Part shown: positions 1-57,342 of the stretch, one piece after another | How the letters are laid out: each line of letters begins with the position of its first letter | Numbering within the stretch: position 1 is the first letter of the stretch | Assembly: GCA_017416465.1 (NCBI GenBank) | Contig: JAFQCK010000030.1 | Location: 1-57,342, forward strand | Length of the DNA: 57,342 nucleotides | Reading direction: 5' to 3' | Source: Lachnospiraceae bacterium | GTDB lineage: Bacteria > Bacillota > Clostridia > Lachnospirales > Lachnospiraceae | Translations under genes and position numbers: made by a program | The notes under the pieces: model-generated | Seen by the model: the letters and a program-made list of their open reading frames with translations, nothing else | The model's database searches: none | Told to the model about the DNA's origin: nothing

Positions 1-175
1 TATGAATGGTCTTGATAATGAAGGGGTGGAAGAGATGAGAGTCATACTTAAAGGACTAAAGGAAGAAGGAAAAACAATATTGTTAGTAAGCCATAATTCG
101 GAAGATATATCGATTCTAAGTGATGAAATCTATTATATGGATAAGGGGACGATGGAAAAAGGTAAGAAAAGTTAA
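1..175 (+). CDS. ABC transporter ATP-binding protein, C-terminal fragment cut by the window edge
   Basis: The reading frame is open from the first base and ends at TAA 173-175, giving about 58 residues. It begins just after where Walker B would lie (MNGLDNEGVEEM resembles the stretch after the DEP motif). It contains the H-loop LLVSHNSEDI, the switch histidine that contacts ATP in ABC ATPases, followed by the usual short end DEIYYMDKG. The transported substrate cannot be told because the rest of the gene is outside the window. A terminator follows at 212-259. Confidence 0.75.
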   Translation, partial: MNGLDNEGVEEMRVILKGLKEEGKTILLVSHNSEDISILSDEIYYMDKGTMEKGKKS

Positions 176-211
176 TTAGACTATATTAGTTACTCATAAT
201 TTCTCTCATGG

Positions 212-259
212 AAACTGCTACAAATGCATTTTGTAAGGATGTGTTTGTAGTAGTTTTTT
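212..259 (+). terminator. Rho-independent terminator of the ABC ATPase gene
   Basis: The arms AAACTGCTACAAA (212-224) and TTTGTAGTAGTTT (244-256) pair along 13 bp with one G-U pair. A T run follows at once. It lies 37 bases after the ABC ATPase stop codon. Confidence 0.75.
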
Positions 260-383
260 GAATGGTATCAATCTTTTGTATTAAAGAAAAAAGCATTATT
301 TAAAATGGTGGTCATTTCCTCCGAAGAATAAATATCTTATATATTAGGTATGGAAGTATAATTGATTCAATATAAATTTTGTG

Positions 384-412
384 TTGATATCTCAACTTAT
401 TTATGCTATTAT
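384..412 (+). promoter_or_regulatory. Sigma-A type promoter facing right with no ORF downstream
   Basis: TTGATA (384-389), a 17-base spacer, then TATTAT (407-412). Nothing is coded on the plus strand before the terminator at 474-509, so any transcript would be short and probably noncoding. Confidence 0.4.
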
Positions 413-418
413 ATACCT

Positions 419-512
419 ATAGTAGAGATATTGAAATTTAATCCTTCGCAAACTGACCATTTGCAAAGAGAATAAAAATAAGCATCTGAGTTTTCAGATG
501 CTTATTTTTATT
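419..512 (+). ncRNA. Candidate small RNA of about 90 nt
   Basis: Inferred from a promoter-like pair at 384-412 and a strong hairpin plus T run at 474-512, with no reading frame between. Within the segment GCAAA (about 449) can pair with TTTGC (about 461) in a small internal hairpin. The terminator also serves the convergent kinase gene, so it does not prove an RNA by itself. No known RNA family was recognised. Confidence 0.3.
474..509. terminator. Bidirectional terminator
   Basis: A perfect 16-bp stem: AAAAATAAGCATCTGA (474-489) with TCAGATGCTTATTTTT (494-509) and a 4-base loop. A and T runs on the two sides make it work in both directions. On the minus strand it ends the sensor kinase gene at 522. 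Confidence 0.8.
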
Positions 513-521
513 AATGAGTAG

Positions 522-3395
522 TTAATCTAGTGCATTATGTATCAATTCCTTAATCTCGTCAATCAAGAGGTCTTCCATAAGTTCAGCAATTTTATTAAAA
601 ATCTCTCTATATTTTTCAGGTAATTTATAATTCTTTGTTTCTTCCAAGATTTCGAAAACTTCAGAAAAATCAAAGTCATCTATACATCTGTCGATGTTAT
701 TTAATATCTGAATTATAGTTTCTTCATCCGGTTCAATTGCATCATCTGAATTTTCAGTATTTGGCAGCATATCAAAGTGGCTTAAGACAATATAAAGTTT
801 TTCAAGTAACTTTCTGTACTCATCTTGGAATTCCATCATATGTTCATCAATATATGAGTAGTTTTCGGCTTTTCCTTCTAATTCCTGTGCCTTAGCCATT
901 TCAGAAATGTCAGTAGCGCCAATGTTAAGGGAAGTACTTTTTAATGCATGAATCTTAATGGTATAATATTTATAGTCCTTATTGTCATATGCATTTTTCA
1001 ATTCTTCAAGCTGTTTTTCACCATATTCATAGGTGATTTGTAAAATCTTTAAGTAATCCAAAACTTGACCACCACAATTTGCTATACCATTTTCAATATT
1101 TATGCCTGTAAGGTTTTCTTTAAGGTATGTAATATCGTTATTTGGTTTATTAGCAGGTGAATTAAGCTTTTTATATATGATTTTCTCTTTTGGTATAAAC
1201 TCTTGGAAAATTCGTTCAAGTTGAGTAACGTTAATTGGCTTGCCAAGATATTCATCAAAGCCTTTTTCCAATAAACTTTCTCTGGCACCTTTAATAGCAT
1301 CAGCTGTAAGAACTATGATTTTTCCGTTGCTACCTAATTTATAATGAGAATTAAGCTTACGAATTTGTTTCATAGCTTCTATTCCATCAATTTCCGGCAT
1401 CATTTGGTCCATAAATATAATGTCATAATTATTATTTTTACAAAGTTCAATAGCTTCTTTTCCACTTACGGCTGTATCAACGTTAAGTCCATAGTAGCTA
1501 AGTATTCCGTGAGCAACCTTTAAGTTAATCAAGTTATCATCAGTTATTAATACATGTGAATCTATAATCTGCATATCGGATAAAGAACTGTTATTATAGT
1601 TATCTTTGGCACGATAAAATTCTTTATCAAGAGGCTTTGCATCAATTACACCCTGTTCTAATATAACTGTGAATGTAGAACCTTTTCCATAGGTACTTTC
1701 GACAAAAATGTCACCACCCATAAGGTTAATATAACCGTTTGCGATAGCAAGTCCAAGTCCTGAACCTTCTATTGCATATTGGTGTTTTTGGTCTAATCTT
1801 TCAAATGTATTAAATAGGTTATCTAAGTTTTCCGGTTTAATGCCTATTCCTGTATCAGTGATTTTAAATTCGAGCTTAATGTTATGCGTAGTCTGATTAA
1901 TTACTGATATGTCAAATGTGATTTGTCCCTCATTAGTATATTTGACAGCATTATTAAGTATATTTATAAGAATTCCTCGAATTCTTACTTTATCACCAAA
2001 CATTTCTCGTGGGATATTTTCGTCTACATTCATTTTGAATGCCAAGTCTTTTTTGTTTGCTTGAGATGAAATAATTAAAGCAACATCGTTTAAGAGGTTT
2101 GCTGTATAATAATTATCCATAATAAGCTCCATCTTACCGGATTCGATTTTTGATATATCAAGAATATCATTTATAATTGCTAAAAGATTATGTGAAGACC
2201 ATTTTATGTCTTCAACGTGCTCGCGAACTTCGTTATTAATATCCATTTTTAATACAAGCTCAGAAAAACCAATAATTGCATTCATTGGGGTTCTGATTTC
2301 GTGAGACATATTTGCAAGGAAGGTACTCTTTGCCTGGTTGGCATGCTCAGCTTCATTCATAGCTTCTTCCAATTCTTTCATAGATTTAACACTCTCTGAA
2401 AGGTCTGTAACTATGATGATATAGCCGATTACATCATCATAATCATCATAAATTTTATTTATGGAAAGATTGCAATAGAGTTTGTTATTGCAACAAATAG
2501 CATCAACAGTGTGTGAATCTGTATTAAAATGAAACACGTCTTCTGATTTAAGTGTAAATAATTGTTCAACTTCGGTATTGGATAAATCATCTTTATTAAT
2601 TCCGAAGAAAGAATATGCAATATCATTTAGTATCTGAAGTTTTAAGTCACTGTCATAAATAATAACAGGGACATTAAGAGAGTAATATATAAATTCGGAC
2701 ATATTACTAATATTAATTCTTGAATGACTAACAAATATAATCGTGTGATACATTACTGCAAGTCCAAGAAACTGTGCAATAGAACTTCCGGGAATAGCCA
2801 TTTTGCCAATAAGAGGAAAAACAGTATCAAAAATCATACCGAATATTACAACGCCTTCTACTAAAAGAAGTTTTTTTGCAAGTTCTCGTAGCCTTTGAGT
2901 TTTTGCGGTACGAAGCATATAGATTACTACAAATAACATATTTATGGCAACTATTACGGAATACATTATATAGAGGTTGTTCCACAGCCCTGATTTGAAT
3001 GAATAAGTCATTCCTATTTTGTCAAGCTTATATATAGTTTGCTCTTTTTGTATTACAAAGAAGTAGATAATAATACCAAATAGTGAAAATCCTTCGGCAA
3101 TATATCGATAGAATTTTTTGATGTTTGCAAAGTAGCAAACAAGATATTGAGCAGAAATAAGATATGCAAAAGTTCCAATCATTCCAATTGCACGCCAGGC
3201 ATAAGCTTTGTCAGGTTCAGTTTGAATAAGTACTCCAAAGAAACCAAAGCTCCATATAGCACTGGAAAGACAAAATATAACAAACAATCTGTTTTCTGGA
3301 TACTTCCATTCTCTTTTTTTAATAATAATTACAGCAAAATAAATTGCTAAAACAAATCCCGTAAATAATATTTCAGGAAAAATGTATCTCATCAT
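522..3395 (-). CDS. Hybrid sensor histidine kinase with receiver and Hpt domains
   Basis: A 957-residue membrane signalling protein. Residues 1-225 hold about seven hydrophobic helices, like 7TM sensor input domains. A PAS-like region follows (about 230-345). The HisKA box MSHEIRTPMNA places the phosphorylated histidine at H365, followed by an HATPase domain (about 465-585). The receiver domain has LITDDN and FMDQMMPEIDG with phospho-acceptor D663 and the GKPI lysine. The C-terminal Hpt motif HALKSTSLNIGA gives H816, so a full His-Asp-His relay lies in one chain. The final partner response regulator is not nearby. The start is ATG 3393-3395 behind a weak AAGGGGG site. The gene stands alone. 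Confidence 0.9.
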   Translation of the reverse strand: MMRYIFPEILFTGFVLAIYFAVIIIKKREWKYPENRLFVIFCLSSAIWSFGFFGVLIQTEPDKAYAWRAIGMIGTFAYLISAQYLVCYFANIKKFYRYIAEGFSLFGIIIYFFVIQKEQTIYKLDKIGMTYSFKSGLWNNLYIMYSVIVAINMLFVVIYMLRTAKTQRLRELAKKLLLVEGVVIFGMIFDTVFPLIGKMAIPGSSIAQFLGLAVMYHTIIFVSHSRINISNMSEFIYYSLNVPVIIYDSDLKLQILNDIAYSFFGINKDDLSNTEVEQLFTLKSEDVFHFNTDSHTVDAICCNNKLYCNLSINKIYDDYDDVIGYIIIVTDLSESVKSMKELEEAMNEAEHANQAKSTFLANMSHEIRTPMNAIIGFSELVLKMDINNEVREHVEDIKWSSHNLLAIINDILDISKIESGKMELIMDNYYTANLLNDVALIISSQANKKDLAFKMNVDENIPREMFGDKVRIRGILINILNNAVKYTNEGQITFDISVINQTTHNIKLEFKITDTGIGIKPENLDNLFNTFERLDQKHQYAIEGSGLGLAIANGYINLMGGDIFVESTYGKGSTFTVILEQGVIDAKPLDKEFYRAKDNYNNSSLSDMQIIDSHVLITDDNLINLKVAHGILSYYGLNVDTAVSGKEAIELCKNNNYDIIFMDQMMPEIDGIEAMKQIRKLNSHYKLGSNGKIIVLTADAIKGARESLLEKGFDEYLGKPINVTQLERIFQEFIPKEKIIYKKLNSPANKPNNDITYLKENLTGINIENGIANCGGQVLDYLKILQITYEYGEKQLEELKNAYDNKDYKYYTIKIHALKSTSLNIGATDISEMAKAQELEGKAENYSYIDEHMMEFQDEYRKLLEKLYIVLSHFDMLPNTENSDDAIEPDEETIIQILNNIDRCIDDFDFSEVFEILEETKNYKLPEKYREIFNKIAELMEDLLIDEIKELIHNALD

Positions 3396-3482
3396 ATGTA
3401 AAAAGCCCCCTTTTTGATAAGAAATATTTAGATAGAACTACTTAGTAAATAAAATTAACCCAATACAGTTAGTTAAGAATTC

Positions 3483-4289
3483 TTAATCAAGAAATTCTTT
3501 AATCACATGAAGTATACCGTCTTCATCATTTGAAAGTGTAATGAAGTCAGCAGCTTCTTTTACTAAGTCTTGAGCATTTTCCATTGCAACTCCGAGCCCT
3601 GCAATTTCAATCATTGAAATATCATTAAAACCATCACCACAACAAATCATTTCCTCGGCAGAGATTCCAAGTGTACTTAACAGATTAAGTAGTGATTGGG
3701 CTTTATCAATGTTTTGTGGCATAATTTCAAGGAAATAAGGTTCTGAAAAATATATGCTTAAGTATGAATTGTATTTTTTCTTTAAACGTTCCTGAACCTT
3801 TACAAGTCTTTCGTGTTTTCCTGTCATAAGACATTTATTTACAGGAAAATCAAGATAAGTAGGGAAGTTGTCTACAACAATGAATTCAAGTCCGTTTAAT
3901 TTTGCTTCATATTGAATGTACTCATCAATGCCATTTCCAACCACAACTTTAGTTGCATCATAGCTGATAATCCCAACATTTTCTTCAACTGCAATTTTAT
4001 GAAGTTCAGGAATGACTTCTTTTGGAAGTGATTTTTCGAACATTACTTCTTTAGTTTTACAATCTATAATTTTCCCACCGTTATAAGATAAAATATAGCC
4101 ACCATATTCTTCAAGTTCAAGCTCACTTGCAAGCTTTAAGATTCCGGGTGTAGGTCTTCCGGAAGCAAGCACAACCTTGTAGCCGCGTTTCTGAATGTCG
4201 AGTAAAGCCTCTTTTGTAGGCTTTGAAATTTCTTTTTTTGAATTAGTAAGTGTTCCGTCTAAGTCAAGAACAATAATCTTGTAGTTCAT
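3483..4289 (-). CDS. Cof-type HAD-superfamily phosphatase
   Basis: 268 residues, the normal length for Cof/YidA-like HAD IIB hydrolases, which dephosphorylate sugar phosphates or other small phosphometabolites in the cytosol. Motif I is LDLDGTLT near the N-terminus (nucleophile and acid/base aspartates), motif II is LASGRP, and motif IV is CGDGFNDISM near residue 215. The substrate cannot be told from sequence. The start codon lies 33 bases from a structured repeat element. A 14-bp palindrome, TTAAGAATTCTTAA, overlaps its stop codon at 3473-3486. Confidence 0.88.
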   Translation of the reverse strand: MNYKIIVLDLDGTLTNSKKEISKPTKEALLDIQKRGYKVVLASGRPTPGILKLASELELEEYGGYILSYNGGKIIDCKTKEVMFEKSLPKEVIPELHKIAVEENVGIISYDATKVVVGNGIDEYIQYEAKLNGLEFIVVDNFPTYLDFPVNKCLMTGKHERLVKVQERLKKKYNSYLSIYFSEPYFLEIMPQNIDKAQSLLNLLSTLGISAEEMICCGDGFNDISMIEIAGLGVAMENAQDLVKEAADFITLSNDEDGILHVIKEFLD

Positions 4290-4321
4290 TTTTATGTTAA
4301 TCCTTTCAGTTTATTTGTATA

Positions 4322-4465
4322 ATTGTAATTATTCAGAGTACAGCGAAAAAACTACGTGTTTTTTCGCTGTGGCGTATCCGCCAAATAGATTCCATAAAAT
4401 AGTCTTTTTTATGCAAGCATAAAAGCCTATTTTATAAAATCTGCTTGGCTCTGAACAATTACAAA
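4322..4465. repeat. 144-bp structured palindromic element (MITE-like)
   Basis: The ends are inverted: ATTGTAATTATTCAGAG (4322-4338) and its near-complement at 4449-4465 (two mismatches in 17). Inside are nested hairpins: ACAGCGAAAAAAC with GTTTTTTCGCTGT (4340-4370); GGCG/CGCC (4371-4382); and a two-level stem built from ATAAAATAG/CTATTTTAT and TTTTATGC/GCATAAAA (about 4390-4440). The outer end sequence, with flanking TTGG, recurs at 20295-20313 and 33186-33206. No coding capacity is seen. The right end supplies the stop codon of the neighbouring permease. Confidence 0.6.
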
Positions 4466-5508
4466 TAGTATTTAGGTAAAAACATCCATGACATATATTT
4501 CACGAATGGAATAAGCTCTGAAAAATCAATAAATATCGGACAGAAAACTATACTGCCAAGAGTGAGTATAGGTATTAACGACATAAATACATATTGATTT
4601 TTATTAAATGTATATATTATATAACAATATACTGTACAAATAATAGTATAAAACAGTAGTCGTAAAATTTCTATAACTAATCCATCACTGAGATTACATA
4701 TATAAATAGTAATAAGTCCGGTCACTGATGCTAAAAGTGTTACTGAAAAAATCTCAGACATTTTTGCAAGTCTGCGCTTTATTCCTGAAAATGCATAGAA
4801 TACACCGACCTTGTCATCTTTATATAAGTTTAAAGTGCCCATAAAGGAAGCAAACATTATCAGTAATGCGATGACACCCTTAATTGAAAGCAAAACATAA
4901 GAGTTGAATAAATCAGTGTTATCTGTTGTTGAGTCTTCAGGATTGATGTATTCAAAAGAAAATGTTTCATCGCTTTTTAAATAGTCTTTGTATATAGGAA
5001 TAAGTTGTTCGGAAAGATTTGACAAGTCATTTTTTTCAAATGCACTGTCGTTATTAATATAGTTAATTAATTCCTTAATACAATAAATTTTAAATATTTC
5101 TGAAAAAACGTATTCATTTGTGAGAGCATTGGTAATAGTTCCGGGTGAGGAATATACTAAAACCATTTCCTTTGTTTCGCAGTTTTCTACTTTTTCTTTA
5201 AATCCCTTAGCGAATACATATCCTGTTTCGTAAGTTCCGTTTGCAACATTTTTCTTAAGAGTTTTAAGGTTGTCACATATTTCAAAATCAACACTGTCAT
5301 AATCATTTACCAAATTATTGGTAATTTGATTAGAATATTCTGAGTGTTTGTCTATATAAATTCCAGCTTTTATACTCTTGTCATCATTACTTGTATTGTA
5401 TTTTAAAACAAGGCATAATATAGGAATGGATAATAACAAAAGAATAAAAGAGAATTTTTTAAAACACCGTTTTATATATAGGTAATTACAAAAAAATATT
5501 TTTTTCAT
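4459..5508 (-). CDS. ABC-2 type permease, apparently truncated at the C-terminus
   Basis: 349 residues; last gene of a four-gene minus-strand exporter operon. One transmembrane helix near residues 19-38, a long extracytoplasmic segment, then four helices between about 205 and 330, as in ABC-2/YhgE-like permeases. The chain stops at FLPKYYL. The sister permease (5517-6752) has the similar segment YLPTGYLL and then about 45 more residues with a final helix. The TAA stop (4459-4461) lies inside the right end of the repeat element, so the last helix was probably lost by insertion or deletion there. Whether it still works is unknown. Confidence 0.8.
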   Translation of the reverse strand: MKKIFFCNYLYIKRCFKKFSFILLLLSIPILCLVLKYNTSNDDKSIKAGIYIDKHSEYSNQITNNLVNDYDSVDFEICDNLKTLKKNVANGTYETGYVFAKGFKEKVENCETKEMVLVYSSPGTITNALTNEYVFSEIFKIYCIKELINYINNDSAFEKNDLSNLSEQLIPIYKDYLKSDETFSFEYINPEDSTTDNTDLFNSYVLLSIKGVIALLIMFASFMGTLNLYKDDKVGVFYAFSGIKRRLAKMSEIFSVTLLASVTGLITIYICNLSDGLVIEILRLLFYTIICTVYCYIIYTFNKNQYVFMSLIPILTLGSIVFCPIFIDFSELIPFVKYMSWMFLPKYYL

Positions 5509-5516
5509 ATTGATAC

Positions 5517-6752
5517 CTAATTAATCCTTTCATATATTTTTAATTTGAAATGAGTAGTTACTATCGTCGAAATAGTAAATATTAATGTATAAATTGCTAT
5601 CATTTTTACATTATCAACAGAGTATGAACCTGAAAGACCAAGTCTCACGCTGTCTAATAAATATCCTGTAGGAAGGTATTTATCAACTATATTGACACCA
5701 TCCGGTAAGAAAACAGAAGGTAAAAATGCTCCTGATATAAATTCACATCCGATTACAAAAATAAATAGTAGTAATATAGAACTAAATCTGTTTTTCATTA
5801 AACTGCTTATTAAGACAGTAATGGCTGAACAGCATAGGCATATAAATATTCCGTTGATTAGTAGTGGTGCAGGAGAAAAGTCTTTGATTTTATCCATTTT
5901 ATATAATATAAATAAGGCGGTTGTTAAAATTACTGAAAAAATCAAATACATAGTAATGAATATTGAAAATATTCTTACAGAGGTTTGTGTAATGGCACCA
6001 ATTCCATATTGATTTAATTTAAGATTAATAAAGTTTTTAGTACTTTTTATCCTTAGTATAAATATACAACCAGACAGGAGAAGAACGGTAAGTATGCCGG
6101 ATGCAATATAATATGTTATTATGTTATAGTCGCCAGATGCAGAAAGTTGTTCTTTTTTGAAAAAATTATCTCTTGAGAAAGCTTTTTTGATAAGTGTTGA
6201 ATTTAGTTCATCATTTGCATTCTCCGCAAATCTATATTTATTCATATCATAATAATAATCATATAAAGTATAGACAGTAGCTTGGGCAGCCTGAAGAGAA
6301 GTCTGCGCTGCAAGACTAAGTTCAGTTATTATCATAGTATAAACAGAAGTAGTTGATGAAAAATAAATCTTTATCGGATAGTTATCGCCGTTCATAAGAC
6401 TTGCTAAAAACCCTTCAGGGACTACTACGGTTACAATTGAATTTTCGGCATCTTTTACTTCGTCAACCTCTGAGTATTTGATGTTGTTAACGTTAAATAT
6501 TTTTGTAATGCTTTCTGTTTTAGACAAAGCATTTATAGCAAGTTTTGTAAGACTTGCATCATCTTCAGAGGTAAAATATACATTTTTTTTGTCCTTTAAT
6601 TTGTTAGTTTCAGAAAGCTTTGTGGCAAAAAATCCAACGATACCCATAACAATTGAGAGTGCAAGGACACCAATTATCAGATAAGGAATCAGTTTTAAAT
6701 TCCTTTTTATTTCGAGTTTAAAATAATTTAGTTTATTCAATTTAATCACCAT
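5517..6752 (-). CDS. ABC-2 type transporter permease
   Basis: 411 residues. The N-terminal helix (about 20-43) is followed by a large extracytoplasmic domain with SEDDASLTKLAINALSKT and then five helices to the C-terminus, the classic ABC-2 exporter layout. It overlaps the preceding gene by 11 bases and is followed after 8 bases by the second permease, so the two should form the membrane part of one exporter. The substrate is unknown; proteins of this kind export peptides, lipids or drugs. Confidence 0.85.
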   Translation of the reverse strand: MVIKLNKLNYFKLEIKRNLKLIPYLIIGVLALSIVMGIVGFFATKLSETNKLKDKKNVYFTSEDDASLTKLAINALSKTESITKIFNVNNIKYSEVDEVKDAENSIVTVVVPEGFLASLMNGDNYPIKIYFSSTTSVYTMIITELSLAAQTSLQAAQATVYTLYDYYYDMNKYRFAENANDELNSTLIKKAFSRDNFFKKEQLSASGDYNIITYYIASGILTVLLLSGCIFILRIKSTKNFINLKLNQYGIGAITQTSVRIFSIFITMYLIFSVILTTALFILYKMDKIKDFSPAPLLINGIFICLCCSAITVLISSLMKNRFSSILLLFIFVIGCEFISGAFLPSVFLPDGVNIVDKYLPTGYLLDSVRLGLSGSYSVDNVKMIAIYTLIFTISTIVTTHFKLKIYERIN

Positions 6753-7278
6753 AATTTTTAATTTTTTCTTTTATGCTATTTATGTCTTCGTTTGTTAATT
6801 TCTTTTCTGTACCGCTAGGTTTAAAATATTCATAGTTTTCTTCTGCTATGTCTGTTATTGTTAATAAATATGGTAATGGATTTATTCTGTTAATGTATAA
6901 GTAATTGAGTATTTTTGGGATTATTTCCCCGGCATTAAATGTATATACAACTGATGAAAATAAAGGGATTTTGATTTTTCCATTACCTCTGTTATCAATG
7001 AATATATTAATTGTAACAGCAGTTATGTTGTTGTATAAGATATCAATGTTTATGCCTGTTGTCTTATTAGTAGTATCATTATTAATTCTATAGTTTAAGA
7101 TTGCATTATATCCTGTGATTTTATTAAGTTCGTAACTTCCTGTAATTCCGTAGCATTTTGGAGTGTCAGTATCTTCTGATACATTAAATGTACTGACTAA
7201 TATGGAAATGCATATAAATAACAAAATTAATACAATTATTGGTGGTATAAACCTTTTGATATCAGTTGTTTTTTTCAT
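6742..7278 (-). CDS. Membrane-anchored hypothetical protein of an ABC exporter operon
   Basis: 178 residues with one N-terminal helix (about 14-34) and an extracytoplasmic remainder; no known domain recognised. It sits between the ATPase (14 bases upstream) and the permease, whose start overlaps its end, so it is probably an accessory subunit. It has no lipobox cysteine after the helix. A Shine-Dalgarno AGGA lies about 9 bases before the ATG. Confidence 0.7.
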   Translation of the reverse strand: MKKTTDIKRFIPPIIVLILLFICISILVSTFNVSEDTDTPKCYGITGSYELNKITGYNAILNYRINNDTTNKTTGINIDILYNNITAVTINIFIDNRGNGKIKIPLFSSVVYTFNAGEIIPKILNYLYINRINPLPYLLTITDIAEENYEYFKPSGTEKKLTNEDINSIKEKIKNYGD

Positions 7279-7292
7279 ATTTGACAGTCCTG

Positions 7293-7967
7293 TTAAATTA
7301 ATTTAGTAAGTTCTTCTTCCGTAAGTGAAGAAGGAATAAGTGAAAGCTTTCCTTCTTTTAAAAGGTATAATTTATCGCAAACAGATAATTCGTTGTGGTC
7401 ATGTGAAACTACAAGGATAGAACCGTTTGCTTTACCGGTATAATATTTCATATATTCTTTTATTTGAAATTTTGCAGCTAAATCGAGTGCTGCACTAGGT
7501 TCGTCCATTATAAGTAATTCGGGTTTTTCTAAAAGTGCAATTCCGATACTTAATCTTTTTTTCATTCCACCTGATAATTTGGATACAGTTTTGTGAGTAA
7601 ACTCGTCTATGCCAAGTGTATGAAGAATTCCGTTATCAAGCTCATTTTGCAGTTCGCTTTTTGAGCCTTTATACCACAGTCTGAGATTATCATATGCAGA
7701 TAACTCATTAATTAAGGGATTTTCCTGTGGAACATAACTGATGTATTTGGCAATCAATTTAGAGGAATTGGAGATGACATTACCATCATTTAGTATTTCG
7801 CCTGAATTAGCCTTATTAATTCCGCTGATAATAGATAAAAGCGTTGTTTTTCCACTACCATTTGAACCAACTATGCCTATACATTCACCCTTGTTTATTT
7901 TAAAGGATATATTGTCAAGTACTGTATGTTTACCATATTTTTTAGTGATATTTTTAATTTCAATCAT
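7293..7967 (-). CDS. ABC transporter ATP-binding protein
   Basis: 224 residues, normal for an exporter ATPase. Walker A is GSNGSGKTT (about 34-42), the Q-loop YVPQENP, the signature LSGGMKKRLSIG, Walker B LLIMDEPSAALD, and the switch histidine VVSHDH. First gene of the operon with 6742-7278 and the two permeases. A GAAAGG site precedes the ATG. Confidence 0.93.
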   Translation of the reverse strand: MIEIKNITKKYGKHTVLDNISFKINKGECIGIVGSNGSGKTTLLSIISGINKANSGEILNDGNVISNSSKLIAKYISYVPQENPLINELSAYDNLRLWYKGSKSELQNELDNGILHTLGIDEFTHKTVSKLSGGMKKRLSIGIALLEKPELLIMDEPSAALDLAAKFQIKEYMKYYTGKANGSILVVSHDHNELSVCDKLYLLKEGKLSLIPSSLTEEELTKLI

Positions 7968-7993
7968 ATAAAACCTTTCATGTAAAGAAAAAT

Positions 7994-8041
7994 TAGATAG
8001 TTGCGAAAAGATGTTGTTAAATTAAGTTAAGCAATTATCTA
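7994..8041. promoter_or_regulatory. Imperfect inverted repeat between divergent genes
   Basis: TAGATAGTTGC (7994-8004) faces GCAATTATCTA (8031-8041), 11 bp with one mismatch and a 26-base gap. It lies upstream of the ABC operon on the minus strand. It may be an operator; nothing else in the sequence decides this. Confidence 0.3.
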
Positions 8042-8095
8042 AAAAAAATATATCATAAAGGAAGATTTATAACAATCAAAATATAATTTTTAAAC

Positions 8096-8124
8096 TTGAT
8101 TAGATAAAAAAAATTAGGTAAAAT
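8096..8124 (+). promoter_or_regulatory. Sigma-A promoter of the metallophosphoesterase gene
   Basis: TTGATT (8096-8101), a 17-base spacer, TAAAAT (8119-8124), 40 bases before the start codon. Confidence 0.55.
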
Positions 8125-8163
8125 AAGTAGTGTTTAGAGTGTTGAATATAGAAAGGATTAGTA

Positions 8164-8979
8164 GTGAAAAATAAGGTTTTAAAAATAGTAAAGATATTAA
8201 TAATAGCGTTTGTTATAGCTTATGTAGTTATAGGTTTTATGCAGAATGATTTGACTGTATCTAAGTATACTTACAATAATTCGGCATTACCGGAAGAATT
8301 TGATGGATATACGATTGTTTTGATTTCGGATTTACACCATGAGAATTTCGGAGATAATCAATCAGAGTTGATTGATGAAGTGAAAAAGGCTAATCCGGAT
8401 ATGATAGCACTTACAGGAGATATTGTGGATGAGGAACATGATAGTCTTGAAAGTGTAGAAAATTTATTGGAAGGAATTACAACTTTAGCTCCTACATATT
8501 ATGTGGCGGGTAATCATGAACTATGTGCAGATGCAGTTGTTCAGTATGGGGCTTTAAAAGAATTGCTTGATATCTACGGTGTAACGAGATTAGAAAATTA
8601 TGGATTAGAGATAAAACAGGGAGAAGATTCTATTAATATTTATGGACTTGATTACGCGGATAAATATATAGAAGATATTTTGCCACAGGCAAATGAAGGT
8701 GATTTTGATATTCTTCTCTATCATTCAAGTAATGTGTTTGATAAGATAAATTCGTTTGGTTATGATATTGTGTTGGCAGGCCATTTACATGGGGGTGCAA
8801 TAAGACTTCCGGTTGTTGGTGGTGTAATTAATAACGAGGGTTCATTATTTCCTAAATATGATTCGGGAGTATTTGTAGAAAATGGGAGTACAATGTTTGT
8901 AAGCAGAGGTTTAGGTGATTCTGTCATTCCAAGATTTTATAATTCACCGGAGTTGGTTGTAATAACATTAAAAAATTGA
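8164..8979 (+). CDS. Membrane-anchored metallophosphoesterase (YkuE/YaeI-like)
   Basis: 271 residues with an N-terminal transmembrane helix (about 8-26) and an external calcineurin-like phosphoesterase domain. The metal-binding motifs are in order: LISDLHHEN, LTGDIVDE, VAGNHE, LLYHSS and LAGHLHGG. Relatives act on phospholipid-type pyrophosphate substrates or other phosphoesters; the substrate is not determined here. The start is GTG at 8164 with AGAAAGGA 7 bases upstream. It is a single-gene unit between a promoter and a terminator. Confidence 0.88.
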   Translation: MKNKVLKIVKILIIAFVIAYVVIGFMQNDLTVSKYTYNNSALPEEFDGYTIVLISDLHHENFGDNQSELIDEVKKANPDMIALTGDIVDEEHDSLESVENLLEGITTLAPTYYVAGNHELCADAVVQYGALKELLDIYGVTRLENYGLEIKQGEDSINIYGLDYADKYIEDILPQANEGDFDILLYHSSNVFDKINSFGYDIVLAGHLHGGAIRLPVVGGVINNEGSLFPKYDSGVFVENGSTMFVSRGLGDSVIPRFYNSPELVVITLKN

Positions 8980-8990
8980 TATACATTAGT

Positions 8991-9033
8991 AAAAGTCGGC
9001 GAGGATAATCATAACGATTAGCGGCCGACTTTT
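8991..9033. terminator. Bidirectional terminator between convergent genes
   Basis: AAAAGTCGGC (8991-9000) pairs with GCCGACTTTT (9024-9033) around a 23-base loop, with T runs on either side. It separates the phosphoesterase from the convergent Wzz-like gene. Confidence 0.75.
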
Positions 9034-9036
9034 TTC

Positions 9037-9735
9037 TTAAAGTTCTTTTCTTACATTAAATTCAGGAATTACTCCTATAATATCTAAAGTTCCGTATGCG
9101 GTAGCATCTTTTGCAGAATACATCTTTGGTGAAAGTATCTCCCTCATAACTATGAAAAGACTTGAGAGTAAAGCACCTACGAAGGTCAATAAAAATACTG
9201 TAGAAATTCTTTTGGAACTGGCATCATAAGATATGTTTGCCTCTGTAGCTTTATCAAGAGTCTGTATGTTATCAGTTCCTGTTAAATCTGCTATTTTTAA
9301 AACGAAAGAATCTGAAACAGCATTAGCTACCTTTATTGAAAGGTTTTGATCATATGAATTAGCCAATATATGAATAACTGAAACATTACTGTTAGTGTCG
9401 TCATAATTTACACTAATCATATCCAGTATATCCTGTTGAGTTATATGATCTTCAGCAAGAATTTCAGCAGCACGCTCTGCTACAGTACGGCTTTTGATGA
9501 TTTCGGCATAATGACGCATCTGTTTTAAATTATCTGAATTTGAACCGTTGGTATAAGTGGTATTATATACGGTTGCTGTTGAGGTATATTGATTCTCTTG
9601 TTCTATTATAAAAAATGCAGATAGTATTCCAATAAGAAGGAAAATAAGTGTTATTAAGATGATGAATTTTATAGATTTTTTAAGTGCCCTTAAGCATTTT
9701 TTTATGTCTATCTCCATGACCTTTTCTGAATCCAT
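9037..9735 (-). CDS. Wzz/CpsC-like polysaccharide chain-length regulator
   Basis: 232 residues. Cytoplasmic N-terminus with IDIKKCLRALKK, a helix at about 27-47, an extracytoplasmic helical region, a second helix at about 184-204 and a short cytoplasmic tail. This is the Wzz/YveK layout, where the protein activates a partner tyrosine kinase and sets polymer length. GGAAGGAG lies 9 bases before ATG 9735. It is the third gene after the kinase-like and CARDB-like genes; no glycosyltransferase lies nearby, so the polymer is unknown. Confidence 0.8.
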   Translation of the reverse strand: MDSEKVMEIDIKKCLRALKKSIKFIILITLIFLLIGILSAFFIIEQENQYTSTATVYNTTYTNGSNSDNLKQMRHYAEIIKSRTVAERAAEILAEDHITQQDILDMISVNYDDTNSNVSVIHILANSYDQNLSIKVANAVSDSFVLKIADLTGTDNIQTLDKATEANISYDASSKRISTVFLLTFVGALLSSLFIVMREILSPKMYSAKDATAYGTLDIIGVIPEFNVRKEL

Positions 9736-9737
9736 AA

Positions 9738-10688
9738 TTAAAATCTCCTTCCTTTTTGCATTGATTTATATAGTTGAATAATAACATAAATGATTCCGGC
9801 TGCAATAAGCATTACGAATATGAAGGCAACAATGCTTATATTATTGCCGGCAATAGTTATGGTACCTTTTTGTGAGTCGGAGTCGGATTTTACTGAAATT
9901 TGATTTTCAGAAGTTACTTCTATAGGATATGAAGTTTCTGCAATGGTATATGTATTACCTGATTCGTCTTTATATACGAAAGAAACTCGAACTTCCTGTT
10001 CACCTTCTTTTAAAAAGTTGAAATAACAATCCTGTGTTAATTCTTCACCGGATTTTAATCCACCCAATGTGATTGATTTTTGTGAATCAATGATATTAGC
10101 ATTTAATCTCATCTCAATATTTGATATATCTATAGTTCCATCGTTTACAAGTTTAACGACTATGTGCGAACGCGAGCCAAGAGAAACCTTCTCTGACATA
10201 GAAAAATCACTTAACTGTAACTTGCATGGAATTGTAATCTTTGGTGTTAAAGAAGTGCTGTTTGAATATGTTTTACCGCTTTCGCTTGAATATTTAAAAG
10301 AATATGTAAGCATTGCACTTCTATGAGGATAACTTTTTTCAATATAAAAGCTTTGTTCAAATGAAACAGTCTGATTTGGTCCTAAGGACTGAAAATATTT
10401 CTGATTGACCTCGCCATCTACTAAATGCATTGAAATATCAGGAGTATTAACTTCCGCAACAATATTATAAGCTGTTGCATAGGCATTGCTGTTTTTTAAA
10501 GTAATCTTTATGGTGAATTTTGAATCAAGTTCTATATTATCATTCTTTATTTCATAGCTTTGTACCTGAATAACCGGGTCAGCAATAGAAAGTGCAGATG
10601 GGATATCTGCATATATTTTGGGAACATATAATAATGAACAGAACAAAACTGTTATGAATAAGGATGTTAAAAATTTTAATTTGTTCAT
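9738..10688 (-). CDS. Secreted, C-terminally anchored protein with two CARDB-like beta domains
   Basis: About 316 residues. A signal peptide (MNKLKFLTSLFITVLFCSLL) is followed by two beta-sandwich-looking domains of the CARDB/alpha-galactosidase-associated kind (DNIELDSKFTIKITLKN and VSLGSRSHIVVKLVNDG), then a C-terminal transmembrane helix and a basic tail KSMQKGRRF. I chose ATG 10686-10688 because AAAGGA stands just before it; an in-frame ATG at 10706 lacks a site. Lying between a BY-kinase-like gene and a Wzz-like gene, it may be an external partner of polysaccharide assembly. That role is inferred. Confidence 0.72.
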   Translation of the reverse strand: MNKLKFLTSLFITVLFCSLLYVPKIYADIPSALSIADPVIQVQSYEIKNDNIELDSKFTIKITLKNSNAYATAYNIVAEVNTPDISMHLVDGEVNQKYFQSLGPNQTVSFEQSFYIEKSYPHRSAMLTYSFKYSSESGKTYSNSTSLTPKITIPCKLQLSDFSMSEKVSLGSRSHIVVKLVNDGTIDISNIEMRLNANIIDSQKSITLGGLKSGEELTQDCYFNFLKEGEQEVRVSFVYKDESGNTYTIAETSYPIEVTSENQISVKSDSDSQKGTITIAGNNISIVAFIFVMLIAAGIIYVIIQLYKSMQKGRRF

Positions 10689-10721
10689 GTTAAAATTTCC
10701 TTTCATAAAATTATGATTGTT

Positions 10722-11447
10722 TTAGTATTTATTAGGGTCAAAGGATAAATGATTGCCATGAAGATATTTTTTCTCGGAAAAGTAATCATAGTCCTTAATA
10801 TAGTCTTTGTATTCTTCTATAGATAATTTGTTCTGAATAACACCAATTACATTTGAACCGTCCTTTAACAGATGTTCTCTCGCTTCTACTAAATATTTTC
10901 TGTTTGAGCCATCTAAAGCAGCAACAATAATAGTCGCATCAGATTTAACAGATAATATATGTGGGTCAACACATGAATTAACAGCGGGAACATCAATTAT
11001 GACAAAATCATATTGTTCGTTTAAAATTCCCAGTAATTTTGCTAATCTGTGTGAATAAAACAAACGCAGAGGATTACTGTCTCCTATATAGCCGCTTGGA
11101 ATATAATCTAATAAATCCATATTAGTATTATATATGATTTTAGATACGTCAGCCTTTCCTAGTATATAGTCTACAAGACCTATAATCAGGTCGGTGTTCA
11201 ATCTTTTATAGGCAGGATTTTTACGAATATCAGCATCTAACAGTACTGTTTTCCAACCGGTTTGTGATAACGATATAGCTAATTCAACTGCAATAGTTGT
11301 GGTACCGACACCTGGTTCACATCCGGTGAGTAAAAAAGATTTATATCCGTTTTTTTCACGTTGAAGACAAATATTAGCAACTACGGAATCGAAAGCATCA
11401 ATAACCGTAGGACTTATTGTTCGATATAAATTAATAGTTTTATCCAT
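10722..11447 (-). CDS. CpsD/BY-kinase-like ATPase with an altered P-loop
   Basis: 241 residues. Layout of bacterial tyrosine kinases: P-loop region GCEPGVGTTT, Walker A' VLLDADIR, Walker B FVIIDVPAV, and a C-terminal tyrosine-rich tail (EEYKDYIKDYDYF and a final Y). In place of the normal GxGK[ST] the sequence is GVGTT, so the catalytic Walker lysine is threonine (T49, codon 11301-11303). It may bind nucleotide poorly or be a regulatory pseudokinase. First gene of the three-gene operon ending with the Wzz-like protein. Confidence 0.75.
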   Translation of the reverse strand: MDKTINLYRTISPTVIDAFDSVVANICLQREKNGYKSFLLTGCEPGVGTTTIAVELAISLSQTGWKTVLLDADIRKNPAYKRLNTDLIIGLVDYILGKADVSKIIYNTNMDLLDYIPSGYIGDSNPLRLFYSHRLAKLLGILNEQYDFVIIDVPAVNSCVDPHILSVKSDATIIVAALDGSNRKYLVEAREHLLKDGSNVIGVIQNKLSIEEYKDYIKDYDYFSEKKYLHGNHLSFDPNKY

Positions 11448-11486
11448 ATATATAATGTTCCTTTCAAAATACTACTATGTCTAAAT

Positions 11487-11515
11487 ATATTAACATATTT
11501 TACAAAAACTAGCAA
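11487..11515 (-). promoter_or_regulatory. Sigma-A promoter of the BY-kinase/Wzz operon
   Basis: On the minus strand: TTGCTA (11515-11510), a 17-base spacer, TAATAT (11492-11487), about 40 bases before the ATG at 11447. Confidence 0.5.
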
Positions 11516-11553
11516 TAAAATAGGAAGGAAATTGTAAAAATATAATAATTTTA

Positions 11554-11582
11554 TTGACTTCTAAGTGATATTTGAGTACTAT
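11554..11582 (+). promoter_or_regulatory. Sigma-A promoter of the GGDEF gene
   Basis: TTGACT (11554-11559), a 17-base spacer, TACTAT (11577-11582). Transcription would begin near 11589, just before the T19 tract. The -10 region is also part of a weak TACTA/TAGTA inverted repeat. Confidence 0.55.
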
Positions 11583-11595
11583 TAAAAGTAGTATG

Positions 11596-11614
11596 TTTTT
11601 TTTTTTTTTTTTTT
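11596..11614 (+). repeat. T19 homopolymer in the leader of the GGDEF gene
   Basis: Nineteen consecutive T residues just downstream of the predicted start site. Tracts this long slip readily in replication and transcription, so length variation could alter leader RNA or promoter escape. Confidence 0.9.
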
Positions 11615-11672
11615 GGAAAAAGAAAATTGGTTTAATATATGTAGTGTGATTCGTGAATTTTATAGAAAGGAT

Positions 11673-11693
11673 AATGCAAGTATTTTCGCTATA
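11673..11693 (+). other. Six-codon upstream reading frame (M-Q-V-F-S-L-stop)
   Basis: ATG 11673 is preceded by AGAAAGGA (11663-11670), although the spacing is very short. It stops at TAA 11691-11693, two bases before the TTG proposed as the main start at 11696. It could couple translation to the main gene, or could be the real start disrupted by a small indel. Confidence 0.35.
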
Positions 11694-11695
11694 AT

Positions 11696-14600
11696 TTGCC
11701 TGGTATGCATATGAGAAAAGAAAGTTTTGAATATATCTCCAATTACATAAGAAGTATGATATGTGATGAGAATATAATTCGAATTATAAAACAGAATAGT
11801 GGAATAGAGATTTCTAAAAATGATTTTGAAAAAATTGATATATCACAAGGGATTAATGGATTTTTTTATGAGTATTCATCTTTTACTATGATAAAAGCAT
11901 ATGAGCCTTTCTTAGACGTTATTAAGGATATGGTTAATCGTTATAGAATGGATCTCGACAGATTATTAAATAATGCAAAAATATATAGCTTACAAAGAAG
12001 TGTTTTTAAGAGTTATATAAGGACAGGGCATGTGGAGAGAGAAGAAGAGCCTATTCTTGGAGAAACTGAATTTGAAAGACAGAAGTTTGTTAAAGGAGTA
12101 GTTAATCTTCTTCTTAAGATTTCAGAAAAACATGAGATGTTTATTCTTATTAATAACGCTAACCAGATGTGTGATTCAACACTTGATGTTATAGAGGAAT
12201 TAGAAAAGTATACAAGTTATAAATTTAAAGTATTGTTGATAACTGATGAAATGGGAAATTATAAGTCTTATTTGTCAGATCAGTTTAACCGGTTCATAAA
12301 AAGATTTGATGAATATGGATTAGTTCTTGATTGGCCTTTTGAGGAAGAAGGAAGAAAAGAAGAACCTAAGGTTAATGTTAAAAATTCTACAGAAGAATTG
12401 TTATGTATTCAAGATATGTTTTATACATATGCAATTAATCAGGCAGAATATTATATGAATATTATATATCAGAAGGTAGAGCTTGAAAAAGTTAGTGTAT
12501 CAATGGAATACAGGTTAAAAATGCTTTCTATGTATATTATGATAAGTGTGTTTAAGGAGAATTATTCGTATGCGCTTGTACTGTGTGATAAATTAAACCT
12601 TATCGATGCGGGACACCTTAAAGATAAGAAAAACTATGAGTATTATTATTATAAGTCTTTGGCGAATATGTATATTGGAAATGGAGATGATGCATCAAAA
12701 GATGCTGAATTATGTATCAAAGTTGCTAAAAAGCTGGATGATGATTTTATGATTTTCAGAGCATATCTCCTTAAAAATATGGCTGATTTGGCTGGATGGA
12801 AGGATATTTGGATTTGTGACAAAGAAGTGTTTATACCGGAAGGAATAGAAGAGATGTGTTACAAGTATAACTATCTCAATCACTTGGCGCATATTTATGT
12901 ATACTGTTTTGACAATGATTTGTCTTTATATGAGTCGGTAGATAATATAGAGATTAGAACTCCAAAAGTAACCAAGGGTATATATATTACTAAAAAACTA
13001 GGTAATGACCAGTTTTTGGTAGAAGCTTACAGAAAGAATATTATGGTTGCTTCTTATAACGGATATTACAATACTGCCGGATATTTTTATTCAAAGTCTA
13101 TTGAAGTTGTTAAGAAGAATAAAAATAGATTTGAAGAAGCTAATATTTACAATGGTTTAGGATATAATTGTTGTACAGCTGATAAATTTAGTGAAGCTAA
13201 TAGGTACTATAATAAAGCTTTAGAGATTTTTTATGCTGAAAAATCAAGTGATTATATTATAGAGACTCTTTATAATATGGGAACTAACGCGATACTGGCC
13301 GGGGATTATTCACATGCGCTTGAATATCTTTTAGCAGTAAATAATATTTTGAAAATTCTTAAGAAAAACAGCCTTAGAGTGTGTAATATTTCTAAAGTAT
13401 TTGGATTGATTGCGGTAGCTGCATTTAAAAATGGTAATGCATATACTGCCCAGCTTTATGCAAATAAGGCAGAGAATTTCTTGAAGTATATTTTGGATTA
13501 CAAGATAGAAGAGTTTACTAATTATCTATGGAGCGAAGATATTTTCCTGTATTTTTATGTATCAGCACTTTTAGCTGAACGTAATGGAAAGTATCAGGAA
13601 GCTTTGGATTTTTATGAAAGAGCTAAAGAACATATGCTAAGAAGTAGTGGAGCTATGTTCTTTGAGTTTGTTTTATATGCGTCTGATTTGTCAAAATTAC
13701 TTAATAAACTGGGTAGAACAGAGGAAAGTATTTCCCTTCTTACGCAGGCTAGAGATTATTTTAGTAAAAAAGGTAATTTCTTGAGTGCCAGAATGTTTAA
13801 TGAACTCGTTCAGACAGGCAAATGGAATAGTCCATCAATGAGTATGATGCTTACAAGTGTAAGTATTGATGATATTATGGAACAGATTAGACAGGAAAGT
13901 ATATGGGAAATTGCTGATATAAAGCGTAAACAGATAAGATTTTTCGGCACATTCCAGGAGTTAATCAATCAGGAATATACATCTGTTGAGAATGAACTTG
14001 ATGCATTGATAACCAATTTCCGAATGAATTTTAATTTGGATAATATTTTGTTTATTAGTTGTGAAAATGGAGAGCCTGAGATTAGGTTTAGTGACCTGGA
14101 ATATGAGATTTCAAAAGAAGAAATGGATATAATTGTTGATTTCTTTAAGGCGAACACATCGGGTTTTGCATTGTCTAAGTATAGTAATAATTATCAGGAA
14201 TATGATAAGGTTCTTGATATTTTTGAAAGAAGTAAGATATTCTCTGTAATAGGTGCACCGGTATTTAGATTTGAAAAGCTTCATAGTATCTTTATAACAT
14301 TTGTTAAGATTTCAGAAAGTTGGAATTCAGCAATAGATAGAGAAGTGTTGGATGAAGATGATTTCGAGATTTATATGATTGTTTTCAGACAGATTCTTGA
14401 TGCGATTGAGAAGTACAGACTTAATGAAAAACTTAAGCAAAGAGTAATAACTGATGAGCTTACAGGTGTATATAATCGAAACGGATATTACGAAATAATT
14501 GGAAATATGTTAGATGAAGTTAGAAAAGTAGATGAGACAATAGATGCAACAATGCTCTATATGGACTTAGACCATTTTAAATATTATAATGACACTTTTG

Positions 14601-15022
14601 GTCATCATGTGGGAGATGCGTTATTAAAAGAGTTTTCTGTTATATTTAGATTGGCATGTGGAGATTATGGCAAGGTAATACGTTTTGGTGGCGATGAATT
14701 TTTAATTCTGTTAGATACTACTTCTGATGATATAATTAATGAAGTTTGTGAAAGTATTTATAGAATGATTAAAGAAAAGAAAGGCTTTATTGATATTGTT
14801 AAAGCTTATAGCAAAAAGAATGTAAGAATTCCAAAAGATTCTAAAGTAACTTGTACAATTGGTGTGGAAGTTGGAAAGAATATGAAGGATTTAACGGATT
14901 TCGGAATAATGCAAAGACATGCTGATGCAGCACTTTATTATGGAAAGAATAATGGTAGAGGAAGAGTTATTCGATATATAGAAGTAGTTGATGAAATAAA
15001 TAAAAATAAAATGGTTGAGTAA
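11696..15022 (+). CDS. TPR-repeat diguanylate cyclase (GGDEF) with a degenerate STAND-like N-terminus
   Basis: 1108 residues. Residues 1-220 resemble the latter part of an AAA/STAND module (KAYEPFLDVIKDMV, then MFILINNANQM like a Walker B strand), but no P-loop is present. TPR-like helical repeats fill about 230-700 (for example ANIYNGLGYNCCTADKFSEA). A GAF-like segment (about 760-910) leads to a GGDEF domain beginning TDELTGVYNRNGYY. The active-site GGDEF is at residues 998-1002, so cyclic di-GMP synthesis is expected. The inhibitory RxxD site is missing upstream. The start is uncertain: TTG 11696, ATG 11705 or ATG 11711. Full-length relatives often have a longer N-terminus, so this one may be truncated. 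Confidence 0.82.
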   Translation: MPGMHMRKESFEYISNYIRSMICDENIIRIIKQNSGIEISKNDFEKIDISQGINGFFYEYSSFTMIKAYEPFLDVIKDMVNRYRMDLDRLLNNAKIYSLQRSVFKSYIRTGHVEREEEPILGETEFERQKFVKGVVNLLLKISEKHEMFILINNANQMCDSTLDVIEELEKYTSYKFKVLLITDEMGNYKSYLSDQFNRFIKRFDEYGLVLDWPFEEEGRKEEPKVNVKNSTEELLCIQDMFYTYAINQAEYYMNIIYQKVELEKVSVSMEYRLKMLSMYIMISVFKENYSYALVLCDKLNLIDAGHLKDKKNYEYYYYKSLANMYIGNGDDASKDAELCIKVAKKLDDDFMIFRAYLLKNMADLAGWKDIWICDKEVFIPEGIEEMCYKYNYLNHLAHIYVYCFDNDLSLYESVDNIEIRTPKVTKGIYITKKLGNDQFLVEAYRKNIMVASYNGYYNTAGYFYSKSIEVVKKNKNRFEEANIYNGLGYNCCTADKFSEANRYYNKALEIFYAEKSSDYIIETLYNMGTNAILAGDYSHALEYLLAVNNILKILKKNSLRVCNISKVFGLIAVAAFKNGNAYTAQLYANKAENFLKYILDYKIEEFTNYLWSEDIFLYFYVSALLAERNGKYQEALDFYERAKEHMLRSSGAMFFEFVLYASDLSKLLNKLGRTEESISLLTQARDYFSKKGNFLSARMFNELVQTGKWNSPSMSMMLTSVSIDDIMEQIRQESIWEIADIKRKQIRFFGTFQELINQEYTSVENELDALITNFRMNFNLDNILFISCENGEPEIRFSDLEYEISKEEMDIIVDFFKANTSGFALSKYSNNYQEYDKVLDIFERSKIFSVIGAPVFRFEKLHSIFITFVKISESWNSAIDREVLDEDDFEIYMIVFRQILDAIEKYRLNEKLKQRVITDELTGVYNRNGYYEIIGNMLDEVRKVDETIDATMLYMDLDHFKYYNDTFGHHVGDALLKEFSVIFRLACGDYGKVIRFGGDEFLILLDTTSDDIINEVCESIYRMIKEKKGFIDIVKAYSKKNVRIPKDSKVTCTIGVEVGKNMKDLTDFGIMQRHADAALYYGKNNGRGRVIRYIEVVDEINKNKMVE

Positions 15023-15042
15023 GTTAATTGAAAGGATTTATG

Positions 15043-15972
15043 ATGACTGGATATGAAGCTGTAAATAAGATAATCGGTGAGGTAAAAAAAGTAATAAAGG
15101 GAAAAGATGAGGTAATTCACCAGGTGATTACTGCAATTATTGCAGATGGACATATTTTAATAGATGATATTCCGGGTGTGGGCAAGACTAGTCTTGCTCT
15201 TGCTATGTCTAAAGCAATGTCACTTGAGTATAATAGAATGCAGTTTACGCCGGATGTGCTTCCGTCTGATGTGACTGGATTTTCAATGTACAATAAAAAG
15301 ATAAATGATTTTGAGTATAAAAAGGGTGCTGTTATTTGTAATTTGTTTTTGGCAGATGAGATTAACAGAACTTCGTCTAAGACACAGTCCGCTCTTCTTG
15401 AAGCAATGGAAGAAAAAACAGTAACAGTGGATGCTAATACGTATGAATTACCGGAAGTATTTAATGTTATTGCTACCCAGAATCCGGTAGGTTCGATTGG
15501 TACGCATATGCTTCCTGAATCACAAATGGACAGATTTATGTTCTGTGTATCTATGGGATATCCTAGTATTGAAGATGAAGCAAAACTTCTTAAAGAGAAG
15601 TTTAATGGAGAAAATGATAATAATCCTGTAAGGTGTATTATTGATGCAAAAGGATTAAGTATTATAAAGAATGAAGTTAAGAAAGTTTATATTCATGATG
15701 ATATATATATGTATGTTTCTAAACTTGCAGCAGCTTCAAGAAGGCTGGATAGTGTAGAACTTGGAATAAGTCCGAGAGGAAGTATTGCTATTATGAAGGC
15801 AGCTCAGGCTAATGCATATATTAATGGAAGAGATTATGTAACTCCTGATGATGTTAATAATGTGCTGATTCCGGCAACGAGACATAGAATTGTCATTAGT
15901 GCAAAGGCTAAAGCAGAAGGAAAAAATATAATGTATATTTTAAATCAGATTGCAAGAGAGGCAAGAAAATAA
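15043..15972 (+). CDS. MoxR-family AAA ATPase
   Basis: About 309 residues. Walker A GVGKTSLA, Walker B LFLADEINRTS, sensor 1 VIATQNPVG and an arginine-rich lid. MoxR ATPases act as chaperones that mature or insert metal- or wall-related proteins. Start ATG 15043 (MTGYEAVNKI) is preferred, with AAAGGA 7 bases upstream; ATG 15040 is also possible. Its stop overlaps the next ATG (TAATG), so it is co-translated with the DUF58 gene and followed by a transglutaminase gene, a widely conserved trio. Confidence 0.9.
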   Translation: MTGYEAVNKIIGEVKKVIKGKDEVIHQVITAIIADGHILIDDIPGVGKTSLALAMSKAMSLEYNRMQFTPDVLPSDVTGFSMYNKKINDFEYKKGAVICNLFLADEINRTSSKTQSALLEAMEEKTVTVDANTYELPEVFNVIATQNPVGSIGTHMLPESQMDRFMFCVSMGYPSIEDEAKLLKEKFNGENDNNPVRCIIDAKGLSIIKNEVKKVYIHDDIYMYVSKLAAASRRLDSVELGISPRGSIAIMKAAQANAYINGRDYVTPDDVNNVLIPATRHRIVISAKAKAEGKNIMYILNQIAREARK

Positions 15973-17006
15973 TGCACATTAAAAGAGCTTTTATTGTAAT
16001 GAGAAATGTATTATTTCTGATTGCTGTTTTTTTGATTTTTATTCTTATTATGCTATTGTTTGAAGATTATAGTGTTCAATTGCCTATAAGGATTATTTCT
16101 GTTGTTATGTTTTTGGAAGTTGTATTTTTTATAATTTTCATAGGTTTTGTACAAGTTTCGGTTTTAAAACATAGTAACGATATAGTTAGCGTAGGGGATA
16201 AGATTAAACTTAGTGTATTTGTGAATAAAAGAGGAGTTTATCCCTTTAAGAAGCTTCAGGTTATTTTATGGTATAAAAATAATTATGACGATAGGACAAT
16301 TAAGAAAAAAATTCAAATTGAGTTGAATGATAAGATAAGACAGGCTCATGATATAGAGATAGAGGCGGATAAATGTGGATATATATCTGTCGGTATTGAG
16401 AATTCATTAATATACGATATGTTTGCATTTTTACATTTTAAATGCAAACTTAAAAATTCACAGAGTATGGTAATGGTGCTACCTAAGGTGGTTCCTGTGG
16501 AAACTGATAAGAATAGATTTAATAGAATTAGCATAGATGAAGAAGAAGCTTTTCGTGGAGATGTTGCAAGAGAAGGCTTAATGGACAGATATGAAGTTAG
16601 AGAATTTATTCCGGGAGATTCTCTTAATAGGATTCATTGGAAACTTACTGCTAAAAATGATGATTTTATGGTCAAGGATTTCAAAGATAGCTTAAATATA
16701 AGAACATATGTGTATTTTGATTTGAGAAAAGGCAGTAATATTAATAAGATGTTTGAAGAAAGTATTTCAATGGCGTATTCATTAATTGAAAAGAAAATTG
16801 TTTTTTATGCTATGTGGATTGAATATGACAATATTCTTTCGAGATATGCGTTAAAGCGGAAAATGATTAAGGATGAGACTGAGATTTTAGAGGCATTGTC
16901 AATTATAATGAATGTTAAGCTATATGATGATGTTATACAAGTGAGCGATTTGCTGGGACAAATTATGAATAGTGATGGTAGTATTAATTCTACATTTACA
17001 ATATAA
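15972..17006 (+). CDS. DUF58 domain protein
   Basis: 344 residues. Two N-terminal helices (about 10-30 and 38-58) are followed by a beta-rich region and the DUF58 signature YEVREFIPGDSLNRIHW. The C-terminal part looks like a von Willebrand A-type fold. DUF58 proteins occur between MoxR ATPases and TgpA-type transglutaminases, as here; the exact role is not established. The start overlaps the MoxR stop by one base. Confidence 0.88.
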   Translation: MHIKRAFIVMRNVLFLIAVFLIFILIMLLFEDYSVQLPIRIISVVMFLEVVFFIIFIGFVQVSVLKHSNDIVSVGDKIKLSVFVNKRGVYPFKKLQVILWYKNNYDDRTIKKKIQIELNDKIRQAHDIEIEADKCGYISVGIENSLIYDMFAFLHFKCKLKNSQSMVMVLPKVVPVETDKNRFNRISIDEEEAFRGDVAREGLMDRYEVREFIPGDSLNRIHWKLTAKNDDFMVKDFKDSLNIRTYVYFDLRKGSNINKMFEESISMAYSLIEKKIVFYAMWIEYDNILSRYALKRKMIKDETEILEALSIIMNVKLYDDVIQVSDLLGQIMNSDGSINSTFTI

Positions 17007-17050
17007 TTAAATTTTATTCCTAACAAATTGTACTGAAAATGAAAGGTATT

Positions 17051-19387
17051 ATGGATAATTTAAGTAAGATAACAGATTTCTTAGGGAAATGGTTTCTGAT
17101 AGCACTGGGTGTTATAGTAGGGATATTTTCCTTTGTACAAAGTTTTAATATTAAAGTAAATGCAGGGATAATTATTATGGTTGCCGTGTTTTTTGCGGCA
17201 ATCTTTCTTGGCGTACTTATTTCAAAGAAGAAGTTCAAGATTTTTTTTGTGTTTGGACTTTTTTTTGCTTTAATTTTATTTTCTTTGATAAACGCTAAAG
17301 CTTTAATAAATGGAATTTATTCTATTTCCAACAGTATTATAGAAATTTATGGAGAGTATTATGGAAAAGATGGAGTTGTATTGTATGATTTAAAATCAGA
17401 AACCGTTTTTTTTACGACAGCAAAAGCATATAATACACTTGTTTTATGTATAATAGCAGTTGTATATGCATATATTCTTTCTTTGGCTACATCAAGTAAG
17501 GTATGTACAACGATTCATATTGTATTGTCGGTGGTTTTTCTTACTCCGGGAATGGTTCTTGGTGAGGTGCCGGGAATTATTATTGTATCACTTATGATAT
17601 TTTATTTTCTTGCGTGCTATATGTTTTGGCACAATAAAAGAGTTTATCCACTTAGAATGGTGGTGCTTTTATTATGTTGCTATATAGTAACTATCATAGT
17701 GTATGTAGCAACTCCACCTGAAGAATATTATGAGTCTGGAAAATTCGAAAAAAACAAGGAAAAGATTGATAGAATTATTTCAAATTTTAAAATTGATACA
17801 ATGTTTGAAAGTATTTCGGATTTATTTTGGGAGAGTGATTCGGGGGTGCTTTCGGATTCTGCTATTGGTGGAATAAGTGGTGGTGAGCTTGGAGGATTTG
17901 AATCAGTTGAGTTTAAGCATATTGATATGCTTAATGTAAGATTTGAACCGATACGAGATGGCATTTATCTTAAAGGTTATGCATGCAATGAATATATGGG
18001 TGACCATTGGGACGTTATGACAATGGAACATCAGTCGTTATATGAGAATGCGTTTATGAATCATGCTAAATTAAGGACTGTCGATGGATTAGGCGAAAAT
18101 AAAATGTTTGTTGAATATCTGAGTGACAGGAATGAATACAGATATGTACCATATATGAATAACCTTGGTGTTGAGGATTATTTTTATGATTTATATGCGT
18201 ATAAGAAGAAAAAAAGGGAGTATACTTATAAATATGCAGGATATTCCAGTGAATATTATTCAAAATATATGGAAGAGAATATGAATGCCCCTAGGATGGA
18301 CCATATTTTTGAATGTTATGCCAATATATCTACGGATGTGCCGGAGAATATAGTAGAATTGTTTGATGAGATTTTATATGAGCCTGTATATTATGATTAT
18401 ACTCCGGAAGGACTTGACAGAACAATACAGTATGTTAGAGATTTTCTGAAAGATAATACACATTATAGTTTGTCACCGGGAAAGCTTGAAAAAGGAAGAG
18501 ATTTTGTTGAAGACTTTTTGGTGTATAAAAGAGTTGGTTATTGTACATCCTATGCGACGACTGCTACATTGATGTTCAGATATCTTGGAATTCCGGCAAG
18601 GTATGCAGAGGGATATCTGATTGCTGAATCAGATTACAAGAACAAACAGGTCGATGGAGATGGTTATGTTGAAATGACTGTTCAGGATAGTTTTGCACAT
18701 GCTTGGCCGGAAATATATTTACAAGGTGTAGGTTTTATGCCGGTTGAAGTTACACCTTCGTATTATGATGATGAAGGTGAGCCTGAAAAACCACAGGAGA
18801 CTACAACACCAAAACAGCCTGAAAGCGAAAAAGAAAGTTCGTCAGATAATCCGAAAGAAACTACGACACCAAAAGGTGAACAGGAGAGTACTTCTAAGGA
18901 ACAGACAAGTAGTGAAATTCCAGGTATTGATAAGGATAAAGACGGAAAAAATGATAGTAATGGAATCAGTTATTTAGTAATTGTTATTTTGATAGTATTG
19001 CTTATTTCTTCAATAGTTATTTACAAGTTGTTTGAGAAAAAGAAAGTAGATAATTATAATACAGAGGATTTAAGACATAATGTATTAGTGCTATATGCTA
19101 TGTTCGTAAAATATCTGAAAAAGATTGGTATTGATTTCTATATTGATAATAATATTTTGGATGTTAAGGCAGAAATTGATAAACGAATTGATAATGCCTT
19201 TGGATATGAAAAGTTCAGAGAAGGCAGATATATTACGGATGCAGATTCTTTAGAGGTTATGCAAATTATGTTAAAAGCAAAATATAGTAGGGAAAATATC
19301 CAATTAACTGCTGAAGAATATAGAAAAGTTCGTCAGTATGTAGAAGAATTTAAAAAGAGTTTGCAATACTTGAAAAATAAGGTATAA
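17051..19387 (+). CDS. TgpA-like membrane transglutaminase
   Basis: About 778 residues. Six or so N-terminal helices (to about residue 230), an external transglutaminase-like domain, a Thr/Ser/Glu-rich linker (QETTTPK, KETTTPK), one more helix and a cytoplasmic DUF4129-like tail. Numbering from ATG 17051: catalytic Cys498 in VGYCTSYAT and His550 in FAHAWPEIY. The third triad position is Glu566 in MPVEVTPS, where Asp is usual. An in-frame ATG at 17039 has no site; AAAGG stands before 17051. Third gene of the MoxR-DUF58-transglutaminase unit. A promoter for the next gene lies over its last codons. Confidence 0.85.
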   Translation: MDNLSKITDFLGKWFLIALGVIVGIFSFVQSFNIKVNAGIIIMVAVFFAAIFLGVLISKKKFKIFFVFGLFFALILFSLINAKALINGIYSISNSIIEIYGEYYGKDGVVLYDLKSETVFFTTAKAYNTLVLCIIAVVYAYILSLATSSKVCTTIHIVLSVVFLTPGMVLGEVPGIIIVSLMIFYFLACYMFWHNKRVYPLRMVVLLLCCYIVTIIVYVATPPEEYYESGKFEKNKEKIDRIISNFKIDTMFESISDLFWESDSGVLSDSAIGGISGGELGGFESVEFKHIDMLNVRFEPIRDGIYLKGYACNEYMGDHWDVMTMEHQSLYENAFMNHAKLRTVDGLGENKMFVEYLSDRNEYRYVPYMNNLGVEDYFYDLYAYKKKKREYTYKYAGYSSEYYSKYMEENMNAPRMDHIFECYANISTDVPENIVELFDEILYEPVYYDYTPEGLDRTIQYVRDFLKDNTHYSLSPGKLEKGRDFVEDFLVYKRVGYCTSYATTATLMFRYLGIPARYAEGYLIAESDYKNKQVDGDGYVEMTVQDSFAHAWPEIYLQGVGFMPVEVTPSYYDDEGEPEKPQETTTPKQPESEKESSSDNPKETTTPKGEQESTSKEQTSSEIPGIDKDKDGKNDSNGISYLVIVILIVLLISSIVIYKLFEKKKVDNYNTEDLRHNVLVLYAMFVKYLKKIGIDFYIDNNILDVKAEIDKRIDNAFGYEKFREGRYITDADSLEVMQIMLKAKYSRENIQLTAEEYRKVRQYVEEFKKSLQYLKNKV

Positions 19388-19388
19388 T
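19361..19388 (+). promoter_or_regulatory. Sigma-A promoter of the aldolase gene
   Basis: TTGCAA (19361-19366), a 16-base spacer, TATAAT (19383-19388). It overlaps the stop codon of the transglutaminase gene and would start RNA near 19395, 31 bases before the aldolase ATG. Confidence 0.65.
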
Positions 19389-19425
19389 AGTCAAAAAGCG
19401 AAAGACAATATGGAGGTAATTAGAA

Positions 19426-20289
19426 ATGTTAGTTTCAGCAAAAGACATGCTTCAGAAAGCAAAAGCAGGACATTATGCAGTTGGACAGTTCAACATCAAC
19501 AATCTTGAATGGACAAAGGCAATTCTTTTAACAGCACAGGAATTAAACTCACCTGTAATCTTAGGTGTATCAGAAGGTGCAGGAAAATATATGACAGGTT
19601 ATAAGACTGTTGTAGGAATGGTTAACGGAATGATTGAGGAATTGAATATTACAGTTCCTGTAGCTCTTCACCTTGACCATGGTAGCTATGAAGGATGTTT
19701 AAAATGTATAGAAGCAGGATTTTCTTCAATCATGTTTGATGGTTCTCACTATCCAATCGAAGAAAACATTGCTAAGACAACTGAGTTAGTAAAGATTACA
19801 TCAGAAAAAGGAATGTCTCTTGAAGCTGAAGTTGGTTCAATCGGTGGAGAAGAAGACGGTGTTGTAGGTAAAGGTGAATGTGCAGATCCTAACGAATGTA
19901 AGTCAATTGCAGACCTTGGTGTAACAATGCTTGCAGCAGGTATCGGTAACATTCATGGAAAATATCCTGATAACTGGGAAGGATTAAGCTTCGAGACTCT
20001 TGATGCTATCCAGCAGTTAACAGGTGATATGCCATTAGTTCTTCATGGTGGTACAGGTATTCCTGAAGATATGATTAAGAAAGCAATCTCACTTGGTGTT
20101 GCTAAGATTAATGTTAACACAGAATGTCAGTTAGCATTTGCAGCAGCTACTCGTGAATATGTAGAAGCAGGAAAAGACTTATCAGGAAAAGGATTTGACC
20201 CTCGTAAGTTATTAGCACCTGGATTTGAAGCTATCAAAGCTACTGTTAAAGAGAAGATGGAATTATTCGGTTCAGTAGGACAGGCTTAA
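19426..20289 (+). CDS. fba: Class II fructose-bisphosphate aldolase
   Basis: 287 residues, matching FbaA-type enzymes that split fructose 1,6-bisphosphate into glyceraldehyde 3-phosphate and dihydroxyacetone phosphate in glycolysis. Metal and catalytic residues are visible: LHLDHGSYEGC, GNIHGKYP, and LVLHGGTGIP with the phosphate-binding glycines; the loop GGEEDGVVGKGE is present. TGGAGG lies 8 bases before the ATG. Codon use is more regular than in its neighbours, as expected for high expression. It has its own promoter and terminator. Confidence 0.96.
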   Translation: MLVSAKDMLQKAKAGHYAVGQFNINNLEWTKAILLTAQELNSPVILGVSEGAGKYMTGYKTVVGMVNGMIEELNITVPVALHLDHGSYEGCLKCIEAGFSSIMFDGSHYPIEENIAKTTELVKITSEKGMSLEAEVGSIGGEEDGVVGKGECADPNECKSIADLGVTMLAAGIGNIHGKYPDNWEGLSFETLDAIQQLTGDMPLVLHGGTGIPEDMIKKAISLGVAKINVNTECQLAFAAATREYVEAGKDLSGKGFDPRKLLAPGFEAIKATVKEKMELFGSVGQA

Positions 20290-20294
20290 TTTGT

Positions 20295-20313
20295 TTGGCT
20301 CTGAACAGTTGCA
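20295..20313 (+). repeat. Solo copy of the structured-element end
   Basis: TTGGCTCTGAACAGTTGCA, six bases after the aldolase stop, matches the right end of the 4322-4465 element with two changes in 19 bases. The rest of that element is absent here. Confidence 0.55.
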
Positions 20314-20333
20314 TTAGTTTTATTAATTAATAC

Positions 20334-20431
20334 AAAGCTATCATTTTATGATTAATTAACTCGCACAAAAGTCGAATTGATAATTTGGTTTTTGTGGTGG
20401 TTGGTTGTAGTCAGAGAATGATAGCTTTTTT
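20334..20431 (+). terminator. Terminator of the aldolase gene, with a long structured loop
   Basis: AAAGCTATCATT (20334-20345) pairs perfectly with AATGATAGCTTT (20417-20428), then T. The loop of about 70 bases can itself fold, for example CACAAAA with TTTTGTG. Confidence 0.65.
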
Positions 20432-20489
20432 GATTGATATTAAAGCTTTATTTTATTTTACCTTTATTTTATTTTGATAGTAATAAACC

Positions 20490-20650
20490 TGCGTATAATG
20501 TGAAAAATGCATAGTAATAAACTTGCGTATAATGTAGAAAACTTATAACGGTAAACTTGCGTATAATGTAAAAAAGTAATATAATATGCATATAATGTAA
20601 AAGTATTTGAATATAATATCTGCGTATAATGTAAATAGATATATAATGTA
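20490..20650 (+). repeat. Direct-repeat array TGCGTATAATGT upstream of a DUF4143 ATPase gene
   Basis: Copies of TGCGTATAATGT start at 20490, 20524, 20558, 20587 (one change) and 20621, with a partial TATAATGTA at 20642. Spacing is 34, 34, 29 and 34 bases. Each copy contains a perfect -10 hexamer TATAAT preceded by TGCG. The array ends 18 bases before the start codon. Apart from this array and the terminator, I see nothing in the 378-base gap. Confidence 0.75.
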
Positions 20651-20667
20651 TGTTTTAGGAGGTAGTC

Positions 20668-22026
20668 ATGATATTAAAAAGAAAGATATACAATAAATTG
20701 TTAGAATGGAAAAAAGAATGTCATGGAAGAAAAGCACTGATGGTAGAAGGTGCCAGACGTATTGGTAAGTCAACAATTTGTGAAGAATTTGGGAAAAATG
20801 AATATGAAAGTTATATTCTTATTGATTTTGCAAAAAAGGATAGAGAAGTAGAACAATATTTTGAAAGATATTTAAATGACATGGATACATTATTTATGTT
20901 GTTGCAAGCTCATTTTGGAATAAAACTTATAGAGAGAAAATCCCTTATTATTTTTGATGAAGTACAGATGTTTCCACAAGCGAGGGCTGCAATAAAATAT
21001 TTAGTTGCAGATGGGAGGTATGATTATATTGAAACGGGCTCTTTGATATCTATTAAAGAAAATGTGAGAGATATTGTAATTCCATCCGAGGAGAGACATA
21101 TTAATATGTATCCTTTAGATTTTGAAGAATTTGCAATTGCAATAGGAGAGGATTTATTAGTAGAATATATCAAAGAATGTTTTGAAAAAAAAGAGCCATT
21201 GGAAAGAAGTATGCACAATAAGGCGATGCTTATATTTTATCAATATATGTTAGTTGGTGGAATGCCAATGCCGGTAGTAGTTTTTATTGAAAATAAAAAA
21301 GATTTTACAGAGGCAGATAAAGAAAAAAGAGATATTCTTAAGCTTTATAGAGAAGATATAATGAAGATAAAAGCTCAATATAGAAGTAGGGTATTATCTA
21401 TATATGATCAGATACCCGGGTTTCTTTCGGGGCATGAGAAAAGAGTTGTTTTTAAGCAGATTAAAGATGGCAGTTATGCGGAGCAATATGAGGAAACTTT
21501 TTTTTGGTTGTCTGACTCTATGATATCAAATGAGTGTTTTTTATGTAATGACCCTAATGTAGGTCTTTCATTGAATGAAACCAGAAGTTATGTTAAGTGC
21601 TATATGGGAGATACAGGATTATTACTAAGTCATGCATTTGATGAGAATGAACTACTTGAAGATGAAGTATATAAACAGATACTCGCAGGCAAATTGAATA
21701 TTAATGAGGGAATGTTATATGAAAACGTGATAGCACAAATGTTGGTAGCAAATGGACATAAGCTTTATTTCTATAGTCACTATAATGAAGAGAAACATAG
21801 AAATGATATGGAAATAGATTTTATTATTTCAAATAACAGTAAGTTGAAATATAAGATGTTTCCTATAGAAGTTAAATCAGGGAAGAAATATTCAACAGTA
21901 TCACTTAACAATTTTAGAGAAAAGTATAAGGAACGTATTGGAGAAAGTTATATTATTCATCCGCGTAATTTGAGTATTAAGGATGGAATTATATGTATTC
22001 CGCCTTATATGACGATGATGTTATAA
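20668..22026 (+). CDS. AAA-type ATP-binding protein with DUF4143 (copy 1)
   Basis: 452 residues. Walker A GARRIGKST (about 27-35), Walker B LIIFDEVQ, then the sensor-like YIETGSLIS and the C-terminal DUF4143/nuclease-like region with DMEIDFIISN and IEVKSG. The last motifs recall a PD-(D/E)XK core, common in this family. Function is unknown; such genes are frequent, mobile and variable in anaerobes. TAGGAGG lies 7 bases before ATG. Preceded by its own direct-repeat array. Confidence 0.82.
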   Translation: MILKRKIYNKLLEWKKECHGRKALMVEGARRIGKSTICEEFGKNEYESYILIDFAKKDREVEQYFERYLNDMDTLFMLLQAHFGIKLIERKSLIIFDEVQMFPQARAAIKYLVADGRYDYIETGSLISIKENVRDIVIPSEERHINMYPLDFEEFAIAIGEDLLVEYIKECFEKKEPLERSMHNKAMLIFYQYMLVGGMPMPVVVFIENKKDFTEADKEKRDILKLYREDIMKIKAQYRSRVLSIYDQIPGFLSGHEKRVVFKQIKDGSYAEQYEETFFWLSDSMISNECFLCNDPNVGLSLNETRSYVKCYMGDTGLLLSHAFDENELLEDEVYKQILAGKLNINEGMLYENVIAQMLVANGHKLYFYSHYNEEKHRNDMEIDFIISNNSKLKYKMFPIEVKSGKKYSTVSLNNFREKYKERIGESYIIHPRNLSIKDGIICIPPYMTMML

Positions 22027-22058
22027 AGTATCGGATGAATACAAAGAGGAAGCAATAA

Positions 22059-22796
22059 ATGAATGAAAAGATTTTAATAGTTGATGATGAAAAAGAGATT
22101 GCTGATTTGATAGAGGTATATCTTAAAAATGATGGTTATACAGTATATAAATTTTATAACGCGATAGAAGTTTTGAAGTTTATTGAAAAAGAAGAAGTGG
22201 ATTTGGCAATTTTAGATGTTATGCTGCCTGATATAGATGGTTTTAAGCTTTGTCAGAAAATCAGGGAAAAATATTTTTATCCGGTTATAATGCTTACTGC
22301 AAAGGTTCACGATAATGATAAGATTATGGGACTTACACTTGGTGCAGATGATTATATAACTAAACCATTTAATCCGCTAGAGGTTGTTGCGAGAGTAAAA
22401 ACTCAGCTTAGAAGATATATGAGATATAATCAGGCAGGGCACAATGTCGGTAATTCAGATGATGGTAAAGAGTATAAGAAGAATATTGATGAAAATATTA
22501 ATGAATATGATATAAATGGCTTGATTATTAATAAAGATAATCATAAATGTACAATGTATGGTGAAGAAATTATGTTGACACCTATTGAGTTTTCGATTTT
22601 ATGGTATCTGTGTGAACATAGAGGAAAGGTTATTCCGTCAGAAGAGTTATTTGAAAATGTATGGGGAGAGAAATTTATTGATAACAACAATACAGTTATG
22701 GCACATATAGGAAGACTTCGTGAGAAATTAAAAGAGCCTGCAAAGAAACCTAAGTTTATAAAAACGGTGTGGGGAGTGGGATATACAATTGAATAA
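22059..22796 (+). CDS. VanR-like OmpR-family response regulator
   Basis: 245 residues. Receiver domain with KILIVDDEKEIADLIEVYLK, phospho-acceptor aspartate in LAILDVMLPD (about residue 52), and the lysine in DDYITKPF. The winged helix ends FIKTVWGVGYTIE. The wording closely follows VanR (IVDDE, EIADL, LGADDYITKPF, KTVWGVGY). Its cognate VanS-like kinase is 24190-25398, but a DUF4143 ATPase gene lies between them. No vanH, vanA/B or vanX homologue is present, so the target is probably another envelope function. Confidence 0.9.
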   Translation: MNEKILIVDDEKEIADLIEVYLKNDGYTVYKFYNAIEVLKFIEKEEVDLAILDVMLPDIDGFKLCQKIREKYFYPVIMLTAKVHDNDKIMGLTLGADDYITKPFNPLEVVARVKTQLRRYMRYNQAGHNVGNSDDGKEYKKNIDENINEYDINGLIINKDNHKCTMYGEEIMLTPIEFSILWYLCEHRGKVIPSEELFENVWGEKFIDNNNTVMAHIGRLREKLKEPAKKPKFIKTVWGVGYTIE

Positions 22797-22807
22797 TAAT
22801 TGATTAA

Positions 22808-22879
22808 AACAAGAGTATTTCGGCTAAAAGTTAAATATATGTAACAGTTCAGCACTAAAATAGCCGAAATACTCTTGTT
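22808..22879 (+). terminator. 19-bp perfect inverted repeat after the response regulator
   Basis: Arms 22808-22826 and 22861-22879 are exact complements over 19 bases, with a 34-base loop and only TT before the sequence turns mixed. It may end the regulator transcript. Its inner part contains the first pair of TTTCGGCTA motifs of the next feature. Confidence 0.5.
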
Positions 22880-22929
22880 ATATTGTAAAGTTTCGGCTAA
22901 AATATAAATAGATTGTAAAATAGCCGAAA
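22818..22929 (+). repeat. Four alternating copies of TTTCGGCTAAAA before DUF4143 ATPase copy 2
   Basis: TTTCGGCTAAAA occurs at 22818-22829 and 22890-22901; its inverted form TAAAATAGCCGAAA occurs at 22856-22869 and 22916-22929. The last copy touches the ribosome binding site GAAGG, so the hairpin 22890-22929 could control translation of the ATPase. Confidence 0.65.
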
Positions 22930-22942
22930 GAAGGTTGAAATT

Positions 22943-24166
22943 ATGAATTATATAAAAAGAAATTTGGAGAATGTAGTAAATCAGGTTACAAAAGAATATC
23001 CGGTTGTTTTGGTCACAGGCCCCAGACAAGTAGGAAAGACTACAATGCTTCAAAAATTGATGGAAGGGACAGATAGAGGATATGTAACTTTAGATGATTT
23101 GAATGAGAGAAGTATTGCAAAGAATGATCCGGAATTATTTTTGCAATTACACAAACCGCCTGTGTTGATTGATGAGGTACAGTATGCACCTGAGTTGTTT
23201 AGCTATATTAAAATGAATGTAGATAAAAGTCATGAACCGGGAGCGTTTTGGTTGACAGGTTCACAAGTATTTAAACTAATGCAAGGTGTACAAGAGTCAT
23301 TGGCAGGAAGGGTAGCTGTACTTTCACTTACATCTTTATCTCAAGCAGAAATTTCGGGTGGGGATATGGAACCCTTTATGATTGATATGGATATGTTATA
23401 TTCTAGAAAGCAGAGTAGAGATGAGACAGATGTAAGAGGTATTTTTGAAAGAATTTATAGAGGGTCAATGCCTGCAATTGTAAGTGGTGATAACAATAAC
23501 AGTCAGATTTTTTATAGTAGTTATTTAAGGACTTATATAGAATGTGATGTAAGAGAATTATCAGATGCTATTGATTCACTTAAATTTTTTAGATTTATTA
23601 CTGCTGTAGCTGCAAGATGTGGTCAAATGCTTAATGTTGCGGAGATTGCGTTAGATGCAGATATAAATCAGACTCAGGCAAAAAATTGGTTGGGAATATT
23701 GGAAACTCTCGGTATTATTTTTTATCTTCATCCATATTCTAATAATTTGTTGAAAAGGCTTGTGAAAACACCAAAGTTATATTTTTATGATACGGGTTTG
23801 GTGTGCTATTTGACAAAGTGGAGTAACGCAGAAACATTAGAAAGTGGTGCTATGAATGGTGCGATTTTAGAAAATTATGTAGTAGCAGAGATTATGAAAA
23901 CGTATTTGAATTGTGGTAGGGAACCTTATTTGTATTATTATAGGGATAAAGATGCGAAAGAGATAGATATTGTCCTTGAACATGATGGTGTTTTGAATCC
24001 AATTGAGATTAAGAAGACCTCAAATCCCGGGACGGAACTTATAAAAGTATTTGAATTGTTGGATAAGTCATCGACACCTCGCTCAAAGGGAGCAGTTATC
24101 TGTATGAAACCGGAGCTTAGTGCTATTGATAGGGATAATTATATAGTGCCGATTTGGATGATATAA
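22943..24166 (+). CDS. AAA-type ATP-binding protein with DUF4143 (copy 2)
   Basis: 407 residues, standard for the family. Walker A GPRQVGKTT (about 26-34), Walker B VLIDEVQYAP, sensor FWLTGSQVF, LAGRVAVLSL, then DUF4143 with FYDTGLVCYLTKW, YYYRDKDAKEIDIVLE and IEIKK (nuclease-like D-x-E-x-K arrangement). Function unknown. It lies between the VanR-like regulator and its VanS-like kinase, which are normally adjacent, so it probably inserted as a small cassette with its repeat leader. Confidence 0.87.
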   Translation: MNYIKRNLENVVNQVTKEYPVVLVTGPRQVGKTTMLQKLMEGTDRGYVTLDDLNERSIAKNDPELFLQLHKPPVLIDEVQYAPELFSYIKMNVDKSHEPGAFWLTGSQVFKLMQGVQESLAGRVAVLSLTSLSQAEISGGDMEPFMIDMDMLYSRKQSRDETDVRGIFERIYRGSMPAIVSGDNNNSQIFYSSYLRTYIECDVRELSDAIDSLKFFRFITAVAARCGQMLNVAEIALDADINQTQAKNWLGILETLGIIFYLHPYSNNLLKRLVKTPKLYFYDTGLVCYLTKWSNAETLESGAMNGAILENYVVAEIMKTYLNCGREPYLYYYRDKDAKEIDIVLEHDGVLNPIEIKKTSNPGTELIKVFELLDKSSTPRSKGAVICMKPELSAIDRDNYIVPIWMI

Positions 24167-24189
24167 GTCTAATCGAGATATAGGAATAA

Positions 24190-25398
24190 TTGAAAAGTAT
24201 GGAAAAGAATAGTAAAGAAAAAAGTGGTAAAGAGAAAAATAGTATAAAGAATGCATATAATAGCAAAGTGAATAAAAAAATGATTTTAGACAGTGATTAT
24301 TCGCATTTACAGTCTAAAATATTTTTTAAGACTGCTATGACGATGTTAATAGCAGCTATAATTGCTTTTGGCATATATATTCTGGTTTTAAAAGGACATT
24401 TTGCAAATGTGGTTATAAAAGGTCTTAACTATTTTGTATTTAATGACTATCAGACGGCACTTGATTTTTATAAAAAAGTTATTGGAAATAATATGTATTT
24501 ATTCGTTCTTATAGCAATGCTCATAATATTTTTGATAATTCTTAGAGTGTATATAAGAAGTTTTACAAAATATTTTAATGAAATTAATAGTGGAATAGAT
24601 GCGTTACTTTTGGAAAATTCAAGTGATGTTGTATTGTCAGATGAATTATCTGCAACTGAAAAGAAAATAAATAATATTAAGCACATATTAACAAGGCGTA
24701 AAATGTTGGCAGATATTGAAAAACAGAGAAAAAATGACCTTGTTATGTATTTGGCACACGATTTAAAAACACCACTAACTTCTGTTATCGGATATCTTAC
24801 ATTACTTAGAGATGAGGGACAGATATCCGATGAGTTAAGAGAGAAATATTTATCAATATCTTTAGATAAGGCTGAAAGGTTAGAGGAGTTAATTAATGAA
24901 TTTTTTGAAATTACAAGATTTAATCTTTCAGATATAACGTTAGACATTAGGGAAGTTAATTTGACACGCTTGTTAGAGCAGGTTACATATGAATTTAAAC
25001 CAATGCTTATGGAGAAGAATTTGCAGTGTGAGCTTTCTATGGATAAAGATATAATGCTTAAGTGTGATGCGAATAAGTTAGAGCGTGTATTTGATAATCT
25101 TTTAAGAAATGCGGTGAATTACAGTTACGAAAATGGTTTGATTCGCATTGTAGTTATAAAAGGTGAGAGCGACACAAGTGTTAAAGTTATCAACAAAGGA
25201 AATACAATTTCTAAAGAAAAGCTTGAACGAATATTTGAACAGTTTTACAGACTTGATACGGCGAGAAGTTCAAAGAACGGTGGTGCAGGATTAGGGCTTG
25301 CGATAGCTAAAGAAATCGTAGAACTTCATGGTGGAAGGATTAGGGCTGTGAGTGAAAATGAGGTTATTGAGTTTGAGGTGGTGTTGCCGATTTTGTAG
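24190..25398 (+). CDS. VanS-like sensor histidine kinase
   Basis: 402 residues. Two transmembrane helices (about 50-72 and 98-118) frame a short external loop. HisKA motif LVMYLAHDLKTPLTSVIGYL is the VanS form; the HATPase has N-box FDNLLRNAVNYSYENG and G-boxes GGAGLGLAIAKEIVELHGG. It should phosphorylate the VanR-like protein at 22059-22796. The start may be TTG 24190, behind AGGA, or ATG 24199 with poor spacing. Confidence 0.88.
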   Translation: MKSMEKNSKEKSGKEKNSIKNAYNSKVNKKMILDSDYSHLQSKIFFKTAMTMLIAAIIAFGIYILVLKGHFANVVIKGLNYFVFNDYQTALDFYKKVIGNNMYLFVLIAMLIIFLIILRVYIRSFTKYFNEINSGIDALLLENSSDVVLSDELSATEKKINNIKHILTRRKMLADIEKQRKNDLVMYLAHDLKTPLTSVIGYLTLLRDEGQISDELREKYLSISLDKAERLEELINEFFEITRFNLSDITLDIREVNLTRLLEQVTYEFKPMLMEKNLQCELSMDKDIMLKCDANKLERVFDNLLRNAVNYSYENGLIRIVVIKGESDTSVKVINKGNTISKEKLERIFEQFYRLDTARSSKNGGAGLGLAIAKEIVELHGGRIRAVSENEVIEFEVVLPIL

Positions 25399-25605
25399 GA
25401 AGTTAACATTCGTAAGTATTTCGATAGTGATAATATGAAATTCGGAGAGAAAGAATTGGTAAAAATTCTCTCCAAGTTTTCATGTGAGAAGAATTCGGAT
25501 GTTGAAAGATTTTTGAAGAAAAGTTCAATAGAATTTACTAAGAAGAATCAATCTGTTACATATAATGAAGAAAATGAATTGGTTCAATTTTTAAGGTTAC
25601 TCTAG
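25399..25605 (+). pseudogene. Remnant of a GNAT-type acetyltransferase
   Basis: Straight after the kinase stop and in the same frame, 68 codons are open to TAG 25603-25605. The translation includes LSKFSCEKNSDVERFL and EFTKKNQSVTYNEEN, which resembles the N-terminus of small GNAT proteins (FxC...DVExFL...A.EF.K...SVTYLVF). The conserved acetyl-CoA part is missing. An ATG at 25435 has no ribosome binding site. The family call is from memory of the pattern. Confidence 0.45.
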
Positions 25606-25882
25606 AATTGATTTTTTAGACAGTGTTGCCGATATTTTATTTGATTTGTTTGGTGTTTATGGTTAATGATATCATTGATTTTCTCCATACAGGCTTTCTT
25701 AAGAAAGAGATATAAACGGCAGACCTGGGGAGTCCTGTATAAAAACGAACGAAATTGAGCCGGAATATAGGGTCACAAAATTTTGGGGCTCATACAATTG
25801 TTCAAAACAGATTTTGATAGATTGGAATTTAGAATACAATTATTAAAGTGCACGAAAATTTAAAGTTTACAGTGAGGTGTAT
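25606..25882. other. Noncoding block with unexplained inverted repeats
   Basis: No convincing gene. TACAGG (about 25690) faces CCTGTA (about 25734) around a TTCTTAAGAA palindrome, and TGAGCC (about 25756) faces GGCTCA (about 25788). The centre is less AT-rich than its surroundings. It may be a decayed gene or RNA; no family was recognised. Confidence 0.3.
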
Positions 25883-26185
25883 ATGAAAGATTATTATTGG
25901 GTAAATGTAAAATTTTTCTCATATAGTATAAGGAAAAATCCACCCTGTTTTAAGGGGGTAAGATATTCACCACATTTAGTTGTGAAAGGTGATGGGGAAT
26001 ATTTAGGAGTAACCTTCGTGGATGGAGATGTTTGTGTGTTTGACAAAGAGATTGAGGCAATAGTAGTATCAGTCTATGAGGGTGTAGGGTATCATAAACT
26101 TGTTAAAGGTACTGAATTTTTAGTTATGGAAGGGCCACATATTGTAGGAGAAGGGATAGTAATGGAAGTGTTTGAAAATTATTAA
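25883..26185 (+). CDS. Stand-alone EF-Tu domain III-like protein
   Basis: 100 residues from ATG 25883 with GAGG 5 bases upstream. The pattern NPPCFKGVRYSPHLVV, LGVTFVDGD, YHKLVKGTEFLVMEGPHIV and GEGIVMEVF follows the C-terminal beta-barrel of EF-Tu/EF1A (PxFxGYRPQF, then G..F.IREG..TVG.GVV). No GTPase domain is attached. Small proteins of this kind exist in Firmicutes without a known role. It stands alone between decayed sequences. Confidence 0.6.
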   Translation: MKDYYWVNVKFFSYSIRKNPPCFKGVRYSPHLVVKGDGEYLGVTFVDGDVCVFDKEIEAIVVSVYEGVGYHKLVKGTEFLVMEGPHIVGEGIVMEVFENY

Positions 26186-26253
26186 CGCATCAAATCGATG
26201 CTTGATATAAATAAAAAAAACGGAGGTATATATGAAAAAAGTATGATGCCCCA

Positions 26254-26955
26254 TCATACATTCTCATTTATTTTTGAATTAAGTACGTTAATATTATCTA
26301 AAAGATTTTTATCAATATTTTTTGATAAGAGTATTTGTTTTTTTGAAATTTCAAGATACTTTATTGAAGTATCAAGATTATTTTGTTCGAAATATAATTT
26401 TGCAATTTCATAACTTACATAGATATAATTTAAGGAAGAAGTTTTTTTAGGCTTCTTCTTTTTTTGAGAGTTCTTCATATAGATACATACCGGCAGTATA
26501 AAAAAACAAATTTCCTAATTCATTTGCTGCAATACAATTAGTTTTAGCAAAAGTTTTTAATATATTAAAACGGTCAAGAGTTTTATCTCCAAAGGCATCT
26601 ACATAAGTTATAAATTCCTTCCATTGAATTTCAGTAGATGGAATTGTTGAAGTTGTATGCTCTTTTGGTATGTATGCGGTAGATATTGGAACTCTCTTAG
26701 AATGATTGTAACAATTTTTTTGCAGTGAATTTAATATATATTCTTTTTTGCTTCTTGATAGAGAGATGTATTATGAATTAGAGTCAGTTGTTTTATTAAG
26801 GTTAAAATATACACTCTTGGTTGAAGATAGATAATATGCAAAATAATACTGTAATAACCAGTATATTCTATAAATAATTAAGTTGTAATTATTGTCACAG
26901 TTATTATATTCCATAATCCAATTATGTGAAATTGTTTGTGTAAAAAATAATTTTT
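26254..26955 (-). pseudogene. Decayed TPR-containing gene, probably a regulator
   Basis: Reading the minus strand from about 26955, an open frame gives SHNWIMEYNN, WLLQYYFAYYLSSTK and VYFNLNKTTDSNS, then TAA (26771-26773). It continues in frame with SRSKKEYILNSLQKN, TAYIPKEHTTSTIPSTEIQW, DAFGDKTLDRFNILKT and NELGNLFFYTAGMYLYEEL to TAA 26447-26449. The frame then shifts near a 7-T run and ends with YIYVSYEIAKLYFEQNNLD and TSIKYLEISKKQILL, a clear TPR helix pair. One stop and one frameshift break it. No start codon is evident. The family is not recognised beyond TPR. Confidence 0.55.
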
Positions 26956-26961
26956 AATGTA

Positions 26962-26990
26962 TTGACAAAAACAAGATAAAATATTAAAAT
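26962..26990 (+). promoter_or_regulatory. Strong sigma-A promoter
   Basis: TTGACA (26962-26967), a 17-base spacer, TAAAAT (26985-26990). It precedes the PD-(D/E)XK nuclease gene by about 60 bases. Confidence 0.65.
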
Positions 26991-27053
26991 GTGATTAGAA
27001 TAGATAATAAAATGCAATATAGAATAAAATAATGATGAATTGGAGGAATAGTT

Positions 27054-27839
27054 ATTAAGGGAACAACAACTAAAGAGGTAGTAGAAAAATTACGACCTAT
27101 AGACGATATATTCTATAGCAAATTAGTAGAAAAAGAAGGATTTTGCGAAGAACTGTTACAGATAATACTTAATAAAAAAGATTTAAATTTGGTAAGAGTA
27201 TCGTCGCAGAAAAGTCTTAGGAATATTGAAGGGAAATCAGTTGTATTAGATGTAATGTGTGAGGATTCTGAGAATACATATTACAACATAGAGGTACAAA
27301 AGACAGATAATGATAATCATCAGAAAAGAGTAAGATATAATGGTTCGAATATAGATACATATGTTTCAGAAAAAGGAATACGATATGAAGATTTACCTGA
27401 TGTATATATTATTTACATATCGGAATTTGATACTTTTAATAAAGGAAAGACAATGTATCATATAAATAGAAGTATAGAAGAAAGTGATGATGAAGTAGAT
27501 AATGGGTATAATGAAATATATGTAAATGCAAAGATAGATGATGGGTCTGAAGTAGCAGAGTTGATGAAAATATTTATTAGTGCAGATATTCCTTATAATG
27601 AAAAGTTTCCTAAAATATGTAACAGTATAAGAGCATTAAAGGAAGAGAAAAGGAGTGATAATATGTGTAAAATAGTTGAAGAATATGCAAAAGAATATGC
27701 AAAGGGAGAAAGATTAGAAGGTGAACTGGGTTTAATGACTGTAATATTAGAGTTGAAAAAGGGAATATCCGAAGAGGAATTAATAGAAAGAGGATATGAA
27801 GAAGGTACAATTAATAATGCAAAGATTGTTTTAGCATAG
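27054..27839 (+). CDS. PD-(D/E)XK nuclease-family transposase (Rpn-like), apparent ATT start
   Basis: 261 residues if read from ATT 27054; GGAGG (27042-27046) is well placed 7 bases before it. No in-frame ATG, GTG or TTG exists nearby upstream, and TGA closes the frame at 27036. The N-terminus KGTTTKEVVEKLRPIDDIFY fits the family. Catalytic region: VVLDVMCEDSE and YYNIEVQKTD (D...ExQ). The tail ERLEGELGLMTVILELKKG is typical. Relatives promote recombination or behave as orphan transposases. Either ATT is used or the start codon has mutated and the gene is silent. Confidence 0.75.
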   Translation: MKGTTTKEVVEKLRPIDDIFYSKLVEKEGFCEELLQIILNKKDLNLVRVSSQKSLRNIEGKSVVLDVMCEDSENTYYNIEVQKTDNDNHQKRVRYNGSNIDTYVSEKGIRYEDLPDVYIIYISEFDTFNKGKTMYHINRSIEESDDEVDNGYNEIYVNAKIDDGSEVAELMKIFISADIPYNEKFPKICNSIRALKEEKRSDNMCKIVEEYAKEYAKGERLEGELGLMTVILELKKGISEEELIERGYEEGTINNAKIVLA

Positions 27840-27908
27840 TATGAGTTGTAAGAAAATCGTAAGAATTTCCGTAGTAATTTTTAAGGAATTTGTATGTATA
27901 TGTATATA

Positions 27909-27959
27909 AAAAACATTCTTATTTTTGATATGATTTGTATCAGAGATAAGAATGTTTTT
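27909..27959 (+). terminator. Rho-independent terminator
   Basis: AAAAACATTCTTAT (27909-27922) pairs exactly with ATAAGAATGTTTTT (27946-27959), 14 bp, loop 23. It closes the nuclease gene. Confidence 0.75.
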
Positions 27960-27991
27960 GTTTCTATAAGTATTTTAAGGAGATATCGAAA

Positions 27992-28582
27992 ATGAAGAAA
28001 TGGTTATTTGAAGTTGGAATAATAATTTTTATTATATTAGTTATGGTGATAGTAATAAATTTTTTTGTTCCAATTTCTACAGGTGAAATTGAGATAAATG
28101 TTATCGATAATTTTGAAGGAGAAAATGAGAAATTTAACAGAGATGAGTTTGATAAATTGTTAGATGCGCATAATGGCAAGGAAGTAGAAGAATTTATCAA
28201 TAAGAATGATAGGATTGTCAGGACTAATAGGAAACTGCCATCAGATAAATCGTCAGATTATAAAACTATTGTAGTGGATATAAATATAAAGAATAGAAGT
28301 TTGTTTGATTTATATGGCTTTTCGGGAAAAGTAAAGGTGGATGACCCGGACTCAAGGATTTTATATACTTATAGTAGTGTAAAAGCAGAAACAGCTGATA
28401 GATTGAAAGAAACTTCTATAGATGTTTTGTGGATGAAAGTGTATGTTGGAGATTATACAGATGAGGAATTATTAAAATATATAAGAGGTTTAGATGTGGA
28501 AATTTATTTTGAAAATGACATTATTGGCAATAAATCATATAATGTATCACTTGAAAGAGCTGAATACAGAGTGGTTGATTAA
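27992..28582 (+). CDS. Hypothetical membrane-anchored extracellular protein
   Basis: 196 residues. One N-terminal helix (about 6-28) and a hydrophilic, Asp/Glu-rich outer part ending LERAEYRVVD. No known domain recognised. AAGGAG lies 10 bases before ATG 27992. It follows a terminator and has no partner on the same strand close by. Confidence 0.6.
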   Translation: MKKWLFEVGIIIFIILVMVIVINFFVPISTGEIEINVIDNFEGENEKFNRDEFDKLLDAHNGKEVEEFINKNDRIVRTNRKLPSDKSSDYKTIVVDINIKNRSLFDLYGFSGKVKVDDPDSRILYTYSSVKAETADRLKETSIDVLWMKVYVGDYTDEELLKYIRGLDVEIYFENDIIGNKSYNVSLERAEYRVVD

Positions 28583-28759
28583 AAACAATTATTCCTATAT
28601 AAAGACAAATTCTATTGAATTTATAGGAGTTTTAAAGATGCTTATTAGTGTACTTCATTGTTTGCTATCCTTTCTCCAGTGTTGATATTTAAATTTGTAC
28701 GGTGAGCTTATAGATTATTTTAATGTTTTTGTAAAGTTTTAACTTATGATTAATAATAC

Positions 28760-28788
28760 TTGGTTTTTTTTACATGTGGTCGTATAAT
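28760..28788 (+). promoter_or_regulatory. Sigma-A promoter
   Basis: TTGGTT (28760-28765), a 17-base spacer, TATAAT (28783-28788), 45 bases before the next start codon. The rest of the 250-base gap (28583-28832) shows nothing convincing. Confidence 0.5.
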
Positions 28789-28832
28789 TGAAAAAAAGTT
28801 GAATAATTACAAAGAAAGGAACGGATTTAAGT

Positions 28833-29186
28833 ATGAAAAAACGAATTTTAGCACATCTATCATACATGGATGAGATACTTGAACTTTTAAAAGATAAAGA
28901 TGAAAAAGAACTTGAAGTGATTAGAAAAAGACATATGACAGAAATTCATTTCTTTATGCATGAAAGAATTATCCATCTTATAGTTACAGTGCTTTTTGCA
29001 ATTGCTACATTTATGACTATTTTTACATATCTGATGGTTGAAAATATTGCATTAATAGCGCTTATAGTTGCACTTATGATATTATTAATTCCTTATATAA
29101 GTCATTATTATTTATTGGAAAATGGTGTTCAGAAGATGTATGAGCAGTATGATAAATTGATGGAAGAGATTAATTCGAGAAATTAA
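28833..29186 (+). CDS. Small hypothetical membrane protein
   Basis: 117 residues. A charged helical N-terminus (DEILELLKDKDEKELEVIRK), two transmembrane helices (about 47-64 and 70-90) and a charged C-terminal helix. Probably both ends are cytoplasmic. No family recognised. GAAAGGA precedes the ATG. Confidence 0.65.
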   Translation: MKKRILAHLSYMDEILELLKDKDEKELEVIRKRHMTEIHFFMHERIIHLIVTVLFAIATFMTIFTYLMVENIALIALIVALMILLIPYISHYYLLENGVQKMYEQYDKLMEEINSRN

Positions 29187-29214
29187 TATAAACACTTTAT
29201 AATAAAAAGCAATT

Positions 29215-29276
29215 ATAAGCAACAAAAATTAACTACAAATAAGCAACGAAAAGAAACGATAAGTAAGAATAAGCAA
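29215..29276 (+). repeat. Short ATAAGCAA repeats before the helicase gene
   Basis: ATAAGCAA at 29215, 29239 and 29269, with ATAAGTAA at 29259. It may be simple AT-rich sequence or a binding site. Confidence 0.3.
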
Positions 29277-29292
29277 TCAAAAGGAATAAAAA

Positions 29293-31722
29293 ATGGCAGA
29301 TATAAATAACTCTTTGGACGGTACTTTGACAACTAAAAATGAAATAAGAATTTCAGTTCGTAATCTTGTGGAATTCATTATGAGAAGCGGAGATATTGAT
29401 AATCGAATTACCGGTCAGATGAGTAAAAATGCTATGGCTGAGGGGAGCAGAATTCATAGGAAAATTCAAGGACAGATGGGGATTGAATATGAGGCAGAAG
29501 TTCCTCTTAAATACGTCGTTGACTGTGATGACTTTTTGATTTTACTTGAAGGCAGAGCAGATGGGATAATAACTACGGATGACGGTGTAACTATTGATGA
29601 GATAAAAGGAATATATACTGATGTTAATAAATTAAAAGAGCCTGTGAAAGTTCATCTTGCACAGGCTATGTGTTATGCCTACATTTATGCGACAAAGAAT
29701 GAATTATCAGAAATTTCGGTTCAGATGACATATTGTAATCTTGATGATGAAACCATAAAAAGATTTAAGAATACATATTCGTATAAAGAAGTAGAGGAGT
29801 ATTTTTATGATTTGATTAATAAATATCTTTCATGGGCAAAATTTATTATTAAAGAAAAGATGCTTAGAAAAGAATCTATATCTAATCTTGAATTTCCATT
29901 TGAATATAGAAAGGGTCAAAGAAATATTGTTGTGTCTGTTTATAAAACAATTATGAAAAAAGAGAGATTGTTTATTCAGGCACCTACAGGTGTTGGTAAA
30001 ACAATATCTACTGTATTTCCGGCTATCAGAGCAATTGGCGAAGGTCGTGGTGATAAGATATTTTATCTTACAGCAAAGACGATTACAAGGACAGTAGCAG
30101 AGGAAGCCTATTCGGTACTTAGAAAAAACGGACTTCATTTCAGGACAGTTACACTTACAGCTAAAGAAAAAATATGTCCCAATGAAGAAGTCGCTTGTAA
30201 TCCCTTAAAATGTGAATGTGCAAAGGGACATTTTGACAGAATAAATGATGCGATTTTTGATGTTATTAATAATGAGGAGTCTATAACGAGGGAAGTTATT
30301 GAAAGCTATGCAATTAAACATAATGTATGTCCTTTTGAAATGAGTCTTGATGTAAGTAACTTTATGGATGGTGTGATTTGCGATTATAATTATGTGTTTG
30401 ACCCTCACGCAAGACTTAAGAGATATTTTGCTGATGGGGCAAGAGGGGATTATATATTTCTTGTGGATGAGGCACACAATCTTGTGGAAAGAGCAAGAGA
30501 AATGTATAGTGCAGTGTTGATAAAAGAGGATTTTTTAAAGTGCAAAAAGATAGTAAAAGAAAAAAGTAAAAGGGTGTATGGGTTACTTGAAAAATGTAAT
30601 AAAGAAATGTTAAAACTTAAACATGAATGTGTAGGACAGGGAAACGGATATACTTATACATTAGTTGATGATACCGAAGAACTGGTAAAAAATCTTTTGA
30701 GATTATCACAGGCATTTGAAAAGTTTTTTGATGACTTTAAAGAATTTGATGGGCGTGATGAGGTTCTTGACTTATATTTTGATGTGAGAAATTATTTAGA
30801 TATTTACGAGTTGGTTGATGAAAAATATGTTATGTACTCGGATTTTAATGAAAATGATGATTTTTATGTGAAACTTTTTTGTGTAAATCCTTCAGGAAAT
30901 CTTTTGGAATGTATGGAACAGGGAAGTTCAACAGTGTTGTTTTCTGCCACATTGTTACCGGTTAATTATTATAAGGAATTGCTTACGGGAAATATTTTGG
31001 ATAATGCGATTTATATAGATTCACCATTTGATACAAGAAAAAGGTTATTAGTTACAGCGAAGGATGTAAGTAGTAAATACACAAGAAGGGGAGAAGAAGA
31101 GTATATTAAAATTCTTAAATATATAGAAGAGATTGTAACTGCATGTGCAGGAAATTATATGGTTTTCTTTCCTTCGTATAAATTAATGAATGATGTATAT
31201 GAGTTGGCTGAAATTATGGGATTTACGGATAAAGTAAGAATAATTCGTCAGATGAGTGGAATGGATGAAGAAGATAGGGAGGAGTTTTTAAATTATTTTG
31301 CCGTCATGAAAAATAGTGATGAAGGTGAAAGAAATAATAAAACTTTAATTGGTTTCTGTGTGCTTGGTGGAATTTTTTCGGAAGGAATTGACCTTAAGAA
31401 TGAAATGCTTATTGGAAGTATTATTGTTGGTACGGGACTTCCACAGGTTTGTTCGGAACGAGAGATATTAAAGAATTATTATGATGAAACAGGCAGACGA
31501 GGATTTGATTACGCTTATCTTTATCCGGGAATGAATAAGGTTCAGCAGGCAGCAGGAAGGGTTATAAGAACTGATGATGATTATGGCGTAATTGCACTTT
31601 TAGATGAAAGATTTTTGCAGAGAACGTATTTGTCGCTATTTCCAAGAGAATGGTCGGATTATAAGATAACAGGGAGTCATGAAATAAAAGATATAGTGGA
31701 GCATTTTTGGAAATATGTGTAA
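29293..31722 (+). CDS. Rad3/XPD-like helicase fused to a PD-(D/E)XK nuclease domain
   Basis: 809 residues. The N-terminal 190 residues look Cas4/RecB-like: SRIHRKIQGQ, LLEGRADGI, VTIDEIKG and HLAQAMCYAY. Helicase motifs follow: QAPTGVGKT (Walker A), YLTAKTITRTVAEEA, the DEAH box FLVDEAHNLVERA, and motif VI QAAGRVIRTDDD. Cysteines in KICPNEEVAC, PLKCECAKG and NVCPFE could hold the iron-sulfur cluster found in XPD/DinG enzymes. Likely role: DNA repair or nucleic-acid unwinding in the cytosol. AAAGGA precedes the ATG. Confidence 0.87.
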   Translation: MADINNSLDGTLTTKNEIRISVRNLVEFIMRSGDIDNRITGQMSKNAMAEGSRIHRKIQGQMGIEYEAEVPLKYVVDCDDFLILLEGRADGIITTDDGVTIDEIKGIYTDVNKLKEPVKVHLAQAMCYAYIYATKNELSEISVQMTYCNLDDETIKRFKNTYSYKEVEEYFYDLINKYLSWAKFIIKEKMLRKESISNLEFPFEYRKGQRNIVVSVYKTIMKKERLFIQAPTGVGKTISTVFPAIRAIGEGRGDKIFYLTAKTITRTVAEEAYSVLRKNGLHFRTVTLTAKEKICPNEEVACNPLKCECAKGHFDRINDAIFDVINNEESITREVIESYAIKHNVCPFEMSLDVSNFMDGVICDYNYVFDPHARLKRYFADGARGDYIFLVDEAHNLVERAREMYSAVLIKEDFLKCKKIVKEKSKRVYGLLEKCNKEMLKLKHECVGQGNGYTYTLVDDTEELVKNLLRLSQAFEKFFDDFKEFDGRDEVLDLYFDVRNYLDIYELVDEKYVMYSDFNENDDFYVKLFCVNPSGNLLECMEQGSSTVLFSATLLPVNYYKELLTGNILDNAIYIDSPFDTRKRLLVTAKDVSSKYTRRGEEEYIKILKYIEEIVTACAGNYMVFFPSYKLMNDVYELAEIMGFTDKVRIIRQMSGMDEEDREEFLNYFAVMKNSDEGERNNKTLIGFCVLGGIFSEGIDLKNEMLIGSIIVGTGLPQVCSEREILKNYYDETGRRGFDYAYLYPGMNKVQQAAGRVIRTDDDYGVIALLDERFLQRTYLSLFPREWSDYKITGSHEIKDIVEHFWKYV

Positions 31723-31757
31723 AAGCTATTTAATATATGGATAATAATTATTTTAAA

Positions 31758-31793
31758 TGCAAAGTTTTTGTTTTGTAAAATAAAAACTTTGCA
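31758..31793. repeat. Perfect 12-bp inverted repeat upstream of DUF4143 ATPase copy 3
   Basis: TGCAAAGTTTTT (31758-31769) and AAAAACTTTGCA (31782-31793) with a 12-base gap. There is no T run after it, so it may be an operator or a weak end of the helicase transcript. Confidence 0.45.
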
Positions 31794-31830
31794 AATTGAG
31801 TGAGTCTTTGAAATGATATATAAAAATTTC

Positions 31831-31860
31831 TTGAATAGGGCAGCTTTTTTGTGTTAATAT
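31831..31860 (+). promoter_or_regulatory. Possible sigma-A promoter of DUF4143 ATPase copy 3
   Basis: TTGAAT (31831-31836), an 18-base spacer, TAATAT (31855-31860), about 60 bases before the start codon. Confidence 0.4.
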
Positions 31861-31922
31861 TATAAAAAGAAATAGAAGTCTTGGCTTTTAACTTGTTAAC
31901 CGGATATATAATAGGAGTTGTT

Positions 31923-33107
31923 ATGGTAAAAAGAAAAGAATATCTCGAAAAATTAATTAAATCAAAGGATAAGCAGATTATAAAAGTAGTTACAGGAGTG
32001 CGTAGATGTGGAAAATCGACTCTTTTAGAGCAGTATCAGAATTATTTACTGGAAAATGGAGTGGAAAAAGAACAGATAATATCAATTAATTTTGAAAAGA
32101 TTGAGAATGAACCATTACTTGAGTATCATGCGTTATATGATTATGTAAGTAAGTTACTTGTAAATGATAAAATGACCTATGTATTTTTAGATGAAATACA
32201 GACAGTACCAATGTTTCAAAAGGCTGTAGATTCTTTGTTTGTTAATAAGAATGTTGACATTTATGTTACAGGGTCAAATGCATATATGCTTTCAGGGGAA
32301 TTAGCTACTCTATTGTCAGGAAGATATATTGAAATACAGATGTTGCCACTTTCGTTTTCGGAATATTTTGAGCTTGTTGGTGGAGACAGGAGGGAAGCAT
32401 GGAAAAATTATTTTATAAATGGAGGATTTCCGTATATAACATATATAGAAGAGGAAGATATTAGAAAAGATTATTTGTTCGGGATTTATCATACTGTATT
32501 ATTAAAGGACATAGTAACACGAAAAAAGATACAGGATGTTTCTTTGTTAGAAAGTGTAATCAGATTTTTATTCAATAATATTGGGAATATAGTATCGGCT
32601 AAGAAAATATCAGATAGTCTTACATCATATGGCAGAAAGACAACTTCTGCTACTATAGAGAATTATATCGAAGCATTGCAGGAATCTTTTATTTTATATA
32701 AAGCGGGCAGGTATGATGTTAAGGGAAAACAATATCTAAAATCATTGGAAAAATATTATTTAGTTGATACTTCACTTAGAAGATTGTTATTAGGAGATAA
32801 GAATTCGGATATAGGACATATTTTGGAGAATATTGTTTATTTGGAGCTTATTCGTAGAGGATATAAAGTGAGTATAGGTAAGGTTGGAGAGTTGGAAATA
32901 GATTTTGTGGCAGAGAAAGGGATTGATAGGATTTATTATCAGGTTTCGGCAAGTGTGATTGATGAAAATACTTTCAGACGAGAGATTACACCACTTAAAA
33001 AGATTAATGATCATTATCCAAAGTTTATTGTTACAATGGATGAAATTCCAATGATTGAGGATGGAATAAAGCAGATTAATATTGTGGATTTTTTATTGGA
33101 GATATAA
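31923..33107 (+). CDS. AAA-type ATP-binding protein with DUF4143 (copy 3)
   Basis: 394 residues. Start ATG 31923 (MVKRKEYLEKL) is chosen because AGGAG lies 5 bases before it; the frame is open further upstream without a good start. Walker A GVRRCGKST, Walker B YVFLDEIQTVP, sensor IYVTGSNAYML, LSGRYIEIQMLPLSFSEYF, and the C-terminal DUF4143/nuclease-like region with ELEIDFVAEKG and YYQVSAS. A distant relative of the genes at 20668 and 22943. Function unknown. Confidence 0.86.
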   Translation: MVKRKEYLEKLIKSKDKQIIKVVTGVRRCGKSTLLEQYQNYLLENGVEKEQIISINFEKIENEPLLEYHALYDYVSKLLVNDKMTYVFLDEIQTVPMFQKAVDSLFVNKNVDIYVTGSNAYMLSGELATLLSGRYIEIQMLPLSFSEYFELVGGDRREAWKNYFINGGFPYITYIEEEDIRKDYLFGIYHTVLLKDIVTRKKIQDVSLLESVIRFLFNNIGNIVSAKKISDSLTSYGRKTTSATIENYIEALQESFILYKAGRYDVKGKQYLKSLEKYYLVDTSLRRLLLGDKNSDIGHILENIVYLELIRRGYKVSIGKVGELEIDFVAEKGIDRIYYQVSASVIDENTFRREITPLKKINDHYPKFIVTMDEIPMIEDGIKQINIVDFLLEI

Positions 33108-33119
33108 ATGTAAATGGAT

Positions 33120-33148
33120 TTGACAACAAACAAGCAATATTGTAAACT
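33120..33148 (+). promoter_or_regulatory. Sigma-A promoter of purL
   Basis: TTGACA (33120-33125), a 17-base spacer, TAAACT (33143-33148), giving a leader of about 80 bases. No purine riboswitch-like core was recognised in the leader. Confidence 0.55.
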
Positions 33149-33185
33149 TAGAAGTGATTGGTAAAAAAAATTAATTGTTTTCGAG

Positions 33186-33206
33186 CTTGGCTCTGAACAA
33201 TTACAA
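33186..33206 (+). repeat. Solo copy of the structured-element end in the purL leader
   Basis: This 21-base stretch (CTTGGCTCTGAACAATTACA plus A) is identical to 4444-4464, the right end of the structured element, and lies 28 bases before the purL ATG. Confidence 0.6.
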
Positions 33207-33234
33207 TAATATAAAACAATTTTTGGAGGTACTT

Positions 33235-36200
33235 ATGAGTAAAGTTAGACGAGTTTACGTTGAAAAGAAAGCACCTTATGCTGTTAAGGCTAAAGAGCTT
33301 AAGCATGAGATATCAAGCTATCTTGGAATTAAGACCGTTACAGGAGTAAGAGTTTTAGTAAGATATGATGTTGAAGGTTTATCTGAAGACACATATAAGA
33401 AAGCGCTTAATACAGTATTTTCTGAGCCACCTGTAGATACGTTATATGAGGAAGAATTTCCATATAATAAAGAAGCTGACAGAGTATTCAGTGTTGAATA
33501 TCTTCCGGGACAGTTCGACCAGAGAGCAGATTCAGCTGAGCAGTGTGTAAAATTCTTAAAAGAGGATGAAGAACCTGTAATTAAGAGTGCCACAACTTAT
33601 GTAATAGAAGGAACTATCACAGACGAAGAATTTGAAAGTATCAAATCATTCTCTATCAACCCTGTAGATTCAAGAGAGACAGGACTTACAAAGCCTGAGA
33701 CACTTGTTACAGAATTTGATGAGCCGGCTGATGTTATTATATTTGATGGATTTAAGGATATGGAAGAAGGAAAGCTTAAAGAATTATATGATTCTTTAGG
33801 ACTTGCTATGACATTCAAGGATTTCCTTCATATTCAGAATTATTTTAAGAATGATGAGGACAGAGACCCATCTATGACAGAGATTCGTGTTCTTGACACA
33901 TATTGGTCAGACCACTGTCGTCATACTACATTTAATACAGAACTTACAGATGTTAAATTTAATGATGGTTTCTATAAGACACCAATCATTAAGACATATG
34001 AAAGATATATTGAAGACAGAGAAGTTATCTTTAAAGGAAGAGATGACAAGTTCGTTTGTCTTATGGACTTAGCTCTTATGGCTATGAGAAAGCTTAAAAA
34101 AGAAGGTAAGTTAGAAGATCAGGAAGAATCAGAAGAAATCAATGCATGTAGTATTGTTGTTCCTGTTGAGATTGATAAAGAAGACGGAAATGGTGTTATC
34201 GTAGAAGAGTGGCTTGTAAACTTCAAGAATGAGACACATAATCACCCAACGGAAATAGAGCCATTTGGTGGTGCAGCAACATGTCTTGGTGGAGCTATCA
34301 GAGACCCATTGTCAGGACGTACTTATGTATATCAGGCTATGCGTGTTACAGGTGCAGCAGACCCTACTAAGTCAATGAAGGATACTTTAAAAGGTAAGCT
34401 TCCACAGAAGAAGCTTGTTCGTGGTGCAGCTAACGGATATAGTTCATATGGTAATCAGATTGGTCTTGCAACAGGACTTGTTAAAGAAATCTATCATCCT
34501 GATTATGTTGCAAAGAGAATGGAAATCGGTGCGGTAATGGGTGCGGCACCAAGATATGCAGTTAAGCGTGAAACATCTGATCCTGGTGATATCATTGTAT
34601 TACTTGGCGGACGTACAGGTCGTGATGGTTGTGGTGGAGCAACAGGTTCTTCTAAGGTTCACACAGAAAGCTCAATTGAGACTTGTGGTGCAGAAGTTCA
34701 GAAGGGTAATGCTCCTACAGAGAGAAAATTACAGAGATTATTCAGACGTGAAGAAGTTAGTAAATTAATAAAGAAATGTAATGACTTTGGTGCAGGCGGT
34801 GTATCTGTTGCCATCGGTGAGTTAGCAGACGGTCTTGACATCAATCTTGATATGGTTCCTAAAAAGTATGCCGGTCTTGACGGAACAGAAATTGCTATTT
34901 CAGAATCACAGGAACGTATGGCAGTTGTAATTGATGCAAAAGACGTTGACGAATTTATGAAATATGCAAATGAAGAAAACCTTGAGGCTACAAAAGTTGC
35001 TGTTGTTACAGAAGAACCAAGACTTGTTCTTAAATGGAGAGGTAAAGAGATTGTTAACCTTAAGAGAGCCTTCCTTGATACAAACGGTGCACATCAGGAA
35101 AATCAGGTTGAAGTAGAGATGCCTGATGAGAATAACAACTTCTTTAAGACACCTGAGATTACAGATGTTAAGAAGGCTTGGATTGATACATTGGCTGATC
35201 TTAATGTATGTTCACAGAAAGGTCTTGTTGAAATGTTTGACGGTTCAATCGGAGCCGGTTCAGTATTTATGCCATTTGGTGGAAAATATCAGCTTACAGA
35301 GACACAGGCTATGGTTGCAAAACTTCCTGTTCTTAAGGGCAAATGTGATACAGTTACAATGATGAGTTATGGTTTTGATCCATATTTATCAAGCTGGAGC
35401 CCATACCACTCAGCAATTTATGCAGTAGTTGAGTCTGTTGCTAAGATTGTTGCAGAGGGTGGAGATTACAAGAAGATTAGATTTACATTCCAGGAATATT
35501 TCAGAAGAATGTCTGCAGACCCTAAACGTTGGAGTCAGCCATTTGCAGCACTTCTTGGTGCATATGATGCACAGTTAGGTTTCGGACTTCCATCAATTGG
35601 TGGTAAGGACAGTATGTCAGGTTCATTTAATGAAATTGATGTACCACCAACACTTGTTTCATTTGCAGTAGATGTTGCAAAAGAAAAAGATATTGTTTCA
35701 CCTGAATTTAAACAGGCTGGAAATAAGATTGCATTATTTGAAATTGCTAAAGATGAGTATGATTTACCTGATTATGAAAAGGTAATGAAATTATATGATG
35801 AAATTCATGAATTAATTCAGAAGGGTGTAATCAAAGCAGCTTACAGTATTGATGCTAAGGGTGTAATTGCAGCAGTAAGTAAGATGGCATTTGGTAACAA
35901 ATTAGGTCTTAAGATTAATTCAGAGGTTGCAAAAGAAGTATTGTTTGCAAAAGGAATTGGTAACATTGTAGCTGAAATCGATGCTTCTAAGTTAGCAGAG
36001 CTTACTGATAGTGCTAAGGTAATCGGTGAAGTTACAGCAGATGCTACATTCGTATATGGTGATGTTGTAATCACTATGGACGAAGCGTTAAATGCTTGGA
36101 CAGGCACATTAGAAAAAGTATTCCCAACAAAGGGAACAGATGATATGTCCGATGTAGATACAGGTATTTACAGTGCAGGTAAGGTATATGTGTGTAAGAA

Positions 36201-37008
36201 TAAGATTGCAAAACCTACAGTATTTATTCCTGTATTCCCAGGTACAAACTGTGAATATGATAGTAGAAAAGCATTTGAAAGAGCCGGAGCTAATGTAGTA
36301 ACAAAGGTATTTAAAAACCTTACAGCCAGTGACATAAGAGATTCAGTAGAGATATTTGAAAATGCTATTTCACAGGCACAGATTATTATGTTCCCGGGTG
36401 GATTTAGTGCCGGTGATGAACCTGATGGTTCTGCAAAATTCTTTGCTACAGCATTTAGAAATGATAAGATTAAAGAGGCAGTAACAAAGCTTCTTAATGA
36501 AAGAGATGGTCTTGCACTTGGTATCTGTAATGGTTTCCAGGCATTAATAAAGTTAGGTCTTGTACCAAACGGACAGATTATAGGACAGGATGAAAATGCT
36601 CCAACTCTTACTTACAATACAATTAACAGACATGTATCTAAGATGGTTTATACAAAGGTTGTTTCAAATAAATCACCTTGGTTACAGTTAGCAGAACTTG
36701 GACAGACTTATGTAAATCCTGCTTCACATGGTGAAGGAAGATTCGTTGCGAACGAAGAATGGATTAAGAAGTTATTTGAAAATGGACAGGTTGCTACACA
36801 GTATGTAAACGAAAAAGGTATGCCAACAATGGATGAAGAATGGAATGTAAATGGTTCATACTTTGCCATCGAAGGTATTACGAGTCCTGATGGAAGATGT
36901 TTTGGTAAGATGGCTCACTCAGAGAGACGTGGACAGTCAGTTGCTATGAACATTACAGGTGAACAGGATATGAAGATATTCGAATCAGGTGTTGCATACT
37001 TTAAATAA
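33235..37008 (+). CDS. purL: Phosphoribosylformylglycinamidine synthase, single-chain
   Basis: 1257 residues from ATG 33235 with GGAGG 6 bases upstream. Fused synthetase and glutaminase of the Clostridia/proteobacterial large type, turning FGAR, glutamine and ATP into FGAM in purine synthesis. Synthetase motifs: DTYWSDHCRHTTF, FKNETHNHPTEIEPFGG and GVSVAIGELADG. Glutaminase end: VFPGTNCEYDSRKAFERAGA, nucleophile Cys in LGICNGFQ, and His in NPASHGEGRF. No other pur gene is close, so it is a single transcription unit. Codon use is regular, as in the aldolase gene. Confidence 0.97.
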   Translation: MSKVRRVYVEKKAPYAVKAKELKHEISSYLGIKTVTGVRVLVRYDVEGLSEDTYKKALNTVFSEPPVDTLYEEEFPYNKEADRVFSVEYLPGQFDQRADSAEQCVKFLKEDEEPVIKSATTYVIEGTITDEEFESIKSFSINPVDSRETGLTKPETLVTEFDEPADVIIFDGFKDMEEGKLKELYDSLGLAMTFKDFLHIQNYFKNDEDRDPSMTEIRVLDTYWSDHCRHTTFNTELTDVKFNDGFYKTPIIKTYERYIEDREVIFKGRDDKFVCLMDLALMAMRKLKKEGKLEDQEESEEINACSIVVPVEIDKEDGNGVIVEEWLVNFKNETHNHPTEIEPFGGAATCLGGAIRDPLSGRTYVYQAMRVTGAADPTKSMKDTLKGKLPQKKLVRGAANGYSSYGNQIGLATGLVKEIYHPDYVAKRMEIGAVMGAAPRYAVKRETSDPGDIIVLLGGRTGRDGCGGATGSSKVHTESSIETCGAEVQKGNAPTERKLQRLFRREEVSKLIKKCNDFGAGGVSVAIGELADGLDINLDMVPKKYAGLDGTEIAISESQERMAVVIDAKDVDEFMKYANEENLEATKVAVVTEEPRLVLKWRGKEIVNLKRAFLDTNGAHQENQVEVEMPDENNNFFKTPEITDVKKAWIDTLADLNVCSQKGLVEMFDGSIGAGSVFMPFGGKYQLTETQAMVAKLPVLKGKCDTVTMMSYGFDPYLSSWSPYHSAIYAVVESVAKIVAEGGDYKKIRFTFQEYFRRMSADPKRWSQPFAALLGAYDAQLGFGLPSIGGKDSMSGSFNEIDVPPTLVSFAVDVAKEKDIVSPEFKQAGNKIALFEIAKDEYDLPDYEKVMKLYDEIHELIQKGVIKAAYSIDAKGVIAAVSKMAFGNKLGLKINSEVAKEVLFAKGIGNIVAEIDASKLAELTDSAKVIGEVTADATFVYGDVVITMDEALNAWTGTLEKVFPTKGTDDMSDVDTGIYSAGKVYVCKNKIAKPTVFIPVFPGTNCEYDSRKAFERAGANVVTKVFKNLTASDIRDSVEIFENAISQAQIIMFPGGFSAGDEPDGSAKFFATAFRNDKIKEAVTKLLNERDGLALGICNGFQALIKLGLVPNGQIIGQDENAPTLTYNTINRHVSKMVYTKVVSNKSPWLQLAELGQTYVNPASHGEGRFVANEEWIKKLFENGQVATQYVNEKGMPTMDEEWNVNGSYFAIEGITSPDGRCFGKMAHSERRGQSVAMNITGEQDMKIFESGVAYFK

Positions 37009-37040
37009 TAGTTTGATTAATATTTTATAAGATATGAAAT

Positions 37041-37090
37041 AACCGGCTTCATTAGTTAATCTTGGAATAACGATTTGAAGTCGGTTTTTA
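37041..37090 (+). terminator. Terminator of purL
   Basis: ACCGGCTTCA (37042-37051) pairs with TGAAGTCGGT (37076-37085), one G-U, followed by T5. Confidence 0.75.
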
Positions 37091-37153
37091 CATATAAATT
37101 GATTTTAAAACAAATATTCTGGGACTAAAATGAAGAAAAGAAAAGGTGAAAAA

Positions 37154-39640
37154 ATGAAAAAAAGATTTTTAAAGAGAACATTAAGTTTAATGCTTACAGG
37201 TGTGTTGGCATTAGGAATAGCGTTTGTCGTACCGTCAGAATCTGTATATGCTTTTGAAAGTGACTATGATGGTATTGGAAATGTTATAACAGAAGTGAAT
37301 TTTGATACTAAATATGCGATTGTGGGTGAATATTTAGATACAAAAGGTTTTATTGATTATCCTTGGTATAGTCAGTTGGGTGAAATTGAATGGTATAAAG
37401 ATGGAGTAAAAGTTGAAAATCCTTCTCAGACAAAATTTGAATTGGATGCAGAATACTCTTTTAAGGCTAGATTACAGACGGATAATAAGCCTGAAGACAG
37501 ATTTTCGGATGATTTAGTGGCATATGTTAATGGTGATGAAGTAGAAGTAAGTTCGTATGGCAAATATGATAAAAAATATGTGGTAGAATTAGAATATGAT
37601 GGAGTATTTGCTACAGATACTTTGAAAGAAGTTAATATTGTAGGACTTGATAGACCTGTGATTGGCAATGTTCCTGACAAGGATGTAGATGTATTAGACC
37701 CTGATAAATATTATGTTCAAAATGATTATTTTTATGATTATGATTATGAAGTAAAATGGTATAATTGGGGAAGTGAAATGTCGGTAGACGAAGAGTTTGA
37801 AGTAGGAGGAAGTTATGAAGCTGTTATTGTTTTGAGAACTTATGATGATTATTCATTTAATTACAAAGCAGCATGGACTTCATCTAGATATTCGCTTCCT
37901 GATGTAAAAGCATATATTGATGGAAACGTTGCTAGAGTTGGTAGTGCTATGTTTGGTCCTTATGAACAAATAAAAGTTTCTTACAAATTTGGTGAGTTAG
38001 ATACTGAAGGAATAGAATATGTAAACATATATGAATTACCATATCCAATTGTAGGAAATAATCCTGAATATGAGGTAGGAAGACTTGGAGGTTGTGCATA
38101 TTATATTCCAGATTTGAATGAAAATGAATATCAGAAACATGGAATAACATGGATGGATATAACAGACCCAAATAATGAATTTTACTTAACGGAAGAAGAT
38201 GAATTTTTAATAGGACATGAATATAAAATTATAATTGATATGGTGACACAGGCTGGTCATGTATTTGTTCCTGATGATGAAGATTGGGAGGAAACAGCAT
38301 ATTCTATTGATATTACAGGATATGGTAATGGTACACCTATTTATTTAGTGGATTTTGATGGAGAATCAGATACTCATAAAAAAATTGCATTTGAATATAT
38401 TTGTCAGCCGTATTCAGCTGATGAAATAGATGTATATGATATTGATTTGCCGCTAGCAGGAGAAAAACCGGATTATTCAGCAAATGTAATGGAACCGGAT
38501 TTTTATCAATTAGATGAAAATTTTGGTATTAACGGTGTTGAATGGAGTTATGCAGATGGAACAGTTATGCAAGAGGGAGAAACTTTTGTAGAAGGTGAAA
38601 TCTATAATGTAAAGGTTAAAGTTATTTCGACTATTTATGAGGGATGTGCTAAATCAGTTTTATATAGTTATATGTATGGCTACATTAATTACGGAAAAGG
38701 AGAATGTGTAGTTTCATATGACGGCGATAATGAATACAATGATACAAAAAGATATGCATATATCAACAAAACATTTATCTGTGTACAAGGTGAATCAATA
38801 AAGGCAGGTTGGGTTCAGATAGATGATAAATGGTACTATTATGATTCAAAAGGAGTAATGGCTAAAGGTTGGAAGAGAATTAATACAAGATGGTATTACT
38901 TTAATACAGATGGTGTAATGCAGGCTTCAAAATGGATTGGAAAGTATTATGTAAAATCTAATGGAGTAATGGCGGTATCGGAATTTGTAGATGGTGGAAA
39001 ATACTATGTAGATGCGAATGGCGCATGGGTAAATGAAACTAAATGGATGCAGTTAAATGGAAAATGGTATTATTTAAAATCAGGTGTGGTACAACAGTCA
39101 AAATGGTCGAAAATAGCTGGAAAATGGTATTACTTTGATAAGAATGGTATAATGCAGGTTTCAAAATGGATAAATAATAAATATTATGTAAAAGCAGATG
39201 GAACAATGGCAGTATCAGAGTTTGTGGGTGACGGAAAATATTATGTAGATGAAAATGGTATATGGGTAAATGGTACACAGTGGTTGCAAGTGAATGGTGA
39301 TTTTTATTACATCAAATCAGGTGTAGTACAGCTATCAAAATGGGTTCAGGTAGATGGAAAATGGTATTATTTTGATAAGAATGGTATAATGCAGGTTTCA
39401 AAATGGATAAATAATAAATATTATGTAAAAGCAGATGGAACAATGGCAGTATCAGAATTTGTGGGTGATGGTAAATATTATGTAGATGAAAATGGAGTGT
39501 GGTTGAATACTACACAATGGTTACAGATAGGAGAAAATTGGTATTATATAGAATCAGGCGTAGTACAAATGTCAAAATGGCTTGTAATAGATGGTAATAC
39601 ATATTATTTTGATGAAAATGGGGTAGCAAGCTTAATGTAA
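37154..39640 (+). CDS. Secreted wall-binding repeat protein A
   Basis: 828 residues from ATG 37154 with AAAGGTG 6 bases upstream; an ATG at 37130 has no site. Signal peptide KRTLSLMLTGVLALGIAFVV ending near VYAFE. Four or so beta-sandwich-like modules (for example LPLAGEKPDYSANV, GINGVEWSYADG, GEIYNVKVKV) fill residues 30-545. From about 38808 the C-terminus consists of CW_binding_1-type repeats (KWYYFDKNGIMQ, NKYYVKADGTMAVSEF), expected to hold the protein on choline-like or other wall polymers. Modules match those in 44580-47264 and 52854-56501. No catalytic domain was recognised. Confidence 0.85.
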   Translation: MKKRFLKRTLSLMLTGVLALGIAFVVPSESVYAFESDYDGIGNVITEVNFDTKYAIVGEYLDTKGFIDYPWYSQLGEIEWYKDGVKVENPSQTKFELDAEYSFKARLQTDNKPEDRFSDDLVAYVNGDEVEVSSYGKYDKKYVVELEYDGVFATDTLKEVNIVGLDRPVIGNVPDKDVDVLDPDKYYVQNDYFYDYDYEVKWYNWGSEMSVDEEFEVGGSYEAVIVLRTYDDYSFNYKAAWTSSRYSLPDVKAYIDGNVARVGSAMFGPYEQIKVSYKFGELDTEGIEYVNIYELPYPIVGNNPEYEVGRLGGCAYYIPDLNENEYQKHGITWMDITDPNNEFYLTEEDEFLIGHEYKIIIDMVTQAGHVFVPDDEDWEETAYSIDITGYGNGTPIYLVDFDGESDTHKKIAFEYICQPYSADEIDVYDIDLPLAGEKPDYSANVMEPDFYQLDENFGINGVEWSYADGTVMQEGETFVEGEIYNVKVKVISTIYEGCAKSVLYSYMYGYINYGKGECVVSYDGDNEYNDTKRYAYINKTFICVQGESIKAGWVQIDDKWYYYDSKGVMAKGWKRINTRWYYFNTDGVMQASKWIGKYYVKSNGVMAVSEFVDGGKYYVDANGAWVNETKWMQLNGKWYYLKSGVVQQSKWSKIAGKWYYFDKNGIMQVSKWINNKYYVKADGTMAVSEFVGDGKYYVDENGIWVNGTQWLQVNGDFYYIKSGVVQLSKWVQVDGKWYYFDKNGIMQVSKWINNKYYVKADGTMAVSEFVGDGKYYVDENGVWLNTTQWLQIGENWYYIESGVVQMSKWLVIDGNTYYFDENGVASLM
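39118..39468 (+). repeat. Near-identical 237-bp-period repeat inside protein A
   Basis: The stretch of about 115 bases from 39118 is repeated from 39355 with only a few changes. The 237-bp period equals 79 codons, the length of the composite wall-binding unit. Confidence 0.8.
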
Positions 39641-39703
39641 AAAATATTCTATATAATGAGATATAAAATTATACGAATGAAAAATAAAAAGAGGAGGTAA
39701 TTT

Positions 39704-40710
39704 ATGAAAATTAATTCAAAAGAATAATGTCTGTAATGTTATCAATTTTTACTGTTTTTATGAGTGTTGCAAATTATACGGAAGAAGTAGTATATGCAGC
39801 TACATACAGAAACGGTGCTCAAAGTGGACCATCTACTTCTTATAAGAATGGTAAATATTATAAACATTATACACAAGTTCCAATTACAGGTGATAATAGA
39901 ACAGACCTTATAGCGATAGCATTATCACAACTTGGATACCAAGAGGGAGCAGCTAATGGTAATTTTTCGGGAGAAGTTTCGGGTAGATATAATTATGTGG
40001 AATATAGTTACAATTTAGGAGACCTTGGACTTGGTTATGGTGGTTCGGATTATCCATGGTGTGCATCGTTTGTTACATGGTGTTTGTACCAATCACGTTG
40101 TACTAACCAAGCTACATACTCGTCATTAGGACGATTTCATGTAGGTGACTATGACTATATTTGGAAAGAGATTAGTTGTAGCCAGTGGGTTCGACAGTTA
40201 AAGGGTGCAGGATATTATAAATATTCAAAATATGAAGGTGGTTCATATACACCACAGTCAGGAGACCTTGTATTTTTTCAAAATAGTGGTGGAGTAGCTC
40301 ATATAGGTATATGTCTTTATACATCAGGTGGGCGTATATATACTGTAGAAGGAAATACAAGTGATTCATCAGGTCTTGAAGCTAATGGTGGTGGTGTATA
40401 CTTTAAAAATTATTCGTTATCAAGCTCATATTTGAATGGATATGGTGTACTTCCATATAAGTCAGATAGTTCGGTTGTGAAGATTGATTATAGTGGAAAT
40501 AATCCTACAACAGGTTTATATGTGTCTAATGCTAGTAAATATATTTATTCTACATCTACTGCAACATCATATTCGTCAGTTTTACCAAGATTTGCAATGT
40601 TTGAAGTTACGGAAGTATGTAGTAATGGAAGACTTAAGATAAAATATGGTGATGTAGTTGGCTATATAAATAACAACAGTGATAGAGTAATTCAGCTTTC
40701 ATCAACTTAG
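39704..40710 (+). pseudogene. N-terminal part of a CHAP-domain wall hydrolase, broken by frameshift and TAG
   Basis: GAGGAGG and ATG 39704 begin M-K-I-N-S-K-E-stop (TAA 39725-39727). One extra A in the AAAA run at 39718-39721 would restore MKINSKRIMSVMLSIFTVF, a normal signal peptide. As sequenced, ATG 39727 overlaps that stop (TAATG) and opens the remaining 327 codons. CHAP-like features: YPWCASFVTWCL (catalytic Cys), GGVAHIGICLY (His) and VEGNTSD. An SH3-like end follows. TAG 40708-40710 then interrupts the frame, which continues unchanged in 40711-44358. Expected role of the intact protein: cutting peptidoglycan at the cell surface. Confidence 0.75.
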
Positions 40711-43700
40711 ACTGAAAATGTTGATCCGACTGCTGATGAAAGAGTAACGCTTAAGTCGTTAATGGCAAAAGCTGAAAGTGCAAGGCATTATGATTATTCA
40801 GAAGAAAATATTATTAAAATAAGAAATGCATATACTACAGCAAAGACGTTAGTTGCTGATACATCAACGAATACAGAAACTGAGACTAAATTAAAGAATG
40901 CGATTACAGAATTACAAACAGCGCTTAATTCTACAGGAACTAATACTATAGCTTATAACAATCAAGGTGTTTATATAAATGGATTTAATAAAGTTGTTAA
41001 TGCCGGTGATTGTATAATGTATTCAAATACATTTAACGGAGATGGTATAGTTACAGCTGAGAATGCTAATATTCGTTATACTGTAAATGTAGTATTTAAG
41101 TGGGATGCTGATAGATGTGTTAATGTTGTAAAGTCTGTTTCTATAGGAAAGGGAAACAGTACACCTGCTATACAACTTGCAAGTGATGAATTTCTTTTAG
41201 CAGCTCATGAATGGGAAAATGGATTATCTTCAAGTGACAATCCAGTAGAATATAGTGGAACAAATTATAATATTTTAAGTAAACTTAACGTTGGAGATGT
41301 AATAAAGTTATCAGGTGCATCATTGTATAACTTACCGGCAGTTATTTCATCTACAGGAGTTGAACCATGTGCGTATGCAAAATTTATTAGCAGAGACTCT
41401 GTAATAATGAATAGTAGAAATGAATTTGTAAGTCAAGGTAAGTTCACTCTTTTAACACCGGAATATTGTGACGGAGTTCTTACTTACGAGAATGCTAACA
41501 TTCATAAATCATTAAACGTTATTGGTGTTTGGGATAATGAAAAACAGTCATGGGTTGTTAAAGATAAATTTATTGGAAATGGTGTAGCAGATTCATCATC
41601 AAATATAGCTATTAAAGATGGTGAAATTGTTATAGCAGGATTAGCAGTAGAAAACCCAATAGATACAGAAGATGGAAGTGTTGAAAATTATGAAAACCTT
41701 AATTTGGCACAGGTAGGAGATAAGATTGTATTTTCAGGAATAAGTCCTACATCTAGTACATATGTTTCGATTGGTGCAAATATACATTTTGTTAGTGAAG
41801 GTGAGGAGGAAGTAGTAACAGGTCCTATTAATCTTGCATTAAATAAGAAATATGAAGCTACAACTACAGGGAATATTCATACAGCAAGCCTTACAGATGG
41901 AAAAGCTTTAAGTACATATGGAGAAGGTTCGTGGTTTGGATTTAAGATTAATGGAAATACAGATGAAAATGGTGTTGGAACAGTTGTAGTTGATCTTGAA
42001 GATAAATATAGCATTAATGATATACAGATGCATATTTATGCGGGAGAAAATGATATGAGTATCGCTCAGCCTTCATATGTTAAAGTTTATGTTTCAGATA
42101 ATGGTGTAAGCTATAATGAAATTGGAGAGTTGGTATTAGATTCAAGTGCAAATGCACCATATTGGGCAAAACTAAATGATATAGAAAAAAATGGTAGATA
42201 TGTTAAGTTTGAAGTTGGAGCTTCAGGAAAATCGGCATGGGTATTTTTGAATGAAATAGAAATATATGGTGAAAATCTTGAAGAAACAGACAAGATAACA
42301 TTAAGTTCTGATTATGAAATAAATGTATCAGAAACATCTGAGTATAAAGCTGATTTGACAGATGGAGTGTATGGAAAAGAGGTTACAGATGAGTGGTTTG
42401 GATTTAATTCAGACTTAAACAGTGCTTATTGTAATACAGTGAATAGTGTAGGTACAGTGACACTTGATCTTGGTGTAAGATATGATATTAACAAAGTTAA
42501 AATGCATATATTTGCAGGAACCAATTCTATAAATGCCGGTGTACCTGAACAGGTAAAAGTTCTTGTTTCAACTGATGGTAAAACATATGTGGAAGCAGGA
42601 AAACTTAATCTAATTAAAGATTCTAATGAAAGCTTTTGGGCAGAGCTTGCAGAGGCAAAAGCAGTTGGAAGATATGTAAGATTTGAGGTTGAATGTTCAT
42701 ATGAATGGACACTTATTAATGAGATAGAAGTTTATGGTACAGAAAATGTGCAGTCAGAAACAAATAATATCGCATTGGGTAGTGAATATGTGGCAATTGC
42801 AACTCCAGGAGAAAACTTTACAGCAGACCTTACAGATGGAGTTACTTCACAGTTGCTACAGTATGGAGTAAATGATTCGTCGTGGTATGGATTTATTAAT
42901 ACAGGTGATACTGCAACAAGTAATACAACTGCAGATGGAAAAGGTATAGTAGTTATTGATTTGGGTGGAATGTCTGAAATTACAGGAACAAGCGTGCATA
43001 TGTTTGCAGGTGAGAATGATTTAGGTGCTAAACAACCAATATATATAAGAGTTTATTATTCAGAAGATGGAGAAGTTTATGACTTCTTTGGTTGGATGGA
43101 ATATGGTAACGAAACAGCACCATATTGGACAAGTTTTGTTCTTGATGAAGCAAAAACTGAACCAAAAGTATATGGACGTTATGTTAAGTATGCATTCTTA
43201 ACTAATGAAAATGAGTGGACTTTGTTTAACGAAATTCAGGTTTATGGTACAAGATTAACTTCAGATGAGATAGCAGAGCCGGATTCTAATGCTTTTGTTA
43301 CATTAGCAGGTACATTTAATGATTGGAATGCAACTCCTAATATGAAGACAACTGAAGAAGAAAATGTTGTTACTACAACTATGGAGTTAGAAGCGGGTTC
43401 ATATGAGTTTAAGATTTTATATGGTACAAACTGGTATGGTAATGAAGTTGTTGTTGAAAATAAAACTTCTAACGAAGGTTTAACACTAGAAACAACAGGA
43501 TACAATTGTACTCTAAGTGCTACCGGAGGAACATATATATTTAAGTTTAATAAAGATACGAAAGTACTTAATATTGAAATGGAAACAAAGTCAGGCTGGA
43601 GTCTTGAAGGAGAAAACTGGTATTACTATAATACTGATGGAACGAAGGCTTTAGGTTGGACGAAGATTAATAGTAGATGGTATTATTTTGATGCAAGTGG

Positions 43701-44358
43701 AATAATGCAGTCATCAAAATGGATAAGTAATAGGTATTATGTAAAATCTAATGGTGTAATGGCAGTATCGGAATTTGTAGATGGTGGAAAATACTATGTA
43801 GATCAAAGTGGTGCATGGGTAAAAGGAACTAAATGGTTACAAGTAGGCGATAATTGGTATTTTATTAAATCAGGAACAGTACAGATATCAAAATGGGCAA
43901 AAATTGGAGATTATTATTATTATTTTGATGCAAATGGAATAATGCAGTCATCAAAATGGATAAATAATAGATATTATGTAAAATCTAATGGAACTATGGC
44001 GGTATCAGAATTTGTAGATGGTGGAAAGTACTATGTAGATGAAAATGGTCTGTGGGTAAAAGAAACTAAATGGATGCAGATTGGTGACAACTGGTATTAT
44101 ATAAAATCCGGAACAGTACAGGTATCAAAGTGGGCTAAGATAGGAAGTAAATATTATTATTTTGATGCAAATGGAGTAATGCAGTCGTCAAAATGGATAG
44201 GCAATTACTATGTAAGAGCTGATGGTTCTATGGCAGTATCACAGTGGATAGATGGAAAATATTATGTGAAGGCCGATGGAACAATGGCAAAATCAGAGTG
44301 GGTAGATAATGGAAGATATTATGTGGGAGAAGATGGAGTATGGGTAAAGAATCCATAG
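40711..44358 (+). CDS. C-terminal part of the CHAP hydrolase gene: discoidin-like, starch-binding-like and wall-binding domains
   Basis: It continues the frame of 39727-40710 after the TAG; the first ATG is at 40762 and lacks a good ribosome binding site, so separate translation is doubtful. In order: a helical FIVAR-like segment (ADERVTLKSLMAKAES); three F5/8 type C-like modules (NLALNKKYEATT, SWFGFKINGNTDENG, GRYVKFEVGAS, VFLNEIEIYG and two relatives); one beta domain FVTLAGTFNDWNATP, like AMPK/CBM48 glycan-binding folds; and CW_binding repeats from about 43594 ending in WVKNP. No signal peptide of its own, consistent with one gene split by a nonsense codon. Confidence 0.75.
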   Translation, partial: TENVDPTADERVTLKSLMAKAESARHYDYSEENIIKIRNAYTTAKTLVADTSTNTETETKLKNAITELQTALNSTGTNTIAYNNQGVYINGFNKVVNAGDCIMYSNTFNGDGIVTAENANIRYTVNVVFKWDADRCVNVVKSVSIGKGNSTPAIQLASDEFLLAAHEWENGLSSSDNPVEYSGTNYNILSKLNVGDVIKLSGASLYNLPAVISSTGVEPCAYAKFISRDSVIMNSRNEFVSQGKFTLLTPEYCDGVLTYENANIHKSLNVIGVWDNEKQSWVVKDKFIGNGVADSSSNIAIKDGEIVIAGLAVENPIDTEDGSVENYENLNLAQVGDKIVFSGISPTSSTYVSIGANIHFVSEGEEEVVTGPINLALNKKYEATTTGNIHTASLTDGKALSTYGEGSWFGFKINGNTDENGVGTVVVDLEDKYSINDIQMHIYAGENDMSIAQPSYVKVYVSDNGVSYNEIGELVLDSSANAPYWAKLNDIEKNGRYVKFEVGASGKSAWVFLNEIEIYGENLEETDKITLSSDYEINVSETSEYKADLTDGVYGKEVTDEWFGFNSDLNSAYCNTVNSVGTVTLDLGVRYDINKVKMHIFAGTNSINAGVPEQVKVLVSTDGKTYVEAGKLNLIKDSNESFWAELAEAKAVGRYVRFEVECSYEWTLINEIEVYGTENVQSETNNIALGSEYVAIATPGENFTADLTDGVTSQLLQYGVNDSSWYGFINTGDTATSNTTADGKGIVVIDLGGMSEITGTSVHMFAGENDLGAKQPIYIRVYYSEDGEVYDFFGWMEYGNETAPYWTSFVLDEAKTEPKVYGRYVKYAFLTNENEWTLFNEIQVYGTRLTSDEIAEPDSNAFVTLAGTFNDWNATPNMKTTEEENVVTTTMELEAGSYEFKILYGTNWYGNEVVVENKTSNEGLTLETTGYNCTLSATGGTYIFKFNKDTKVLNIEMETKSGWSLEGENWYYYNTDGTKALGWTKINSRWYYFDASGIMQSSKWISNRYYVKSNGVMAVSEFVDGGKYYVDQSGAWVKGTKWLQVGDNWYFIKSGTVQISKWAKIGDYYYYFDANGIMQSSKWINNRYYVKSNGTMAVSEFVDGGKYYVDENGLWVKETKWMQIGDNWYYIKSGTVQVSKWAKIGSKYYYFDANGVMQSSKWIGNYYVRADGSMAVSQWIDGKYYVKADGTMAKSEWVDNGRYYVGEDGVWVKNP

Positions 44359-44390
44359 AATAAACAATGAAAATATAGGATAAAAGATTA

Positions 44391-44432
44391 AAATCTTTCT
44401 CACTAATTAAGTTTAGCGAGAAAGATTTTTTT
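44391..44432 (+). terminator. Rho-independent terminator
   Basis: AAATCTTTCTC (44391-44401) pairs with GAGAAAGATTT (44418-44428), then a long T run. Confidence 0.75.
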
Positions 44433-44440
44433 TTGATTTT

Positions 44441-44528
44441 TACTACACTTTATACTACACTTTATACCGCACTTTTATTTTTATAATTTTCTATGTGTGT
44501 GGACTTTGATTAAGAAATATAGCATAAT
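44441..44528 (+). promoter_or_regulatory. Surface-locus promoter signature, copy 1
   Basis: Three tandem 12-mers: TACTACACTTTA (44441), TACTACACTTTA (44453) and TACCGCACTTTT (44465). After 22 bases comes GTGGACTTTG (44499), and then AAATATAGCATAAT ending at 44528. The same order is found at 48728, 52729 and 56560. No TTGACA-like -35 is present, so an activator bound to the 12-mers seems likely (inference). Confidence 0.6.
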
Positions 44529-44579
44529 ATTTGTATTAGTGTTTTATGAATTAATTAAAGAACGAGGAGGAATGAACTT

Positions 44580-47264
44580 ATGAAACACAAAAGAGTTGTA
44601 GCAATAATATTAGCGTTGATAATGATGGCAGGAATATTACCACAGATATCAATAACAGCATTAGCAGAAAATGAAACAGTAGTATGTACTAATTTTTCAG
44701 AGTTTAAAGAAGCTATGGAAGATAAAGAAGTTTTAAATGTGAGATTAGTTGGTAATATTAATGAGGTGTTGCCAGTTGATAGTGGGGAATGCGGATTATG
44801 GTCGGCTATAATGCTATCTGGGGAGAAAATACTTACAATAGAAGGGAATGTTACTTTTACAGCACCAGTAATAGATGTGGAAGATTATTCTAAATATAAG
44901 AATTACTATTCACTTATTCATGTTATGAGTGGTGGAAAATTAACAATTAATGGAACGGGTGTTCTTACATTCAGAAGTTCATTAAGTAATGGTCAAAATG
45001 CTGTAATTTATAATGATGGATATACAACAATTGATGGAGGTACATTAGTTGGTGCTTATAATGTTGCTGTATATGGAATGGCAATTTGGCAGAATAATGG
45101 AGTACTTACAATTAATGATGGCGGATTTAAAGGTTATAATGCGTGTGATCATAATAGAGCAAATAAAGCCTTATACATATATGGTGGTGTAACAAGAATA
45201 TATGGTGGAACATTTATGGCATATAACGAATACGATGGTACAGGTAATTGTTATGGTTTAGATATAAATGGAAATAATGATGTTTTAATATATGGTGGAA
45301 GATTTTTTGGAATAAATTTGCCTAAAAATCGTTGCATTGGTGAGTTTATGGATTATATGTCTTATGCATGGTATGATGACATCAATAAAGTTACAGGTGA
45401 AGAAAATGAAGAATTAAAAAACGGTTATACAGATTTTTATTCAAAAACATTGGTTGAAGAGATTTCACTTACCGTTGATTCAGTTAAAGAAGGTCAAAAA
45501 GCATCAGGAGTAGTATCAACAAATACTTCGGGATATACAATAAAAAGTGTTGATTGGTATGATAGAACAGAAGATACATATATGGAATCTACAGATACCT
45601 TTGTTGAAGGGCATGAATATTCAGTTAATATTTGGTTGAATATAAGTGCTAATCATATGTTTGCAATAAATAGTTATGAAGGTATAACAACAGTAACAGG
45701 TATAGTAAATGGAGAAGAAGTAACAGTTAATAATGCGTATGGACAAGATCCGAAGAGTGTAATTAAAGTCGTGTATGATTGTGGTGTATGTAATGACACT
45801 GTAATTGAAGAAATAATGGTTTCAAATGTTGAAGAACCAAAAGCAGGAGATACACCAGATTATTTGGCAAGTACAATAGGAACAGGATATAAAATAGCAG
45901 ATTCTAACTATGAAAATTATCATATAAATGGTATTACATGGTATGATTCGACAGAAGAAGAATACGGTTCATTAATGTACAAAGACAGTGTGTTCGAGCC
46001 AGGTCATAAATATACAGTTGTAATTAAAGTTGTAACAGAATCGGGTTATGAGTTTTATACAAATAAGGAGGGGGAGGTTTTAGCAACTTGCTCAGTTAAC
46101 AATAATCTGGCAAAATTCGGTGAAACATTCTCTGGTTATCAATGGGAACAAAAAGTTGAATACACATTTGTGTGTAATAAAGGAGTAATTACAGAAGCAG
46201 AAATAACTAATTTAGATGTACCTGTAGATGGGGATAAGCAGGATATGTTTATTACAGCAAAAGAATCAGATTATTATATGATAGATAGCAGTTATGGTTA
46301 TAATGGAGTATATTGGTATGATTCATATGGTAATACTTTAAATAAAGATGATAAGTTTGTAGAGGGAGAAATATATAGAGTTGAAATAAAATTAGTTCCG
46401 GTAAAAATAGATGGAGTGCCTGTGTGTACGTTTGACTCATCATTAAAGGTTATGGCTAATGTTACACAAGCAAGTGAAGTGTATGCAATGAGTGATATAG
46501 CATATGTGTATTTTGACTTTACATGTTTGTCAAAAGAGGAAAAAGTTGATAAGACTGGTTGGGTTAAGGAAGACGATAATTGGTACTATTATAATTCTAA
46601 TGGGTTAGTAGCTAAGGGATGGAAAAATATTAATAGTAAATATTATTATTTTGATTCAAAAGGTGTAATGCAATATTCGAAATGGATATCAGGAAAGTAT
46701 TATGTAAAATCTAATGGAGTTATGGCAGTATCAGAGTTTGTAGATGGCGGAAGGTATTATGTAGATGAAAATGGTCTATGGGTAAAAGAAACCAAATGGA
46801 TGCAGATAGATGATAGTTGGTATTTTATTAAATCTGGTTCGGTACAAATGTCAAAATGGTTAAAAATAGGTGGGAAATATTACTATTTTAATGGAAATGG
46901 AATAATGCAGTCTTCAAAATGGATAGGAAGCTATTATGTAAAATCTAATGGAGTTATGGCAGTATCAGAATTTGTAGATGGCGGAAAGTACTATGTAGAT
47001 GAAAATGGTCTATGGGTAAAAGAAACCAAATGGATGCAGCTAGGTGAGAACTGGTATTATATTAAATTAGGTACAGTGCAGATATCAAAGTGGGTTAAAA
47101 TTAATAATAAATATTATTATTTTGATGAAAATGGAGTGATGCAGTCATCAAAATGGATAGGAAATTATTATGTAAAAGCAAATGGGGTAATGGCAGTATC
47201 AGAGTGGGTAGATAATGGGAAATATTATGTAGGCGAAGATGGATTGTGGGTTAAAAATCCATAG
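44580..47264 (+). CDS. Secreted wall-binding repeat protein B with a beta-helix-like domain
   Basis: 894 residues. Signal peptide MKHKRVVAIILALIMMAGIL to about ALA. Residues 35-290 show a right-handed beta-helix-like pattern (GKLTINGTGVLTF, YTTIDGGTLVGAYN, VLTINDGGFKGYN, VTRIYGGTFMAYN). Three beta modules follow; DCGVCNDTVIEEIMV and HINGITWYDSTEEE closely match the gene at 52854. CW_binding repeats run from about 46556 to the end WVKNP. AGGAGG lies 9 bases before ATG 44580. Likely an adhesin or glycan-binding surface protein; no catalytic residues recognised. Confidence 0.83.
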   Translation: MKHKRVVAIILALIMMAGILPQISITALAENETVVCTNFSEFKEAMEDKEVLNVRLVGNINEVLPVDSGECGLWSAIMLSGEKILTIEGNVTFTAPVIDVEDYSKYKNYYSLIHVMSGGKLTINGTGVLTFRSSLSNGQNAVIYNDGYTTIDGGTLVGAYNVAVYGMAIWQNNGVLTINDGGFKGYNACDHNRANKALYIYGGVTRIYGGTFMAYNEYDGTGNCYGLDINGNNDVLIYGGRFFGINLPKNRCIGEFMDYMSYAWYDDINKVTGEENEELKNGYTDFYSKTLVEEISLTVDSVKEGQKASGVVSTNTSGYTIKSVDWYDRTEDTYMESTDTFVEGHEYSVNIWLNISANHMFAINSYEGITTVTGIVNGEEVTVNNAYGQDPKSVIKVVYDCGVCNDTVIEEIMVSNVEEPKAGDTPDYLASTIGTGYKIADSNYENYHINGITWYDSTEEEYGSLMYKDSVFEPGHKYTVVIKVVTESGYEFYTNKEGEVLATCSVNNNLAKFGETFSGYQWEQKVEYTFVCNKGVITEAEITNLDVPVDGDKQDMFITAKESDYYMIDSSYGYNGVYWYDSYGNTLNKDDKFVEGEIYRVEIKLVPVKIDGVPVCTFDSSLKVMANVTQASEVYAMSDIAYVYFDFTCLSKEEKVDKTGWVKEDDNWYYYNSNGLVAKGWKNINSKYYYFDSKGVMQYSKWISGKYYVKSNGVMAVSEFVDGGRYYVDENGLWVKETKWMQIDDSWYFIKSGSVQMSKWLKIGGKYYYFNGNGIMQSSKWIGSYYVKSNGVMAVSEFVDGGKYYVDENGLWVKETKWMQLGENWYYIKLGTVQISKWVKINNKYYYFDENGVMQSSKWIGNYYVKANGVMAVSEWVDNGKYYVGEDGLWVKNP

Positions 47265-47328
47265 AAGAAACAATAAAAATATAGGATAAAAGATTAAGGG
47301 GCTGTCGGGAAATAGATAGTTGATAACA

Positions 47329-47370
47329 GCGGAGGCTGTGACAAGTTAAGTCACAGCCTCCGCAAAATTT
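47329..47370. terminator. Strong bidirectional terminator between convergent genes
   Basis: GCGGAGGCTGTGAC (47329-47342) and GTCACAGCCTCCGC (47350-47363) form a perfect GC-rich 14-bp stem with a 7-base loop, followed by AAAATTTTT. Confidence 0.8.
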
Positions 47371-47429
47371 TTATGTAAAAAGAAAAAAGTGGCAACCGAT
47401 AACACCTTAATTATTGCTGTAATAAATAA

Positions 47430-48593
47430 TTAATTTTTTTCTTTTGATGACAGTTCAATTGTTGAAGCAAAAGCTAATAACTGTTTTCTAGAGGTTACTC
47501 CTAGTTTACTGTATATATTTTTATTGTGATATTTAAGAGTATTTTCAGTTATGTTTAAACAATCGATAATATCTTTTGTTCTCTTACCAGATATATATAA
47601 ATCATATATTTCGCGTTCTTTAGGTGTAAGAAATTTTAATTGTGATTCAAAAAAATTCAATTTCAGCAAATCATCATCCATTTCATTAATAGAGTTTGAA
47701 GAAGAGATGTCAATTGATTTTATATCGGGATATTTATTCTGATTATTTAAAGTATTTTCATTGTTATTATCATTTTCTATGTTTGATATAGGTGTTAGAG
47801 TAGTTTCAATTTGTTCATTATTAATTGTTAGATTGGCTTCTTTAGAATGATTTTCTTCAATAATCATATGAAGTTCTATCAGGAAAAGTTCAGTAATAAT
47901 ATAAGATACTGACAAAAATTCAAAATTTATACTTACTATTTGTTCTAAAAACCAAACACATATATTTACAAACACAGCAATTAAAAGAATTGAAGAATGA
48001 ATCTTTGATTCAATTATTTTTTTGTTTGAAGCATACATAATAACAAAAATCATTAGAGAAAAGTATAACAACAAATGAAAAAGGTATATCTTATGCCAAG
48101 AACCATATTCTTTGACTAAGACAGACATTCCGTTTATAATTTTGAAATCTACATCTTTATAATAAATATTAAGATATCCGGGACTTGCAGCGATTAAGAA
48201 TACAATGATACTTACACTTAACAATATTCCGGAAAAAGCTTTTTTACACTTGATTTTACAAGTGTTCATTATAATCATTAACATAGAAAGTGGAAGAAAC
48301 ACTGAACCTAAATATGAAATTCGATTGGCAAGTAATGCTTCTTCTAAATTTTTTGAAATTGCAAGTGAAAGATAACCCAGATTAACTATAAAAACAGAAG
48401 AAAAAAGAATATAAAACCATAATTCTTTGTTTTGTATTAAACAACAATATCCAATTAATAAAAGGAAAGAGAAAATTGCAGTTAAAATATATATTACAGA
48501 CATATTGGTTGATTTTGCGCCAATTTCACTACAACTTGTAAGGCACAAAATAATAAATAATATAAGACTTGATATGATATATGTTTTTTTCAT
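47430..48593 (-). CDS. Membrane-bound LuxR-family transcriptional regulator
   Basis: 387 residues from ATG 48593, with GAAAGGA upstream; the frame opens further upstream at 48671 but without a site. The N-terminal 245 residues are hydrophobic, with about seven or eight helices (IISSLILFIILCLTSC, YILTAIFSFLLLIGY, HLLLYFSLMIFVIMYA). A polar Asn-rich linker follows. The C-terminus is a LuxR helix-turn-helix: LTPKEREIYDLYISGKRTKD, then CLNITENTLKYHNKNIYSKL. The shape suggests direct membrane-to-DNA signalling. It is divergent from the DUF6935-like operon and lies among four units sharing the 12-mer signature, so it is the best candidate for their regulator (inference). Confidence 0.85.
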   Translation of the reverse strand: MKKTYIISSLILFIILCLTSCSEIGAKSTNMSVIYILTAIFSFLLLIGYCCLIQNKELWFYILFSSVFIVNLGYLSLAISKNLEEALLANRISYLGSVFLPLSMLMIIMNTCKIKCKKAFSGILLSVSIIVFLIAASPGYLNIYYKDVDFKIINGMSVLVKEYGSWHKIYLFHLLLYFSLMIFVIMYASNKKIIESKIHSSILLIAVFVNICVWFLEQIVSINFEFLSVSYIITELFLIELHMIIEENHSKEANLTINNEQIETTLTPISNIENDNNNENTLNNQNKYPDIKSIDISSSNSINEMDDDLLKLNFFESQLKFLTPKEREIYDLYISGKRTKDIIDCLNITENTLKYHNKNIYSKLGVTSRKQLLAFASTIELSSKEKN

Positions 48594-48676
48594 AATTATC
48601 CTTTCGTAAAAGAGGCAATTATTATATAAATATGCCATTTTGATTTTAAGCCAATTAAAAGGCATGCACATAGATG

Positions 48677-48705
48677 TTTATACCATAAAAATGGGTTTTA
48701 GTCAA
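48677..48705 (-). promoter_or_regulatory. Extended -10 promoter of the LuxR-type regulator gene
   Basis: On the minus strand: TTGACT (48705-48700), a 17-base spacer ending in TGG, TATAAA (48682-48677). A good match to sigma-A with an extended -10, so the regulator itself is probably made constantly. Confidence 0.6.
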
Positions 48706-48727
48706 TTTTATAGGTATGAATAATGAA

Positions 48728-48815
48728 TCCTACACTATTTGCCACACTTTTATTTTAATAAAAGAGAATATATAGTATTTTGGGTGGGGATTTTTATTGT
48801 TAAATATTAGAAAAT
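48728..48815 (+). promoter_or_regulatory. Surface-locus promoter signature, copy 2
   Basis: Tandem 12-mers TCCTACACTATT (48728) and TGCCACACTTTT (48740), then 32 bases, GTGGGGATTT (48784), and TTAAATATTAGAAAAT ending at 48815. The gap is about one helical turn longer than in the other copies. It lies in the intergenic region shared with the regulator gene. Confidence 0.55.
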
Positions 48816-48867
48816 TACCGTGAGAAGTTATGTTTATTAATAATAGAAAGTGAAGGAGTGATAGAGC

Positions 48868-49386
48868 ATGGATATGTCTAATCAGACAAACAACAGTGAA
48901 ATGTTTAGTTTTAATGAGGTTCCAAAGTCAGTTTTAGAGCTTAAAGAGTTACCGGAGGCTAGTCTTGATTCACCTTTTAAAACAACAGCACTTGTAATGA
49001 TTGTACTATGTAATTTTGAAAAGGATGAAAATGCAACTTTTGAAATGTTGGATTTTCTAAAAGGACCGGATTCAGTGTCACCTTTTGAAAAACAGTTTAT
49101 TACAGAAAGACTAAAAGGAAAATACTACAAAACATTTTCATTTTTTAATGGAGCAACACCTGATAACGGTTATGTTCCGGATAAGCCATACTCGATAGTG
49201 GTAACTTCAAATCCATATTCATTTACAAATGAAAATTGGGCGACGATGTTTGTGAAAAGTGCGGGAGCTGATTCTTTGAGGCAGATTAAACTTAGAAAGA
49301 AACCGTCAACAGGTCAATGGTTTCTAAATGATATCCAGTGCCTTTCTGATATTAGAATACCTACACAAGAAGATCCGTGGGCATAA
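48868..49386 (+). CDS. DUF6935-like cytoplasmic protein
   Basis: 172 residues, no signal peptide or helix. The pattern FSFNEVPKSVLELKELPEAS, CNFEKDENATFEMLDFLKG, FFNGATPDNGY and LSDIRIPTQEDPWA matches what I remember of DUF6935 proteins. Function unknown. AAGGAG precedes ATG 48868. The next gene, a secreted wall-binding protein, starts 65 bases later without a terminator between, so they are probably one operon under the signature promoter at 48728-48815. Confidence 0.65.
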   Translation: MDMSNQTNNSEMFSFNEVPKSVLELKELPEASLDSPFKTTALVMIVLCNFEKDENATFEMLDFLKGPDSVSPFEKQFITERLKGKYYKTFSFFNGATPDNGYVPDKPYSIVVTSNPYSFTNENWATMFVKSAGADSLRQIKLRKKPSTGQWFLNDIQCLSDIRIPTQEDPWA

Positions 49387-49451
49387 AATTATAACAATAT
49401 AAGTTGGTAATAAGATAAAAAATATTATAAAAAAAGAAAGAAGGAGAAAAG

Positions 49452-52400
49452 ATGACAAAGGGATTAAAGAAAAGAATTTTTAGCATTATTTTAACAATTG
49501 TAATGATGGTAGGTTTACTTCCAACAAACTTAGTTGTCAGTTTTGCAAGTGAAACTGAGAGTGAAGAGATTGTTATAGAAGTAACTAATTGGGACGAATT
49601 TAAGAATGCCTTTCATTATTCGGAGTATAAAGGGGATAGTTTTACTATAAAGCTAATGAATGATTTATGTGCTGATACTGCAGAGGCAGGCGAAAAAAAG
49701 ACAGCAATATTATATACATGGATATATGGAAGTTTTGTTACACTTGATTTTAATGGGTATACGCTTTCATTCAATGAGGAGTGTTCAGCTAATGATTTAG
49801 CTTATAAAATATCTGACTTTATTACTATAAAAATGCGTCCTTTGAATTATACTGTTGGAAGTACCCTTAGAATTATTGATTCTAAGGGAGGCGGAGGAAT
49901 AAGTATGAATTCTGTACGTGCTTATGATTCACAGCTTTCGGCGTTACATATACTTGGGGATGATTATTTTGAATTAAATGGTATATTAAAGGAAACTGTA
50001 GGTCCAATCAATAAAGTAATAATTGATGGCGGGGAATATACATTAAATGCAAAAATTCATAGAGTTGGTAATGGAACTCTTGATGGTAAAACATATTATC
50101 GAGGAACTGTAATTGCTGATTGGGTAAAAGCAGAAATTAATGATGGAGTATTTAAAGCAGAATCAGATGGTGTATATACTTCTGATGGTGATATGTGTGC
50201 AAGAGAACTTTCTGCTTTTGCAACTTGTTGTTCAACAAGTGCCAGACCTAATGATGTTAAATATGGTAAGGTTATAATTAATGGTGGATTATTTATGTCA
50301 GACGGATATTCTATACATCATTTTGATAATGCCTCTAAAATAGATGAGACATATTATATGAATTTTCCTAAAATCAAAGCAGGTGCATTTATTGGAAAGA
50401 TGGGATTTTTAGGAAAAACATATACATATTCTGAGGGATATGATTATTGGGTTGCTCAGCCGGCTTCAAATGTTATTTCTTCGGAAAGTTTTGTAAGAGG
50501 AATTAATAAAAATCAAGAATATTTTAATGATATAGTAGGGATGACTCTTAAAGATTTGCATGAACTAAAAAGCTGTTATGTTTTTAATGAAAAGGTATTT
50601 GATTTAAAGACAACACCAATTATTGATGAAGATACAGTGTTAGAAAGATGTAGTGAACAATCAGAAGAATTTTCAATTACTTATAGTATTCCAATGTGGG
50701 TAGAAAAATTGGATACTGAATATTATACAGAAATTAGTGTTATAGGTGAAAACAAAGAGTTGAATGAAAAAACTGATACTCTAAATGTTTCATATAAAGA
50801 TTTTGTTGGTGAAGTAAAAGTCATCTTGGATTTTTATTATATTATTGGTAAAGAACCAATATCATTTAGTAAAGAATATGATGTCTTAGTATCAGAAATA
50901 CAAAAAGGTGCTGAAATTACTGTTCAACCTAAATCAAGTCAGGTTTTACCAGGAGAATTTGCCAGTGCCTATGTGGTAGCTGATTATGCTAAGTCATATC
51001 AGTGGTATTATATATATGAAGGGTATAAGTTCGAAATAACAGAAGACTTTTTAAGTATGTTTGATGGTGTAATTATGGAAGGATATGATACACCTTGCTT
51101 AAGCGTTAAGTTTTCTGAAGATTATGTTGGAGAAGAAATTTTTTATTGTGTTATTACTGGATTAGATGGTTCTAAAGTAAATACGAATAGGATTACTTTA
51201 ACATTCGGAGATAAGCCAACTGTAAATTCTTTTGCTGGTGGAGAGTATAATAATACTACTGATGCAGTATTTACAATCTGGGGATATTATATGGAAAATG
51301 TTACTTGGAATGTAATGTATAAAACAAGTGGAAATATGACTATATATACACTTGATGAATTTGCTAAACTAGTAGGTGTAGACTATACAGTAAAACATCA
51401 AAAGTTTGCTAATCATTTATATCGTGCTATGGTTACATTTAAAAATGTACCTGAAAGTGTTAATAAAAATTATTCAGTAGGATATTCTCTTAAAAACAAT
51501 CTTGGAACAGTTGATTTTATACCGGATAATACGCTTTTATTTGAGTTCATTGAAGTTAAGCCAGAGATAACACAGGTACTCGAAAGTCAGAGTTGTTTTT
51601 CGGGAGAAAACGTTACGTATTCTTTTGTAGCAAATAATATGGTAGCCTCTGAATGGAGATTTGAAAAAGAGGATGAAGAAGGTGTTATGGTAGTATATAC
51701 AATTGATGAAATGAAAGAATTGTATGACGATATGACATTTGAAGAGACTTTTAGCGATGGAGAAGCATCTCTTACAATAACTAATGTGCAGTGTGAATTA
51801 AATGATTATATTTTATATGGATATGCAATAGGAGAAAATGGTATAGCTAGTGCAGGTAAAGTATTTATGAATGTAGGGGATATTGAAGTATTTGATGAGA
51901 TTAAATCTGGTTGGGATAATAAGGATGGAAACTGGTATTTTTATGATTCTGATGGTAATAAAGTAACAGGATGGAAAAAAATTAATAAATATTATTACTA
52001 TTTTGATGCAAATGGAATTATGCAATCGTCGAAATGGATATCAGGAAAGTATTATGTTAAAGAAAATGGCCAGATGGCTGTATCTGAGTTTGTAGATGGT
52101 GGAAAATATTATGTAGATGAAAATGGTTTGTGGGTAAAAGAAACAAAATGGATGCAGGTAGGCGATAATTGGTATTTCTTAAATGCTGGAACAGTGCAGA
52201 TATCAAAATGGGCTAAAATAGGTGGAAAATATTATTACTTTGATGCAAATGGAGTAATGCAGTCGTCAAAATGGATTGGTAATTACTATGTAAAAGCAAA
52301 TGGTGTAATGGCTGTATCTGAATTCGTAGATGGTGGAAAGTATTATGTAAATGAAAATGGCTTATGGGTAAAAGAAACAAAATGGATGCAGATAGATGGT

Positions 52401-52670
52401 AATTGGTACTATATTTTATCAGGAACAGTTCAAGTATCAAAGTGGACTAAAATAGGAAGTAAATATTATTATTTTGATGCAAATGGAGTAATGCAGTCAT
52501 CAAAATGGATTGGTAATTACTATGTAAAAGCAGATGGCTCAATGGCAGTATCACAGTGGGTAGAAGGAAAATATTATGTGAAAGCTGATGGAACAATGGC
52601 AAAATCTGAGTGGGTAGATAATGGTAAATATTATGTAGGTGAAGATGGAGTATGGGTACCAAATCCATAA
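49452..52670 (+). CDS. Secreted wall-binding repeat protein C with beta-helix-like and Ig-like domains
   Basis: 1072 residues. Signal peptide KRIFSIILTIVMMVGLLPTN. A beta-helix-like segment (residues 40-300: KVIIDGGEYTLNAK, KAEINDGVFKAESDG, KVIINGGLFMSDGY) is followed by Ig-like modules (ITVQPKSSQVLPGEFASAYV, FYCVITGLDGSKVNTN; QSCFSGENVTYSFVA). CW_binding repeats run from about 51906 to WVPNP. AAGGAG lies 6 bases before ATG. Second gene of the operon with the DUF6935-like protein. Likely a surface binding protein; no enzyme motif seen. Confidence 0.82.
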   Translation: MTKGLKKRIFSIILTIVMMVGLLPTNLVVSFASETESEEIVIEVTNWDEFKNAFHYSEYKGDSFTIKLMNDLCADTAEAGEKKTAILYTWIYGSFVTLDFNGYTLSFNEECSANDLAYKISDFITIKMRPLNYTVGSTLRIIDSKGGGGISMNSVRAYDSQLSALHILGDDYFELNGILKETVGPINKVIIDGGEYTLNAKIHRVGNGTLDGKTYYRGTVIADWVKAEINDGVFKAESDGVYTSDGDMCARELSAFATCCSTSARPNDVKYGKVIINGGLFMSDGYSIHHFDNASKIDETYYMNFPKIKAGAFIGKMGFLGKTYTYSEGYDYWVAQPASNVISSESFVRGINKNQEYFNDIVGMTLKDLHELKSCYVFNEKVFDLKTTPIIDEDTVLERCSEQSEEFSITYSIPMWVEKLDTEYYTEISVIGENKELNEKTDTLNVSYKDFVGEVKVILDFYYIIGKEPISFSKEYDVLVSEIQKGAEITVQPKSSQVLPGEFASAYVVADYAKSYQWYYIYEGYKFEITEDFLSMFDGVIMEGYDTPCLSVKFSEDYVGEEIFYCVITGLDGSKVNTNRITLTFGDKPTVNSFAGGEYNNTTDAVFTIWGYYMENVTWNVMYKTSGNMTIYTLDEFAKLVGVDYTVKHQKFANHLYRAMVTFKNVPESVNKNYSVGYSLKNNLGTVDFIPDNTLLFEFIEVKPEITQVLESQSCFSGENVTYSFVANNMVASEWRFEKEDEEGVMVVYTIDEMKELYDDMTFEETFSDGEASLTITNVQCELNDYILYGYAIGENGIASAGKVFMNVGDIEVFDEIKSGWDNKDGNWYFYDSDGNKVTGWKKINKYYYYFDANGIMQSSKWISGKYYVKENGQMAVSEFVDGGKYYVDENGLWVKETKWMQVGDNWYFLNAGTVQISKWAKIGGKYYYFDANGVMQSSKWIGNYYVKANGVMAVSEFVDGGKYYVNENGLWVKETKWMQIDGNWYYILSGTVQVSKWTKIGSKYYYFDANGVMQSSKWIGNYYVKADGSMAVSQWVEGKYYVKADGTMAKSEWVDNGKYYVGEDGVWVPNP

Positions 52671-52696
52671 CATAAATTTAAGCATAATTAAGCGAG

Positions 52697-52728
52697 AACG
52701 CTGGTCTAAAACAGACCGGCGTTTTTTG
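52697..52728 (+). terminator. Rho-independent terminator, duplicated at 56528
   Basis: AACGCTGGTCT (52697-52707) pairs with AGACCGGCGTT (52713-52723), one G-U, then T run. The signature 12-mers begin at its last T. Confidence 0.8.
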
Positions 52729-52805
52729 TACTACCCTTTATCCTACACTATTGTATTAAAAAATCTTATTAGGGTGGGGGATTTGTTAGGGAAATATAGT
52801 AAAAT
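52729..52805 (+). promoter_or_regulatory. Surface-locus promoter signature, copy 3
   Basis: 12-mers TACTACCCTTTA (52729) and TCCTACACTATT (52741), 21 bases, GTGGGGGATTT (52774), and AAATATAGTAAAAT ending at 52805. Confidence 0.6.
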
Positions 52806-52853
52806 GACTCTATTGAAATTTAGAGATTCTAGCAATAAAAAAGGAGGAAAATT

Positions 52854-55800
52854 ATGAAGAAGAAAAGAAAAATGCGATTACTTAGTATCATACTTTGTTT
52901 GATGATGCTGGTATCTATTTGTCCTACTAATGTTTATGCGTGGGATGAAGAAATTGATTGTGAGTTCTGTGGGGCATTTTGTGGAGATTCCTACATATGC
53001 GATGGTGGAGCTCATTGTAGCGAGGAAAGTGGTAGAGATTGTTATCAGGAAAATCATTGTCAACACTGCGGTGAATGTAAATCAAATGCATCCGAGTGGT
53101 GTGATGACTGCCATATGTGTGTAGAGTGCGCAATGCAAAATGAATGTCATTGCGTTGATTGTGGAGTGTGTGGTGTTGATGAGCAGTTATGTGAGGAATG
53201 TGGAAGATGTTACTCGAACTGTGGAGGGGAATGTAGTGAAGGGAAGAATCATTTGTGCTTTGAATGTCATCTTGATTACGGTTATGCATGTGAAAAATGT
53301 GGATTATGCTATTTAGAAGATGAGTCATTAAAATGTCAGATATGCTCAACTTGTCATGAGTGTTCAGATGAGTGGTGTGATGCTTGTAATATGTGTGTGG
53401 AATGTGCAGCGGATAATGGATGTCATTGTGTTTCTTGTGGCGCATGTCAGGTAGACAATGAGCTTTGCGCAGAGTGTTGGCAATGTTATGAATGTGCAGG
53501 TGAATGTAGTGAGGGTACAGACCATGTTTGTTTGGAATGTCACCTTAGTTTAGATTATGCTTGTCCGGGATGTGGATTATGTTATGTGGAAGATGACACT
53601 TTAAGGTGTCAAATCTGTGGATATTGTGCTGCATGTGAGACTGAGTGGTGTGCTGATTGTCATATGGGTATTGAATGTGCAATGGATAATGGTTGTCATT
53701 GTATCGAGTGTGGCGTGTGTCAGGTAGAAAGTAAACTTTGTGAAAACTGTTGGAGATGTTATGACTGTGGTGGCACATGTAGTGAAGGTGATGACCACAA
53801 TTGTTTAGAATGTCACATAGAAAACGGAGAAGCTTGCCCGACATGTGAATCTTGCTTTATAGATAAGTACGGCACAAGTTGTGAGAGATGTGGCATATGT
53901 TTTGATTGTTGTACAGACTGGTGCGACATGTGTAATTTGTGTTACGAATGTGGTGTGGAAGATGGACTTCACTGTCAAAGTTGTGCAGAATGTTTGTTAA
54001 TGGCAGATGGTTATTGTACAGGATGTTTTATTTGTTCGGATTGTTCAAGTGGAATATGTGAGTCTTGCGAAGCATGTGCAGACTGTGTTGAGATATGTCC
54101 TAACTGTGAAGAACATTGTAACGACTGTGCCGAAGTTTGCGGAGAATGTGGTTCGTGCGAATATTGTACAGACCTAAGTTACTGTGACATGTGTAATGAG
54201 TATTATTGTTATGATTGTCGATCTACTTGTAGTGGTTGCGGTTCATGCGACTCCTGTGTAAATGTGTGTACAAGTTGTGGAGATTATTGTTCGGGATGTG
54301 CATCAGTTTGTACTGAGTGTGGTGAGTGTGAATTTTGTGTAAGTCTTTGCAAAACATGTGAGGAATATTGTAGCAATTGTTATGAGCAATGTCCAAATTG
54401 TGAAACAACAATTGCACAAAAGCTTGATTTAGTTGAACTTACTGTTACAGTACCTAAGGAAGGTAACAAACCATCATATACAATAGGTTGTGCAAGTGAG
54501 GCCTACTACGCAATTGGTGGAAGCTCTAACTACACGGATTACAGACAGTGGATGGAATCTGTTGATGGTGTTAACTACACTGTTATGAGTACTAGTGACA
54601 CATTTAAGGCTGGTTATTATTATAAGTTCTATGTGGATATAAGTGTTGCAAGTGGTTATACTTTCTTGTTATATGATAATGGAATCAACCTCATGCCTAA
54701 GGTTTCAGCAACTGTTAATGGAAATTATGCCAAGGTACATAAAATGTATGATCAGGTTCCATCTAAGTATATTACTGTGGAATATGACTTTGGTATTTGC
54801 AATGATAGTGTGATTGAAAGAATCGAAGTAATAGATGTGGATAAACCGATTTCAGGTGCTACACCGGATTATTCTGCAAATGTTTTTGGAACAGGATATC
54901 ATGTAGATAAGAGTAATTATGACAACTATCATTTTAATGGAATTACATGGTATGATACAACAGAAGAAGAAAATACTTTTGTTATGTATAAAGACAGCAA
55001 ATTTATTGCAGGTCATAAATATACTGCAATTATTAAGGTTGCGACAGATCAGGATTATGAGTTTTATACAGATAAGAATGGTGAAGTTTTAGCTACATGT
55101 TATGTTAATGGGTATCCTGCTGAATTTGGTGTAACTTCATCAGGATATCAATGGAATCAGAAGATTGAATATACATTTACATGTGAAAAAGCAAAAATAT
55201 CAGAAGTTACAATTGAAAACCTTGAATCTCCAATAGCCGGTAATAATCCTGATTTTACAGCTAATACAGATGATAGCTTTTTGTATATTTTAGATTCAAG
55301 CTATGGAATTAATGGAATTTACTGGTATGATGCAGAAGATAATTTGTTATTAGAAGATGATAAATTTGTTGAGGGTGAAAAATATAGGGTTGAAATAAAA
55401 CTTATACCTAATAAGAATGATGGTATTGATGCTTCTGAATTTATGGAAGAAATAGGAGCTAATGTTGGTGGAATAGAAGCAGTTGCTGCATATGCAATGA
55501 GTAATAGAGCATATGTATACTTTGACTTTATTTGTGAGCCAAATAAGGAGATTGTTAATAAAAAAGGTTGGGTTAAAGAAGATAATAATTGGTATTATTA
55601 TGATGCTAATGGTGTAATGCAGACATCTAAATGGATTGGCAGTTATTATGTAAAAGCTGATGGTGTAATGGCAGTATCTGAGTTCGTAGACGGTGGAAAG
55701 TATTACGTGGATGAAAACGGATTGTGGGTAAAAGCAACAAAATGGTTGCAGATAGGTGACAATTGGTATTTCCTAAATGCCGGAACTGTACAGATATCAA

Positions 55801-56501
55801 AGTGGGCTAAAATAGGTGGAAAATACTATTATTTTGATGGAGCAGGAGTGATGCAATCATCAAAATGGATATTAGGAAAATATTATGTAAAATCTAATGG
55901 AGTAATGGCAACATCAGAATTAGTAGATGGCGGAAAGTACTATGTAGATGAAAACGGATTATGGGTAAAAGAAACTAAATGGTTACAGATAGGTGACAAT
56001 TGGTATTTCTTAAATGCCGGAACAGTGCAGATGTCAAAATGGACTAAAATAAGTGGAAAATACTATTACTTTGATGGAGCAGGAATAATGCAGACATCAA
56101 AATGGATAGGCAATTACTATGTGAAATCTAATGGTATAATGGCAGTATCAGAATTTGTAGATGGTGGAAAATACTATGTAGATGAAAATGGATTATGGGT
56201 AAAAGAAACTAAATGGATGAAGATAGGTAACAACTGGTATTACATCAACAAAGGAACAGTACAGATATCAAAGTGGTCTAAAATAGCTGGAAAGTACTAT
56301 TACTTTGATGAGACAGGAATAATGCAGACATCAAAATGGATAGGTAATTACTATGTAAAGGCAGATGGTTCTATGGCAGTATCGCAATGGGTAGAAGGAA
56401 AATACTATGTGAAAGCAGATGGAACAATGGTAAAATCAGAGTGGGTAGATAATGGAAGATATTATGTAGGTGAAGATGGAGTATGGGTACCAAATCCATA
56501 A
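52854..56501 (+). CDS. Secreted cysteine-rich wall-binding protein D
   Basis: 1215 residues. Signal peptide (MRLLSIILCLMMLVSICPTN, cut near VYA). Residues about 36-520 contain about 120 cysteines (hand count), mostly as CxxC, in four imperfect units of 91-92 residues (EWCDDCHMCVEC, HCVDCGVC, GECSEG, FECHLDYGYAC) and then a denser tail (CSGCGSCDSC, CTECGECEFC). Three beta modules follow, shared with protein B (HFNGITWYDTTEEE), then CW_binding repeats from about 55567 ending WVPNP. Possible roles: metal or thiol binding, or a disulfide-braced adhesin; none is proven. GGAGG precedes ATG. Confidence 0.85.
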   Translation: MKKKRKMRLLSIILCLMMLVSICPTNVYAWDEEIDCEFCGAFCGDSYICDGGAHCSEESGRDCYQENHCQHCGECKSNASEWCDDCHMCVECAMQNECHCVDCGVCGVDEQLCEECGRCYSNCGGECSEGKNHLCFECHLDYGYACEKCGLCYLEDESLKCQICSTCHECSDEWCDACNMCVECAADNGCHCVSCGACQVDNELCAECWQCYECAGECSEGTDHVCLECHLSLDYACPGCGLCYVEDDTLRCQICGYCAACETEWCADCHMGIECAMDNGCHCIECGVCQVESKLCENCWRCYDCGGTCSEGDDHNCLECHIENGEACPTCESCFIDKYGTSCERCGICFDCCTDWCDMCNLCYECGVEDGLHCQSCAECLLMADGYCTGCFICSDCSSGICESCEACADCVEICPNCEEHCNDCAEVCGECGSCEYCTDLSYCDMCNEYYCYDCRSTCSGCGSCDSCVNVCTSCGDYCSGCASVCTECGECEFCVSLCKTCEEYCSNCYEQCPNCETTIAQKLDLVELTVTVPKEGNKPSYTIGCASEAYYAIGGSSNYTDYRQWMESVDGVNYTVMSTSDTFKAGYYYKFYVDISVASGYTFLLYDNGINLMPKVSATVNGNYAKVHKMYDQVPSKYITVEYDFGICNDSVIERIEVIDVDKPISGATPDYSANVFGTGYHVDKSNYDNYHFNGITWYDTTEEENTFVMYKDSKFIAGHKYTAIIKVATDQDYEFYTDKNGEVLATCYVNGYPAEFGVTSSGYQWNQKIEYTFTCEKAKISEVTIENLESPIAGNNPDFTANTDDSFLYILDSSYGINGIYWYDAEDNLLLEDDKFVEGEKYRVEIKLIPNKNDGIDASEFMEEIGANVGGIEAVAAYAMSNRAYVYFDFICEPNKEIVNKKGWVKEDNNWYYYDANGVMQTSKWIGSYYVKADGVMAVSEFVDGGKYYVDENGLWVKATKWLQIGDNWYFLNAGTVQISKWAKIGGKYYYFDGAGVMQSSKWILGKYYVKSNGVMATSELVDGGKYYVDENGLWVKETKWLQIGDNWYFLNAGTVQMSKWTKISGKYYYFDGAGIMQTSKWIGNYYVKSNGIMAVSEFVDGGKYYVDENGLWVKETKWMKIGNNWYYINKGTVQISKWSKIAGKYYYFDETGIMQTSKWIGNYYVKADGSMAVSQWVEGKYYVKADGTMVKSEWVDNGRYYVGEDGVWVPNP
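52959..54405 (+). repeat. Coding repeats of the cysteine-rich region
   Basis: The repeating codons for [ED]WC.xC start at 53094, 53370, 53643 and 53916, periods of 276, 273 and 273 bases. The DNA is heavy in TGT/TGC codons. A long reverse-strand frame here arises only from this composition. Confidence 0.8.
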
Positions 56502-56527
56502 CATAAATTTAAGCATAATTAAGTGAG

Positions 56528-56558
56528 AACGCTGGTCTAAAACAGACCGGCGTTTTTT
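56528..56558 (+). terminator. Rho-independent terminator, copy of 52697
   Basis: AACGCTGGTCT (56528-56538) with AGACCGGCGTT (56544-56554) and a T tail, same as after protein C. Confidence 0.8.
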
Positions 56559-56559
56559 G

Positions 56560-56636
56560 TACTACCCTTTATCCTACCCTATTGTATTAAAAAATCTTAT
56601 TAGGGTGGGGGATTTAATCGGGAAATATAGTAAAAT
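56560..56636 (+). promoter_or_regulatory. Surface-locus promoter signature, copy 4
   Basis: 12-mers TACTACCCTTTA (56560) and TCCTACCCTATT (56572), then GTGGGGGATTT and AAATATAGTAAAAT ending at 56636. Nearly the same sequence as copy 3. Confidence 0.6.
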
Positions 56637-56692
56637 GACTCTATTGGAATTTAGAGATTCTAGCAATAAAAAATAAAAAAAGGAGGAAAATT

Positions 56693-57342
56693 ATGAAGAA
56701 TCAGAAACAAATTTTGCAAGTATTGTTAGGCTTGATTATTGCAGTGGGAGTTTTGGTGTTTGGTAATCAAGTAGCATTTGCGACCGTGGATGCTTCACTT
56801 GTTTACATGAATGATGATTGGGGTAAAGAAGAAGGAAATATTATCAAATCTGTAACATATGAATCAAATGGAGATGGAACATATAAGGCTAATGTATCAG
56901 TAGATTTTTCTTGTGTTGATGAACAGAAACTTGCTGATAATTATGGCGGAGTTGGATATTGTTGGTATGATAATGACAATAAAATCCATTATGGAGGAAT
57001 TGGAGTCTCTCAAGGGTTAACTGACTTTAGGTATACAATTTATTCAAGTTTGGAACCTGGTAAGACATGGAAATTGAAAGTTTATCTTGCTTATGATTAT
57101 TATGGCGATGAAGAATGGAGAGAAGTAGATTTTCAGATGTTGGAACTAACAGTTCCTACACCAAATCCTCTTATTTATGTGAATAATGACTGGGGTAAAG
57201 AAGAGGGAAATATTATCAAATCCGTAACATATGAATCAAATGGAGATGGAACATATAAGGCTAATGTATCAGTAGATTTTTCTTGTGTTGATGAACAGAA
57301 ACTTGCTGATAATTATGGCGGAGTTGGATATTGTTGGTATGA
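56693..57342 (+). CDS. Secreted tandem-repeat protein, 3' end outside the window
   Basis: ATG 56693 with AGGAGG 9 bases upstream; open to the window end (216 codons seen). Signal peptide with LLGLIIAVGVLVFGN and cleavage near AFA. The mature part starts a repeat of 124 residues: WGKEEGNIIKSVTYESNGDG, then FSCVDEQKLADNYGG, and again from about residue 165. No domain name recognised; it looks like a beta-sandwich repeat. Given the shared promoter and neighbours it may also end in wall-binding repeats, which cannot be seen here. Confidence 0.75.
   Translation, partial: MKNQKQILQVLLGLIIAVGVLVFGNQVAFATVDASLVYMNDDWGKEEGNIIKSVTYESNGDGTYKANVSVDFSCVDEQKLADNYGGVGYCWYDNDNKIHYGGIGVSQGLTDFRYTIYSSLEPGKTWKLKVYLAYDYYGDEEWREVDFQMLELTVPTPNPLIYVNNDWGKEEGNIIKSVTYESNGDGTYKANVSVDFSCVDEQKLADNYGGVGYCWY
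56816..57342 (+). repeat. 372-bp tandem repeat at the window end
   Basis: Sequence from 56816 recurs from 57188 with only a few changes over the 155 visible bases. The period of 372 equals 124 codons. Confidence 0.8.

What the first reader, a model, noticed from the sequence alone, without database searches (positions are those of the whole stretch)
44441..56636. Shared activator-type promoter signature on four surface-protein units around a membrane LuxR regulator
Four upstream regions (44441, 48728, 52729, 56560) carry two or three tandem 12-mers of the form TnCyACmCTnTT, then 21-32 bases, a GTGG box, and a -10-like hexamer 29-31 bases further. None has a -35 box. Copies 1 and 2 are otherwise diverged, so the conserved parts are likely functional. 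A 12-bp period puts sites on nearly the same DNA face. The LuxR-type membrane regulator at 47430-48593 lies in the middle and shares an intergenic region with copy 2. This looks like a self-contained sensor-regulon for wall-bound proteins. Regulator-site pairing is inference.
Basis: partly seen in the sequence, partly recalled or inferred. Interest (0 to 1): 0.78.

Follow-up and report, generated by a model that had tools for sequence, protein, structure and literature searches.

The report
Membrane LuxR switch for surface proteins
A gene regulator predicted to sit in the cell membrane, with a receptor-like seven-helix part and a DNA-binding part, is paired with a matching set of repeated DNA sites in front of nearby cell-surface protein genes, and the same pairing recurs in dozens of gut bacteria, so it looks like an undescribed one-protein switch for remodelling the cell surface.

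Summary
The four promoter elements are real. In the 3.7-Mb genome, hits to the tandem 12-mer pair with 0-1 mismatch occur only at these four places. In 80 loci with 39-53% identical regulators, the window-derived pattern hits 41 times in 24 kb upstream of the regulators against 7 times in 1.26 Mb elsewhere. A family-level element lies beside the regulator in 74 of 80, against 12 of 1,014 random placements.

Two corrections. Across the family the GTGG box is an inverted 12-mer (TCCCACACTTTT / AAAGTGTGGGGACA). It overlaps a -35-like GGGACA; the best -10 hexamer starts 31-32 nt after the inverted site starts in 49 of 74 loci. The geometry is that of a class II activator.

I read it as a new variant of membrane-bound LuxR one-component systems. 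Binding, activation and ligand are untested.

The parts
47430..48593 (-). Membrane LuxR-type regulator, 387 aa: lipobox-like N-terminus (LTSC, Cys21), seven-helix domain with a beta-hairpin between helices four and five, C-terminal LuxR/GerE HTH
   Evidence: Pfam GerE 1.9e-13 and HisKA_7TM 4.6e-12 (on the longer ORF); conserved C21 and HTH; AF2 model pLDDT 86.3. Start at 48593 chosen by eye from the Shine-Dalgarno-like AAAGGA and from relatives; the longest ORF starts at 48671
44441..44476 (+). Element 1: three tandem 12-mers (44441, 44453, 44465)
44493..44504 (-). Element 1: inverted half-site (ATGTGTGTGGAC), overlapping a -35-like TGGACT
   Evidence: assigned by the family alignment; not significant in the window alone
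44523..44528 (+). Element 1: -10-like CATAAT
   Evidence: offset +30 from inverted site; family offset +31/+32
48728..48751 (+). Element 2: two tandem 12-mers, in the intergenic region shared with the regulator
48778..48789 (-). Element 2: inverted half-site (TTTTGGGTGGGG)
   Evidence: family alignment; not significant alone
48810..48815 (+). Element 2: weak -10-like GAAAAT
   Evidence: offset +32; only 4 of 6 bases match TATAAT
52729..52752 (+). Element 3: two tandem 12-mers
52768..52779 (-). Element 3: inverted half-site (ATTAGGGTGGGG)
   Evidence: family alignment; not significant alone
52800..52805 (+). Element 3: -10-like TAAAAT
   Evidence: offset +32
56560..56583 (+). Element 4: two tandem 12-mers (near-duplicate of element 3)
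56599..56610 (-). Element 4: inverted half-site (ATTAGGGTGGGG)
   Evidence: family alignment; not significant alone
56631..56636 (+). Element 4: -10-like TAAAAT
   Evidence: offset +32
44580..47264 (+). Target 1: secreted-looking choline-binding-repeat protein, 894 aa, three copies of a shared domain without a Pfam family
48868..49386 (+). Target 2a: DUF6935 protein, 172 aa, no signal peptide seen
   Evidence: Pfam 3.7e-53
49452..52670 (+). Target 2b: secreted-looking choline-binding-repeat protein, 1072 aa, probably same operon as 2a
   Evidence: operon inferred from the 65-base gap
52854..56501 (+). Target 3: secreted-looking Cys-rich choline-binding-repeat protein, 1215 aa, three copies of the shared domain
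56693..57342 (+). Target 4: secreted-looking protein, cut by the contig end
   Evidence: no Pfam match

Best explanation
The locus is a self-contained one-component switch. A membrane LuxR-type regulator senses something at the outer face through a lipid-anchored (predicted) seven-helix domain. Through its cytoplasmic LuxR/GerE HTH it binds an operator array of two or three tandem TCCCACACTTTT-type 12-mers, often a third forward site about 30 bp further on, and an inverted copy overlapping a weak -35 (GGGACA). It activates transcription of neighbouring surface-protein genes in class II fashion, and probably controls its own gene when divergent. Shown by comparison: the array, its geometry, its co-occurrence with this regulator and with this HTH type. 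Inferred: DNA binding, activation rather than repression, lipidation, ligand sensing.
For: Window-derived pattern (fixed, before the loci were fetched): 41 hits in 24.0 kb upstream of 80 regulators (40 of 80 loci, all on the divergent strand) against 7 in 1.263 Mb elsewhere. Family-level element within about 420 bp upstream or 350 bp downstream of the regulator in 74 of 80 loci against 12 of 1,014 random placements; after clustering 79 regulators at 60% identity, 41 of 46 clusters. In 68 it lies upstream, in 6 downstream in front of the next gene. In the family scan all three other genomes with the same HTH have it (one of them, L138, is new; the other two look like the genomes of L104 and L050), while four homologs with the same 7TM but another HTH have no array. 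Best -10 hexamer at +31/+32 from the inverted site in 49 of 74. Forward-to-inverted distances cluster at 17-19, 27-29, 39-41, 48-50 and 60-62. 15 of the 16 HTH positions 350-365 carry the same residue in 75 to 79 of 80 rows. In the genomes of 40 of the 80 loci a strict pair pattern occurs 0-3 times per genome.
Against: No binding or expression data. Six of 80 loci fall below the threshold: L045, L046, L070 and L080 score 20-21, L052 and L094 clearly less. The strict pair pattern misses 15 of 40 regulator genomes (25 hit, 30 places, backward control 5) and, in the family scan, misses all 9 genomes with a regulator match, the window's included. The backward control of the window pattern was not empty upstream (7 hits). 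A looser cluster scan of whole loci gave 121 clusters against 97 for the backward control, so secondary sites seen there are leads only. In the window the inverted sites are not significant alone, and element 2 has a poor -10. The 12-mer weights were set after seeing the loci. The longer forward-to-inverted distances follow partly from the shorter ones, so the periodicity is not independent evidence. Pair-less sites elsewhere in the own genome were not searched.
Confidence: 0.8

Rival explanations
1. The regulator binds the array but represses: bound to the inverted site over the -35 it keeps surface genes (and its own gene) off until a signal releases it.
For: The inverted site overlaps the -35 hexamer, and in many divergent loci the distal pair starts about 25-55 bp from the regulator start codon, so it may also cover the regulator promoter.
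Against: The -35 is a poor GGGACA and the tandem pair lies upstream, where activators sit; this fits activation better. No expression data either way.
Confidence: 0.13
2. The array is bound by another factor (a response regulator or alternative sigma factor) and merely lies near the LuxR gene.
For: Other regulators are in the window (OmpR-type response regulator 22059-22796, kinases); no binding data.
Against: The array stays with this regulator in 74 of 80 loci with differing neighbours, upstream or downstream of it, and no array was seen beside four 7TM homologs with another HTH. Of 397 family genomes 2 have the strict pair, neither with the regulator (backward control 4 genomes); but that pattern also missed the 9 with a regulator match, so this last point is weak.
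Confidence: 0.05
3. The repeated promoters are only copies made by duplication of surface genes together with their upstream DNA, with no common regulator.
For: Elements 3 and 4 are near-identical duplicates, including an upstream terminator-like hairpin seen by eye.
Against: Elements 1 and 2 are diverged outside the conserved blocks, and the same array occurs in front of unrelated proteins in other genomes.
Confidence: 0.02

Closest known systems
10-12-TM LuxR regulators of Eggerthella lenta (DadR, HcdR, CadR), PMC9734109 (12 passages read)
   Same: N-terminal multi-helix membrane domain fused to a C-terminal LuxR HTH; genes near the regulator activated, shown there with deletions
   Different: 10-12 helices against 7 here; no lipobox mentioned in the passages seen; targets there are metabolic enzymes; no operator described in the passages seen ('palindrom' 0 occurrences); other taxon (Coriobacteriia)
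HisKA_7TM sensor domain of histidine kinases (PF16927), PMC5847659 and PMC6944256 (passages read)
   Same: Same Pfam 7TM domain (4.6e-12)
   Different: Here the output is a LuxR HTH, not a kinase; the own genome also has three longer proteins that match essentially over the 7TM part
ComA of Bacillus subtilis, PMC4797271 (abstract and passages read)
   Same: Helix-turn-helix activator using both inverted and direct repeats of one recognition element at its promoters, with type I and type II activation
   Different: ComA is not a membrane protein (recalled); its elements are hexamers TTGCGG with 4- or 5-nt spacers, and one extra DNA turn abolished binding there, whereas spacing here takes several values about a turn apart
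MalT (PMC4381067, one passage read)
   Same: Activator binding several boxes cooperatively at its promoters; the NCBIfam MalT model matches 31 of 36 members
   Different: MalT is a STAND ATPase; in the window protein the match is HTH only, 23.1 bits against a cut-off of 537

Membership tests
LuxR/GerE (NarL-type) HTH regulators | C-terminal GerE HTH domain | tested here: met
   PF00196 50.2 bits against cut-off 23.5; best solved match by sequence is GerE 1fse, 6.1e-09
LuxR/GerE (NarL-type) HTH regulators | Binds DNA through the HTH | not testable with these tools
   needs footprinting; indirect support from co-occurrence
HisKA_7TM sensor proteins | Matches PF16927 over its cut-off | tested here: met
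   46.7 bits against cut-off 28.6
HisKA_7TM histidine kinases | Kinase output domain | tested here: not met
   Only HisKA_7TM and GerE found in the 413-aa ORF
10-12-TM LuxR family of Coriobacteriia | 10-12 N-terminal TM helices | tested here: not met
   Hydropathy gives 8 segments, the first being the lipobox segment; AF2 gives a short N-terminal helix plus seven longer helices before the linker
Bacterial lipoproteins | Signal peptide with lipobox ending in Cys | tested here: met
   By regex only: broad form 66 of 79 relatives, stricter form 57 of 80; window LTSC. Lipidation itself not testable. A subgroup (e.g. L069, L072, L075) lacks it
GPCR-like seven-helix fold | Seven-helix bundle superposing on GPCRs over the whole domain | tested here: met
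GPCR superfamily (homology) | Detectable sequence homology | tested here: inconclusive
   6-14% identity in the structural alignments; the profile search of solved structures gave 32 sequences, matched over the HTH region only
Class II activator promoters | Proximal operator overlapping the -35 with the -10 at fixed spacing | tested here: met
   Inverted site runs into GGGACA; -10 at +31/+32 in 49 of 74. Positions only; activation not tested

The most novel reading that the evidence does not exclude
A bacterial receptor with a GPCR-like fold, lipid-anchored outside, that is itself the transcription factor, and that moves between gut bacteria as a portable switch (receptor plus multi-operator promoter) to which very different surface proteins are attached. 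The near-invariant hairpin and helix tops, on the outside in the inferred topology, would mean one common external signal for many species.
Probability: 0.35. Interest if true: 0.85.

Novelty: new variant of a known kind. Interest (0 to 1): 0.72.

Why it matters
One membrane protein appears to carry both the receptor and the DNA-binding part, and its operator can be read from the genome, so targets can be listed in genomes that have it. That makes the signal testable: a reporter with this promoter plus the regulator is a ready-made sensor. It would also give a concrete bacterial case of a GPCR-like fold used for direct gene control, and a handle on how gut bacteria (all 80 relatives are MAG records; the titles that name an animal name ruminants) choose which surface proteins to display.

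Tried and rejected
Rejected: GTGG box as a separate element or as the -35 of an unusual sigma factor; the family alignment shows it is the inverted 12-mer plus GGGACA at normal sigma-70 distance from TATAAT. Rejected: generic signature of choline-binding proteins; Choline_bind_2 repeats occur on 10 other contigs but the tandem pair only here, and no cluster was found at window CBP genes 37130 and 40762. Considered from memory only and dropped: MerR-, VirR- or LytTR-like sites.

Dropped rows: the tool kept 80 of 154 relatives. L066 was left out of the regulator alignment because its start was mis-called, so 79 relatives plus the window. Targets were called for 73 of 74 element loci. One search was given 40 of the 80 loci, and A1 holds 36 of the 81 regulators.

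Full report
What was checked. The window is a whole contig (G000:C168) of a 3.7-Mb genome in 172 contigs. The four upstream regions hold nine 12-mer units in tandem sets of 3, 2, 2 and 2. The tandem pair is far beyond chance in the window (8 hits with up to 3 mismatches, 5 of them in the elements; 0.79 expected, 0 of 100 shuffles reach 8). In the whole genome the 5 hits with 0 or 1 mismatch all lie in the four elements; the other 7 hits (2 mismatches) are like the backward control of 8. Pair-less sites elsewhere in the genome were not searched. Elements 3 and 4 are duplicates, so three independent copies exist.

The element travels with the regulator. The pair pattern fixed on the window before any relative was fetched gave 41 hits (up to 2 mismatches) in 24.0 kb upstream of the 80 regulators, all on the divergent strand, in 40 of 80 loci, against 7 in 1.263 Mb elsewhere; the backward control gave 7 and 1. 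With family-level half-site weights, set after seeing the loci, an element (pair or inverted pair, 22 of 24 or better) lies beside the regulator in 74 of 80 loci: 68 upstream, 6 downstream in front of the next gene. Random placements in the same loci give 12 of 1,014. At 60% clustering of 79 regulators it is 41 of 46 clusters. Of the 6 misses, L045, L046, L070 and L080 score 20-21; L052 and L094 score 19 or less. The genome of L052 has an array elsewhere, before a gene that by eye resembles the zinc-binding targets of L043 and L103. In the genomes of 40 of the 80 loci a strict pair pattern hits 25, 0-3 times each, 30 places in all, against 5 for the backward control. In 397 family genomes it hits 2, neither with the regulator (backward control 4 genomes), and it misses all 9 with a regulator match, the window's included, whose sites deviate from that pattern. 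A looser scan for clusters of half-sites over whole loci gave 121 against 97 for its backward control, so secondary sites found there are leads only.

Specificity control. The family scan found 9 of 397 genomes with a match at E up to 1e-40. Besides the window, three have a lipobox and the same HTH (L135, L137, L138), and all three carry the element; L135 and L137 look like the genomes of L104 and L050, so only L138 is new. Four others (L139-L142) share the 7TM domain but have a different HTH (for example KKHTSSIFTKLG), no lipobox seen, and no array in about 1.5 kb on each side, only one isolated half-site each in L139 and L141; the match in the remaining genome (L143) covers only the 7TM part. 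So, on four negatives, the element follows the DNA-binding domain, not the sensor domain.

Architecture of the element. Aligned over loci, the common order is [TCCCACACTTTT][TCCCACACTTTT], about 18 nt, [TCCCACACTTTT], about 6-7 nt, [AAAGTGTGGGGACA], about 17 nt, TATAAT, with shorter forms (pair plus inverted site, three tandem sites plus inverted site, or one forward plus inverted site) in other loci. Among 74 loci, forward sites are 12 (47 pairs), 30-31 (34) and 42-43 (32) bp apart; forward-to-inverted distances cluster at 17-19 (40), 27-29 (7), 39-41 (8), 48-50 (21) and 60-62 (20). The periodicity over all pairs is strongest near 10.5 bp, over nearest pairs near 10; the longer distances follow partly from the shorter ones, so this is not independent evidence. 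After the inverted 12-mer comes a further ACA (75, 55 and 58%), making GGGACA, a degenerate -35. The best -10 hexamer starts 31 or 32 nt after the inverted site begins in 49 of 74 (67 of 74 have a hexamer of 5 of 6 or better). Elements 3 and 4 of the window have TAAAAT at +32, element 1 CATAAT at +30, element 2 only GAAAAT at +32. In the window alone the inverted sites are not significant.

Targets. In 73 loci the first gene after the element is secreted-like by a simple hydropathy rule in 50; in seven more (L047, L056-L059, L073, L087) the longer frame starts with a lipoprotein-type signal that my start choice cut off. Pfam in 77 targets (4 of the window): dockerin 10, SLH 7, DUF4428 6, double zinc ribbon 6, SprB 5, LRR_5 4, Flg_new 4, fn3 4, choline-binding 3, all three in the window. 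A domain of about 117 aa with consensus ISSVEITGVDAPVAG...NGVTWYD...FVAGHEY (consensus) occurs in 30 of 73 targets and in window proteins 44580 and 52854, also in 37130, which has no element; 49 of 2,036 ORFs carry it. Five of six natives have no Pfam match at E up to 1 and the sixth only two sub-cut-off ones. It is predicted as a beta domain (pLDDT 93.9) with no clear solved relative. Not all targets are secreted: DUF4428, zinc-ribbon, DUF6935 and, in L050, a response regulator also occur. The payload varies while regulator and promoter stay.

Distribution. In the window's genus 6 of 8 other genomes have some match, but the best is 33% identical and covers only the 7TM part, so I see no ortholog. 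In the family 4 of 397, the window included, have a regulator with this HTH. Patchy distribution suggests horizontal transfer or repeated loss; I did not test this with trees.

How it probably works (inference). The N-terminus is lipidated and outside, seven helices cross the membrane, and the HTH is inside, which fits an odd helix count. A signal at the conserved outer face changes pairing or position of the HTHs, which bind the array cooperatively and recruit RNA polymerase at the weak -35. In many divergent loci the distal pair lies 25-55 bp from the regulator start, so autoregulation is likely.

Known relatives. Membrane LuxR activators are known from Eggerthella lenta with 10-12 helices (PMC9734109, passages). 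ComA shows that a helix-turn-helix activator can use both direct and inverted repeats and activate in type I and II modes (PMC4797271, abstract and passages). HisKA_7TM is known as a kinase sensor (PMC5847659, PMC6944256, passages). I found no description of a 7TM-LuxR regulator or of this operator in the searches made (one search listed 10 of 17); the library lacks most subscription papers.

Noticed in passing
window 45804-46169, 54426-55529; loci such as L034, L076, L036: A repeated beta-rich domain of about 117 aa (consensus ...PVAGETPDY...NGVTWYD...FVAGHEY...) with no Pfam match in 5 of 6 tested copies, in 49 of 2,036 ORFs of these loci.
   Followed up: partly
L139, L140, L141, L142: Homologs with the same 7TM domain but a different LuxR HTH and no 12-mer array; possibly parallel switches with another operator.
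   Followed up: no
L050 11149-11209: The array stands before a gene that looks like a NarL-type response regulator instead of a surface protein, suggesting a cascade.
   Followed up: no
G191 (L146-L155): A genome of the window's family has 24 copies of a pair-like sequence, several in inverted pairs about 200 bp apart, perhaps a small mobile repeat unrelated to the regulator.
   Followed up: no
L135 / L144 (G173:C42): A second, shorter regulator copy (open frame 213 aa) lies about 1 kb from the full one.
   Followed up: no
window 48868-49386; L039, L040, L041, L044, L052, L068: DUF6935-type proteins recur near this regulator (Pfam match for the window and one other of the 77 targets; the rest judged by eye from their ends).
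   Followed up: partly
window 52854-56501; L064, L078, L082, L084, L091: Very Cys-rich secreted-looking targets recur as payloads, judged by eye from their N-termini.
   Followed up: no
window 522-3395: A hybrid histidine kinase with a sub-cut-off HisKA_7TM match in the same window.
   Followed up: no
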